Shown: positions 1 to 64,000 of the stretch, one piece after another
Position numbering within the stretch: position 1 is the stretch's first letter
Layout: each line of letters opens with the position of its first letter
DNA from: Sycon ciliatum
Taxonomy: Eukaryota; Porifera; Calcarea; Leucosolenida; Sycettidae
Assembly: GCF_964019385.1 (NCBI RefSeq)
Contig: NC_088645.1
Location: 22,014,711 to 22,078,710, forward strand
Length of the DNA stretch: 64,000 nucleotides
Reading direction: 5' to 3'
Position numbers and translations under genes: made by a program
The notes under the pieces: generated by a model
What the model was told of the DNA's origin: nothing
What the model saw: only the letters and a program-made list of their open reading frames with translations
Databases searched by the model: none

Positions 1-72
1 GTGCCATGAAACCACTCAACCCTGACGGATTTGCTTTGGACTGTATAAGAAGTAATTTACGGATTCTATGCT

Positions 73-465
73 GCGAAGGAGGACCCAACACTGGACAAAG
101 TTCCTGCTCGCTGCAGAGAAACCATCGACGATTTTCCAGACATGAGCAAAACTAGCTCTTGGAAAATGTTGCGTTCCATGGGATTCCAGTGTGGCAAGAC
201 CACAGGTATCACACAAATAATGATGGAACAGCACAGGATTGTGTCATGGCGGCATCGCTACCTAGTACCTGTGAGACATACCTGGATGAGACGTGGGTCA
301 ATGCGCGTCACACAGTTACTAGGAGGTGGTTCGACAATGGTGACAGGAGTGTATAGGCAAGCAACCAAATGAAGCACCATCAGGTAAAGGCAAGCGCGTT
401 ATTGTTCTGCATACTGGTGGACGGGACAGATTCGTGAAAAACTGTGCCGATGTGTTCGTGACTGG
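73..465 (+). pseudogene. Degraded DDE-type transposase (Tc1/mariner-IS630 superfamily)
   Basis: Two frames together give a recognisable transposase relic. The first (from 73) reads through a helix-turn-helix-like stretch containing WKMLRSMGFQ and EQHRIVSWRHRYL. After a frameshift near 250 the second frame holds YLDETWVNARHT, the usual context of the catalytic aspartate in DDE_3 transposases, followed by GKGKRVIVLHTGG, also typical of the family. The frame breaks and the missing C-terminal part, including the last acidic residue, show it is dead. The sequence may continue to the left of the window. Family assignment is from motif memory. An IS630-like rather than a Tc1-like origin cannot be separated here. 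Confidence 0.6.
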
Positions 466-638
466 AGGCCGGCGCCAACGATGATATACGTCGTCGGCTG
501 TCCGAGCACATCTGTTCACTGTGTAATACTGTCGTCACAAGTGCAACACAAAACACGGAATTATTGGGGCCGTTTCGTTCCTCGCTGGTCTACTATTCGC
601 AGATGTTGAACCAGACACAACTGTGACCTATTTGCATT

Positions 639-670
639 GTGTGTGTGTGTGTGTGTGTTTGTGTGTTTGT
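639..670. repeat. (GT)n microsatellite
   Basis: Short GT dinucleotide run with TTTGTGTG interruptions at its end. It has no coding meaning. Confidence 0.85.
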
Positions 671-1802
671 AAAACTGCTCATGCTTCCTTTTTGTTAGTC
701 TCTTTATGGGAGCTGTGTGAATTGCCTTTGTGATTTGTTGTGGTGTTTGAATTTTCACTGCATTCTTTCAGGGATCGAGGGAAGTTTCCTACATGCATGC
801 TGGAATGTTTTGATGTATTGAGCTAATTGCAATACAGGATTTGAATTATTCAGTACAGTTTGCCACAATAAGTCGTGAAAAGCCACGGACTCACTGGTTT
901 ACTACAAAGGTTAGGAGAACTGCAGACAGCAGTGCACAACTGCACAGCCATATGGCCATGTGCATGTACATGCATGCGCTGTACTACAGTATACCGAAAA
1001 AGAAAAGAAAAAAAAGAATCAAGATGAACTGTACTGGATTCGAACTCATGCCGGGCACCATGCAAGTGATGAGCTTTCCTGGCTAAAACTTCCGTTTAAA
1101 AAATCAAAATCCACTGAAAACCATTTAAAACCGGATTTCCAGCCGAAACCCGGCCGAATATCTAACTTTGACAATTATTATTATTCCGACTCCCAAACTT
1201 AATTTTCTTCGATCCAAGACCCACACAAACGCAGCTGTGAAGAAAAAATTTCAAATTTGGAATGAGAACAAACTAAAAAATCAAAATCGACAATGGTCTG
1301 TTATAAAAAAACGCACTGTAGCACTACTCATTGCAGTAAAAAGTAACAATGAATAGCGATATCATCTAGGAAGGATCGCTACCCTAACGCGAAGGAAAGG
1401 CCTTGCGCGGCTGCTCTACGAAGTGTTGAAGAAAGACTCAAAGTTAGTTGGTGGACGAACAACTCGCTGGTGCCGGAAAACTTGGCCCCCAACGATGGTG
1501 TTTGGTGAATAATCAAGCATAATGTCTTGTAGCAGTGTTCACCGAGGAAGGAGAACGCTCTAGCCGCTGCTGTTGTCCGTTTCATCCACGTTGGGCGTTA
1601 GCTGCAATTTACTTCACACAGCGTTGTATTGTCCACGAGCGCAAACTTCATTATCAGCAGTACCATGAGTACTGCCTAGGCCTAGCGCCTGGACTTGTAA
1701 AAATTAATTTTGCAAGTCTTCAATCATGTTTGCATGTACGCGCTATCCAGCCATGTGCATGTGGCGTGAACAGATTGCTTGACGTGAAAGGCAGCGAGTC
1801 GT
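671..1802. other. Gene-free stretch with a possible tRNA-derived SINE relic
   Basis: No convincing gene. On the minus strand around 1085-1000 the sequence contains GTTCGAATCC, identical to a Pol III B-box core, preceded by GCTCATCACTTGCATGG and followed by a T-rich run on that strand. This resembles the head of a tRNA-derived SINE, but no acceptor stem or A box could be paired, so it is not called as a tRNA. The rest is AT-rich with no usable frame. Confidence 0.3.
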
Positions 1803-2597
1803 AGATCTACGCGCTCGCGGATGTTTCTGCACTTGCTGACTGGTTGCAGACCCTCGGTCTCATTCTGAATGCAGCCAAGAGCCAAGTCATCCCTGTATAC
1901 CCCAACATGCAGCCTCAGCAGCCCCAGCACACGATCAATGTAAACTGTCATGAAAGGCCGATTCCTGTCATTACTGCGGCCAGGTATCTTGGAGTGCTCC
2001 TCGACTCGGATCTGTCATGGACGCCCCATGAGGGCCATGACCAATGTTGATCGCTGCACCGCTCGACTGGCCCAGAGGATCGGAGCACTATGGAGGTTGC
2101 GTCGCTGCTTGACTCATCAGAGCCGAGTTCTCTACTTTAAAGCGATCATCATGTCTGACCTGATGTACGGATCCAATGCGTTCTCCCCACTTCTTACTGC
2201 CAGCCTATTGGATCGGCTACAAGTCATGCAGAATCGGGCGGCAAGGGCGGTTTTCGGACTCTCGCATCACACCTCCGCCCGCACCCTCCTGCTGAAATTG
2301 GACACATACAGATTATCCGAGATATTCAGGCAGAAGTTTATCGTTCTTGTCTGGAGGTCTCGGAATGGGCACGCAAGTTCTGATCTGCAAGCCCTCCTAG
2401 TTCCTTCGTCAGCTGACCCTACTAGGTTGCACTCCACCATGGGTCTGCGCCAACCGCCAGTTTGCGCCAGGTTCGGCAAGGGTTGCCTCGCGTTCCGGGG
2501 CGCCCAGCTGTGGAACATCTTACCCAGCGATATACGTGCCATCACCACGCTCCGCCAGTTCCGCGCCAGCATGATCCCGCACACCCTTAGTACCTAG
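1803..2597 (+). pseudogene. LINE (non-LTR retrotransposon) 3' end: reverse-transcriptase thumb and C-terminal region
   Basis: Frame 1 (from about 1803) encodes LADWLQTLGLILNAAKSQV, the segment just after the RT catalytic core in Jockey/CR1/L2-type LINEs, and continues to ARYLGVLLDSDLSW. After a frameshift near 2030 the frame ending at the 2595-2597 stop continues with the conserved thumb/C-terminal region (ARLAQRIGALWRLR, LQVMQNRAARAVFGL, LWNILPSDIR). The FADD core and everything upstream are missing, so this is a 5'-truncated dead copy. Untranslated sequence follows to about 2763, then a (CAA)n tail, the expected order for a LINE whose 3' end is a microsatellite. Confidence 0.8.
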
Positions 2598-2763
2598 AGT
2601 ACCAAACGTCCTGTTTGATGATCAGCTGGCTTAGTTTCTCTCCACCTCTATCTCTACTACATGTACATCCCTCCCCACTGATTTCATTAATTACTGCTTT
2701 CGATCTGCATTCGCCACCTTTTCATTGGGCAGATCTGCCCGTTTGGTTTGCGAATTAAAATAA

Positions 2764-2765
2764 AC

Positions 2766-2805
<40 letters not shown>

Positions 2806-2811
2806 CCAACT

Positions 2812-2898
<87 letters not shown>

Positions 2899-2899
2899 G
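2764..2899 (+). repeat. (CAA)n tail of the upstream LINE
   Basis: About 130 bp of CAA trinucleotides with one interruption at 2803-2813. It starts immediately after AATTAAAATAAAC at the end of the LINE 3' UTR, so it is best read as the element's terminal repeat expanded by slippage. Confidence 0.85.
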
Positions 2900-3123
2900 A
2901 TCGTGCAATCCAACCACGTCTCCGCTATACCCAGCACGTCGAGCTTAAGTTCTACCATCATCGATTCAAGGGCATCGATCTTGTGCCGGAGGCTGCATGC
3001 GTTAACCCTTTGAGAGCCGATTGGAAATTTCTTAATGAAGCCTATCTTTAAGGGAAGCGGGGGGCTGCATAGTAGCACGAGGGAAAAAGGGATCAGTGGT
3101 AGTGGCTCTACAGGACAGGGCAT

Positions 3124-3200
3124 GATGTGTGTGTGTGCACGTGCGCGCGTACGCGCGTGTGTGTGCGTACGTGTGTGTGGTGTGCGTGTGTGTGTGCATC
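3124..3200. repeat. GT-rich microsatellite at the left edge of duplication copy 1
   Basis: Alternating purine-pyrimidine tract of GTGT with GCGCGC and TACG inserts. It is equivalent to the longer tract at 18373-18612 in copy 2. Confidence 0.85.
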
Positions 3201-3243
3201 ACAGTGCGTCTGCACTGTCTAGCTGGTCCGCGTTAGGGTGTTG

Positions 3244-3639
3244 TCACCATGTTCCGCGGTGGGACAATCTGCACGCGATCCAAAACCAGCAACTTTTCAG
3301 CTTCCAACATGAACGTTGACAATCCAGGACGGTTATGAGTTCTTCCTCCACATGCACATCGTGGAGAACGTTGGTGTGATGCCAGCCAACATGACAACAC
3401 AACACAGCACCTGTAGCGTCTTTGGCTCTCATGCTCAGTGAAGCAGCATTAATTTTCGCATTGACAACCTCATGCATTTCACTCTGACAACCTCGTGTAA
3501 GAACATGCGTCACAGGGACTGCGCCAAGCCTGGCATCCCATGCCATGTACGGATCAAAATGGATAATATGTTTATAATAACATGAGCACTCTACTTGTCC
3601 GTTTTTTAGAACACGGAGGCTCCACTGCAGCCAATTCAT
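3244..3639 (-). other. Unidentified reading frame kept in both duplicates (copy 1)
   Basis: A 131-codon minus-strand frame. Its central part (AVPVTHVLTRGCQSE, KDATGAVLCC, VLDCQ.SCW) is repeated at 18681-18950 with substitutions and a 6-bp in-frame length difference. Cysteines are numerous. I do not recognise the family. It could be a relic exon of a lost gene, an exon of an upstream gene on the minus strand, or chance. No promoter or splice signal was assigned. Confidence 0.2.
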
Positions 3640-4031
3640 AATTACGATCAGTCACCACCCTCTACTTGTCTACATAACATAATTGCATGTCCAGCATGTA
3701 GTTTGGTGTGGACGTGTCCTTCACAGCCGTGTCAACGTACAATGTCATTCTCGAAAACCAGCACACGAAGCACAGACGCCATAATATATTTTCGAGGCAT
3801 TGCATCCGCGAGTGCGAGCAGGTTTGCTCTTCGTGGTATGTTGAGGCAGTACAGACGTACAGTAGGCAAATCTATGCTTCAGCAATCTGGACGGAAGTCG
3901 GAGCCTCGGCACGCATGTACGCTGTGGATTTCCACAGTACGCCAATCTACGTTCAAAGCGCAAACCGGACAATGAATGGGAGCTCTTCCAAAATCATTTC
4001 CCTATAGCAGTTCTGTTTTGAATCGTTCCCA

Positions 4032-7000
4032 ATGGCCAGCTCTTCGGGCCAGAGGAGCCAGTTCTCCACTGAGCACCTAGTCCCGTCCAAGTATTTGCTA
4101 CGTGACGTGGACCAGGCCGAGCATGTCTTAGGGCGAGGTGCGTACGGAACGGTGTTTCCAGGGGATTGGCGTGGCACACCTGTAGCGATAAAACGACACC
4201 ACCCCGTGCTCGTCCTCGACGAACATGGGCAGTCCTCGATATTCTATCGACGATTTCTGCAAGAGTTTCCGATGTTGAAGGAGTTGCCGCATCCGAACAT
4301 TGTTCAGGTGTTTGGCATGGTGGCAGCGGCTGGACCTCATGACACACCTGGATTGGTCATGGAGTGTCTTTCGCAGACGTTGCGAGAACGTTCCAGCGTT
4401 CAGCCAGCGTTATCGCTGTTGGAAAAATGCAGCATCGCACAAGGTGTATCTTCTGCCTTGGAGTATCTGCATAGTCGCAGTTTCATCCACAGGGATCTGA
4501 CGACCAACAACATAATGCTGTGTGAGGTGGTTGAAGCTGGGGATGTACAGCTGAAGGCAAAGATTACAGACGTTGGTGGAGCTGCAGAGCTGGATGACAG
4601 GACACAGGCGCAGATGATGACAATGAACCCTGGAGCACAGACGTACATGGCACCAGAGACCCAGCGTGTATCCAATGAGCCTGGCCGGGCGCAGTACGGT
4701 ACTCCGGCCGATTGTTACTCGTTTGCTGTGTGCCTGCTGGCCATGTGTGTGGGCAAGGAGCCTCCCAACATTTTCAAACTGGTACGCGAGGGAAGAACGA
4801 AAGATCTCCAAGAGCTTGGCTCTGATCATCCGTTTCATGACATCATCAGCAAGTGTTTGAAAGTGGATCCTGCTGAGCGTCCAACCGCAACCTACATTTG
4901 TGCTAGTTTCGGAGCAATGATTAAGATCATTCGCAGGCAGCAGCAGCAGCCTGCAGCCAACAGTTCCACAGCTGGAGATACGCAGGCGAACACAAGTGAG
5001 CCGTCTCCCGACCAAGCCGAGATTGTACATCTGCGTCAGGAGCTGCAGGAATGTGACGAGCAGCTGCGTGGCGCTCAGCAGCAGCGGGCCACGGCTCTGC
5101 ACGCTTTGCAGGATCGGACGACCGTGTTGGCGGAGAGAGATCAACTGCTGCATACCATTCAAGTGCAGCTGGCCACGGCTCAGCAAGCTGTGCAGGATCA
5201 GACGGCCGTGCTGGTGGAGAGAAATCAACTGATGCATACCATTCAAGAGCAGCTGACCGCGGCTCAGCACGCTGTTCAGGATAGGACGGTCCTGCTTGCG
5301 GAAAGGGACGAACTGCTGATGGAGCGGGGTGCAGCTCTAGAGCTCAGCGCTAGTGCCGAATCAGCAGTCGTGCAAAATACGAGAGAATTACTGGTGCATC
5401 TTGCATCCATGGAAGGAGAGTTGGGCGAGCTGTCTCGCTGTTCACTTCTCCTTGGTCCACCGGACGTGCCAACACATGAAACTCATCCAAAAACTGTGGT
5501 AAGCTTTAATGTAATTATTCTTGTGGTGTTTCTGTTTCTGTAGGGGTCAAACGGGTGTACATTCAGTGCTGCCAAACCGTCCGATTTTTCGGACAGTGTC
5601 CGATTTTTGAAGGCTCTTCCGAAAACCGGTCCGAAAAGGGAAACGTCCGAAAAGCAGCCAAAATGTCGGAGATCATTACTTTCCTATGCAGAAGTCCTGT
5701 ACTTTCACTTTTCAGCGCAACTGAAAGCACAAATCACTGTACATTTGCTTCTAAAAAGGCTAGCGCTTGGCTGTGGAAGTGCAAAGTAACATGCCTGGAT
5801 CAGGCTGGATGGCATGAACGCTGACAGTGTGTATAGAGTCAGTGTGCGACCACACTCATCATTACAAAATTCATGACAACTCCGGGGTTACCATGGCAAC
5901 GAAGCGAATTTTCATGGTGTTTTAGGCGATATTTTGAATTCTCTGTAAAAAAATTGCCGAGGCGAAAAATTCGCACCATGTGGCCAGCCTTGGCGGTGAA
6001 GGGTGTCCGATTTTGGGCGAAAATTGTTTGGCAGCACTGTACATTGTACAATGTACCTTTAACAAACGAATGGGTAATTTTCTTAATAACAGGAGGGTTA
6101 AAGGGTACCCTCAAGAGTACATGCCCCCCCCCCCCCCCCCCCCCAGAGTGTGCAACGCCTGATCCAGCTCTGCATAGGGTCTTGGTCTCGCGTAGTCGGA
6201 TCTTCTGATGTCACGCGTACACTCCACACCAGCGCAAGGCCGGTCGCGAGGCAGGGCAACGTTGTTTTTGATCCGAGACTACCCTCAAATCCCCGGGTTC
6301 CCCTCAGATGTGTACGGTATTATGACGCAAAGATTCGATTACGCTCGACCAAGACCATATGCAAAGCTGGATCACTCGTTGCATACTCTGGGGGGGAGGG
6401 GGGGGGGGTTATGTACTTTTGGTACCCTTTAAAGGCTTTAGCAGCCGTGCTCAATTTTGTGCGCAATTGTCACGTAAATCAAGATTTCAATTTATCTGTT
6501 CTCAGGTTGCATTTTGATATCACATTGTGATTCGCAAATTGATTTGTGTCAGATTGTTGAAAAGGTAGATCTACTAGGTGCGAAAATGCAACACCAATGC
6601 AGACATCCAGCGTGGAGTTGTAAATAATTGACTCCCGCCTAGAATGCGCGATCCCAGCAGTGCTGTTTCGTACTGACTGGATCATCGAAATCCAAGCGGG
6701 TACCCTTTTACTAACGGTACTGGAGATAAACGGGCGGGTACCTGGGAACCCGGTACACCCCTTTGACCCCTAGTTAAAGCAAGTATTGGTTTGTTTGTGT
6801 TTCTATTTGTGTTTTTTCTTTTTCCTGTATTCCAGTGGAAGACTATTGGGAAGCTCCCAATTCCAGAAGGACATCTATCAGTAGTGGCTTCTCTGACATG
6901 CAATGATGGTAGGATCACTGGTGCACTGCTGTCTAGAAGACACCGGCCCAATTGGAGGATTGTCAGCGCGGACGCAGATAACCTTGAGCTAACCGCCTGG

Positions 7001-7780
7001 GTCGATTTAAACCTGCCAGAATATGTTTGTGGTCATCCCGAAGAATCGGAAACATGCATTGTTAGGCAGCATAGAGGCAGTCTGTACTGCCTGGTAGTCC
7101 CCTCGGCCACACCAGCTATTCTCTACAAGCGCACACAAAATGATCAGTGGAGGGAATTGGCACGGTTACCCGAGTATCGCTTTAGATTTTTCGTAACTTT
7201 CTTTGACACCCAAGTGGTAGTGGTTGGAGGTTCTGCTTCTCCGGACACCAGCGTCTTCGTTCCTGCTCGTTTCGACGTCATTTCCTTCGATCTGACTGAG
7301 GGAAACACAGAGTGGGTTGTTTGGCCGAACCTACCTGCATCAGCCGGCCTGCTGTCAGCACCTCCAGCTATCGTGTATGATGGCCACCTGCATGTGTTTT
7401 GTAGTGATCACGACAAGCCAGCTGTAACCTACATAGTCTTCTCCACACCTGTCGCGCAGCCTGTGAGTTTTCGCACCTGGTCCAGCACTGCACTGCCCCA
7501 TCCACCGTTCATGGAGTTCTGCCCACTACTTTTCAACGGTTTCTTGATTTGCTTTAGAGCGAAAGCTAGTTCGGGCCGGCGTGAAAATATTTTCATGCTG
7601 TCACCAAATTCCAGCCAGTGGTTTCCGCTTTCGTACACCGACGCCTTGAACGGCTGTCTCTGCGAAGTTGGTAGCCGTTTGCTAGTCTTCACGTCGAGAA
7701 AAATCAGGCATCTCTGCTGGGAGTCAGTAGCCAGGAGTCAACCAAGAGGACGGAAGGGCTCTGTGTTACGACTGAACTGA
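4032..7780 (+). CDS. Kinase / coiled-coil / beta-propeller fusion protein, copy 1 (two exons)
   Basis: Exon 1 is 4032-5498 (489 codons, starting MASSSGQRSQF) and exon 2 is 6836-7780. The donor at 5499 (GTAAGC) and the TTCCAG acceptor at 6830-6835 join in phase 0 to give 803 residues. Residues 30-300 are a TKL-like protein kinase domain: glycine loop GRGAYG (34-39), VAIK lysine (54), HRDLTTNN (153-160), metal-binding DVG in place of DFG (180-182), APE (207-209) and an F-helix aspartate (227). All residues needed for phosphotransfer appear present, so it may be active. Residues about 325-440 form a coiled coil of repeats of about 27 residues (ATALHALQDRT, LAERDQLL). Exon 2 (314 residues) looks like a Kelch-type propeller, with W..LP and VVVGGSAS strands. 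There is no signal peptide, so it is probably cytosolic. Its substrate is unknown. Confidence 0.85.
5564..6039. mobile_element. MITE with CAGTGCTGCCAAAC ends in the kinase intron
   Basis: 476 bp bounded by inverted repeats CAGTGCTGCCAAAC / GTTTGGCAGCACTG. TACATT lies on both sides. Copy 2 of the duplication lacks the element (GTACATTGTACC at 21327-21338). No transposase is encoded. The TSD is about 6 bp; a further 7-bp difference just beyond the right end blurs the exact footprint. Confidence 0.75.
6102..6428. mobile_element. TTAA-flanked MITE (AGGGTACC family), copy 1
   Basis: TTAA at 6098-6101 and 6429-6432 flank inverted ends AGGGTACC.TCAAGAGTACAT. The arms also share CAGAGTGTGCAACG and GATCCAGCT stretches in inverted order. 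It contains a C run (6124-6144) and a G run (about 6391-6408) in opposite arms, which could pair in a hairpin. Also present in copy 2 (22246-23430), so it predates the duplication. Confidence 0.7.
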
Positions 7781-8539
7781 ACATCGGCTTTTTTTTGCCT
7801 TTTTATGCAGCACCGGGATGCTCGTTAGCAAAATTCATCATTGTAGTAGTTCTCTTTGCTAAAAAATAATTAATACATGTATGTTGGGAAGTTGGTTGTT
7901 CCAACGAGGAACACAATGCTTCTTGCCGAACTTGACACGTGACCGACTCACGACTGCCATCCAGAGCACACAAGGAGCAAGTCGCACCTTCTAAGTTCAC
8001 AGGTATGTTGATCGTGTTAAATTATAACTTTACACTCTTAGTGTAAGAGTGTGTGCTTCTTCCAGCCAACTGGATTTGTTTCTTGGTGGACTTTTGGTAT
8101 ATTGTATTTATATCTGATACTTCGAGTACTGTTTTGGCTATCTAGTGCCCGCAGGCTTCAGATATCCGTCCGTACGTAGGCGTGCTTAGCATTGCATGGT
8201 GTTGTCCTAGAAATATGTGCACATCTATCTATAATCATGTACTCACTTAGGTTCAGAACAGTGCCGGAACATCTACATTCACTATTCGACTGGCTATTCC
8301 AGTGTTGTTTTCTGCTCTCTTGATCTGTGGACATTTTTTCATATCAACCCAAGTATTGCTAGTGTACCGCTCTTCATAGTCGGACGTCACATGGACACCC
8401 CTTTTAAAGGCAATTATGCGGCGTGTTCTTTTGATTTCATGGCCAGCTATCTTATTTTGTTTTGCGACACTATTAAATTTTGCCTCCCGTGCCCCGTGAT
8501 CTCTTGCCTTGGTGACCAAGTGCTACATTGTATACTCAA

Positions 8540-8742
8540 TAGGGACCGGCGGATTCTGCTCAAAAAGGTGGCAGATTCTGCTCGGAAAGCTGTGAAATCG
8601 GCAGAACCATACAAACCTTATGGCGGGCAATTCCTCGAATTCTGCTCCATTTCTTTATCCACATACCAAACGTGCATGAAATTTACCAGAAAAAGTACCG
8701 AATTCTGCCAATTTTTCTGCCGGCAGAATCCGCCGGACCCTA
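8540..8742. mobile_element. hAT-like MITE, 203 bp (copy 1)
   Basis: Inverted ends TAGGGACCGGCGGATTCTGC / GCAGAATCCGCCGGACCCTA, flanked by the 8-bp duplications ATACTCAA (8532-8539) and ATACTCAG (8743-8750). An 8-bp TSD with TAGGG ends is the hAT hallmark. It is present at the same position in copy 2 (27064-27266), so it was inserted before the duplication. Confidence 0.85.
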
Positions 8743-8931
8743 ATACTCAGGGCATGTACAGCATGAACCCATACTTCAAGTAGGTAGTTTTATCGGGTCT
8801 ACGCTACCCCAGCCGTCGCTGTTCTGGACTCAGACTGCATAGGAAGTTGCTGTCAATGACATTACGTTTACAGAGCACAAATCACATGCAATTTCTGATG
8901 TGAACTCAGATGGTGAGCCAATTTAATTTTG

Positions 8932-9177
8932 GAAAAAAGGAGACGGGCAAACAATGTTACGAGTTATGACTAACTGTCCACCAACGTAACCAGATCATCC
9001 TAATTATGCAGTCAGCGAGTGCGACAAAATGGCACAAAACTGACAAGGCGTATTAAGACATTGACCGGCCTGACACCTAGCTCCAACACCTCCCGGAGGT
9101 GAGCCTTCCAAGTTAGTTGGAAGGTTGTTGGTTTGCGACAGGGGGAGGTGTTGGAGCTAGGTGTCAGGTCGGCGAAT
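8932..9177. repeat. Truncated copy of the GGTGAAAAAAGGAGGACAAA MITE family (copy 1)
   Basis: Begins TTTGGAAAAAAGGAGACGGG..AATGTTACGAGTTATGACTAAC, matching the left arm of the complete element at 23490-23809. The right arm is absent; the segment ends in a hairpin (TAGCTCCAACACCTCC at 9079-9094 against GGAGGTGTTGGAGCTA at 9145-9160). The same relic is at 27452-27690 in copy 2. Confidence 0.65.
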
Positions 9178-9275
9178 GTCTCATGCTTGTATTCAAAACA
9201 GGCTTCTATACCGTGTACTAGTAATAGTATACGAGAAAGACTTTTACACAAGACACCACAGTAGCAGTGATGCTA

Positions 9276-9424
9276 CAGTGCTGGCAACTGAAATCCGACC
9301 CCCTGAGCGCTGGGTTTACATTCTAGCGGTCCCTGTTTCGTAGTTTTACCATCCCGTGTTGGGTCTTTGACTCTTTGCGATGCGAGCGCACCAGTCAGGG
9401 GTCGGATTTCAGTTGCCAGCACTG
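9276..9424. mobile_element. 149-bp MITE, CAGTGCTGGCAACTGAAATC ends (copy 1)
   Basis: Near-perfect inverted ends CAGTGCTGGCAACTGAAATC...GATTTCAGTTGCCAGCACTG. Same element at 29873-30021 in copy 2. No clear target duplication is visible. Confidence 0.75.
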
Positions 9425-9936
9425 CAGTGTACATATTATTATAGACCAAGGCAACACCTTGCAGCCACGTGCCAGATAGTGCATTCCTCTCCGGAGGATA
9501 CCCTACGAGAGTCTAAGTAGAATGATGCGTGCGGAAGACGATCATTATGACAACGGGACACGAGAAACGGATTTGTTGCCCATAAATTATTCTGATTCGT
9601 GGACAGCTTGCTTGCGGCCGCTCGGAGCTCGACCACCACCAATGCACGTATCATGATGCCCATGTTCATAAACAGTAGCTGGTATTATCTCGTTGTCGAG
9701 TCAAGTTTAAACTGCGTATCATGAGCATGATTGGAGTTCTCGTAGAAAAGAGCGTCTCAACTGGTGGATGCTCGCAGCTGAGCGGTAAATCCAACTTTCG
9801 AGCGTGGCCATCTTTGGATCAATAACTGAAAAAAGCCTCAGTGATAATTATTATGTTGGAAACTGAGAAGCGAATCCAACTAGCGGGATAGTGATGTTAA
9901 GTGAGCGCTAATGTTACGGGTGTGTCCGCTTACGCA

Positions 9937-10566
9937 ATGGCGTTCTGTGACTTAGGAACACGTTACGCCGTGCGTGGTCATGGCCCACTTCTTCTACTCC
10001 TCCTTATTCCCACTGCATGCTTGCTGGCTGCGCGGGGTGTGGACATACACACACGCGATGATCGCCCACCATCTACAGCCTCTATCACCGAAGATCGGAT
10101 TCGAGAAGGGCACAGTGGACGATGTTTCGTCGCTTCTAGCAACTCCAGCACGATATCACCGTGGTCTCAGCGTCAAACCACGATTTCTCAACGGAATGGC
10201 AACGTGCTCGTCCACCTAACACTTGGCAGCAGTCAAGAAAGCCGAGGCAATGCATTCAGAGGTAAGCAGAACGGGAAACCGCTGTACGCTACAAGCAGGC
10301 GGTTGCGATTGAGGAGCCACACTCAGCACACATTCCGCTGCGGGCAAGGGCACACCGGACGGCAGCTGAGATCGGGTGAGTGCCAGCTGCTTCCCGCCTG
10401 GACGTCGGTCTGGCCACGTGACCAGTATGAGTGGCTGCTGTCTGTCTTCACAGCCACTCTGGGAAGGTGTTTGAGCACTGTCCTGGGCATTGTGGTTCAG
10501 TTACTGGTGGTTGTGATGCTGCAAACACTTTGCACTCGCCTTTTGGACGACCTCTGCTGCGAATAA
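9937..10566 (+). CDS. Small single-exon membrane/secreted protein, unknown family (copy 1)
   Basis: 209 residues from MAFCDLGTRYAV; an upstream in-frame ATG at 9901 exists, but the start chosen is the one shared with copy 2. A hydrophobic signal or anchor (GPLLLLLLIPTACLLAA) lies near residue 18 and a second hydrophobic segment near the C-terminus (VLGIVVQLLVVVML), followed by a cysteine-rich end. The middle is Arg/Ser-rich and polar. Copy 2 (30531-31157) keeps the frame despite substitutions and one in-frame 6-bp indel, which argues for coding. An in-frame GT..AG pair (10376-10453, 78 bp) could be an optional intron. I do not recognise the family; a chance frame is possible. Confidence 0.45.
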   Translation: MAFCDLGTRYAVRGHGPLLLLLLIPTACLLAARGVDIHTRDDRPPSTASITEDRIREGHSGRCFVASSNSSTISPWSQRQTTISQRNGNVLVHLTLGSSQESRGNAFRGKQNGKPLYATSRRLRLRSHTQHTFRCGQGHTGRQLRSGECQLLPAWTSVWPRDQYEWLLSVFTATLGRCLSTVLGIVVQLLVVVMLQTLCTRLLDDLCCE

Positions 10567-10665
10567 CCTCATTCTTTACGTTTGAAACTCCGAATTTTGA
10601 AGGTAGCCATGTCATCATTATGCTTCACCTCCAACCCTAGATAGAACTACCTCAATCGAGAGCGC

Positions 10666-11594
10666 TTGGTTTTCCTGGCAGACTTACGCTCACGAGAGCA
10701 TCCGCCGTCACTTGGCTACACGTTTGCTCAGACCACGAAGAAAGCAGACTGCGAAGCCCTGGTTTACGGCAAGCCACAAGCGACTGCACAAACAGCGAAA
10801 CAGGATGTTTGCCCTAGCCAAGCGAACCAACGCCGTGCAGGATTGGGTTGCGTACAAGGTGGCTCGCAACGCACTCTCGAGCAGCCTACACCGCAGCAAA
10901 GAGGATTACTTCAACCAATTGTGCTCGCGTATTGACAGTGAAAAGAATAATAAATTACAGGTGGTGGGCACAAGCCAAGAAGCTCGCGAACATTACGAGC
11001 CAGACGGCTAACTTACCGACGCTAACCGACGAGAGTGGGAAGCCCAACGCAACGCAAGCAAGGCAGAAAAGCTGGCAGACACGTTTGTAAGACAATTCTC
11101 GCCAAACCCTAGCTTCGACCTAGCTGCAGCTCTCCTGACGCCCTCGTTCTCTACACCTGACCATGAGTTTGATCTGCCAAGAATAACTGAAGAAGAAATC
11201 TTCCGAAAGCTCCGAACACTTCCGGCAAGAAAATCCACCGGAGGACTGATAACAAATAGAATCCTGAAAGAAACTGCGCCCGTGATCACGCAGTCCTTGT
11301 GTCAGCTTCTCAACCTCAGTCTTCGTCTCGGACAACTACCAGTAGACTGGAAATCGCCACTGTTATCCCGATATTCAAGAATAATGGACAACCCGCAGTA
11401 CCCACCAGCTATAGACCAATCTCCCTCCTTCCAGCCATTGCCAAGCTCCTAGATTCGATCGTCGCGGAGCACCTGACGAGGTACCTATCCAGACATGACA
11501 TAATCTCTGCCCACCAGTACGGTTTCGTCCGCCGGAGATCAACACTGGATCAGCTCGTCATGCTGACATCTAGGATAGCCAAGGCGATAGGCAT
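10666..11594 (+). pseudogene. LINE fragment: linker and N-terminal part of reverse transcriptase
   Basis: Several frames join into one LINE protein. First comes PWFTASHKRLHKQRNRMFALA with NALSSSLHRSKEDYFNQL, the linker seen before RT in CR1/L2/Jockey-like elements. Next is ITEEEIFRKLRTLPARKSTG (RT domain 0/1), and then SYRPISLLPAIAKLLDSIVA with HQYGFVRRRSTLDQL (RT domains 2-3). At least three frameshifts separate them. The catalytic FADD region is missing: a MITE starts at 11595 and no RT sequence resumes after it. It lies right at the end of duplication copy 1 and is absent from copy 2. Confidence 0.75.
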
Positions 11595-12034
11595 GGGCGG
11601 GTAATGCTAGCATTATGGCTGGCATTATAGTCCCTTTTTTCAGGTGGCATAATGCTGGCATTATAACATCATTAAGCATGCAAAATTGGCATTACAAGCA
11701 TAATTGCCGGTCGACAACGGTGTCATGCATGAAGCTGGCTATGTCCAGTTCCGAAAATCGTGCATCTGAACCCGTCCAGCTTCGTCCGGAGACTTGACGA
11801 TGCAAATCAACCTTCTCAGTGGATTGTTTCAGACAACATGCTCACTGCTGTTCTTTTTAAAAGTTTTTTTCTTCTACGTTTTGGCCTTGATCCAAGACGG
11901 CCTTCTTAAATCAACTTTTCCTACTTTCAAACTGGCATTATGGATTAGTGTGAGCATTATAAGTGGCATTATATCCTCATATTATGAGCATTGCCTTTAG
12001 CATTATCGCCGCAAATAACTAGCATTACCCGCCC
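11595..12034. mobile_element. 440-bp MITE with GGGCGGGTAATGCTAG ends
   Basis: Inverted ends GGGCGGGTAATGCTAG / CTAGCATTACCCGCCC with CAT directly on each side (11592-11594 and 12035-12037). The subterminal DNA is rich in repeated GGCATTATA words. A 3-bp duplication would suit a PIF/Harbinger-type element, but CAT is not the usual TWA, so superfamily is open. Confidence 0.75.
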
Positions 12035-13414
12035 CATGACTAGTGCTGGACACTGCTCACTAGTACATGAAACCCAGCATCCATCCGTCTTGCGGCCAGC
12101 CAGAAAGGCAGTTACATTCCCATACAAGGCGGAGGACGCACTGACAGTCTGTGTTTGGAAACAGTGTCCCCCTACTACAACCTCCACGGTTGGCAGAGCC
12201 CCGGTCTTGCGACCATTTGAACCGTATGGGTGTTAGCCCTGGTTCTGACCCTCATTATGCTAGGGAGTGGCCCTTTCCCAAAGATGCCATAATTTGTCGC
12301 AACTAATCGCAACTAATGCTTTTTGCCAAAACAAGTACAAGTGGCTGAAATCGCATCCATAATTTCAGAAAAACTCAAAAGTTGCTAACATCACAACTCT
12401 AAAAAAATTGGAGAGTTGTTGTGCAAAACCACCAGGAAAAGGACCAGAAATACAGAGGTGCTGCGACAGCAAACTCGTACACCCCCTAACTGCCGTGAAC
12501 CACAACTAACTAACACAGTGCCAGTAGCCTGTTGCATGTATCCTACATCATTCCAGTGCACGGAAAAGGGAATGCACATCAAAGTAACTACGGTTGATCT
12601 ACTCCCGGTTTCTCTGACAAGTGACCTGAGTCTGGCCTCGCCTCTGAAGCCTACATGTAAGTGAAGGCAGGCGAGAAATGAGCGGGTTACCGTATTATCT
12701 CTAATATAAGCACAGTCTCCAATAATAGCACGTCTCCAATAATAGAACACCTTGGGGCGGCATTCAAAAAATAAAGTGCTCAGTCTCCATTATAAGCACA
12801 CTGTGTAAATTCATTATCTGTACCGGTGAAAAAACCCTGAAATGTGTGTGTCTGACATGAGTTTGGCATGGCAAAGTGGCGAGCATCTTTGGGAAGGGGC
12901 TAGTCAGTAGCCGGTTGCATGTATCTTCCATCATTTCAGTGCACGCAAAAGAGAATGCACGTAATTACCGTTGATCTATTGTTTCTCGGAAACCTACCTA
13001 CCAACCATCCCGATTTGGCCGGGACCGTCCCGATATCGAGGGTGGTAAATACTGGTAATACTAATAGGCACCCAAACGTGCATCTGTCGCATCGACTCGC
13101 ATGCCTAGCCTCACAGCTACACTTGTATACAATCATGTTCATACCTACATGTATAGACCTTATTCGATAAACGTCACAATCAAGTGAACCGGGGTCCCGG
13201 GAACCAGGGAGTGGCAAGAGACCTGCACTCAGTGCACAGTGCACAGTGAGTGGACTCGGCGTGGGAGCATTGGAGTAGAAAAATACCGGTACTTTACTAC
13301 TCCCTTGTACGAACTGGGCCTTTCTTGCCACTCGTTTCACGTAGATCTACGCGTGCCCCAGCTTACGACAAATCCCTGGAGGCGAGTCCAAAAATCACGT
13401 TATCGAAGTAGCAC
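12035..13414. other. Gene-free spacer
   Basis: No gene seen. Contains words repeated at short range (TCTCCAATAATAGCAC at 12717-12745; CCGGTTGCATGTATC and similar at 12530 and 12910) and a short palindrome-like segment around 13265-13310 centred on ACCGGTA. Confidence 0.5.
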
Positions 13415-13710
13415 CAAGAGTAGATAAACAAGAGTGTGCAACTCCGGGATGGGTCGGCCGCGGCGGAATTTTTTGTTGACGTAATCTTTTCGACGATGCA
13501 CGCGCTGCGAGTCTTTTGGAAAGTTGTGCCTCGTGCACTTGGCCGGGCTTTACATTACAAAGTCGGTGCCCAGCACGTGCTCTCACACTGCTCTGGGGCA
13601 AAATGCGCGTTCTTCTGAAAAAAGGTGACGTGAACAAAAAATTCCCCGGGGGTATCTGCAGATTGTGCAGAAGAGGTCCGGAGTTGCACACTCTTGTTTA
13701 TCTACTCTTG
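13415..13710. mobile_element. MITE with CAAGAGTA ends and 7-bp target duplication
   Basis: 296 bp with inverted ends of about 33 bp (CAAGAGTAGATAAACAAGAG...) and GTAGCAC on both sides (13408-13414, 13711-13717). The family recurs at 25875-26524 (TSD GTGATGG) and, truncated, at 49233-49723. AATAAA occurs shortly downstream at 13802. Confidence 0.85.
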
Positions 13711-16516
13711 GTAGCACCTACTCCACTTTTATGTTTATGTATCTATGTCATTCGGATCTTCCCAAGTAATTGTACATTGTACTGTTGAGATACCGAATTC
13801 AAATAAATCAATACCGTACCATACCATATGCAGGTAGGTATGTCATTGTTCCGATCTCAGGTTTGCAATGGTTGGCACGTGCATGTGCATGTATGCTGAA
13901 AGCGCACGAGAAATGAGCGTGTACATGTCTATACGTATGCATTAGTCCGACATGTAGTCTTTGACTTGAGGTTGAACTTTGGACCACCGCATGAGGCCAA
14001 GGTTGCGGAAACGGTGTGAGGTAGACTAGCAGTTCGCGAAAATGCAGAAAGTTGCTAAAGTTAGTTGCGAGATTTGGCTGTCATCAGGAGTGCAGAATGC
14101 GGGAGCGACCATCAACTGCTAGCTATGACTCTGCAGCTGCCCTCGCCGGTGCGGCGTGGGGCACAGAGCAAAGGTAGTGTCCACTGTCCAGTGCCGGTTT
14201 GATGTTACTACGCCTACCGATATAATTATACCAGGTAGTGATCAAGGAGGAGATCGACCGCAACTGGCGCCAGAACGCCAACATAGTCATTACTCATTGT
14301 GGAGAAATGGTCCTCTATCAAGTCCACCCTCGACACCGCTGCATCCCTCCGTGTCATCGTTGGTTCCGGAACCGCGGTGGCTCGGCTGCGCTTACTTTCT
14401 CCGATTCTACCTCATGCCCAGCACCGATCGCATCAGCTGCTGCTGCCACCATTGATGCTACCGCTCGACGTTGCTGCAGTGCTCACTGTGACATCTGCAA
14501 TCGTTGTTTCTGCTCAACCCAGGGACGCAACCGACGTCGCTGTTCAATGCACTGCCACCGTACAACGGCTAGAGAACGGGGCAAGTTCCCGCACATTTGT
14601 ATCTGCTCTAGGCGGGCTAAGGCCCTGGCGGATAATGCCGCCAGAATTTCGAGCAGAATATGGGTTATTTAAACTTATTTTAGAAAAGGAGCAGAATGAG
14701 CAGAATTCGCAGAAAAGTGCAGAAGAAGGAGCAGATACTCTGCAGAACCAGCTACGAAGTGCGGAGAGGGCTGCTGGCGCCTATTTACGGCTCCATTGTG
14801 TTCACAAGCACGTGAGAATCCGGCACAATACGAGCAGAATACCAGCAGAATGCGAGCAGAACGTCGAGCAGGAAACGCTACTTTCCGAGAATTATCCGCC
14901 AGGGCCTAAATTCTGCTCTCACAAGTAATAGTCGCTTGGGCACTTTCAATTTTCAAAAGTCCTGTGTACATTTGAGTCCAACATTTCTAGCGCTATCCTA
15001 GCTGATAGAGTGGGTCTCTAGGAGTGTTTTGGCACTAGGGTGCCATCTCGGAGCTGGGGCATAAGGGAGCGGCGAGTGGAATACTACGTGTCCAATTTCC
15101 TGTACAATTTAGATCATGTAACCATGGTAACGGCGCTGACTCATTCAAAGACTGGCAGAATTTACATCGTATTGTCGACTTTCCGAGTTGCCTATGTGAC
15201 TGTAAAGTACACCAGGCACGCAGATACATTGAATGTTTGATGATAGGATGATGTGGACTGTATAGACCTCTTCAGGTTCCTGAAATATCATACTATTTTT
15301 GGTTCAAAGCTAGCTACACACTAGAGCACAATCAGGTATGTACAGTAGAAAGTTACTCCTGTGATTAGTTTATACTATTGCAGAGTTCCATTACTAGATT
15401 CAAAGTTCCATAATGTGTGCCAGGATTTTATAGTTTGGTAGTATGAGTCCGTGATGATGCCCGAGCACTCAGCGTGGCATGACAAATCGGCAAATCACGA
15501 AGTACAGTTGGAAACCGCCTTACTGCCATCAAACAATCATCTCGTTATAACACAATCAAGCCTGTCTACCTCAGATAAGCAAGTGTCTTAGTACACTGTT
15601 CTTGATATCATAGGTGTCCTCAGTCATGGGACATTTGGTGATTATAAAAAGTACACAGCAAATGTTTAAAACCGGCACCTAAGAAATCACGGGATGGCCC
15701 ACGCCTGTTATTAAAAATACACCAAAATGATAAGAATTCTCAAGGCAGAGACCAATGCGCAGCAACACGTACACACACAGTGTTTGCATTTGAGCTGCAA
15801 TTGCAGCAGTTGGCACTGAGTGTCAGTAACACTCTGTTAACAAGTTACGGCCGCGAGATACATGTATATAGCAAGGAGCATGACTTCATGCCTGGCGTCG
15901 CGGGTCACAAGAGAAAACCCGAGCATTAGAAATAATATTAATACACAATGAGAGGCTTTGGGATGCGTCTAGGCAATGGTTGGACACACACGACCGGCGG
16001 ACGCACAAAATATGACATCCTGTGCTAGAGACTGGGCGCGACAGTGTGTTCTGAGATGTTGCCAGTTGTGCAATTCAGCCGAAAGTTCCTTCCCTGTGTA
16101 CATTAGAAACACACAAGCCATAACAATGAGTTAATAAGACCTCCACAATATTGACTTTCTGATATCCAACATCATGCAAAACTACTTTTGTATTACATAT
16201 TCACTTTTCTGCTACGTAATTCCGATTATTACACGTGCACAGACTACACACACTGTACATACGTCACTGCACAATCGGAGTGTGCTCGTTTTTCTCACAT
16301 TTCTACGGTCCACTATGTGCACGTTATGTACACATCTTCTGACATGGACAGCACAATGTCTGTGCAATCAGATGCTACCACTGCAGTTGGGAAAAGTCCC
16401 AGGCAGTTACTGCCAGGGGGTGGGGGGGGGGGGGCAGAGGAAGGGGAGGGCATACAAGTCAAACACTAAGATCCACAATGAGAAGATTATAGTGAGTGGC
16501 TAGGGTAGATGCTTAC
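13711..16516. other. Gene-free spacer
   Basis: No gene supported. A Cys/His-rich frame near 14238-14672 overlaps an AG-bordered segment but has no family match I recognise. A MITE lies at 14618-14910. A G run is at 16417-16433. The part 14950-16500 is AT-rich with no usable frame. Confidence 0.5.
14618..14910. mobile_element. MITE with TAAGGCCCTGGCGGATAAT-type ends
   Basis: The left end TAAGGCCCTGGCGGATAAT is repeated inverted as ATTATCCGCCAGGGCCTAAA on the right. GCAGAAT/ATTCTGC words fill the arms, as in the 8540-8742 hAT-like MITE. TCTGCTCT occurs a few bases outside both ends, possibly the 8-bp duplication. Exact borders are uncertain. Confidence 0.6.
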
Positions 16517-17791
16517 CAGTAATAAGAAGACATAGGAACTTGTAGAGGTCACCAGGAATTGGAGTTGCCTCAGCTTGGAGGCTCTCGGCAGTCGGCACGG
16601 CAGCGCCACGTGTTTCCAGTGGCTGGATGGTGTGGCGCAAATGGAGTGCTGTGTGACGCATCTCAAGCTCAGCAATGGCTTGCACACCAACACGACTATG
16701 GTCTGCCATATCCTCAATGTCAAGTTCCTGACCGTCTTTATCCTCTGTAGGTTCTACAAGGCTCTTGGCACACACGGATAGAAGCAAGGCCTTGGGACCG
16801 CAGAGGAAATCACAAATTCCCCCAGCAGTTGGTCGGCTTGGACAGCTGAAGAACAAGATCTGTTCCTGGAAATAATCAACTAGCAGCTGTTTCAGAGCAA
16901 ATAAACGCCACCTGGGTGGGTCGTTGACGCCAATGGAAGACAGGAGGGTGGCATACTTCCGGCGCATGCTGGCCATGCTCACACAAGCACCGACGTCTAC
17001 CTTACTTTGAGATAGGACAAGTGTCTGCACGGACATGGTCAGCTGGGCAAATGCTGCACCGAAGCTGTCAGTATGACCCAGGGACGGTGCTGTAGTGGAC
17101 ACTGTGGGCTTCGTCAGGCCCTCGAGTGTCCTCTTGTGAGTGTAGTTGGCCAGGCACGAGCGGTGATATCCCTGGCGATTGCATCTCCACCAGACACCTC
17201 CCTCAAGACCCGCGAGTCACTGCGAATTGTTGCAGCATTGACGATGTTATTGCTCGCACTGAACGATATGCATTGGGTCAGTGGCTCCTTTTTTCCACTT
17301 CTTATTTTTGACAGGTGCTGGCAGAATAGGCCCCCTGTCTGCTGTCTGGCTCCCACTGGAAGGGGTCCGCTTTTTGGGGGCTCAACATCTCTTTGCTCAG
17401 GCTCGCTGTCATCACTGTCATCATCATCATCATCATCGCCTTCACTGCCTTCGTCGCCACCAACAGCCTCGACGGGCCGGACAGACTCAGCAACGGCTGT
17501 CTTCTTCAAAGTCTTTTTGTTTGTGTACCACTTGTAGCAGGCTTTGTGGTATAGAACTTCGCCGCAAGTTTCTCTATCAAGATTTCCGATCGACATCCAA
17601 GTGTCATCTCTCTTCGTCTCAGCTGCATTCCATAGGGTAGTCCAGGTAGTCTCCGTCAAGCGCTTGAGAGGCTGATGAGCAGGAAAATTCGGGTTGTGAC
17701 AAATGCATTTCACTCCTTCACCTGAAGCTTTCGCCAAGGAAACAGTTTCCAGCCCCAAATCGTCTGCCATGTCGAACAAGACAACTAACAA
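16517..17791 (-). pseudogene. Cysteine-rich two-module protein, frameshifted; possibly transposon-borne
   Basis: The minus-strand frame 17791-17114 holds a Cys module (CICHNPNFP...YHKACYKWYTNKKTL), an acidic linker of seven aspartates, and the start of a second module (GLFCQHL...PLTQC...VLREVSGGDAIARD). A one-base frameshift near 17170 is needed to continue the second module as YHRSCLANYTHKRTL. The frame then runs through SMRRKYATLLSSIGV to a good donor (GTAAGC) at 16516, so more exons are implied to the left, though I did not identify them. The paired YH+.C...YT.K+.L motifs are a repeated zinc-binding-like unit seen in multicopy invertebrate proteins. That link to transposons is from memory and unproven. 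A sequencing error instead of a true frameshift cannot be excluded. Confidence 0.55.
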
Positions 17792-18341
17792 CAGGAATCA
17801 TAAACACTTGCACCTTCTTATCTGCCATCTACCTGTCTAGGTTGTCGGACAGATCGGCAAAGAAACTTAGAGAGGCCATGCGATCGGCATTGGATGAAAG
17901 CAAAAACACAATTGTCGAACCAGTCAAGTAAGTTTGAAATTTAGTCGTGGGCGGACGTCATCATCCTTTTCACTTGCGCAGAATTCGCATATGCGTGTTT
18001 TGAGCATGCGCTTAATTTGCACAGTGTTCGTCTTCGTATTCAAACAAGTCGCCGTAACTCCCTTCAGCCCCAACGCAGAAAAGGCACCCAAGCGCGAAAT
18101 TGTTTGCCCTGCCGATCTCCAACACGTCCAACCACCCACGAAATGTTGGACTCAAATCGACACAGGAAATCAGAAACGAGCACTTTTTGAGAAACCGGCC
18201 AACTGACTATAATAGTTCCGACTAGTCTCGCATCTGGAGCGCCATCAGGTGACGTGCTCCTTCTCTCTATCTCTCTCTCTGCTGCGGAGTGCTGCCCCTC
18301 CGGGGCCCACGTGACCCTAGACCTAGTAGTAGTGACTAGTA
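17792..18341. other. Spacer left of duplication copy 2
   Basis: No gene supported. Contains a TC-rich run (18261-18280) and GC-rich palindromic CCCCTCCGGGGCCC at 18295-18308. Confidence 0.5.
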
Positions 18342-18372
18342 TAGTGGTAGTGCCTCTACAGGACAGGACATG

Positions 18373-18404
<32 letters not shown>

Positions 18405-18612
18405 ATGCATGCGTGAGTGTGTGTGTGTGTGTGTGTGCGCATGTGCGTGTGTATGTGTGCGTGTGTGTGTGTTGTGTGTGTTGTGTGTGTGTGTGTGTGT
18501 GTATGTGTGTGTGTGTGTATGTGTGTATGTGTGTGTGTGCGTGTGTGTGTTGTGTGTGTTGTGTGTGTGTGTGTGTATGTGTGCATGTGTGTGTGTGTGC
18601 GTGTGTGTGTCT
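18373..18612. repeat. Long GT-rich microsatellite (copy 2)
   Basis: About 240 bp of GT repeats with GCAT, GCGT and TTGT variants. A duplicated sub-block ending GTGTGTTGTGTGTGTTGTG occurs twice. Open frames across it on both strands are artefacts of the repeat. Confidence 0.9.
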
Positions 18613-18680
18613 GCACAGTCTAGCTGGTCCGCATTAGCGTGTTGTCACCATATTCCGCGGTATGACAATCTGCACGCGAT

Positions 18681-18950
18681 CTAAAACCAGTGTCTTGTCA
18701 AATTCCAGCATGAACTCTGACAATCCAGGACGGTTCTGAGTTCTTTATCCACATGCACATCGTGGAAAACGTTGGCGTGATGCGAGCCAACAGGACAACA
18801 CAGCACAGCACCTGTAGCGTCTTTGGCTCTCAGGGAAGCAGCATTAATTTTCGCTCTGACAACATCATGTATTTCACTCTGACAACCACGTGTAAGAACA
18901 TGCGTCACAGGGACTGCGCCAAACCTGGCTCCCCAAGCCACGTGTGCCAA
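18681..18950 (-). other. Unidentified reading frame kept in both duplicates (copy 2)
   Basis: Counterpart of 3244-3639. It keeps AVPVTHVLTRGCQSE, RAKDATGAVLCC and VLDCQSSCW, with a 6-bp in-frame difference from copy 1. Family unknown. It may be a relic. Confidence 0.2.
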
Positions 18951-19194
18951 TAATATGTTTATAATAACATGAGCACTCTACTTGTCTACATAACATAATT
19001 GCATGTCCAGCATGTAGTTTGTTGTGAACGTGTCCTTCACAGGCGTGTCGACATACAGTGTCATTCTCGAAAAACCAGCACACGAAGCACAGAAACTATA
19101 ATAATTTTTCGAGGCATTGCATGCGCGAGTGCGAGCAGGTTTGCTCTTCGTGGTATGTTGAGGCAGTACAGACGTACAGTAAGCAAATCTACCC

Positions 19195-19629
19195 GTAGAA
19201 TCCCGCGGATAAGCCCATGCTCGCGCATAAGCCCAGGGACAGTTGGAACCAGGGAGTAGTAAAATATATGCATTTTACTACTCCCTGGTTGGAACATCAC
19301 AAAGCTTCATCGTACAACTACAAGCTGGGCCGTAGCCGTGGGCCTCATCGCACCAAGAGTCCATAAATTATGGACTCTTGGTCGTACTATGTAGGTTTTT
19401 TGTACAACACAATCATGGGTTGTTTTCGATTGCACTGTGGGGGAGTGTGGCTTTCATCGAGGTACTTCTCACTTCCTTGATACTTTTCAATGCGCACGTT
19501 TGGTGTCAGCGTGCGCGTATAAGCCCATGCCCGCGTATAAGCCCATGTTCTTGTATAAGCCCACCGAAATGTCCTTGCCACGGTGAAACAGATAAGCCTA
19601 TGCCTATGGGCTTATCCGCGGGATTCTAC
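19195..19629. mobile_element. 435-bp MITE with GTAGAATCCCGCGGATAAGC ends
   Basis: The left end GTAGAATCCCGCGGATAAGC is repeated inverted as GCTTATCCGCGGGATTCTAC on the right. Absent from copy 1, which reads straight through at about 3876-3886. GTATAAGCCCA-type words recur inside. It also contains a 44-bp palindrome (19247-19290) and a second one (CAAGAGTCCATAA/TTATGGACTCTTG, 19356-19381). The target duplication is unclear. Confidence 0.8.
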
Positions 19630-19786
19630 AATCTGGACGGAAGTCGAAGCCTCGGCACGCATGTATGGTGTGGATTTCCACAGTATGCCAATCTACGTTC
19701 AAAGCGCAAACCGGACAATGAATGGGAGCTCCTCAAAAATCATTTCACCTACTATAGTATAGCAGTTCTGTTTTGAATCGTTCCCA

Positions 19787-22700
19787 ATGGCCAGCTCTTC
19801 GGGCCGGAGGAGCCAGTTCTCCACTGAGCACCTAGTCCCGTCCAAGTATTTGCTGTGTGGCGTGAACCAGTCCGAGCATGTCTTAGGGCGAGGTGCGTAC
19901 GGAGTGGTGTTTCCAGGGGATTGGCGTGGCACTCCGGTAGCGATAAAACGACATCACCCCATTCTCGTCCTCGATGAATATGGGCAGTCCTCGATATTCT
20001 ATCGACGATTTCTGCAAGAGTTTCCGATGTTGAAGGAGTTGCCGCATCCGAATATTGTTCAGGTGTTTGGCATGGTGGCAGCGACTGGACCTCATGACAC
20101 ACCTGGATTGGTCATGGAGTGTCTTTCGCAGACATTGCGAAAACGTTGCAGTGTTCAGCCAGCGTTATCGCTGTTGGACAAATGCAGCATCGCTCAAGGT
20201 GTATCTTCTGCCTTGGATTATCTGCATAGTCGCAGTTTCATCCACAGGGATCTGACGACCAACAACATAATGCTGTGTGAGGTGGTTGAAGCTGGGGATG
20301 TGCAGCTGAAGGCAAAGATTACAGACGTTGGTGGAGCTGCAGAGCTGGATGACAGGACACAGGCGCAGATGATGACAATGAATCCTGGAGCCCAGACGTA
20401 CATGGCACCAGAGACCCATGGTGTATCCAATGAGCCTGGCCGGACACAGTACGGTACTCCTGCCGACTGTTACTCGTTTGGTGTGTGCCTGCTGGCCATG
20501 TGTGTAGGCAGGGAGCCTCCCAACATTTTCACACTGGCACGCGAGGGAAGAGCGAGAGATCTCCAAGATCTTGGATCTGACCATCCGCTTCATGGCATAA
20601 TCAGCAGGTGTTTGAAAGTGGATCCTGCTCATCGTCTGAACGCGTCCTCCATTTGTGCTAGTTTCGGAGCAATGACTAAGATCATTCGCAGGCAGCAGCA
20701 GCAGCAGCAGCCTGCAGCCAGCAGTTCCACAGCTGGAGGTACGCAGATAAACACGAGTGAGCCGTCTCCCGACCAAGCCGAGATTGCACATCTGCGTCAG
20801 GAGCTGCAGGAGCTGCAGGAACTGCAGGAGCGTGAAGAGCGGCAGCGGGCCACGGCTCTGCAAGCTTTGCAGGATCGGACGGCCCTGTTGGCAGAAAGAG
20901 ACGAACTGCTGCGTGATGCTGAACAGCAGCTGGCCACGGCTCAGCAAGCTGTGCAGGATCGGACGGCCGTGTTGGTGGAGAGAGATCAACTGCTGCATAC
21001 CATTCAAGAGCAGCTGACCGCGGCTCAGCATGCTGTTGAGGATCGGACGGTCCTGCTTGCGGAAAGGGATGAACTGCTGATGGAGCGGGGTGCAGCTCCA
21101 CAGCTCAGCGCTAGTGCCGAATCAGCAGACATGCAAAATACAAGAGAATTACTGGTGCATCTTGCATCCATGGAAGGAGAGTTGGGCGAGCTGTCTCGCT
21201 GTTCACTTCTCCTTGGTCCACCAGACGTGCCAACACATGAAACCCATCCAAAAACTGTGGTAAGCTTTTTTTTAATGTACTAATTCTTGTGATGTTTTCT
21301 GTTAAAAGTAGGGGTCAAACGGGTGTACATTGTACCTTTAACAAACGAATGGGTAATTTTCTTAAAGGGGAAGTTAAGGCAAAAATTAAAATTTCACCAG
21401 TTGTAGTCTTCGGGGTGCTGAGTCGAATGGTCTTGGTCCGAGGAAGCTGAGACGCTCCCTTCCTACTTGAATCCCAATCGAACTCGCGCACTTCCACCGA
21501 AACTGGGTGACTGCGCCCTACTAGATGGGGATTTGTATGCAAAATGTCACTAAAAGCGCCATTTCGTTCTTATAAAAGCACGGATGACCGCGATTGGCCC
21601 ATATGTTGTAGTCTTTTGGACGCTGAGTCGACTGGTTTTGGTCCGAAAAGGCTGCGATGCAGCGTTCCTCCTTTATTCCCAATCGAACATGGTTGAAGAA
21701 GCGGTCACGTGGTCCTGGGTGCCCAAATCACCTGGTCACCACGCCAGCAGGTGACAACTTTCACACCAAGGTTCAACTCGAGTTCAACTCGAGTGACAGG
21801 ACTGCACCCAAAAAAGGTCAAACAGGCTAGTAAGTTGTACCCTGCAGGCACGGTGACCAGCTGACTGGTGTACGCAGGAGCACGTGACCGCTTCTTCAAC
21901 CATGTTCGATTGGGAATAAAGGAGGAACGCCGCATCGCAGCCCTTTCGGACCAAAACCAGTCGACTCAGCGTCCAAAAGACTACAACATATGGGCCAATC
22001 GCGGTCATCCGTGCTTTTATAAGAACGAAATGGCGCTTTTAGTGACATTTTGCATACAAATCCCCATCTAGTAGGGCGCAGTCACCCAGTTTCGGTGGAA
22101 GTGCGCGAGTTCGATTGGGATTCAAGTAGGAAGGGAGCGTCTCAGCTTCCTCGGACCAAGACCATTCGACTCAGCACCCCGAAGACTACAACTGGTGAAA
22201 TTTTAATTTTTGCCTTAACTTCCCCTTTAATAACAGGAGGGTTAAAGGGTACCTTCAAGAGTACATGCCCCCCAGAGTGTGCAACGCCTGATCCAGCTCT
22301 GCATAGGATCTTCTGATGTCATGCGTACACTCTACACCAGTGCAAGGCCGGTCGCGAGGCAGGGCACCGCTGTTTTTGATCCGAGACTACCCACGAATCC
22401 CCGGGTTCTCCTCATGTGCTGAAGACGTTCGCCATAATGTGAACTGATGCAGCTACGTAATCTTGTCGTGGTTCATGGATTTGTGTTATTAGTTTGCTTT
22501 CATGTATGTGCCTTGACATCTTCGAATTGCGTAATTATTCTCAGAATTTATTGTTGTATTTTAGTATAGCGTTTGTAGTTTAGACATATTGTTGCGTCGA
22601 TACAATTCAGTTCTCCTTATTAGTATCGCGCTAGTTGTATGAATTACAAAGTAGCAGTCGAAATCTATTCTCTAGTCGGTTGAGTAATAGACATTCGTTC

Positions 22701-25102
22701 CACAGGAATTGCCATAATTATCGTTGTGCAGATTCTCACCTGATTTTGTTCGTTCCGCGTTCCATAGTTTTTCTATTCTACGCCCCGCAGTTTCTGACAG
22801 GGTTTGTCATCACCCGTTGGGGTGTTGCCACTCACTGGCAGATTGATAGACATATTTCACCAGCACAAATTCTCTGCACAGCAAGTATTTCAAGTACTTC
22901 GTTCTCTTTTCTTTACAATTCACACTTGAATTTTTGTTTCTCTTGTTTTCTTGCTTCTGCACTGATGCAGCGTTTCATATCTTGATTTCCTCAAACGCCT
23001 CGTAGCGTATCGCAATCCCGTAGTCGAGTACCGCGATTCCGGACGCGACGCCGTATTTGCCGCATGCATTCGTCACGTGTTTATGTTTTTGGGCACTGCA
23101 TTGCACATTGCAATATTGCACTCTGCACGAGTACAAACCCGTACGCTCTTTTGTTTTTTTGCTGTCGATCGAGCGTATCGGCAAAACTCGTGGTGAGCTT
23201 GCCAGAGATTTTTTAGAGAAGAATGGCGACGTTCGTTGAGTTTCGAGTCTTCCTTGTTGCGTGCTAGCCAACCGATCTTTAGTCCGTTACGGGATGATAA
23301 ACCTCCGTAACACCTCAGACGTGTACGGTATTATAACGCAAAGATCCGATTACGCTCGACCAAGACCCTATGCAGAGCTGGATCAGGCGTTGCACACTCT
23401 GGAGGGTAACTTATGTACTCTTGGTACACTTTAGGAGCCATATTTAATTTTTACGCAATTTTCACATAAATCAAGACTTTAATTTATCTATGGTGAAAAA
23501 AGGAGGACAAAATGTTACGAGTTATGACTAACTGTCCACCAACGTAACCAGATCTTATACATTCAGCGAGTGCGGCAAAATGGCACAAAACTGACAAGGA
23601 GTACTGAGACATTCAGCGACCTGACACCTAGCTCCAACACTTCTCCAAGGCGCAAACCAACAACCTTCCAACTTGGAAGGCTCAGGTTCGGAAAGGTCCA
23701 AGAGGGGAAGGAAAGCGTAACGAAGAAGAGCACGTTGGTGGACAGTTAGTCATAACATTTTGTCCTCCTTTTTCCACCATAATTTAACTGGCTTACCATC
23801 CGAGTTAAACTTTAATTTATCTGTTCTCCGGTTGCATTTTGATATCACATTGTGATTCGCAAATTGATTTGTGTCTGATAGTTGAAAAGGTAGATCTACT
23901 AGGTGCGAAAATGCAACACCAATGCAGACATCCAGCGTGGAGTTGTAAATAATTGACTCCCGCCTAGAATGCACGATCCCAGCAGTGCTGTTTCGTACTG
24001 ACTGGATCATCGAAATCCAAGCGGGTACCCTTTTACTAACGGTACTGGAGATAAACGGGCGGGTACCTGGGAACCCGGTACACCCCTTTGACCCCTAGTT
24101 AAAGCAAGTATTGGTTTGTTTGTGTTTCTATTTGTGTTTTTTCTTTTTCCTGTATTCCAGTGGAAGACTATTGGGAAGCTCCCAATTCCAGAAGGACATC
24201 TATCAGTAGTGGCTTCTCTGACATGCAATGATGGTAGGATCACTGGTGCACTGCTGTCTAGAAGACACCGGCCCAATTGGAGGATTGTCAGCGCGGACGC
24301 AGATAACCTTGAGCTAACCGCCTGGGTCGATTTAAACCTGCCAGAATATGTTTGTGGTCATCCCGAAGAATCGGAAACATGCATTGTTAGGCAGCATAGA
24401 GGCAGTCTGTACTGCCTGGTAGTCCCCTCGGCCACACCAGCTATTCTCTACAAGCGCACACAAAATGATCAGTGGAGGGAATTGGCACGGTTACCCGAGT
24501 ATCGCTTTAGATTTTTCGTAACTTTCTTTGACACCCAAGTGGTAGTGGTTGGAGGTTCTGCTTCTACGAACACCAGCGTCTTCGTTCCTGCTCGTTTCGA
24601 CGTCATTTCCTTTGATCTGACTGAGGAAAATACAGAGTGGGTTGTTTGGCCGAACCTCCCTGCATCAGCCGGCCTGCTCTCAGCACCGCCAGCTATCGTG
24701 TATGATGGCCACCTCCATGTGTTTTGTAGTGATCACGACAAGCCAGCTGTTGCCTATACGGTCTTCTCCACACCTGTCACGCGGCCTGTGAGTTTTCGCA
24801 CCTGGTCCAGCACTGCACTGCCCCATCCACCGTTCATGGAGTTCTGCCCGCTACTTTTCAACGGTTTCTTGATTTGCTTTAGAGCGAACGCTAGTTCGGG
24901 CCGGCGTGAAAATATTTTCATGCTGTCACCAAATTCCAGCCAGTGGTTTCCGCTTCCGTACACCAACACCTTGAACGGCTGTCTCTGCGAAGTTGGTAGC
25001 CGTTTGCTAGTCTTCACGCCGAGAAAAATCAGGCATCTATGCTGGGAGCCAGTAGCCAGAAGTCAACCAAGAGGACGGATGGGCTCTTTGTTACGACGGT
25101 AA
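19787..25102 (+). CDS. Kinase / coiled-coil / beta-propeller fusion protein, copy 2 (two exons)
   Basis: Exon 1 is 19787-21259 (491 codons) and exon 2 is 24161-25102; phase 0, 804 residues. Kinase motifs are as in copy 1: GRGAYG, VAIK, HRDLTTNN, DVG and APE. The coiled coil differs most. It has an extra ELQELQELQE stretch and altered repeats (ALLAERDELLRDAEQQL). The propeller exon is almost identical to copy 1 over its first 130 or so residues and then diverges slightly. The intron is 2.9 kb against 1.3 kb in copy 1 because of four inserted or expanded elements. No frame break is seen, so both genes look functional. Kinase activity and propeller blade number are inferred, not shown. Confidence 0.85.
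21366..22226. mobile_element. 861-bp palindromic (foldback) MITE with TTAA duplication
   Basis: Flanked by TTAA at 21362-21365 and 22227-22230; copy 1 has a single TTAA (6083-6086) at this site, so the insertion is exact. The ends are AGGGGAAGTTAAGGC. The two arms of roughly 370 bp are near-perfect inverted copies: the same 75-residue chance peptide can be read from each arm on opposite strands. Such a molecule folds into a long hairpin. TTAA targets suggest a piggyBac- or Kolobok-type transposase in trans. Confidence 0.9.
22246..23430. mobile_element. TTAA-flanked MITE (AGGGTACC family), copy 2, split by a solo LTR
   Basis: Equivalent of 6102-6428. The left end AGGGTACC follows TTAA (22242-22245); the right end is decayed (TTGGTACACTTTAGG). 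A solo LTR sits in its middle. Confidence 0.65.
22415..23312. mobile_element. Solo LTR (898 bp)
   Basis: Begins TGTGCTGAAG and ends CCGTAACA (TG..CA), with 5-bp duplications CCTCA at 22410-22414 and 23313-23317. Copy 1 lacks it (CCCCTCAGATG at 6303-6313). No internal region is present, as expected after recombination between two LTRs. No protein is encoded; family (Gypsy, BEL or other) cannot be told from the LTR alone. Confidence 0.8.
23490..23809. mobile_element. MITE of the GGTGAAAAAAGGAGGACAAA family with 13-bp flanking repeat
   Basis: Inverted arms of about 50 bp (GGTGAAAAAAGGAGGACAAA... / ...TTTGTCCTCCTTTTTCCACC). CTTTAATTTATCT occurs at 23477-23489 and 23810-23822; copy 1 has one version of it (TTTCAATTTATCT at 6484-6496). 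About 30 bp lie between the right arm and the right repeat, so the element may be compound. The long flanking repeat is unusual for a cut-and-paste element. Confidence 0.7.
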
Positions 25103-25874
25103 CTGAAGTGATCATCGTCTTTTTTTTTTGCCTTTCTACGAAGCACCGGGATGCTCGCGGGAAAAATTCATCATTGTAGTAGTTCTCTTTGCTATAAAAT
25201 AATTAATACATGTATGTTTGGAAGTTGGTTGTTCCAACGAGGAATCATGCTTCTCGCCGAACTTGACACTTGACTGACTCACGACTGCCTTCCTGAGCAC
25301 ACGAGGGGCACGTCGCACCTTCTAAGTTCACATGTATGTTGATCATGTTAAACTATAACTTTACACTCTTAGTGTAAAAGTGTGTGCTTCTTCCAGCCAA
25401 CTGGAGTTGTTTCTTGGTGGACTTTTGGTATATTATATTTATACTTCGAAGTATCTGATACTGTATTGGCTATCTAGTGCAGGCTTCAGATATCCATCTG
25501 TACGTATGTGTGCTAATAGCATTGCATGGTGTTGTCCTAGAAATATGTGCACACCTATAATTATAATACTGTATATGGGTGTGCACACCTATATATAATC
25601 CTGTAGGTACTTAGGTTCAGAACTAGGCCTTGACGGATGATGCTAGCATAATTTTTCGCATAATTCCTACCAAAATCGAATAATCGCATAATTCGAGGCA
25701 AATTGCATACGAATCGCATAAAATTGTAATAATCCGCCTGTTCGCATCAAATTCCATACAGTTGTTGTACATGTTCCACAAGTACAAATACAAGTACATT
25801 GAAGATGCACCAGGAAGTTGTAGGTTTACGACTCCCTTGAATGAACATGTCCTGTCCACTACAATCAGTGATGG

Positions 25875-26524
25875 CAAGAGTACATAACCCCAAGACTAGA
25901 GTGTGCAACTCCAGCTATGGGGTCTGCGACGGCAGAACTTCACATCACGTGATGAACCCGTGCACTAGGGCTGACCCGAATTTGCCAGCTGAATCTCGAT
26001 ATTTTGCGGCATAATTTTGCTCGTGCATCGTCGAAATTTTGCTTTCATTTTGCTAGGCCACTCGATATCTTGCTCCCTTTTTGCTCCAAAATTTGTGTCA
26101 CGTGTGAGAAAACTGACCGAAAGTGGGTTACGTGTTGGCAAAAATGAGAAAAAGTGAGTCACGTGTTGGTAAAACTGTGCCGAAATGAGTCATGTGCACC
26201 GTATATGTGTAAAATCTCCCAATTCCCAGCCAACACACAGATATTTTGCTCCATTTTGCCAGCAAATTCCCTTTCAAAATTCTTCGATATTTTGCTAGAA
26301 GAATTGCTAGCAAATTCGGGTCTGCCCTACCGTGCACTCTGTGCATGATAGACACTGGGTTGTACGCAGCCCAGCTTTGGCTACAACTCTCTTGTGGTCA
26401 CTTTGCACTGTTTGCCAGCATAACCTTTTAATTAAACCATGTCACGTGATGTGAAGTTCTGCCGTCGCAGCACAGCATAGAGGTTGTGCAGGCAGTTGCA
26501 CACTCTTGGGGTTATGTACTCTTG
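25875..26524. mobile_element. CAAGAGTACATAAC MITE with 7-bp duplication (middle of nest)
   Basis: The ends CAAGAGTACATAACCCCAAG are flanked by GTGATGG (25868-25874, 26525-26531). Same family as 13415-13710. It also carries inner inverted segments CGACGGCAGAACTTCACATC. Confidence 0.85.
25966..26329. mobile_element. hAT-like MITE (innermost of nest)
   Basis: 364 bp with ends TAGGGC(T/A)GACCCGAATTTGC and 8-bp duplications CCGTGCAC (25958-25965, 26330-26337). Rich in TTTTGC/GCAAAA words. Confidence 0.85.
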
Positions 26525-27063
26525 GTGATGGTCGTAGCTAGGTCGGACGGTGCGTTGACCCCGTTGAACTTTTGCTACTACAGTACAACGCCCTCTACAA
26601 AAAAATCCCCTGTTATTTTGCACAGAACCATTATGCATTAGCAGCATATGTGAGCATAATGGGGCATAATATGATAACTTTTAGCATAAAAAATAGCATA
26701 ATTCTGCAATTTTTTCAGCAATGCGAAAAGCATATTTCACGAAAATATTAGCATAATCCGTCAAGGCCTATTCAGAACAGTGCCGGAACATCTACATTCA
26801 CTATTCGATTGGCTATTCCAGTGTTGGTTTCTGCTCTCTTGATCTGTGGACATTTTTTCATATCAACCCAAGTATTGCTAGTGTACCGCTCTTCATAGTC
26901 GGACATCATCTCACATGGACACCTCTTTTAAAGGCAATAATGCGGCGTGTTCTTTTGATTTCATGGCCAGCTATCTTTTTTTGTTTTGCGACACTATTAA
27001 ATTTTGCCTCCCGTGCCCCGTGATCTCTTGCCTTGGTGACCAAGTGCTACATTGTATACTCAA

Positions 27064-27266
27064 TAGGGACCGGCGGATTCTGCTCAAAAAGGTGGCAGAT
27101 TCTGCTCGGAAAGCTGTGAAATCGGCAGAACCATACAAACCTTATGGCGGGCAATTCCTCGAATTCTGCTCCATTTCTTTATCCACATACCAAACATGCA
27201 TGAAATTTACCAGAAAAAGTACCGAATTCTGCCAATTTTTCTGCCGGCAGAATCCGCCGGACCCTA
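27064..27266. mobile_element. hAT-like MITE, 203 bp (copy 2)
   Basis: Same element and target as 8540-8742; inherited through the duplication. Confidence 0.85.
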
Positions 27267-27451
27267 ATACTCAGGGCATGTACAGCATGAACCCATGCTG
27301 CAAGTAGTTTTATCGGGTCTACGCTACCCCAGCCGTCGCTGTTCTGGACTCAGACTGCATAGGAAGTTGCTGTCAATGACATTACGTTTACAGAGCACAA
27401 ATCACATGCAATTTCTGATGTGAACTCAGATGGGGAGCCAATTTAATTTTG

Positions 27452-27690
27452 GAAAAAAAGGAGAAGGGCAAACAATGTTACGAGTTATGACTAACTGTCC
27501 ACCAACGTAACCAGATCATCATAATTATGCAGTCAGCGAGTGCGACAAAATGGCACAAAACTGACAAGGCGTATTTAAAGACATTGACCGGCCTGACACC
27601 TAGCTCCAACACCTCTCCGAGGTGAGCCTTCCAAGTTAGTTGGAAGGTTGTTGGTTTGCGACTGGGGGAGGTGCTGGAGCTACATGTAAG
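27452..27690. repeat. Truncated GGTGAAAAAAGGAGGACAAA-family relic (copy 2)
   Basis: Counterpart of 8932-9177, with the same terminal hairpin and a small insertion (CATGTAAG). Confidence 0.6.
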
Positions 27691-27791
27691 TGTCAGGTCG
27701 GCGAATGGCTCATGCTTGTATTCAAAACAGGCTTCTATACCGTACTACTAGTAATAGTATACGAGAAAGACTTTTACACAAGACACCACAG

Positions 27792-29854
27792 TTTTTTTTT
27801 TTTTTTTTTTCTACAAAATCCACATATCTCCAGACACTGGGGTGAATGATGGAGTGTGGTGGTGGGGCCCATTGAGCTCCGCCGACCAGAGGTCTCGGCT
27901 TCATAGCTCCATGGACGCACCAAAGGGATATTTGGGTAGGTAGGATTAAATTGAAAAAGAAAACAGAAGAAAGAAAATGGAAAGATTGTATTGCTCAGTG
28001 AGCAAAAGAATAAGTTGAGTATTGATGTGAACGCTGTTAGACTTTTAAATTCAAGAGGAGACTGTCTGTGAGGAGAGATTACATGTATGTCCAAGCATGG
28101 TAGGACACTGTACCCTCTTACTCGCGTATGCTATGAGTGGCCCAGTGCCAGTTCGTTCTGAGGAGATGGTGATAAGCTGCTGTCTTGAACTTTTGGATGT
28201 TCTTTGGGTGAAATGGGTGGGGAATGATAGAGGTAGGCAGCTGGTTCCAAATTGGGATGACGGAGTGGGGAAAGGCTCGGCTCACATTGTTCCGGGAATT
28301 GGCAGGAAGAACATTCTGTAACTGATGGGGATGCGCGGTGGACAGTCGTACAGCCTGGCGGGTGAGGCGTGTGGTCCTGGGTTGGTGTGTCGGTGGAGCC
28401 ATTCTCGAGAGAAGAGCGGGAGAATTATCGCAAAGGGCTTTATACAGGAGGCAGAGGGCAGCGATGGTGCGGCGAATTATGAGGCTAGGAAGCCAGCATT
28501 GCGGATGTATTGCCTTGATGGCTCGCTCCTGCACCCAGTCCAGCCGATACAAGTGGGAAGGAGCTGCCCCCATCCAGACGATTGGGCAGTACTCCATAAC
28601 CGGCCGGACAAAGGCTTTGTAGGCTCGAAGCCGGGCAGGAATAGTCAGCAAGTGAAATGCCTTGCGCAAGGCTCCAAGTCTCTGCGTTGCTCGGACTACA
28701 ACAGTTTGGATATGCTGGCTGAATTTTAGCTGATGGTCAAACGTGACGCCGAGTACTTTGATGGAGGGCTGCTCCTCGACAGGAGTTCCATTGAAGACAA
28801 TGGGGGGTATTGGCCAGTCCCGACGATGGTGGGAAATTGTAAGGGCCTGAGATTTGGCTGGCTCGAACTGCACTTTCCAATCCGAGCCCCAACTGGATAC
28901 AAGGTCGACAGCAGCCTGGAGTACTCTAGCGTTGTCAGGAACAGCAGCGAGCGTTGCAATTTCGGCGTATAGGGTTGTGTCATCGGCGAATGAGGCAAGG
29001 TTGGAGCCGATTGGGAGGTGGTCTTCAAGGTCGTTGACGTAGACCAAGAATAAGGTGGGGCCCAGGATACTGCCCTGTGGCACCCCAGCCTTAACTGGGC
29101 GCCTGGCTGATGTCTGGCCGGAGATGAGGACTTGAAGTGTGCGGTTGCAGAGGTAGTCTTGGAGCCACCGATGCAGGTCTCCCGAGATGCCATACACTCT
29201 AGCCTTGTGCAACACACCAGTGTGAGACACCCGGTCAAATGCTCCAGCAATGTCGATGGCCAGCACTCGAGAAGCTCCTTTATCTCCGGCGGTGTGCACC
29301 CACTGGTGGTGGAGAGCAGTCAGCAGGTCTGCTGCACTGTGGCCGCGACGGAAGCCAAATTGCCGTTCTGACAGGACGTGATTCGTCTCCATGAAGTTGC
29401 TCATTGCCCTGTTGACTATGGTCTCCATGACCTTGGAGAGGATGCTCAGTAACGACACTGGTCGATAGTTTGATGGCGACGATTTAGACTTGCGCTTGTG
29501 GACTGGAACTACGTTTGCAACCTTCCACTGTTGTGGCTGGATGCCGGAGCGAAGACAGCATGTAAATAGTTTTGAAAGCGGCCGTGCCAATTCTGCAGAG
29601 CAAGCTTTCAAGACGCGGGCAGGTATCCCATCTGGACCAGTGGCCTTGGTGGGGTTGAGCTGGCGGAGAGTTCGCTCGACTGTGGTCTCGCGAAACCGGA
29701 CGGTGCAGAGGTTGCGGTCAGTACGTGGTCGGACGTAAGGAAATGGAGCGGATAGGTCGTCTGCCCCTAGACTGCATTTGTTGGCGAAGTGTTCGGCCAT
29801 GCACTCTGCTTTGCTGCGGTTGGTGTCGTGCTCCGTACCATCGGTGCTGCGGAG
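27792..29854 (-). mobile_element. 5'-truncated LINE (CR1/Jockey-like) with poly(A) tail
   Basis: On the minus strand the element ends in a run of 19 A (27792-27810 as T). Its other end at 29854 cuts into coding sequence, so it is 5'-truncated. ACAG lies on both sides (27788-27791, 29855-29858). Copy 1 reads CACCACAGTAGCAGTG across the empty site (9254-9269). It was therefore inserted after the segmental duplication. The duplication is short for a LINE (4 bp) and could be microhomology. Confidence 0.9.
28118..29800 (-). CDS. LINE reverse transcriptase (intact frame, 5' part missing)
   Basis: 560 residues without a stop. RT blocks in order: LRQLNPTKATGPDGIPARVL, NYRPVSLLSILSKVMETIV, RQFGFRRGHSAADLL, VLAIDIAGAFDRVSH, KAGVPQGSILGP, and the catalytic FADDT. 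The thumb motif (VLGVTFDHQLKFSQHI) and a C-terminal LWNQLP-like box (PIWNQLPTSI) follow. The frame stays open upstream of the first ATG to the truncation point, so the natural protein was longer; an N-terminal endonuclease would be expected but is absent. Insertion looks young because the frame is intact, but it cannot retrotranspose alone. Confidence 0.9.
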   Translation of the reverse strand: MAEHFANKCSLGADDLSAPFPYVRPRTDRNLCTVRFRETTVERTLRQLNPTKATGPDGIPARVLKACSAELARPLSKLFTCCLRSGIQPQQWKVANVVPVHKRKSKSSPSNYRPVSLLSILSKVMETIVNRAMSNFMETNHVLSERQFGFRRGHSAADLLTALHHQWVHTAGDKGASRVLAIDIAGAFDRVSHTGVLHKARVYGISGDLHRWLQDYLCNRTLQVLISGQTSARRPVKAGVPQGSILGPTLFLVYVNDLEDHLPIGSNLASFADDTTLYAEIATLAAVPDNARVLQAAVDLVSSWGSDWKVQFEPAKSQALTISHHRRDWPIPPIVFNGTPVEEQPSIKVLGVTFDHQLKFSQHIQTVVVRATQRLGALRKAFHLLTIPARLRAYKAFVRPVMEYCPIVWMGAAPSHLYRLDWVQERAIKAIHPQCWLPSLIIRRTIAALCLLYKALCDNSPALLSRMAPPTHQPRTTRLTRQAVRLSTAHPHQLQNVLPANSRNNVSRAFPHSVIPIWNQLPTSIIPHPFHPKNIQKFKTAAYHHLLRTNWHWATHSIRE

Positions 29855-29872
29855 ACAGTAGCAGTGATGCTA

Positions 29873-30021
29873 CAGTGCTGGCAACTGAAATCCGACCCCC
29901 TGAGCGGTGGGTTTACATTCTAGCGGTCCCTGTTTCGTAGTTTTACCATCCCGTGTTGGGTCTTTGACTCTTTGCGATGCGAGCGCACCAGTCAGGGGTC
30001 GGATTTCAGTTGCCAGCACTG
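29873..30021. mobile_element. 149-bp MITE, CAGTGCTGGCAACTGAAATC ends (copy 2)
   Basis: Counterpart of 9276-9424. It begins 19 bp from the end of the LINE. Confidence 0.75.
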
Positions 30022-30530
30022 CAGTGTACATAATTATAGACCAAGGCAACACCTTGCAGCCACGTGCCAGATAGTGCATTCCTCTCCGGAGGATACCCTA
30101 CGAGAGTCTAAGTAGAATGATGCGTGCGGAAGACGATCATTATGACAACGGGACACGAGAAACGGATTTGTTGCCCATAAATTATTCTGATTCGTGGACA
30201 GCTTGCTTGCGGCCGCTCGGAGCTCGACCACAACCAATGCACGTATCGTGATGCCCATGTTCATACACAGTAGCTGGTATTATCTCGTTGTCGAGTCAGG
30301 TTTAAACTGCGTATCATGAGCATGATTGGAGTTCTCGTAGAAAAGAGCGTCTCAACTGGTGGATGCTGGCAGCTGAGCGGTAAATCCAACATTCGAGCGT
30401 GGCCATCTTTGGATCAATAACTGAAAAAAGCCTCAGTGATAATTATTATGTTGGAAACTGAGAAGCGAATCCAACTAGCGGGATAGTGATGTTAAGTGAG
30501 CGCTAATGTTACGGGTGTGTCCGCTTAGCA

Positions 30531-31157
30531 ATGGCGTTCTGTGACTCCGGGACACGTCACGCCGTGCGTGGTCATGGCCCACTTCTTCTACTCCTCCTTA
30601 TTCCCACTTCATGCTTGCTGGCTGCGCGGGTTGTGGACATACACACACGCGATGATCGCCCACCATCCACAGCCTCCATCACCGAAGATCGGATTCGAGA
30701 AGGGCACAGTGGACGATGTTTCGTCGCTTCTGGCAACTCCAGCACATCACCGTGGTCTCAGCGTCAAACCACGATGTCTGAACGTAATGGCAACGTGCTC
30801 GTCCACCTAACACTTGACAGCAGTCAAGAAAGCCGAGGCAACACATTCATAGTGAAGCAAAACGGGAAAACGCTGTACGCTGCAAGCAGGCGGTTGCGAG
30901 TGAGGAGCCACACTCAGCACACATTCCGCCGCGGGCAAGGGCACACCGGACGGCAGCTGAGATCGGGTGAGTGCCAGCTGCTTCCCGCCTGGACGTCGGT
31001 CTGGCCACGTGACCAGTATGAGTGGCTGCTGTCTGTCTTCACAGCCACTCTGGGAAGGTGTTTGAGCACTGTCCTGGGCATTGTGGTTCCGTTACTGGTG
31101 GTTGTGATGCTGCAAACACTTTGCACTCGCCTTTTGGACGACCTCTGCTGCGACTAA
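30531..31157 (+). CDS. Small single-exon membrane/secreted protein, unknown family (copy 2)
   Basis: 208 residues from MAFCDSGTRHAV, paralog of 9937-10566. N-terminal hydrophobic segment LLLLLLIPTSCLLAA, C-terminal hydrophobic segment VLGIVVPLLVVVML, and the same cysteine-bearing tail (LCTRLLDDLCCD). The frame is open at full length, although a GAGGTAAGC that could act as a donor in copy 1 has changed to TAGTGAAGC here, so unspliced reading is favoured. Function unknown. Confidence 0.45.
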   Translation: MAFCDSGTRHAVRGHGPLLLLLLIPTSCLLAARVVDIHTRDDRPPSTASITEDRIREGHSGRCFVASGNSSTSPWSQRQTTMSERNGNVLVHLTLDSSQESRGNTFIVKQNGKTLYAASRRLRVRSHTQHTFRRGQGHTGRQLRSGECQLLPAWTSVWPRDQYEWLLSVFTATLGRCLSTVLGIVVPLLVVVMLQTLCTRLLDDLCCD

Positions 31158-31233
31158 CCTACAGTCCATTCATTTCTTTTGAAGTTCGGAACTTTGACGG
31201 TGGCCATGTCATCTTCACACTTCACCTCCAACC

Positions 31234-31968
31234 CGTAACACACGAACAGTCCTTGGCTACACTACGTGACAACGATTGTTTCCAAATGTTCACGGCATCA
31301 GTCCATTCATACAAAATATCCCCGCTGGCTTTTGAAAGCCCGATCTTAGCCGAATTGATATTCAAAAACCCACTTTAAACTAGAAAATCTAGGTTTTGAA
31401 TCTGTTTTTTTCCAGAATTTTTTCCATGGTATACCTACCTGTCCTAATTTTGTAAAACCTGGCTGAGTTTCTAATGTCCTGTCCTTGGACTTTCCTGGCC
31501 TCAACTGTGGCAAGGAATAATTGCACAGGTCACACAACGCAGGATGTTGTTTTCGCGATCTCTACAAAAACGTGGGAGACGATGAAAATTTAGGGTACCA
31601 ATTTCCTATGAATGGACTGCATACAGCATGGTCAAGTTTTGATCTCAGTCATTTGCACCAAGTCCTTGGCTACACACAAAAGTCAGATTCAGAATCTTCG
31701 ATTTTTTGCCAACAACTGGCATACTGGTGTACAATTACCCCGAGTAATGACACTACAATTGACAAAAATCCGGCAATGTATTCTAGCACACCAGATCCAT
31801 GTTAGAACTGAGATGTTGAATATTTGCCATAATTACGTACGCAAGAAGGTGGCTGAGCCAAGATCCAATGTTAGCAGCAATCTTCTTAATTATTACACAA
31901 AATATGTTTAAAAAAGAGAATCTGAGTGAATAGTGAATAGAGCACACCGTCGCATCATGTGCTCAATG
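31234..31968. other. Spacer between duplication copy 2 and beta-helix gene A
   Basis: AT-rich; no gene or element recognised. It contains the 3' flank of gene A (minus strand) without a clear AATAAA. Confidence 0.5.
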
Positions 31969-34900
31969 TCAGACCAGACCAAACAGTTTCTTTCCCCATC
32001 CAATAATGGTGTCAAGGTCGGGTGGTGTCTTGAGCACCGTGCCCTTGTCCAGGCCGAGTTGCAGCCACTGCTCGGCCGTCATCAAGTCGCCGCACACGTC
32101 CACGGTGGCTTTGGCCGAGGGCGCGTACACCAGGTTGTTGCCGGTGCGGAACGACAGCGTCTCCGGCTGCGTGACGTTGCACGCCGGCTTGAAGCGGTAC
32201 ATGTACTCGCCGGGCACTCCGCGCAGCACGCACGTGCAGTTCACGTAGCTGTCGGCGATCGACGCGTTCAGCGCGTTCTGGAAGACGCTGAAACAGGAGT
32301 ACTGATACACCTGCAGAACAGGTTCGACACAGAACAGGTTCAGAACCAAACGATACAACGCACTGGGGTCATCCTTCTCACATAGACAATACAGCAGAAC
32401 AGAACAGGTTCAGCAACAGATGATAAAACATGCTCCGGTCAAACCGCTCTCACATAGCCAATAATGCAGAGCAGGTTAGAGGTAAAGCATGTGAGGGCAA
32501 TGAAATCATCCCCCACCGGGAGCACACAAAACGTATCTGATTCCTCAAGGTCATAACACAATGTTCAAAACAAAATGATGGCAGACAAGTACGGAGAGTC
32601 CCTTCTGTATGCACATATAAACACATAATGCATTCACAGGTGCACACACGCACACACACGCACAGTCGCAAACGCCCATCTAAGCGCGAACCTCAAACAT
32701 CATGGCATGACGTATCTCAACGTTGGCATGCCAGCTGTAACACGCCAGCGCATCCTCACGTACATCACTGCCGCGCAACATGCAAAACACAACATGCAGG
32801 TACGTACCACCGGATAGATATTGTAGTTATTCGACGAGATCTTGTCATGGCCGCCAAAGTTTGTCTTATGCCCACCGTAGACCAGGTAGTTGTCGCTGTG
32901 ATGGTAATACGAGCTGCCGTCATCATTGTCCAAGCACAGACTTGAGCCGTAGTTGCAGAGCAACAGGTTATGGTGGACGACGTTCATTGCCGGGTAGACT
33001 GTTGGCTTCTCCGGATTCGGCACGTCGGTGAGAAACGGCTGCCGGTCCCAGGAGTTGAACGGTGCATGGTCGGAGCTCTCGCGGCACATGTTGAAGAGAA
33101 CATTGTCCTCCATGTCGTTGCCGCCGCCAAAGCCGTCGTTGATGTTGATGCCGGCACGCGGTCCGTTGAAGCAGATGTTTGTACGCAGTGTGGTCTGCGC
33201 CGACTTGGCTTGGAACCAGCAGCTGGACTGTTTCTCGTAAAGGCCGATCTCGTGGATGAAGTTCTGCTCGATGTGATTACGACGCGGCTGTTCACCGGAC
33301 GTGCCGTCGATCAGATTCGTGTAGCCCCACGCGGCCATTGCCGTGTCTCCAATCAAAGTGAATTCATTGTTACTGATCATACTGTCATGGACAAATCCAG
33401 ACAGGAACAATCCGTTGCCGTCTAGATTCTTGAAAACGCAGTTCTCAATCGTAAGCAGTTTTGTACCTTCGGCAAACACCGCACCGGATCGTTGTAGACC
33501 CCAGTCTCCACCGGACGGCACGCCGTGTGGATCCATGTACGTGTAGGCTGCTGTTGTCATGACAACATTCCTCAGGGTAAAGTTGATAACCGGATCGTCC
33601 ATAGAACCAGTGATGCTGATGAGAGTTTTCAGGTTGGCAGCAACAAACTGGAAGTCTTCAGGTGGAGGTCCTGTGCCGTTGTGGAAATAGTATAGTTTAC
33701 CAGAGTCTGGATTATAGAAGTACTCATTAGGGTGATCAAGCTCTTCGAAAACATTTGCCAACCACCACTCAGAGCCCTCCGCGCTTCCCCGCGCTCCTTG
33801 AAATCCTCCTCGGGAGAATGTACTTTTCCCGGATTCCGGGTCGAAGTCCTTGAAATCGAACATCCACGAGGACCAGTGGTGCGGGCGCCACGTGTGCAGC
33901 ACCGCCGTTTTCTTGAACAACTCCGCGTCGTAGGTGGCAAGACGCGGTAAGTAGAGCGGCTTGAAGACGATGCCCGATGGTGAGAGGAATGTAAATGCTC
34001 CACCGCCGCTGGGCTCATCGGAGCACCAGTAGGACTCGGGCGGCGTGAAGATGTCGCACGGGCCATCAATGCCGATGCGGAAGTTCTGGAACAGCGGGTT
34101 CAAGTCATCCGTGGGCTTGTCGATGGTGATGAACGTCGAGTTTCCCTTGTCGACAGGAGGAACCCAGTCCACTCCACCCGGCACCCATCCGGCCGGGAAA
34201 AGGGTCGTGTCTGGGCTTGCAATGTTCGGGTAGCGTGCACGATTGGCCTGGAAGAAGTTCCCGGCTTCGGCGTCTTCTTTTGTTTTGGCAATGAACATAC
34301 CGAGCTGCAGGTTTTCCGGCGCTTGGCCCGTGACGTCGGCAACGTAGATGTTGGTCCCATCGTCCCAGTAGCCACTCGTGTCCGTCATGGAGACGTGAGG
34401 CGCCCACCACTGGTCTGTGTGTAGGTAGCATCCCTGGCTCCAGCCAGTCGCGTCTGCCTTGTGCCAGGTCCACGAGAAACACTCGCCGTACTTGCACTGA
34501 CCCTCGCACTCCTCACTGCTGGCAAACGTCCCCACGTATCTGTGCAGCAAAGAGTCAAATACAAAAAGCCAGCCGTGGTTCCAGGGCTGTAACCCAGGGG
34601 TGCGAAAAAATACGATGGCAAATTGTCTTCTAACATAAATGATCATAAGGGGTCGTCCGTATTTTTCGAAAAATTAAAAAATCCGTCCTCAGGCAGAAAG
34701 GGGGTGGGTGGTCAAGAGCGCTGGCGGAATTTAATTTTTTGATTTTTCGTACCTTTTTTTCCGTCAGTGACTCATACACTCGTTGCACTGACTCGTAGTG
34801 CACTGTAGCTGTAGACGTAGTGTAGGATCGCAAACACCAGTATGATATACCGGTACATGACTTTTTTTGTGGTTGTAGGATGTGCATGGCCTTCGGTAGA

Positions 34901-37056
34901 CCTCCTACTCACTTTAGCTACTAGTACTTGACATACATACGTCATGTACATGTAGGTGCGATCACTGAATCAGTGAACATGGGGTCAGTTCTTATTTTCG
35001 AGCTGGGCATCGGTAAAAATCAAAAAATTAATGGGAAAAAATGGGGGGTGGGTGGGTGGGTCAGAGACAATTTTGCACGAGGACGGATTTTTTAATTTTT
35101 CGATAATTACGGACGACCCATAAGTAATCAGATGGTGAGTCAAGGAAAATCTTTTAAAAATTGAAACAAGGAAAATGGTGGGACACAAGCTATGTCTCAG
35201 AGACTCAGTATTCCTTGTCAGTCTGGTGCTACCTTGTGCACGTCTGACGTGTGCGGCTTGTTGTTTATTTATGCTCACCCGAAATGCGTGTGAGCTGCAT
35301 GATAATGCATTCTTGCAGGTTTGCGAGAGGAAAGCTCGATGGACTTTCCCTGTGCGCTCTGGATAACAGACATGAGCCAGTCAAGTGGCAAGTCATGGCT
35401 GCGGGGCTGATTGCCTCCCCCGTGTATAGGGAGCAGTCCTCTCCACTAGTGACTGCGTTCATCCCCGGGATGCCCACAGGATCAACTCAACATGTACACA
35501 TGTACGCATAGAGGTGATACGAGTATCATTTCACGGTGGATTTTCTAATGTGCACAACGCATGCAGCGTGAGTCAGCAGATTTTTAAATGTTAATGTGAG
35601 TCGCCAGTGCAAGTGCAGCGCTGTGCCGTGAGTCCACAACTTCCCCACCACATCTCTACTGATTATGTATTCGCATACCAGTAACCTTATTAAGGTGAAA
35701 AGGCATAGTGGTGGCCTGCGGACGCGAAGGCTATAGGCTGTGTGTTTCTGAACGTTCAATTGATGCTCGCGCACATCCCGGCGCGAATATTATAATTATC
35801 ATACCGGTAACCTCCATACAGTAAATCTCGTGAGTACATTATCAAAAATCGACCGAGGGTATAACAACAGTTCGCGAGTAACAACCCAATCTTCAGACAC
35901 GTAGCGACCCTTGTCTGCATAGCTTACTTTCACTCTTACAAATAATGACAAGATGCGGAAAATGACACTTTTCTCATGCATGATCGTGGGTCACTATTCA
36001 CAAGGTTGACCGAATTACGGATTTAGGGCAATCTTTCCAGAGTAGAGTCAGCTTGGCGTATAACGACACTCGGCGGGGCATCAGAAAAGTGTCCTTATTC
36101 GCGAAGTGCCCTTATACCCGAAGTCTCATTATATGTATACAGTTAGATGGGACTTTGCTCTGGGCATGGAAATTCTGTCGTTATTCGCGAATTGTCGTTA
36201 TATCCGCAGTCGTTATTTGCGAAATTGACTGTACTTACTTGATGGTGGGAGAGCTCTGGCCTGGTCCTGGTGCAAGTCCCCACACGTTGTCAGCTCCTCC
36301 CTGTATGATCATTTGTGGAGCGTGCTGGGATACGTTATATGGCTTCCACTGGGGTGCGAGAGGAAGTCCTCCACTCAGCACTACCGTCTCTCCAGGTGCA
36401 GATTCAATGATTGTACCGCTGTCCTGTACGTTCACTTCCACCGTGGTATTTAGATAGTGAATTCCAGAACGCAGTACTATGCCCACGCTGATGTCTGCAG
36501 CTCGTGAGCCAGGGTTCTCGTCTAGCTGCTGCCGTCGGTACGCCCGAGTGTGTGCCAGTGCCTGATGCAGCGTCCTGAACGGAGTGCGCGCATCGCTTGC
36601 ATCCGTGCTGAAGTCATCCCCGACCTTCGCATCCACATACACACGATACTGGACTTGGCTCAGCTTGTCGTTCAGTGGTGGTGCTAGCCTCTTCTTCTTC
36701 TGATGTTGCTGGTCCGTGCGTCGCTGCTGCTGAACTGAAATGTCAGGGTTAGGGTTGAATGGTTTGTGACATAGCGTGGTCAATTGGAGTGCATCCCAAA
36801 CGTTCTTCATCGGTGCACGATGCGGCTGTAATGAGAGACTGTAGTTGTAAACCAGATAGCGTGCTTCGCAGTCGAAATCGGCCGGCACATCCTGCGGAGC
36901 ACCATTGTTGCCGATGCGACGGAGCAGCTCGAATCCGTCATAATTCACCGCCTCCTGATGGTAGCCAAACTCGGCACCCTCTGTCACCACCAACCCGACC
37001 AACAGGCACGAGAAGACGAGGACTTGACCATCCCTCACGGTAAGAGATAACATCAT
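31969..37056 (-). CDS. Secreted Apple-like / right-handed beta-helix protein A (three exons)
   Basis: Exons 36239-37056, 32808-34539 and 31969-32310 (minus strand); intron phases 2 and 0; 963 residues. Exon 1 encodes a signal peptide (VLVFSCLLVGLVVTEG), a conserved EFGYHQEAVNYDGFELL region and the opening of a beta-helix (VYVDAKVGDDFSTDA, ARTPFRTLHQAL, VVLSGGLPL). Exon 2 begins with an Apple/PAN-like cysteine module (SSEECEGQCKYGECFSWTW...GCYLH), then RARYPN, NVFEELDHPNEYFYN, SGKLYYFHNG and many PbH1-type rungs (IENCVFKNLDGNGLFLSG, ISNNEFTLIGDTAMAAWGY). Exon 3 is a Cys-containing tail (NCTCVLRG...TIIGWGKKLFGLV). The fold is shared with polysaccharide lyases and some glycosidases; catalytic residues are not identified. 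Very close to B. Donors are GTAAGT and GTACGT. Confidence 0.85.
34650..35119. mobile_element. 470-bp MITE with GGGTCGTCCGTA ends in intron 1 of gene A
   Basis: The left arm GGGTCGTCCGTATTTTTCGA and the right arm ending ..TTACGGACGACCC pair over about 45 bp, with ATAAG on both sides (34645-34649, 35120-35124). It starts about 110 bp upstream of the exon 2 acceptor of gene A. Confidence 0.8.
36045..36231. mobile_element. TA-flanked MITE touching the exon 1 donor of gene A
   Basis: The ends GAGTCAGCTTGGCGTATAAC and (right, inverted) CAGTCAATTTCGCAAATAAC resemble each other, and TA lies on both sides (36043-36044, 36232-36233), as for Tc1/mariner-type elements. It includes about one and a half copies of a unit GTCGTTATTCGCGAATTGTC + GTTATATCCGCA, close to the 33-bp minisatellite unit at the right end of the window. 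The right TA overlaps the sixth base of gene A's donor. Confidence 0.6.
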
Positions 37057-37325
37057 GCCGATCTGAACGACGGGAAGCCGGAGTCGTACTCACTCAGAAG
37101 GATAAACCTCTCGCAGTCTCCCTCTTCGCATGCCGCAGTTTGCGATCCTTGCAGTAATTTGTTTGATTCAATCTCCGGCATGTCAAATACCACAGTGACT
37201 CAGAAATACTTGAGGCAGATTTTGATTTCGGATTCGCTGCTCTCAAACCATGCACAATGACATTATTTATGTCAATGATTATGTAGATATCTACCAGGGA
37301 GTCATAAAATACCGGTATTTTACTA

Positions 37326-37938
37326 CAGTCAGACCTCGCATAACCGCACACATCTGTTTTCCACAAAAATATCCGGATAGGCGAGGGAACTGGATAACCG
37401 AACACCGTTTATGTTGGATGCATCACGTATGCTGTAAATATGTAAGGCCAAACTAAAGAAGGTGTGTGGTTCGACTCACCCGACCGACCGTACAATTTCA
37501 GCCCGACCGTAACTTTTTTTCGGCGGGCTGTCGTGTGACTGACGTACGTGGACTGAACACGTCCACGTCTACGTGCTGTGCGGCGTGAGTCTGCGGACGC
37601 AGGCGGCTCCTTTTGGACTTGACTTGTAGTTGTACTGCAGTGCAGTGCAGTGAGTGGTACGACTGCTGCCTTGTGCTGGTAGTAGCAGGGAGCCCTACAC
37701 ATACCGGTATGTGTAGGGCTCCCTGGGTAGTAGAGTCTACTCGATACGCGTATACAGTGTATTTACATGTACTAAAAATATATATTAAAAAAAAAAAAAT
37801 CCGCCCGCCCGCCCGTTAAAAAAATGTCCATGTTAGTCGAACCACACACCTTCTTTAGTTTGGCCTAACCAGCTATTTTCTTCCGGATGGCGAGGGATCC
37901 GGATAATAAAAGAGGACCGGATAAGCGAGGTCTGACTG
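37326..37938. mobile_element. Tigger/pogo-like MITE with nested insertion
   Basis: The ends CAGTCAGACCTCGC / GCGAGGTCTGACTG are flanked by TA (37324-37325, 37939-37940). Subterminal GGATAAGCGAGG words are typical of pogo/Tigger-type MITEs (from memory). A partial copy is seen near 54830-54875. Confidence 0.8.
37445..37866. mobile_element. MITE with AGGCCAAACTAAAGAAGGTG ends, nested
   Basis: Inverted arms of about 32 bp (AGGCCAAACTAAAGAAGGTG...CACCTTCTTTAGTTTGGCCT). It lies wholly inside the 37326-37938 element. Exact target duplication not resolved. Confidence 0.8.
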
Positions 37939-37964
37939 TACTCCCGGTCTCTACCATGCATGTA

Positions 37965-38448
37965 CAGTAGGTATCGGTTATAGCGTGGGTGTTTGAAAAA
38001 CGACTTTCTATTCTTATTTCCGATATTTCTTACACACGATAAATCAAGTGTGGTATATCACATGCATGTGCGCAGAGGCAGGAAGATCATCGTACATACA
38101 ACGCAGTACTTCTGTGCATATGGTTGGTCACAGTCACATAGGCTTACCATGTGGCTATGCAAAATGAGTTACATGATCACAACAGTTGAATCTGCAGCAC
38201 TACGACGCAACGAGAGTCAGATCAGAACGGACGGATACTATTACTACAGGCGATACACTTTGTACTAATCTGGTATGTTTCGCTACACAAAGTCCATTCT
38301 TAGGACCGATATATTCTACTATGGGATAAAATTGCTTGTAAGAATAAATGTGCACTTGAAATCCGTGTTATGATTATGAAAACATGAGAGTTCATTCTTG
38401 TAGGCAGTATATTCTTTTACACCACCACGCTATAACCGATACGCACTG
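37965..38448. mobile_element. TA-flanked MITE with GTATCGGTTATAGCGTGG arms
   Basis: The ends CAGTAGGTATCGGTTATAGC and CAGTGCGTATCGGTTATAGC (right, inverted) have TA on each side (37963-37964, 38449-38450). 484 bp; Tc1/mariner-type target. Confidence 0.8.
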
Positions 38449-38643
38449 TACCAGTGAACTGGTCAACTAAACTTCTGCTGGTACCACGGTGACCCTGGGC
38501 GGTGATCGATCCCTGCAGATCTCTGCACTCTTGATATACAATGTATGAGTTGTGTACGAGCACAACTAAGTAGTTAGTTACTTTATTGATAGCCTGAAAG
38601 ACGTTCGGAAATGATGAGAATCCTAGTTTTCTAGAAAGTATTG

Positions 38644-39060
38644 GGGCATGTTCAATTGGTAGGATCGGGATCCAGATCTCAGATCCTTCAGAGTCAACCG
38701 AACACTTTTTTTGGACCTTGACTGTTGCCATGTTGACGAATTATTAAAATGGTGCTCACAGGTCACCCAAAAGGGTGAAAGTTGTACTCACCGCTCGCGT
38801 CGTACGAAAAGTCAACAAGAGTATCTCGATCCACGTGTGTGCGTACCACAATCTGTACAAACAGTCAAACAGGATTTTTACCCGCCACGCACGAAGGTCA
38901 CATTAATTTTGGATCCGTTGGATCGGGTCAACCCTGCTCCCCAAGGTGGGTTGACCAGATCCAAATCCAAAAGATCTGGATCCGGATTCGACCAATCGAA
39001 AGGGTGCGAATCCAGTGGATCCGTTTGATCTGGATCCCGATCCTACCAGTCGAACATGCC
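38644..39060. mobile_element. MITE with GGCATGTTC.A.TGGTAGGATC arms
   Basis: The left arm GGCATGTTCAATTGGTAGGA continues GGGATCCAGATC; the right arm is its inverted partner (GATCTGGATCCCGATCCTAC..CATGCC). The interior repeats GGATC many times. Target duplication not resolved. Confidence 0.7.
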
Positions 39061-39398
39061 TTTGGTCTCCGTGGGCCACTTTCTTCTTCTTTTTTTAAGG
39101 AAAAAGAAATGTCTGCTGTTGAATGGGTCAAGCAGCAAAACACAACAGGGTACTGAGCATGAGGTATACACGCTCCGATTTAAAAAAGACGACCCCTAGT
39201 ATAGCTCGAAAATTCTCGTTACGGTTTTATATTGGAAGTGCCCAATACCGGGGCAGTATTCATGAGAGTATTAAAGTAGGTTATCAAATAGGGGACTGTC
39301 ATTGTCAAGCCATATGGCAAGTCCATCTACATGTGATGTACATTCACATGTACATGTACACAGTCTGCACATTTATAAATGCAGCACAGACTACAGCA

Positions 39399-39462
39399 TA
39401 GTACAGCACAGTACAGTACAGTACGGAACTGTACTGTACTGTACTGTACTGTACTGTACTGT
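39399..39462. repeat. (ACAGT)n/(ACTGT)n palindrome
   Basis: ACAGT units run into ACTGT units around GGA, giving a near-perfect inverted repeat just beyond the 3' end of the dehydrogenase gene. It could extrude as a hairpin in DNA or RNA. Confidence 0.75.
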
Positions 39463-39488
39463 TACCGTTCACAATTGAACCAGAAGAG

Positions 39489-40790
39489 TCACACGCTCGT
39501 CTTGATGTCTTCGCCGGGAAAGTACTTCCTCAGGCGCACGTCGCCAGCGCGGGCGTGCGCCTCCATGCCCTCGAGGCGAGATATGCGCGCGGCCGCCGCT
39601 CCCACTTCGCGATTGGCCTCTCGTGTCATGCGTTGCGTTGTCACCACCTTGATGAACTTGTGCACGGACAGGCCGCCGGTGTAGTGCGCGGCGCCCTTGG
39701 TCGGCAGGATGTGGTTCGGCCCGGAGCACTTGTCGCCGTACGTGACCGTCGTCTCCTCGCCGACGAACAGCGAGCCGTAGTTGCGGAGGCGCTGTGCGTA
39801 CCACTCGTTCTCGCCCGTCTGCACCTCCAGGTGCTCGGCGGCGTACTGGTCGGACACGGTTGCCGCCTCGTCGCGAGTGTCGCAGACGACCACTTCGCCG
39901 TAGTCGCGCCAGCCCACGGTGGCCGCGTCGCGATTCGGCTCAGGCAGGTCGGCGATGAGGCCGTCCATGTGGCCCAGCACGTCCTCCGCCAGCTGCCGAC
40001 TCGTGCTGATCAGCCAGCACGGCGAGTCGGGCCCGTGCTCGCCCTGCGATACCAGGTCCTGGGCGACAATGGCCGCATCGGCACTGCCGTCGGCGATGAC
40101 GGCAATCTCCGTCGGCCCGGCGACCATGTCCATGCCGCACTGGCCGAACAGCTGGCGCTTGGCTTCGGCGACGAAGCGGTTGCCGGGACCGACGAGCACT
40201 TTGGCAGCGCGGCCCGTGAACAGTCCGTACGCCATAGCGGCTATGCCCTGCACCCCGCCCAGCACTAGTATGGTGTCCGCGCCGCACACACTCATTGCAT
40301 ACACGATAGCCGGACTGGCGCCGGATTGGTCGTGCGGTGCCGTGCACGCTACGATGTGCTCCACACCCGCTACCTTAGCGGTGACTATAGACATTATCGC
40401 GGAGGCTACGTGGGAGTAGCGGCCACCTGGCACATAGCAGCCGGCTACGTCGATCGGGATCAGCTTCTGCCCGGCCCAGAGACCTGGCGACAGCTCCGTT
40501 TCAAACGACTGAATCGAGTCGCGCTGCGCCTGGGCAAACTTGCGTACACGATCGATGGAGAACTGAATGTCGGCCTTGAGCTGTTCCGAAACGGTGTCGG
40601 CTGCCGCTTCAATGCGCTCCTTGCTGAGCACGATGTCGCCCTCGTACTTGTCTAGATCCTTGCCATACTGTATAGCTGCCTGCTCCCGACCGGCTTCGAT
40701 CTTCTGCAGCATTGCACGCACTATCCGGCTCGTCTCCTCGCTGCCGCTCTGCGGCGTCTTCTGCGCCTTCTTCAGGTAGGTGACAGGCAT
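39489..40790 (-). CDS. HisD/HpsN-family zinc-dependent alcohol dehydrogenase (single exon)
   Basis: 433 residues starting MPVTYLKKAQKTP, near the usual length for the family. The family oxidises an alcohol to an acid in two NAD+-dependent steps using a zinc site. The zinc ligands of histidinol dehydrogenase are all matched: Q249 and H252 (SQGEHGPDSP), D353 (YGDKCSGPNH) and H412 (LEGMEAHARA). So is the catalytic pair E319-H320 (AAEHLEV). Other signatures are GCYVPGGRYSHVAS, GGVQGIAAMAYG and LVGPGNRFVAEAKRQLFG. GRYSHVAS and GLSVHKFIK resemble sulfopropanediol (DHPS) dehydrogenase HpsN more than true HisD; this is from memory of the families. There is no other histidine-pathway gene here. It is intronless, between beta-helix genes A and B. 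Animals lack histidine synthesis, so a catabolic role or an acquired gene is likely. There is no signal peptide. Confidence 0.9.
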   Translation of the reverse strand: MPVTYLKKAQKTPQSGSEETSRIVRAMLQKIEAGREQAAIQYGKDLDKYEGDIVLSKERIEAAADTVSEQLKADIQFSIDRVRKFAQAQRDSIQSFETELSPGLWAGQKLIPIDVAGCYVPGGRYSHVASAIMSIVTAKVAGVEHIVACTAPHDQSGASPAIVYAMSVCGADTILVLGGVQGIAAMAYGLFTGRAAKVLVGPGNRFVAEAKRQLFGQCGMDMVAGPTEIAVIADGSADAAIVAQDLVSQGEHGPDSPCWLISTSRQLAEDVLGHMDGLIADLPEPNRDAATVGWRDYGEVVVCDTRDEAATVSDQYAAEHLEVQTGENEWYAQRLRNYGSLFVGEETTVTYGDKCSGPNHILPTKGAAHYTGGLSVHKFIKVVTTQRMTREANREVGAAAARISRLEGMEAHARAGDVRLRKYFPGEDIKTSV

Positions 40791-42033
40791 GGTGAGTGCG
40801 GGCGCGGGGGTGCGTGCGTGTGCCGGCGTGTGGAACTGCTGCTCCGTTAAATCCTGTATCCAGACTCACTGAATGCTGCAAACTACTGGCCGGGATCCAG
40901 CGGCTGGCTCATAACACGACAATTACTGCGAGCTCTCTCGTCGGTTTTTCGCACATTCACGGCGCGCTGGGAAAGATTGCTCAGCTATGGTCGCTCTGCT
41001 GCCTGAACAATACCTGCCCTGCCCGTCGCTTTATGGAACACAGATCGGTAATGTGTCGCAAATAAAAGAAAACTCCAAGGCCAGTGAAAGATAATGAAAA
41101 TGTCAAAAACGATGACTTCTTTCACCTTTTATAATTATTTCACTTCATTCTCCCCCTGGCCTGTCACTTCACTGTCTTGAGTGTCACTGAGTGACTCTCT
41201 GTCTTTTTTCAAGTCTTTAGCAGGGCTCTCCACCACCAGACTCTCTACTTCTCTGCCAGACTCTGGTCCTGGAAAACGCCTACAAAACAAGATTGGTGTA
41301 GATGGTGTGTAGACGTAGACCAACATCATCTACATGGTGTAGGCCAGGCCCAGGGGGAGTATGTACCGGTAGAGTGTAGAGACTGTAGTGTAGCCTGTAG
41401 CCTCAGTGTACATGGTGTAGGGGTGCGTGTGGTGTGTGAAGGCTGGTGAAAGATGAGGGGAAACCCCATACTTGCATTCGCAACACTGCACACGCCACGG
41501 CACGGCATCGGACAGACTCAACTCTCAAGTCGGAGCCAAGCAATGCCAAGGCAAGTACTTTGACTTGTATTGGTAATTATTGGGACGTTGGGTCCCGACT
41601 AAAGTAAGTTGATCGAGTTGAGTCTTGCAGCTTGAGCCTCGACTTGAGACATCGACGTACTCGTGCGTTGCGTGAGCGCAGATATTATCGAACGCAGGGA
41701 TGATGCCACTGCACTGCCCAGTCTGGTACAAACGGACCAAAGCCTTTTTTAGTACTGGTTGGCTTAGTCCGGACATCGACGACCGTTATGATAATGCAAT
41801 CATGCAGCGCTGGCCTAGCTGGGTTGGTCAACGGTGACAACAGTGGCAACAGCCAGTAGAAGGGTGCCAAGCCAAGGTGGGCTGGACGACGCCGTTGATA
41901 AAATTTTAGTTGAAAAGTGTCACGGTAGGTGGTGGCAAAACAATTTTCTTGATATCGACTCTGGGAAAGGTATCACCCATCCGCGTACAAGGCTCGACTC
42001 AGTCGGACAGTTTTCTTGAGTAGCTGAGAGCCT
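40791..42033. other. Intergenic region between divergent dehydrogenase and beta-helix gene B
   Basis: The two starts face away from each other across 1.24 kb, so a shared promoter region is possible but no motif was identified. No gene or repeat element recognised. Short TC-rich and GTGTAG-rich stretches occur at 41140-41420. Confidence 0.5.
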
Positions 42034-45000
42034 ATGAATATGATTGGATTCACAAGGAACACTGTGTGGAAGGCTGCGTCCCTTGTTCTGGCTTTGTCAG
42101 CCATGCTCGCGGTATTTGCGGTGACGGAGGGTGCGGAGTTTGGCTACCATCAGGAGGCGGTGAATTATGATGGATTCGAGCTGCTTCGACGCATCGGAAA
42201 TAATGGTGTTCCGGACGATGTGCCCACAGATTTCGACTGCGAAGCACGCTATCTGGCTTACAACTACAGTCTCTCGTTACAACCGCATCGTGCACCGATG
42301 AAGAACGTGTGGGATGCACTCCAATTGACCACGCTATGTCACAAACCATTCAATCCTAACCCTGACATTTCAGTTCAGCAGCAGCGACGCACGGACCAGC
42401 AACATCAGAAGAAGAAGAGGCTATCACCACCATTGAGCGACAAGCTGAGCCAAGTCCAGTATCGTGTGTATGTGGATGCGAAAGTCGGGGATGACTTCAG
42501 CACGGATGCAAGCGATGCGCGCACTCCGTTCAGGACGCTGCATCGGGCACTGGCACACACTCGGGCGTACCGACGACAGCAGCTGGACAAGAACCCTGGC
42601 TCGCGAGCTGCAGACATCAGCGTGGGCATAGTACTGCGTTCTGGAATTCACTATCTGAACACCACGGTGGAAGTGAACGTACAGGACAGCGGTACAATCA
42701 TCGAATCTGCACCTGGAGAGACGGCAGTGCTGAGCGGAGGACTTCCTCTCGCACCGCAGTGGAAGCCATACAACGTGTCACAGAGTCCTGCGACGATGGT
42801 CATACAGCAAGGAGCTGACAATGTATGGGGACATGTGCCCGGTCCAGGAAAGAGCACACCAACTATCAAGTAAGTTTTTTAAAAAATTTAAAAAATGGTT
42901 TTAACCATCACCACCCCACCGCCACCTTTAACACAGGGGCATTTCCTGGCCCCTGCTGGGACTTCCCTACATTGTCCAACGAAATGATAAAACCCTGGGC
43001 TTGCAAACTGGTATGCGTTTGTACAGGAAGGGGATGATAAACCACAGAATCCAACGAAATTGCAGTGCACGTGGGTGCTTGGCTCAGAGACATTCTCTCG
43101 GGAATCTCCTACATGTACAGTGACGACATTCGCTGACAGTGCAAGCCGGTGCATCACTAGAGTTGTCTTGACCAGGACTGATGTCTCCTTTCATGACAGC
43201 TACTTTACCATTATAACACCCTGCATTGCTATTGTATAATTATTGCAGTGACTCTCCCTCCATCCATCAGAGTGTTAACTCTGGCTTCTAGTCAGTCGGT
43301 AGAATACATGTTAGGGTAACCCTATAGGTGTAAATTTTGGCAAATTGCCGGCAAAGTGCTCGATTCACAGAGTGCAGAGCGTTTCAAACGAGAAAGAGAA
43401 AAGTGGGCCGGTTGGGATTCGTCGTAGCTCACTGTTTCATGCTAATACAATCATTTGACGAATCCCAACTGGCCCCTTTTCTCTCTTTCTCTTTGTAAAG
43501 GTAACTCTATGTTGGTGCTAGAAGCACATCTATGTACGTCCTGACTAGCTGCGGCGATATTTCTTTCGTCTGGGCTTGCACCATGCAGGTACGTGGGAAC
43601 GTTCGCCAGCAGTGAGGAGTGCCAAGCCCAGTGCAAGTACGGCACCTGCTTTGCGTGGACCTGGCACAAGAAGGACGCGACCGGCTGGAGCCAGGGCTGC
43701 TACCTGCACAGCGACCACTGGTGGTCACCACATGTCTCCACCACCGACACGAGTGGCTACTGGGCGCAGGCTCCTAACATCTACGTTGCCGATGTCACCG
43801 AGCAAGCACCGGAAAACCTGCAGCTCGGCATGTTCGTTGCCGAAACACGAGAAGACGCCGAGGCCGGTAACTTCTTCCGCGCCAACCGTGCACGCTATCC
43901 GAACATTGTGAGTGCGGAGAGGACCCTGTTCCCGGCTGGATGGGTGCCGGGCGGGGCCGACTGGGATGGACCTGCGGACCTGGGCAACTCGACCTTCATC
44001 ACGGTCGGCACGCCGACGTACGAGGCCAACCCGGACTTTGAGCACTTCCAGATCGGCGTGGACGGCCCGTGCAGCATCTTCACACCGCCCGAGTCGTACT
44101 GGTGCTCCGAAAAGCCCAGCGGTGGTGGAGCGTTCACGTTCCTGTCCCCGTCCGGCGTAACCTTCAACAAGACGGTCCTGACACGAGCCGCGACATACAA
44201 TGCGGAGCTATTCCAGGAGACTGCAGTACTGCATACATGGCGCCCGTCGCATTGGTCCTCGTGGATGTTCGAGTTCAAGGACTTCGACCCGGAATCTGGG
44301 AAGGGCAAGTTCTCCCGGGGAGGATTTCAAGGTGCACGGGGAAGCGCAAAGGGCTCTGAGTGGTGGTTGGCAAATGTTTTCGAAGAGCTCGATCACCCTA
44401 ATGAGTACTTCTATAATCCAGACACTGGTAAACTATACTATTTCCACAATGGAACTGGAGCTCCACCGGAAGACTTCCAGTTTGTTGCTGCCAACCTGAA
44501 AACTCTCATCAGCATCACTGCTGCTATGGACAATCCAGTGTTCAACTTTACCCTGAGGAATGTTGTCCTGACAACAGCAGCGTACACGTACATGGATCCA
44601 CACGGTGTACCATCCGGTGGAGACTGGGGCCTACAACGATCCGGTGCGGTGTTTGCCGAAGGTACAAAACTACTTACGATTGAGAACTGCGTTTTCAAGA
44701 ATCTAGACGGCAACGGATTGTTCCTGTCTGGATTTGTCCATGACAGTATGATCAGTAACAATGAATTCACTTTGATTGGAGACACGGCAATGGCCGCGTG
44801 GGGCTACACGAATCTGATCGACGGCACATCTGGCGAACAGCCGCGGCGTAATCGGATCGAGCAGAACTTCATCCACGAGATCGGCCTTTACGAGAAACAG
44901 TCCAGCTGCTGGTTCCAAGCCAAGTCGGCGCAGACCACACTGCGTACAAACATCTGCTTCAACGGACCGCGTGCCGGCGTGAACATCAACGACGGCTTTG

Positions 45001-46094
45001 GCGGCGGCAACGAAATGGAAGACAACGTTCTGTTCAACATGTGCCGCGAGAGCAGCGATCACGGGCCGTTCAACTCCTGGGATCGGCAACCGTTTCTCAC
45101 CGACGTTGCAGACCCTGAGAACCCGTCGCTGTACCCGGCTGTGAACAACATCCACCACAACTTCCTTATTGGCAACTACGGATCTAGCATGTGCCTGGAC
45201 AACGACGACGGAAGTGCCTACTATCACCATAGCGACAACTACCTGGTGTACGGCGGACATAAGTCTAACTATGGCGGTCACAACAAGGTCTCAACCAACA
45301 ACTACAACCTGTACCCTGTGGTGAGTACTAGTAGCTGATCTAAACCGATAACGTGCTGCATTGCCACAGGAAGTCTCTAAATCCAGGTGTTCTCTAAAGT
45401 CTTAACCCAGGTGATCTCTAAACCCAGGTGGCCTCAAAACACAGGTGTCCTCGAAACACAGGTGGTCCCCTAACACAGGTGTTCTCTTATCCATGCACTG
45501 GTGGTCACTTGTCACAGGTGGTCTCTGAACCTAGGGATCCCTTAGCACAAGTGGTCGCTTGAAACAGGTTTTGCATTGAGGCTTTACTTTACTTCAGCTT
45601 GTACCATCCTCCCCTCCCAAGCCTACCCCGCACAAGAGATCCTGCCTATAATTGTAGTGTGATACATTCCTTTCCAGCACTAAAGCCATCACAGTAATAC
45701 TGTACCGTTGTCTCTTTCCTGTGTGCGGTGTGCTGTTTTGTTTTGGGTACAGGTCTATTCCTATTCCTGTTTCAGTATCTTTCAGAACACGCTCAACGCC
45801 ACGTACGCCGAGGCCTACATGAACTGCACGTGCGTACTGCGCGGCGTGGCCAACGAGAACATGTACCGCTTTCAGCCGGCCTGCGATCTCACCAAGCCAG
45901 ACACGCTCTCGTTCCTCACCGGCGACAACACCATCTACACGCCCACCGCCAACGCCACGGTGAACGCCTGCGGCAAGACGCTGACGGCCGAGCAGTGGCT
46001 GCAGCTGGGACTGGACAAGGGCACGGTGCTGAAGACATCGCCGGACGTGGACACCATCATCGGCTGGGGAAGGAAGCTCTTCAATCTGAAATAG
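42034..46094 (+). CDS. Secreted Apple-like / right-handed beta-helix protein B (three exons)
   Basis: Exons 42034-42869, 43589-45320 and 45753-46094; phases 2 and 0; 969 residues. Signal peptide LVLALSAMLAVFAVTEG, then EFGYHQEAVNYDGFELL. The exon 1 helix start (VYVDAKVGDDFSTD, GIVLRSGIHYLNTTVE, ETAVLSGGLPL) is nearly the same as in A. Exon 2 opens with the Apple-like module (SSEECQAQCKYGTCFAWTW...GCYLH) and contains RARYPN, NVFEELDHPNEYFYN, SSCWFQAKSAQTTLRTNICF, INDGFGGGNEMEDN and YGGHKSNYGGH. Exon 3 is the 113-residue tail. It is closest to A, with the best match in the central part of exon 2. Probably extracellular; an enzymatic role on polysaccharide is an inference from fold only. Confidence 0.9.
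43388..43497. repeat. Small foldback repeat in intron 1 of gene B
   Basis: AACGAGAAAGAGAAAAGTGG... is mirrored by ...CCCTTTTCTCTCTTTCTCTTT, with CGGTTGGGATTCGTCG/CGAATCCCAACTGG as the inner stem. About 110 bp, and the right end lies about 90 bp from the exon 2 acceptor. Confidence 0.7.
45360..45590. repeat. Degenerate CAGGTG-rich tandem repeat in intron 2 of gene B
   Basis: The word (A)CACAGGTG(G/T)(C/T)C TC recurs about every 15-25 bp, at least nine times. Related to the CAGTGAAACCTGT MITE family by words such as GTGGTCGCTT and ACAGGT. Confidence 0.6.
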
Positions 46095-46115
46095 TAGTCT
46101 GACCAGAACTATATT

Positions 46116-46116
<1 letters not shown>

Positions 46117-46183
<67 letters not shown>
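46117..46183. repeat. (CT)n microsatellite 3' of gene B
   Basis: Uninterrupted CT run of about 67 bp, 23 bp after the gene B stop; it may lie in the 3' UTR. Confidence 0.9.
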
Positions 46184-46186
<3 letters not shown>

Positions 46187-47327
46187 TGCTCTCTCCCTCT
46201 GTTATGATTCCGTTAGATTTGACACCCAAATTATGAGAGGATGTCCGCTTTAGGAGCTGCATCTGCGCCTTGATTCTTGAGGGTAGTGGCGGAAAACTCC
46301 GCCTACCCGAGTCTCTACGCAAAGCATGGGATATATTTATAATTGCTGGTCTAAACAACCTGACGTCTGCCTTCCATCTTTTGTGCTGGGGAATTGTTCC
46401 TTTTCGATACCGTTTCATTTTGTTCCACTTACTGTCACGTTCTTCTTTCAGTGGGATTGAATGATACCGTCCAAACGGGAACAGTCTGTGCATGGTATCA
46501 GCTTGACTTTCGTTAAACCTTCCCAAAATACAAACCTGCCAGTTTGGTTGAAATGACGTAACCGCATGCAAATACATTGTACGTCTCGTGCAGTTTGGCT
46601 ACTTTAGAGGTAAATCCCGGCTGTGCAGTCATGGCCAAAGAAATCCGACCCGGGAGTCAAGAGCAGCAATTGCATCATTACATCAAACCCCATCCGAGAG
46701 CCGCATCATGCACGGTTCAAAACCCGTCCGAGAGCCGCATCATGCACGGTTCAAAACCCGTCCGAGGGCCGCAGCATGCTTGGCACTGCTATCGGCTCAC
46801 GGGTCGGATATCTTAGGCCACAGCTGTAGTTCAGCCATGCCCGCATGCAAAGTGGTTTCCACTCGGAGAGCATGTCCGTGCAAGTTCATTTGGGTTGTGA
46901 GCCATGATGAAGAAAACCTTTTAAGGACAAGAATGTAAGAACATGCTGGGAGGTGCCTTTGCATGCAATCAAGCATTTTTCAGCCGATGCAGAAGTGAAG
47001 CCAGGAACGACAAGTGGCTCTGGGGTTACTCGGCAACTCTTGACATGCAAGCGAAGGGCATCTGTGTATGCATGTGTTCTTACTCAGTGTCACCAAGTGC
47101 AACATTGCATGCTGAACAGCAACAACTCATGCATAGATCATCACCATCAGTCTTTCCTACCATCAAAACACAAACTCTCACACCAAATTTCTACTATCGA
47201 CCTATGAATAAGCATAGATTTTCTTCTCTGTAAAATATGAATCTGGTCCACAAAGAATAATCATATTGCACACTAGGAAATAGTATTGTCAACCAATCCG
47301 AGCACGTACTTCCCCACGTGCGAGTCG
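46184..47327. other. Spacer between genes B and C
   Basis: The two genes converge here. No gene recognised. A short tandem repeat (46684-46782) sits between imperfect inverted segments AAATCCGACCCGGG (46640) and ACGGGTCGGATAT (46799), possibly a MITE. Confidence 0.5.
46684..46782. repeat. 34-bp tandem repeat, about 2.7 copies
   Basis: The unit CCGAGAGCCGCATCATGCAC + GGTTCAAAACCCGT is repeated; the last copy is diverged (GAGGGCCGCAGCATGC). Confidence 0.8.
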
Positions 47328-50300
47328 TCACGGAATTCCAAACAGGGATTTTCCCCACCCGATGATCGTGTCCACATCGGGCGACACCTTAACACTGGTC
47401 CCCGGGTCCAGGTTCATGGCCAGCCACTGGTCGGAGGTCAGCGACTTGCCGCACATCTTGAGCTCGGCCTTGCCACTGGGTGTGTACACCGTGTTGCCAC
47501 CGGTCTTGAAGAAGAGCGTGTCGGGCTTGTTCAGATCGCACTCGGGCAGGATGGAGTACATGTGCTCGCCGCTCACGCCCTGCAGCACGCACGTGCAGTT
47601 CAGGTAGGCGTCGGCGTGCGTGCGATTCACCGCGGCGAAGCTCATGCGAAAGCACACCAGCTCGTACACCTGGGATGCGTAGCAAACACGACAGCAGCAG
47701 CACAGACAGAACAACTTATAAACCGGGGTAACTTGGAAGACGTATGCCATACTTGCCCGAGGACAATGCGCACTTGTTCAGGCCCCAGCTCGCAGGTAGA
47801 ACAACTTGTGCAGGGCAACTAGAAAGAAGTACTTCGAAGTATACATTGCAACAAAAAGAAAGGCGAATTGTACCGCAAGCATTTTTTGCTGTATTGAAAC
47901 GTTTGTCTCCGAAACGGCTGTTCAAGTACACATTGCCTAACTATCCTGACCACAATGTATTCATTATTATATTCTTCTTCAATGCGGTGAACCCCTGGAT
48001 AGGTGGCCCGCCTTTGGGCCAGCCTAACAGAGATAGTCTTAAAAGTTATTGTTCTATCAAGGCCAGTGATGAAAGTTCCTACTTCATTTCGCATACCGGA
48101 AGCATGTTGCAACGCTCTTCGTCACGAAAAAAGTTGATTTAAGTTCAACGTTTTCGACCCATAGCACGACCATCGCCACAATCATGGTTATATACAAGCA
48201 GAGAAGCCTGTCTAAGGCGACCGCTCAAGGGACCTTAAAAATGTGGTCTCCGTGTACAGGTAGTCTCCTTATCCAGGGCCATTTGACTGGAAACGAGAGA
48301 GCTTGAAAGCTCAGGGCCCTCGCTCTGCTTTTTTGCTAGGTCATCATATACACAAAGTGTCTGCAGTCTTTGCTGCAAGCAGTGCTCAATACCTCAAAAA
48401 GGGGCAGAGCTTACCACACAGGGCAGAACAACAGAGACCAAAAATCCTTCTCGTGACTCCGATTTTCGTGTTTCAAAAACAGTTTTGAGGTATTGAGCAC
48501 TGTTTGCAGCAAAGACTACAGACACTTTGTCTATATCGCTCCTGCTAGCAGTTGAGCACTTTCCCCTGAGCTGCATACAATGGACCGACCAAAACGGATG
48601 GACCTCGACTATTCGCTCAAGAACGTACCTATCCCAACGGCTAAAGACTAGAAAAGAAACATGCCTCAACAGGAGAAGCGAGCTCATCTCGGAGTGTAGG
48701 TCCCCTCAAGCTTCGTGGTCACTGCGGCACTGACTTAGCCTACGGTACAATAACCCTATCGAATCCGTTGATCCCCGAGCTATGTACAATAACCCTATAT
48801 AACTAGCGAATAGCATTATTATCGTTTATCGTCTGATGAGTTTTTTGAAACACGAAATTTGGAGTCACGAGAAGGATTTTTGGTCTCTGTTGTTCTGCCC
48901 TGTGTAGGTCATCATGTATGTTATTCGAACTGATGGAAACGTTTTTGCAATACAATCATCGGCTACATCATTGCATTGCAAAAACGTTTCCATCAGCTCG
49001 AACAACATGCATGATGACCTAGGCCAAAAAGCTTAGCGAGGGCCCAGAGCATTCAAGCTCTCTCGTTTTAAAATGAACGTATTTAGTGAAATATAGACTT
49101 ACATAATTATTATGTTCATCTTACTAAGTGGTGAATCAAGCCCTTCGTTGTATTCGTACACTTCCTACCCTCCTCCTCCCCCCCCCCCCCCCCCGGATGA
49201 TTACAATTCAACAATAATGTGAATAATGCAATCTCTAGTTCTCCATACAGTGCTGCGACGGCAGAACTTCACATCATGTGGCATGGCTCAAAAGGTTACT
49301 TTGGCAAACAGTGCAAAGTGACCAGGAGAAAGCTGAAGCCAAAGCAGGGTTGCGTACAACCCTGTATCTATCATGCACAGGGTGCAAATGCTGTGTACGG
49401 GTTCGTAGCGTGATGTGAAGTTCTACCGTCACAGACCCCATACTAGCTGGAGTCGCACACTCTTAGGAGTTACTGTATAGCAGGAAATTTTCGGACGGAA
49501 ATATTTTCGGACAAAACCGAATTTCGCACTTTCGTACGGATTTCATTTTCGTACAGTGTAGCATGCTAAATGCACGTGTTCGCATGCGGTACGCATGTAT
49601 AGTGTACATAACTTCACAGGAACAAATTTTAGTACGGAATTAATTTTAGTACAAAAGAGGCCGTGAAATCGTCAGAAAATAAATTCCGTCCGAAAATTTC
49701 CTGCTATACAGTATGTACTCTTGAGTCTTGATATCAGCACAACAGCTTACCCGTGGGTAGATATTGTAGTTGTTTGTGGAGACCTTGTCGTGGCCATAGA
49801 AGTTGCTCTTGTGTCCGCCGTACACCAGGTAATTGTTGCTATGGTGATAATAGGCGCTGCCGTCGTCGTTGTCAAAGCACATGCTGGAGCCGTAGTAGCC
49901 GATGACTAGATTGTGCGTGAAGTTGTTCACGGCGGGGTAGACGGACGGCGCGGCGGGATTGGCGACGGCCGTCACGAACGGCTGCCGGTCCCAGGAGTTA
50001 AACGGCGCGTGATCGGAGCTCTCGCGGCACAGGTTAAACAGAACGTTGTCCGCCATGACGTTAGCGCCGCCGAAGCCGTCGTTGAAATTCACGCCGGCTC
50101 GCGGGCCGTTGAAGCAGACGTTCTTGGAGAGTCGCGTTTGCGCCGAGCGCGCCTGAAACCAGCAGCTGGCCTGCTTCTCGTAGAGGCCGAGCTCGTGGAA
50201 GAAGTTCGACTCGACGAGAGTGCGGCGCGGCTGCTCCTGGTTGGTACCGTCGATGAGATCCGTGTAGCCCCATGCCGCTATGGCAGAGTCGCCGATGAGC

Positions 50301-53300
50301 GTGAACTCATTGCCGGAGATGACGCTATCGTGGACAAAGCCGGACAGGAACAGTGCGTTGCCGTCGAGGTTCTTGAAGAGACAGTTGCGGACGGTGAGAT
50401 TTGCCGTGCCCTCGGCGAACACGGCACCCATCCGCTGCAGCGCCCAGTCACCGCCGGACGGTACGCCATGCGGGTCCATGAAGGTGTATGCGGCGCCCGT
50501 CAACACCACGTTCTGTATGGTGAAGTTAACCACCGGCGCTGCCTTGCTACCCGTGATGTTCACCAGCGTCTTCAGATTGGCGGCGACAAACTGAAACCCG
50601 CTCGGTGGTGCTGTGCCGCTGCTTGCATTGTGGAAATAGTACAGCTTGCCCGTGTCCCGATTGTAGAAGTACTCGTTGGGGAAGTCGAGCTCCTCGAAGA
50701 CATTGTCGATCCACCATTCGGCGCCCGTGCTGGCACCGCGGGCACCCTGGAAACCGCCGCGAGAGAACTCGCCGTGCAGCCCGGAGGCGTCAAAGTCCTT
50801 GAACTCAAACATCCACGTGGCCCAGTGGGAAGGTCGCCATGTGTGCAGGACGGCCGACGAGGCGAAGAGCGTGCCATTGTACGACGGCTTGTTCAGCGCA
50901 TCCTTGTGAAACGTGACGCCGCTCGGCGACTGGAACATGTGTGGACCGCCGCCCTCGGCATGGTCGGAACACCAGTACGACTCCGGCGGCGTGAATATAC
51001 TGCACGGGCCTCCGGTGCCCACACGATAGTTGGTGAACAGAGGGTTTAGATCGTACGTCGGGTGATCCACGGTGGTGAAGTTCGGCTTGCCAAAGTCCCT
51101 GGGCTTGTCCCAGTCGACGCCGCCGCCGATCCAGCCGTTCGGAAACTGCGTCACCTCCTGCGAGACAATGTCCGGGAATCGAGCACGCGTGGCACGCCAC
51201 AGATTCCCGGTCGCCGCGTCCTCAGCAGTGCTGGCGACAAACAGACCGAGCCCAAGTTTCTCCGGTACACCAGTGCCGACATCGGCGACGTAGACGTTTG
51301 GTCCTCGCAGCCAATGGCCGCTGGTCATGTCGTTCTCTTTGGTCGGCGCCCACACGTGATCGCTGCGGTGATAGCACATGTGTCGCCACTCGCCCTGTGA
51401 CTGTCCGTGCCACACCCAGGAGTTGCACACGTCCTCGGTGGAGTTGTACTTGCACAGCTGCTGGCATTCCTCCGCGGTGTCCATCTTGCCTTTGTAGCTG
51501 ATCAACAACAAACAACACCACCACAGTTACCCGATGTGCACAATGCAGCAAGCACAAAATGCCGGTACTTGTCAATACTCAATGTGTCAGTACTCAGTAT
51601 GTCAATACTCAGTATGTCAATACTCAGTATGTCAATACTCAGTATGTCAATACTCAGTATGTCAATACTCAGTATGTCAATACTCAGTATGTCAATACTC
51701 GTACTATTACAGTGCATGAACTACAGTACAGTGAAACCTGTCTACAAGACGACCGCTCAAGGGACCTTCAAAGTGCAGTCTCTGTTACCAGGTGGTTTCC
51801 TTATCCAGGGTCAGTTGACTGGAAATAAGGAAATACATGAAGCATCCCTCGGTCCTGGTTGCAGTGGTCTTCTAGGACAGGTGGTCGCCTTATGCGAGTG
51901 GTCGCTTTCACAGGTTTTTACTGTACTTCGAAGTAGAATGCCGATTTTCCGAACCTCAACTATCCAAACAATCGATTGCCCGAATTGCCTTTTTGCTTTG
52001 AGCTTTTGAAACTTTTCAAATGATGCACAGGATATGTATACCCGGTAGCAGTAGGATGTCGTCAAAATGTATCCCCGTGGAGCCACTTCGAGAAGCTGAA
52101 GTGTGCCTAATCCCTGCAGTAATGCCGAAGAGAATGAGAAGTGATGAAAACATAGGGGAATGCACATGTGCTAGATGCACGCGTGGCCGCTTCTGTATCC
52201 GAATCCACTCCTCATCCAAACTCCATGGACACGGACCTGCGCCATCATGTGGGCATGCGGATAATCGGCACTCTACTGTACAGCACAGTCCATTACCAAT
52301 ACTGAGTAGTAGCCTGTGTTCAAGACAGCAATGACGTACATTCCAGTGCTCATCTAATAAAGTAAATAAATTCGACGGGTTCGCGTACCGGGCAGGTCAA
52401 CAACAAGGAGTCGTACAACTCCCTGGTCAAGAACCACCTTTCTGCTTCCGTGGGACGCCGCCACCCCATGATCAGGCATCAGATGCGGCTCCTAAACGGG
52501 GGGGGGGGGGGGGGCTCATTCAATGCATGCAACCAAATGCCATCCTACTCACAACACCAGCAGATAATACCCCCCCCCCCCCCCCACCCACACATGCATA
52601 CACACAGCGGAGGATAAACGGACAGACACACAGACACATACACTCACTGACTCAGTCACGCACATGTACGTTGTACTGTCGTGGACATGGAAATCCGGTC
52701 GCACGTCTAGCGGCCCCAGGGCGCTGGCCATGCAGCCGTGGATAAGCGGTACGTACACACATGCATTTTATGCGCTGCAGCACGCTGGTCGCATCGGATC
52801 AACATGTGCGCTGCACGCAGCGTTCTATACGCGCTGAGGGCGCCGGGCCCGGTCAATCGACCAGATTTCCATGTCCAAGACAGTACATGTAGACTGCGAA
52901 TGTGGCTTACTGTATGGTGGGTGTACTGCTCCCAGCCTGTCCCACCTGCCCATAGATATTGTTTTGCCCCTGATCGACAATCATCTGCACTCCACCCGAT
53001 GTATTGTACGCAGTCCACTCTACGGACAGTGGCATACCACCACTCAAAACAGCTGTCTCTCCCTGATACGATTCCAGGGTGGTAGAGCTATCAGCTGCCG
53101 TGATCTGCAGAGTCTCGTTCAGGTAGTGGACTCCACCGCGCAGGACTATGTTGGCAGTGACATGCCAATCACCGCCTTGCTGCTGTCTGAACTTCCTCGT
53201 CTGGCGGAGTGCTCGCTGAATGGACTTGAACGGCGTCCGCTCCGACGAGCCGTCCACCGAGGCATCGTCACCGCGAACTGCATCCACGTAGACACTGTAC

Positions 53301-53719
53301 TCGTACCGATGTGTGGCTCGATGTTGCTCCTTCTCCAGGGCAAGCCTCGCCTCGCGTGCCTGTAGAGCGGCTCTGGCTGCGGAGGCCCCCGTCGTTTCGT
53401 CGAATGTTTTGCCGCATAGCGTGGTCAGCTGAAGGGCGTCCCACACGCTTTTCATCGGAGCGCGCTCCGGCTGGGTCTTCAGGCTCACGTTGTACGTCAA
53501 GTGGCGCACTTCGCAGTCGAAGTTCTCCGGAATGTCCTCGGGAACGCCGCCATTGCGCAGGCGTTTCAGCAGCTCGAAACCATCGTAGTTCACCGCCTTG
53601 TGATCGTAGCCGAATGTGAATCGGTCGCCGCAGTGCGAGAGGCCGCAGAGGGCAGAAAGCAACAAGAGCAGCACCTGCACTGACTGGGCCAGCTCAACGG
53701 TGCAGCAGCGGAACGCCAT
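47328..53719 (-). CDS. Secreted Apple-like / right-handed beta-helix protein C (three exons)
   Basis: Exons 52911-53719, 49751-51497 and 47328-47669 (minus strand); phases 2 and 0; 965 residues. The start chosen, MAFRCCTVELAQ, leads straight into a hydrophobic signal peptide (VLLLLLSALCGLSHC); a longer frame from 53875 would bury it. It shares FGYDHKAVNYDGFELL, SVWDALQLTTLC, VYVDAVRGDDASVD and ETAVLSGGMPL with A and B. The exon 2 Apple-like module is TAEECQQLCKYNSTEDVCNSW...MCYHRS. The beta-helix keeps NVFEELDFPNEYFYNRDTG and NCLFKNLDGNALFLSGFVHD. The last exon is exactly 342 bp, as in A and B. It is more diverged and more GC-rich than A/B, so it is the older paralog. Introns of 1.4 and 2.1 kb are full of repeats. 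Confidence 0.88.
48293..49066. mobile_element. Complex foldback element in intron 2 of gene C
   Basis: The outer arms CGAGAGAGCTTGAAAGCTCA and (right, inverted) CGAGAGAGCTTGAATGCTCT pair. Inside are three more inverted pairs. The first is CACAAAGTGTCTGCAGTCTT/GACTACAGACACTTTGT around 48400-48530. The second is AACAACAGAGACCAAAAATC (48425-48444), mirrored at 48871-48890. The third is the tight hairpin GATGGAAACGTTTTTGCAAT (48941) with its complement near 49000. No coding sequence. Confidence 0.75.
49233..49723. mobile_element. Truncated CAAGAGTAC-family MITE carrying a nested TA MITE
   Basis: CTGCGACGGCAGAACTTCAC and its inverted partner GTGAAGTTCTACCGTCACAG match the inner arms of 25875-26524. 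The outer right end (GTTATGTACTCTTG) is interrupted after GTTA by the 49473-49712 element and resumes at 49713. The left outer arm is missing. Confidence 0.7.
49473..49712. mobile_element. 240-bp TA-flanked MITE, CTGTATAGCAGGAAATTTTC ends
   Basis: Inverted arms of about 28 bp with TA on each side (49471-49472, 49713-49714). Removing it and one TA restores GTTATGTACTCTTG of the host MITE. It lies 38 bp from the exon 2 donor of gene C. Confidence 0.85.
51571..51705. repeat. 15-bp minisatellite GTCAATACTCAGTAT in intron 1 of gene C
   Basis: About nine near-perfect units. The length is divisible by three, so open frames appear on both strands, but there is no other sign of coding. It starts about 70 bp from the exon 2 acceptor. 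Confidence 0.9.
51729..51923. mobile_element. 195-bp TA-flanked MITE, CAGTGAAACCTGTCTA family
   Basis: Left end CAGTGAAACCTGTC, right end (inverted) CAGTAAAAACCTGTG, TA on both sides (51727-51728, 51924-51925). A half copy without the left end is at about 48206-48300 (GCCTGTCTAAGGCGACCGCT...). Confidence 0.8.
52662..52890. mobile_element. MITE next to the exon 1 donor of gene C
   Basis: The left arm ACATGTACGTTGTACTGTCG + TGGACATGGAAAT and the right arm ATTTCCATGTCCAAGACAGT + ACATGT are inverted partners. GC-rich centre with GCGCTG/CAGCGC words. It ends 14 bp inside the intron from the gene C exon 1 donor (52905-52910). Confidence 0.7.
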
Positions 53720-54315
53720 GATGATTGTAAAGATCCCGTCGCCAGTCGTCAAGCTGATGATAGAAAGAAGAAATGTGCAATGGGACGACTCTAACGTCCA
53801 TCCAAACACACGTTCAACTGAAATACATCGATTCCTTCCCAACGCAGATCTACCCTCGCCCATCATCATTATCATGTCACAACGTTGCTTTTGAATCTCG
53901 TGATCAGCTTCTCCAAAAAAAGGTTCGATGATCCATAATTATCTGATCCAGTACCGGTACATGTACCAACTAGACGTAAAAGAAAGAAGGAAAATATGGC
54001 CCGGATTTCGTATCTGTATCTTCTTTTTTCTTTTCTTTTATCACTTCCCTGAATAGCCTGATACAGTTTTTAAATCACTGCTGGACCTGGTTACATTGTG
54101 CCAGAGGAAGAATGCGGATTGACATTTCTGAAACGGACACCATAACCGCCGGAATCATTCACCCAAAAAAGTAACTTTCCTCGGGGGGGGGGGGCGGGAG
54201 GTTGAGCACTAACCTGTAAAGGCTGTAATGGCAGCAGAGCAGCAACAACACGGGGCAGGGCGCATGCCGAAAGTGTCCACCAGACGTTCAGGAGTGAACA
54301 TAAACAGTTACTATT

Positions 54316-54498
54316 CAGGGGCGTCGGAAGATATTCGACATGGGTGCGGCCGTATGAGTAGGCGGGGTCCCCCCCCCCAGGAAATTCTAGGAAAATTTGG
54401 CCCAAATAGCCCAAATTTCATTGCTTCAAAAGTCACGCTGAGATGAAATTATTGGTGTGGCTTTGGCCGGACCTACTGCACCGGTTCCGACGCCCCTG
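54316..54498. mobile_element. MITE with AGGGGCGTCGGAA ends
   Basis: AGGGGCGTCGGAAGATATTC on the left; on the right (inverted) AGGGGCGTCGGAACCGGTGC. About 183 bp. CTATT occurs near both borders but the duplication is not clean. Confidence 0.65.
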
Positions 54499-55816
54499 CT
54501 ATTATGTGCAACTCCAGTCGAGGCTGAACCGACCCCGACTGCATTCGAGATCTCGGACATGCACGCAAAACGCACAGAAAACTAGCCCAAGCGTCATAAT
54601 GCTAATGTCATAATGCTATGACCCGGCTAACGGGGCAAACCTACCAAGGAGTGTGTGTAGTTACCGTGGGCCTCCCCTGGTATTCACTATCACAGCCTCC
54701 CGTACACTCACTTGCCGTTTGTCTGTTCAAGCACTGCACATGCACAGACAAACTTTGGATATCTCGCACACACCGTATGTATACATGACTTATGCTGTAA
54801 ACCGGTAACCAACGATTGCCTCCGGATGGCGAGGATCTGGATAAAAGAGGACCGGATAAGCGAGGTCTGACCGTACGATTCAAATTCCAACGATAAAGTC
54901 AATAGAAACATGTTCAATATAGTTCCAAGTAGGGAAATCGGTTGGCGGAGTCCATCTAATAAAAGCGTACAGATATGACGTTTGGAGCGAAACGCCGCGA
55001 TAGAAATTTTATATAATACCATGCAATTGAATAATAAAAATGAGTCTCTAATAAAGCTGCGGCAGCACTTCTTGGGTAAGCGCCAAAAACCAAACAGCAA
55101 GCAAGATAGACACAGCAAGCAGATCAAGAGCCCGGGGGCTTTTGACCCGAGGAGCGGGAGGGGTGAGACGAGGGGTAGGGGGGGGGGGGGTATATCGGAC
55201 CAGCCTTTACAAAGTGGACAAACGAGTAACAGGGCGTGCGTGCGGCGACAGGTTGGCGTGGACTTGTTTCACCTAGGGAGTAGACAGAATAGCAGGCTAA
55301 GCAGTATGTACATATCAAGTGAGTAGACAGCATAGCAGGCTAAGCAGTACGATTGTACATATCAAGTAGCAGCAGGTAGCAGCAGGACACACGGAAAAGG
55401 ATGAAAATAGATGGTGCTGCTAACAAACGCTCGACAGCGGCCAAATTTGTACAGTAAGGAAATGGATGCATCCTCTACATGGCAATAGGAAGGCTAGAAT
55501 ACAAGAGAGGGAGAGGCGTTGGTTTCGGTGAAGACGGTTATTTGTATGTACATGTACATTGGTATCATGTCTAACATCGGATGTGGCGCAAGCGAAGGCT
55601 AGGCTGACGCCGATGCCAACGCGAAAGGGCTGATGAGGATGATGATGAGGATGTACATTGAAGTGTGGACGTGACTGTTAGAATGAGTTAGATGGGCCTC
55701 ACGGCGCGTGACATTTATACAGTACTAATAATCGCTGCTTTGAACAGCGACAGCATCTTACAGGCAAGAAAAGAAAAGCTGATGATTAGAACTAAGCAGC
55801 ACGTCGGAAGCGTGCA

Positions 55817-55821
<5 letters not shown>

Positions 55822-55892
<71 letters not shown>
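55822..55892. repeat. (CA)n(CG)n microsatellite
   Basis: CA run passing into CGCGCGCG; a Z-DNA-prone alternating tract. Confidence 0.9.
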
Positions 55893-56560
55893 AGTCAGCA
55901 CAGCTGGCCAATAGTGTTTTGTTAGAAGCGAAAGGTTAGGCGAGACAGAATTCAGGCGTGCTCGGGACCAGCGTGTCAAGTTCACACCGCCGCACTTTGA
56001 TGAAACACTCAAACAAAGACGGCGAATGGCTCAGGGCAGAGCCGGGGACCTGCTCTGTTTGCGGCCATGTCGCCGCGACAAGCTCTCACGTGGAGTCAGG
56101 GCATGGACTTCAAGTGGCCGGCTCACCAACAAGAGCCTGACCGGCTGAGCGTCAAACATACTTGCCTTGCCTTACAAATAAGGTCCGCTGAGGCAGCTCG
56201 ATGCAGAGTGCTCGATGCAGAGTGCTCGATGCACAAACTTTACTTGCGTTATGTATCAACGCACGGGCGTGCCCTGGTGCCTTACACGGGCGGCACATAT
56301 CAACAAATCTACACGGAGCTTGGCGGCTAAGCTAGGAGTCAGTGGCCGCCACCACCGCGGCCATTTAGCCATTTCGCCATGCTACATATTTCACGTTTGT
56401 ACACTGTCGCCAGGTAGCACATTGCAACAATAGCTTACACGGTAACAATCGTTCGCAAAAGGAAAGGTCAAACGGCAGAGCTCAAGTCCTCTACTCCGTA
56501 CTCGATCGGCGAACGCAACGCAACGAACACAGCAGCGAACTTGCGTGCCTGCTTGCACGT

Positions 56561-57605
56561 TGCTCCACCACCGACAGTAACAGCAGCTGCAACAATATTA
56601 CTTGAGGACATGAACTTGTACATCGTACGTCGCTCCACCATCGACAGGAACAGCAGGTGCAACAATATTACTTGAGGACATGAACTTGTACATCGTACGT
56701 CGCTCCACCATCGACAGGAACAGCAGGTGCAACAATATTACTTGAGGACATGAACGTGTACATCGTACGTCGCTCCACCATCGACAGGAACAGCAGGTGC
56801 AACAATATTACTTGAGGACATGAACTTGTACATCGTACGTCGCTCCACCATCGACAGGAACAGCAGGTGCAACAATATTACTTGAGGACATGAACTTGTA
56901 CCTTGCACGTTGCTCCACCATCGACAGGAACAGCAGGTGCAACAATATTACTTGAGGACATGAACTTGTACCTTGCACGTTGCTCCACCATCGACAGGAA
57001 CAGCAGGTGCAACAATATTACTTGAGGACATGAACTTGTACCTTGCACGTTGCTCCACCATCGACAGGAACAGCAGGTGCAACAATATTACTTGACGACA
57101 TGAACTTGTACCTTGCACGTTGTTCCACCATCGACAGGAACAGCAGGTGCAACAATATTACTTGAGGACATGAACTTGTACATCGTACGTCGCTCCACCA
57201 TCGACAGGAACAGCAGGTGCAACAATATTACTTGAGGACATGAACTTGTACATCGTACGTCGCTCCACCATCGACAGGAACAGCAGGTGCAACAATATTA
57301 CTTGAGGACATGAACTTGTACATCGTACGTCGCTCCACCATCGACAGGAACAGCAGGTGCAACAATATTACTTGAGGACATGAACTTGTACATCGTACGT
57401 CGCTCCACCATCGACAGGAACAGCAGGTGCAACAATATTACTTGACGACATGAACTTGTACATCGTACGTCACTCCACCATCGACAGGAACAGCAGGTGC
57501 AACAATATTACTTGACGACATGAACTTGTACCTTGCACGTTGTTCCACCATCGACAGGAACAGCAGCTGCAACAATATTACTACTTGAGGACATAAACTT
57601 GTACG
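56561..57605. repeat. 70-bp minisatellite, about 15 copies
   Basis: The unit is CTCCACCATCGACAGGAACA + GCAGGTGCAACAATATTACT + TGAGGACATGAACTTGTA plus a 12-14 bp linker. Linker type is CATCGTACGTCG or CCTTGCACGTTG, in blocks (one of the second type, four of the first, four of the second, five of the first, one of the second). It ends about 60 bp from the stop codon of the downstream-overlapping minus-strand gene, and that gap holds a decayed unit. Confidence 0.92.
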
Positions 57606-57662
57606 TAGCGTCACCATCGTCAGTACCGGTGGCGCCAGCTGCAACACTACTACATCAGGACA

Positions 57663-62969
<5,307 letters not shown>

Positions 62970-63451
62970 CTGGGAGAATACACACCTGAACAACAATGCA
63001 CAGGAAAAGAGAGAGAGAGAGAGGGGAAAAAACCCACAAGTACTGTAAGATCAGATTTTTTAACGTCAAGTGAAAATACGATACAGCATTTGTTGTGTAT
63101 AGTGTTTGTCGCCGTATCGTCCCTCTCCGTATTGTCTCTCTCATCTATTAAGTATTATACGCATGCCCATTGTAAATAAATCAGTCTTTGTCTTGTCCCG
63201 CAATGGACTCGTGTGTGGCTGCAGGCAAACACAACAGTATTCTTTGCGTGTCAGCTGAAGCGAATCCATCCTTTCACCTATTATACTCCTCTTTCCCCGC
63301 TCATTTCCCTCCCACGTATAGCAATAGGCAAACACACAAGCACTGTACAGTCAACCTTGTGAATAACGGCCTTCGATCGTGCCGCTATTGGTGACTTGTC
63401 GCTACTCGTGAGGTTGACATGGTCACTGACACGGTCACTGGGTCTGGAGAT

Positions 63452-64000
63452 TGTGTCGGTATTCATGAGTTGTTGTTATACCCGGGGTCGGTATTCACAA
63501 GTTGTTGTTATACCCGGGCGTGTTATACCCGGGGTCGGTATTCATGAGTTGTTGTTATACCCGGGGTCGGTATTCATGAGTTGTTGTTATACCCGGGGTC
63601 GGTATTCATGAGTTGTTGTTATACCCGGGGTCGGTATTCATGAGTTGTTGTTATACCCGGGGTCGGTATTCATGAGTTGTTGTTATACCCGGGGTCGGTA
63701 TTCACAAGTTGTTGTTATACCCGGGGTCGGTATTCACAAGTTGTTGTTATACCCGGGGTCGGTATTCACAAGTTGTTGTTATACCCGGGGTCGGTATTCA
63801 CAAGTTGTTGTTATACCCGGGGTCGGTATTCACAAGTTGTTGTTATACCCGGGGTCGGTATTCACAAGTTGTTGTTATACCCGGGGTCGGTATTCACAAG
63901 TTGTTGTTATACCCGGGGTCGGTATTCATGAGTTGTTGTTATACCCGGGGTCGGTATTCACGAGTTGTTGTTATACCCGGGGTCGGTATTCACAAGTTGT
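63452..64000. repeat. 33-bp minisatellite reaching the window edge
   Basis: The unit GGGGTCGGTATTCACAAGTT + GTTGTTATACCCG is repeated about 16 times, with CACAAG, CATGAG and CACGAG variants. The start of the array lies about 100 bp inside a MITE-like end (CAGTCAACCTTGTGAATAAC at 63348, preceded by TA). Unit length is divisible by three, so frames stay open on the plus strand. Confidence 0.92.

Follow-up and report, generated by a model that had tools for sequence, protein, structure and literature searches.

The window, by which we mean the whole analysed stretch of 64,000 nucleotides of Sycon ciliatum DNA (C3:22014711-22078710 in a genome of 538 Mb and 313 contigs), carries on its minus strand an intronless coding sequence at 39489..40790 for a predicted HpsN-type DHPS 3-dehydrogenase. 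The frame runs for 433 codons with zero internal stops, just as an earlier sequence-only reading had described it, and its product of 433 amino acids scores 434.8 bits against PF00815, covering positions 4-411 of the 411 in the profile, which is far beyond chance. The zinc ligands Q249, H252, D353 and H412 and the E319-H320 pair that had been named in that reading are all found at these residues. GC content is 64.7% in the gene versus 49.7% across the window.

Directly 3' of the gene lies a simple TACAG/GTACT tandem array (39382..39462), and 428 bp downstream of the stop codon sits a MITE-like repeat of 417 bp with 34-bp terminal inverted repeats (38644..39060). The repeat is dispersed genome-wide, with relatives at no fewer than 40 further places (82-85% identity over about 380-450 bases; counted from 40 scored among 686 candidates), and for this element the earlier claim of flanking MITEs is borne out. 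At 37442-37869 and 37962-38451, inverted repeats with arms of 38 and 37 nt are probably two more MITEs. On the other side of the gene, upstream intergenic DNA extends over 40791..42033, with CACC before the ATG and an in-frame TGA at 40868; 1,210 bases of it (40791-42000) match only themselves in a search of the genome.

Beyond these flanks we find pieces of beta-helix-type animal genes. The upstream neighbour is on the plus strand at 42034..45338 (region 42.0-46.1 kb), and the paralogous downstream neighbour, on the minus strand at 32700..37056 (region 32.8-37.0 kb), is an inverted copy of it. The inverted pair spans 32800-36988 and 42120-45328 and encloses the HpsN gene; identity is 85% and 92% in its two longest stretches, and the unique upstream flank leads into a gene piece that shares 92% identity with its inverted counterpart across the gene. 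Spliced animal-type genes had been claimed on both sides: the pieces are indeed there, while their splicing is read only from their position in separate open reading frames. Two of the four beta-helix pieces scanned match PF13229 weakly. A six-frame hmmscan of 35.0-44.9 kb (E <= 0.001) gave no Pfam family beyond that of HpsN; in particular it gave none of the hpsO, hpsP and transporter families, which reflect bacterial operon context and not a property of the enzyme. The same scan missed the beta-helix pieces too, so weak matches escape it. Phage carriage was considered as well and dropped (0 PHROGs families).

The gene is part of an animal chromosome as assembled. Its contig, C3, is animal, with a host repeat nearby and a unique flank, as known from the assembly alone. 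In the genome at large there are 55 matches to Wnt exons against 0 in 14 prokaryotic controls, Wnt being not known from outside the animals. Of the Wnt rows, 21 reach profile position 283 or further, and Sycon Wnt names go up to U (PMC12419799), which would point to a calcareous sponge as no more than a guess; a search for COX1 gave no match. Elsewhere in the window, a direct segmental duplication with kinase genes links 3883-10637 and 19629-31234 (four longest stretches 91-96% identical), its second copy being broken by an RVT_1 frame at 28118-29800; the segment 21359-22233 matches itself in inverted orientation (92%), and a tandem repeat with a period of ~70 bases occupies 56557-57663.

Substrate residues and histidine enzymes

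As predicted from its residues, the window protein is an HpsN (DHPS 3-dehydrogenase) and not a HisD. The four best of 11 matched solved sequences are HpsN or (R)-DHPS dehydrogenase, with E from 1.2e-164 for 8v35 (CpHpsN; residues 3-428 to 3-428, gap-free) to 8.4e-155 for 8wwe, whereas the best histidinol dehydrogenase among them reaches 1.7e-68. The PDB codes of the C. pinatubonensis HpsN paper include 8v35 (8v35-8v37 and 9cp7-9cp9; PMC11382572). According to the same paper, the motif G-R-Y-A/S-H separates HpsN from HisD, which has G-S-A-P-L there and no His; His126 of the motif binds zinc first and the sulfonate next, Lys353 is the second sulfonate contact, and CpHpsN, with the same residues, is inactive on histidinol (PMC11382572).

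The window protein carries not the HisD motif but the HpsN-only G-R-Y-S-H at residues 123-127 (codons at 40410..40424), H127 being equivalent to His126 of C. pinatubonensis HpsN. The catalytic pair E319-H320 (39831..39836) corresponds to Glu318 and His319, and D353, a zinc ligand, together with K354, the predicted sulfonate contact (39729..39734), to Asp352 and Lys353; equivalents of the zinc ligands Gln248, His251 and His411 are present too. Altogether 12 of the 13 CpHpsN residues mapped are identical, the exception being S226, replaced by T227; most rows of an 18-row alignment likewise have T at this column. The NAD contacts L45/D46/F205 are also shared with CpHpsN (PMC11382572). Apart from Ser226, CpHpsN differs in its setting: the window gene is on an animal chromosome, and within ~4 kb of it Pfam recognises neither hpsO nor hpsP nor a transporter gene. 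GRYSH and K354, as HpsN-specific substrate residues, argue for a sulfonate (DHPS) as substrate, the earlier reading having proposed a sulfonate or similar diol. Among the bacterial relatives the motif GRY[AS]H is general, occurring in 52 of 53 fetched survey rows (L and G numbers denote our loci and genomes) and lacking only from L097, a 35% match. The window protein also groups with HpsN, away from HisD, in a tree of 82 rows with one HisD row as outgroup.

A second PF00815 gene, missed in the sequence-only reading, is found on contig C1 (L006-L008; C1:55916020-55931528, minus strand), in four matched exon pieces and with the HisD-type motif GGSAVL. A PRA-PH piece (E 5.9e-6) lies upstream of these exons on the same strand. 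More exons of HisD type are present, as is a PRA-CH-like match of 10 residues (E 0.57, of no significance alone); we infer that the C1 pieces form one gene. For robust corals, a fungal-like histidine pathway is reported in which a single polypeptide combines PRA-PH, PRA-CH and histidinol dehydrogenase (PMC6214176). The HisD part of that coral gene shares PF00815 with the window HpsN and is resembled by the C1 exons, while the C1 gene differs from the window HpsN in its GGSAVL motif, its spliced structure and its job. C1 also bears an IGPD gene in one open frame (L090; C1:45438933-45439361; E 7.9e-60). As the genome has HisD and IGPD genes of its own and a PRA-PH piece, doubt falls here on the premise of the sequence-only reading, which took animals to be without histidine synthesis. 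Origin of the window gene as a retrocopy of the animal's own HisD was dropped, the two being of different class (GRYSH versus GGSAVL).

Phylogeny, conservation and codon usage

Of 111 relatives, 80 were kept; L029, an 892-aa frame, is in no tree. In the 82-row tree, 79 rows are bacterial relatives and the other three are an E. coli HisD, CpHpsN and the window gene; a 33-row tree was drawn from the same 82 rows. A 70-row tree combines 21 of them with 49 of the 53 survey rows (frame translations, matched part only), without L097 and without L092, L093 and L094, which are second copies of L013, L009 and L010. Finally, a 31-row tree leaves out L010 and L013 by design. The survey took in 109 genomes from the order of G002, 49 of which have a match at E <= 1e-150, and 61 from that of G003, 30 of which do.

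In all four trees, made of bacterial rows plus HisD and CpHpsN where included and holding no eukaryotic homologs, the window gene nests among proteobacterial HpsN. This is the outcome of the HisD/HpsN part of the phylogeny that had been proposed as a check, and it agrees with the possible acquisition from bacteria suggested at the same time. The sister in the 70-row tree is L013+L010+L107, gammaproteobacteria of one order (100/98); it is L013+L010 both in the 33-row tree (97/98) and in the 82-row tree (98). When L010 and L013 are left out, the window gene joins L107 at 77/93 and then rows from the order of G003 at 48/92. A bacterial source is supported by the trees, with vertical inheritance among eukaryotes unlikely as far as trees of this composition can tell. 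The exact donor would be less firm, as support drops from 100/98 to 77/93 without L010 and L013 and the next forks are weak. The end branch of the window gene measures 0.33-0.47 changes per column across the 82-, 33- and 70-row trees.

The HpsN of the three sister rows (gammaproteobacteria from the order of G002) are 64-68% identical to the window protein and carry GRYAH, but their GC3 is 0.43-0.46 versus 0.82 in the window gene. By bin name only, L013 matches the sponge Mycale hentscheli assembly MH-Pat-SR (PMC7157528) and L010 the colony IP29b from Isopora palifera coral skeleton (PMC9868349). G002, the genome of L013, is a gammaproteobacterium binned from a sponge assembly; it has HpsN-like genes in three copies (67, 66 and 58%) and a more distant match at 30%. 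In the 82-row tree there is also a 44-row clade of HpsN/HisD-like, mostly marine alphaproteobacterial rows, whose sole aligned member, L045, has GGKFPM in place of GRY[AS]H.

Bacterial relatives sit in DHPS-type loci in the two cases examined, L009 and L013. The first has DctP, DctQ and DctM before the HpsN gene and, after it, one gene of PF13561 and one of PF08240/PF00107, families that serve to recognise hpsO and hpsP in the HpsN survey (PMC11382572). At the second, a TPP-enzyme gene precedes HpsN and an SDR gene is nearby.

Judging from its sequence, the gene looks maintained. A set of 75 bacterial rows, taken from locus numbers up to 35 and 92-144 with L029, L092, L093, L094 and L097 excepted (L036-L088 are not included), has 102 invariant columns; the window protein is changed at three of them (R35, T150 and M220). 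In a leave-one-out control the same 75 rows show a median of 0 changed invariant columns and a maximum of 3; the window protein thus equals the worst bacterial row, so slight relaxation is possible. Compared with L013, 290 residues are identical, 199 of them written with a different codon, and the alignment has gaps in one row only (7 columns). In codon usage the window gene correlates at r = 0.85 with a host gene (49646-51511) and at 0.78 with eight pooled host genes, versus -0.38 to -0.07 for the sister rows. It should be noted, however, that the GC-rich L009 (0.86) and L126 (0.90), which belong to another order, fit equally well and that host genes taken one by one range between 0.26 and 0.85, so codon usage is no proof of adaptation to the host. 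Naming a donor from codon usage was dropped on the same ground, the fit of GC-rich rows from another order.

Predicted function and alternative explanations

We consider it likely that a transferred proteobacterial gene in the animal nucleus encodes an R-DHPS-oxidising HpsN. A proteobacterial gene would have entered the nucleus, its probable donor being a host-associated gammaproteobacterium near the order of G001/G002 (the G001 locus is labelled Arenicellales), and its product would be a cytosolic, NAD+- and zinc-dependent HpsN. By homology with the mechanism set out for C. pinatubonensis HpsN (PMC11382572), this enzyme would convert R-DHPS via R-sulfolactaldehyde to R-sulfolactate, a four-electron oxidation that uses two NAD+. 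R-sulfolactate might then be oxidised to sulfopyruvate and transaminated to cysteate by the animal's own enzymes, or be exported.

We favour such host oxidation and transamination, or export, over C-S cleavage as the fate of sulfolactate. The enzymes would be malate dehydrogenase and aspartate aminotransferase, acting through side activities. Search of the genome with PF04295, which we take to be the SuyB family, gave nothing, and for Xsc none was found apart from one 57-position piece below cut-off; exon-split copies of either can escape such a search. TIGR01275, a model that presumably includes CuyA, gave eight pieces at two places on C1 (two spliced genes, at 65.86 and 88.72 Mb), all below a cut-off that is set for whole proteins and beyond the reach of single exons, so C-S cleavage of CuyA type may occur. 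Of the sequence-only reading, the sulfonate specificity is supported; catabolism may follow, but SuyB and Xsc were not found and the TIGR01275 pieces stayed below cut-off.

A misjoin of bacterial symbiont DNA into the animal assembly might seem to fit an intronless gene with the deviating GC content given above, and such bacteria do live in sponges and corals. We regard it as very unlikely nonetheless, given that a genome-wide animal repeat is 428 bp from the stop, that the 1.2-kb flank is unique in the genome and leads into an animal paralog, that no second Pfam family turned up within ~4 kb on either side and that the bacterial rows found reach 68% identity at most. No Shine-Dalgarno pattern is present in the last 20 bases before the ATG, and no sigma-70-like site was found upstream, the latter being weak evidence with 0.6 expected by chance. 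We see just as little chance that the gene is a recent, non-functional insert that has not yet decayed. It is a single exon known from the assembly, but 433 codons have stayed free of stops, and the recoding of residues shared with L013, the gaps confined to one row and the length of the end branch all speak of divergence, which counts here only if part of the change arose within the animal.

Two other explanations concern the substrate. That the window gene is a histidinol dehydrogenase for histidine synthesis would agree with its score against TIGR00069 hisD (420.3 bits, cut-off 243.8) and with the occurrence of histidine-pathway genes in the genome; that model, however, passes an HpsN-type protein and so cannot tell HpsN from HisD, the role is filled by the separate spliced gene with GGSAVL, and CpHpsN with the same GRYSH-type motif and lysine does not act on histidinol (PMC11382572). 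This makes a HisD exceedingly improbable. A transferred and expressed gene whose substrate has shifted to another diol or hydroxy-sulfonate is unlikely, if less so: DHPS pathway partners SuyB and Xsc were not found and three invariant columns are altered, but the 13 mapped residues are kept save one S/T change common to bacterial relatives.

Possible DHPS use by a sponge

With an R-DHPS-oxidising HpsN as the preferred reading, what we describe is an ordinary enzyme with an unexpected owner, an additional HpsN, in an animal. Among the matches listed in the open-licence literature we found no report of an HpsN in an animal. The HpsN survey names bacterial classes only; it retained a sequence only where hpsO and hpsP lay close by, so an animal copy would escape it (PMC11382572). 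DHPS is described as a currency in which nutrients pass from phytoplankton to bacteria (PMC11131964). If our reading is true, the animal itself could use this sulfur compound, which is normally handled by bacteria, and would be a direct consumer of it; the gene would also be a concrete example of what an animal gains when host-associated bacteria pass genes to it, and the origin of sponge taurine would become testable through one enzyme.

One may go further and imagine a sulfonate route owned by the sponge, in which DHPS from plankton or symbionts is turned via R-sulfolactate and, by host malate dehydrogenase and aspartate aminotransferase, via sulfopyruvate into cysteate and, by a decarboxylase, into taurine, on which symbionts feed. 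We hold this extension to be rather unlikely. The work on the taurine-using symbiont of Ianthella basta, which places this symbiont in Arenicellales, regards taurine synthesis by sponges as still to be demonstrated and contains neither of the terms 'DHPS' and 'dihydroxypropan' (PMC10356861).
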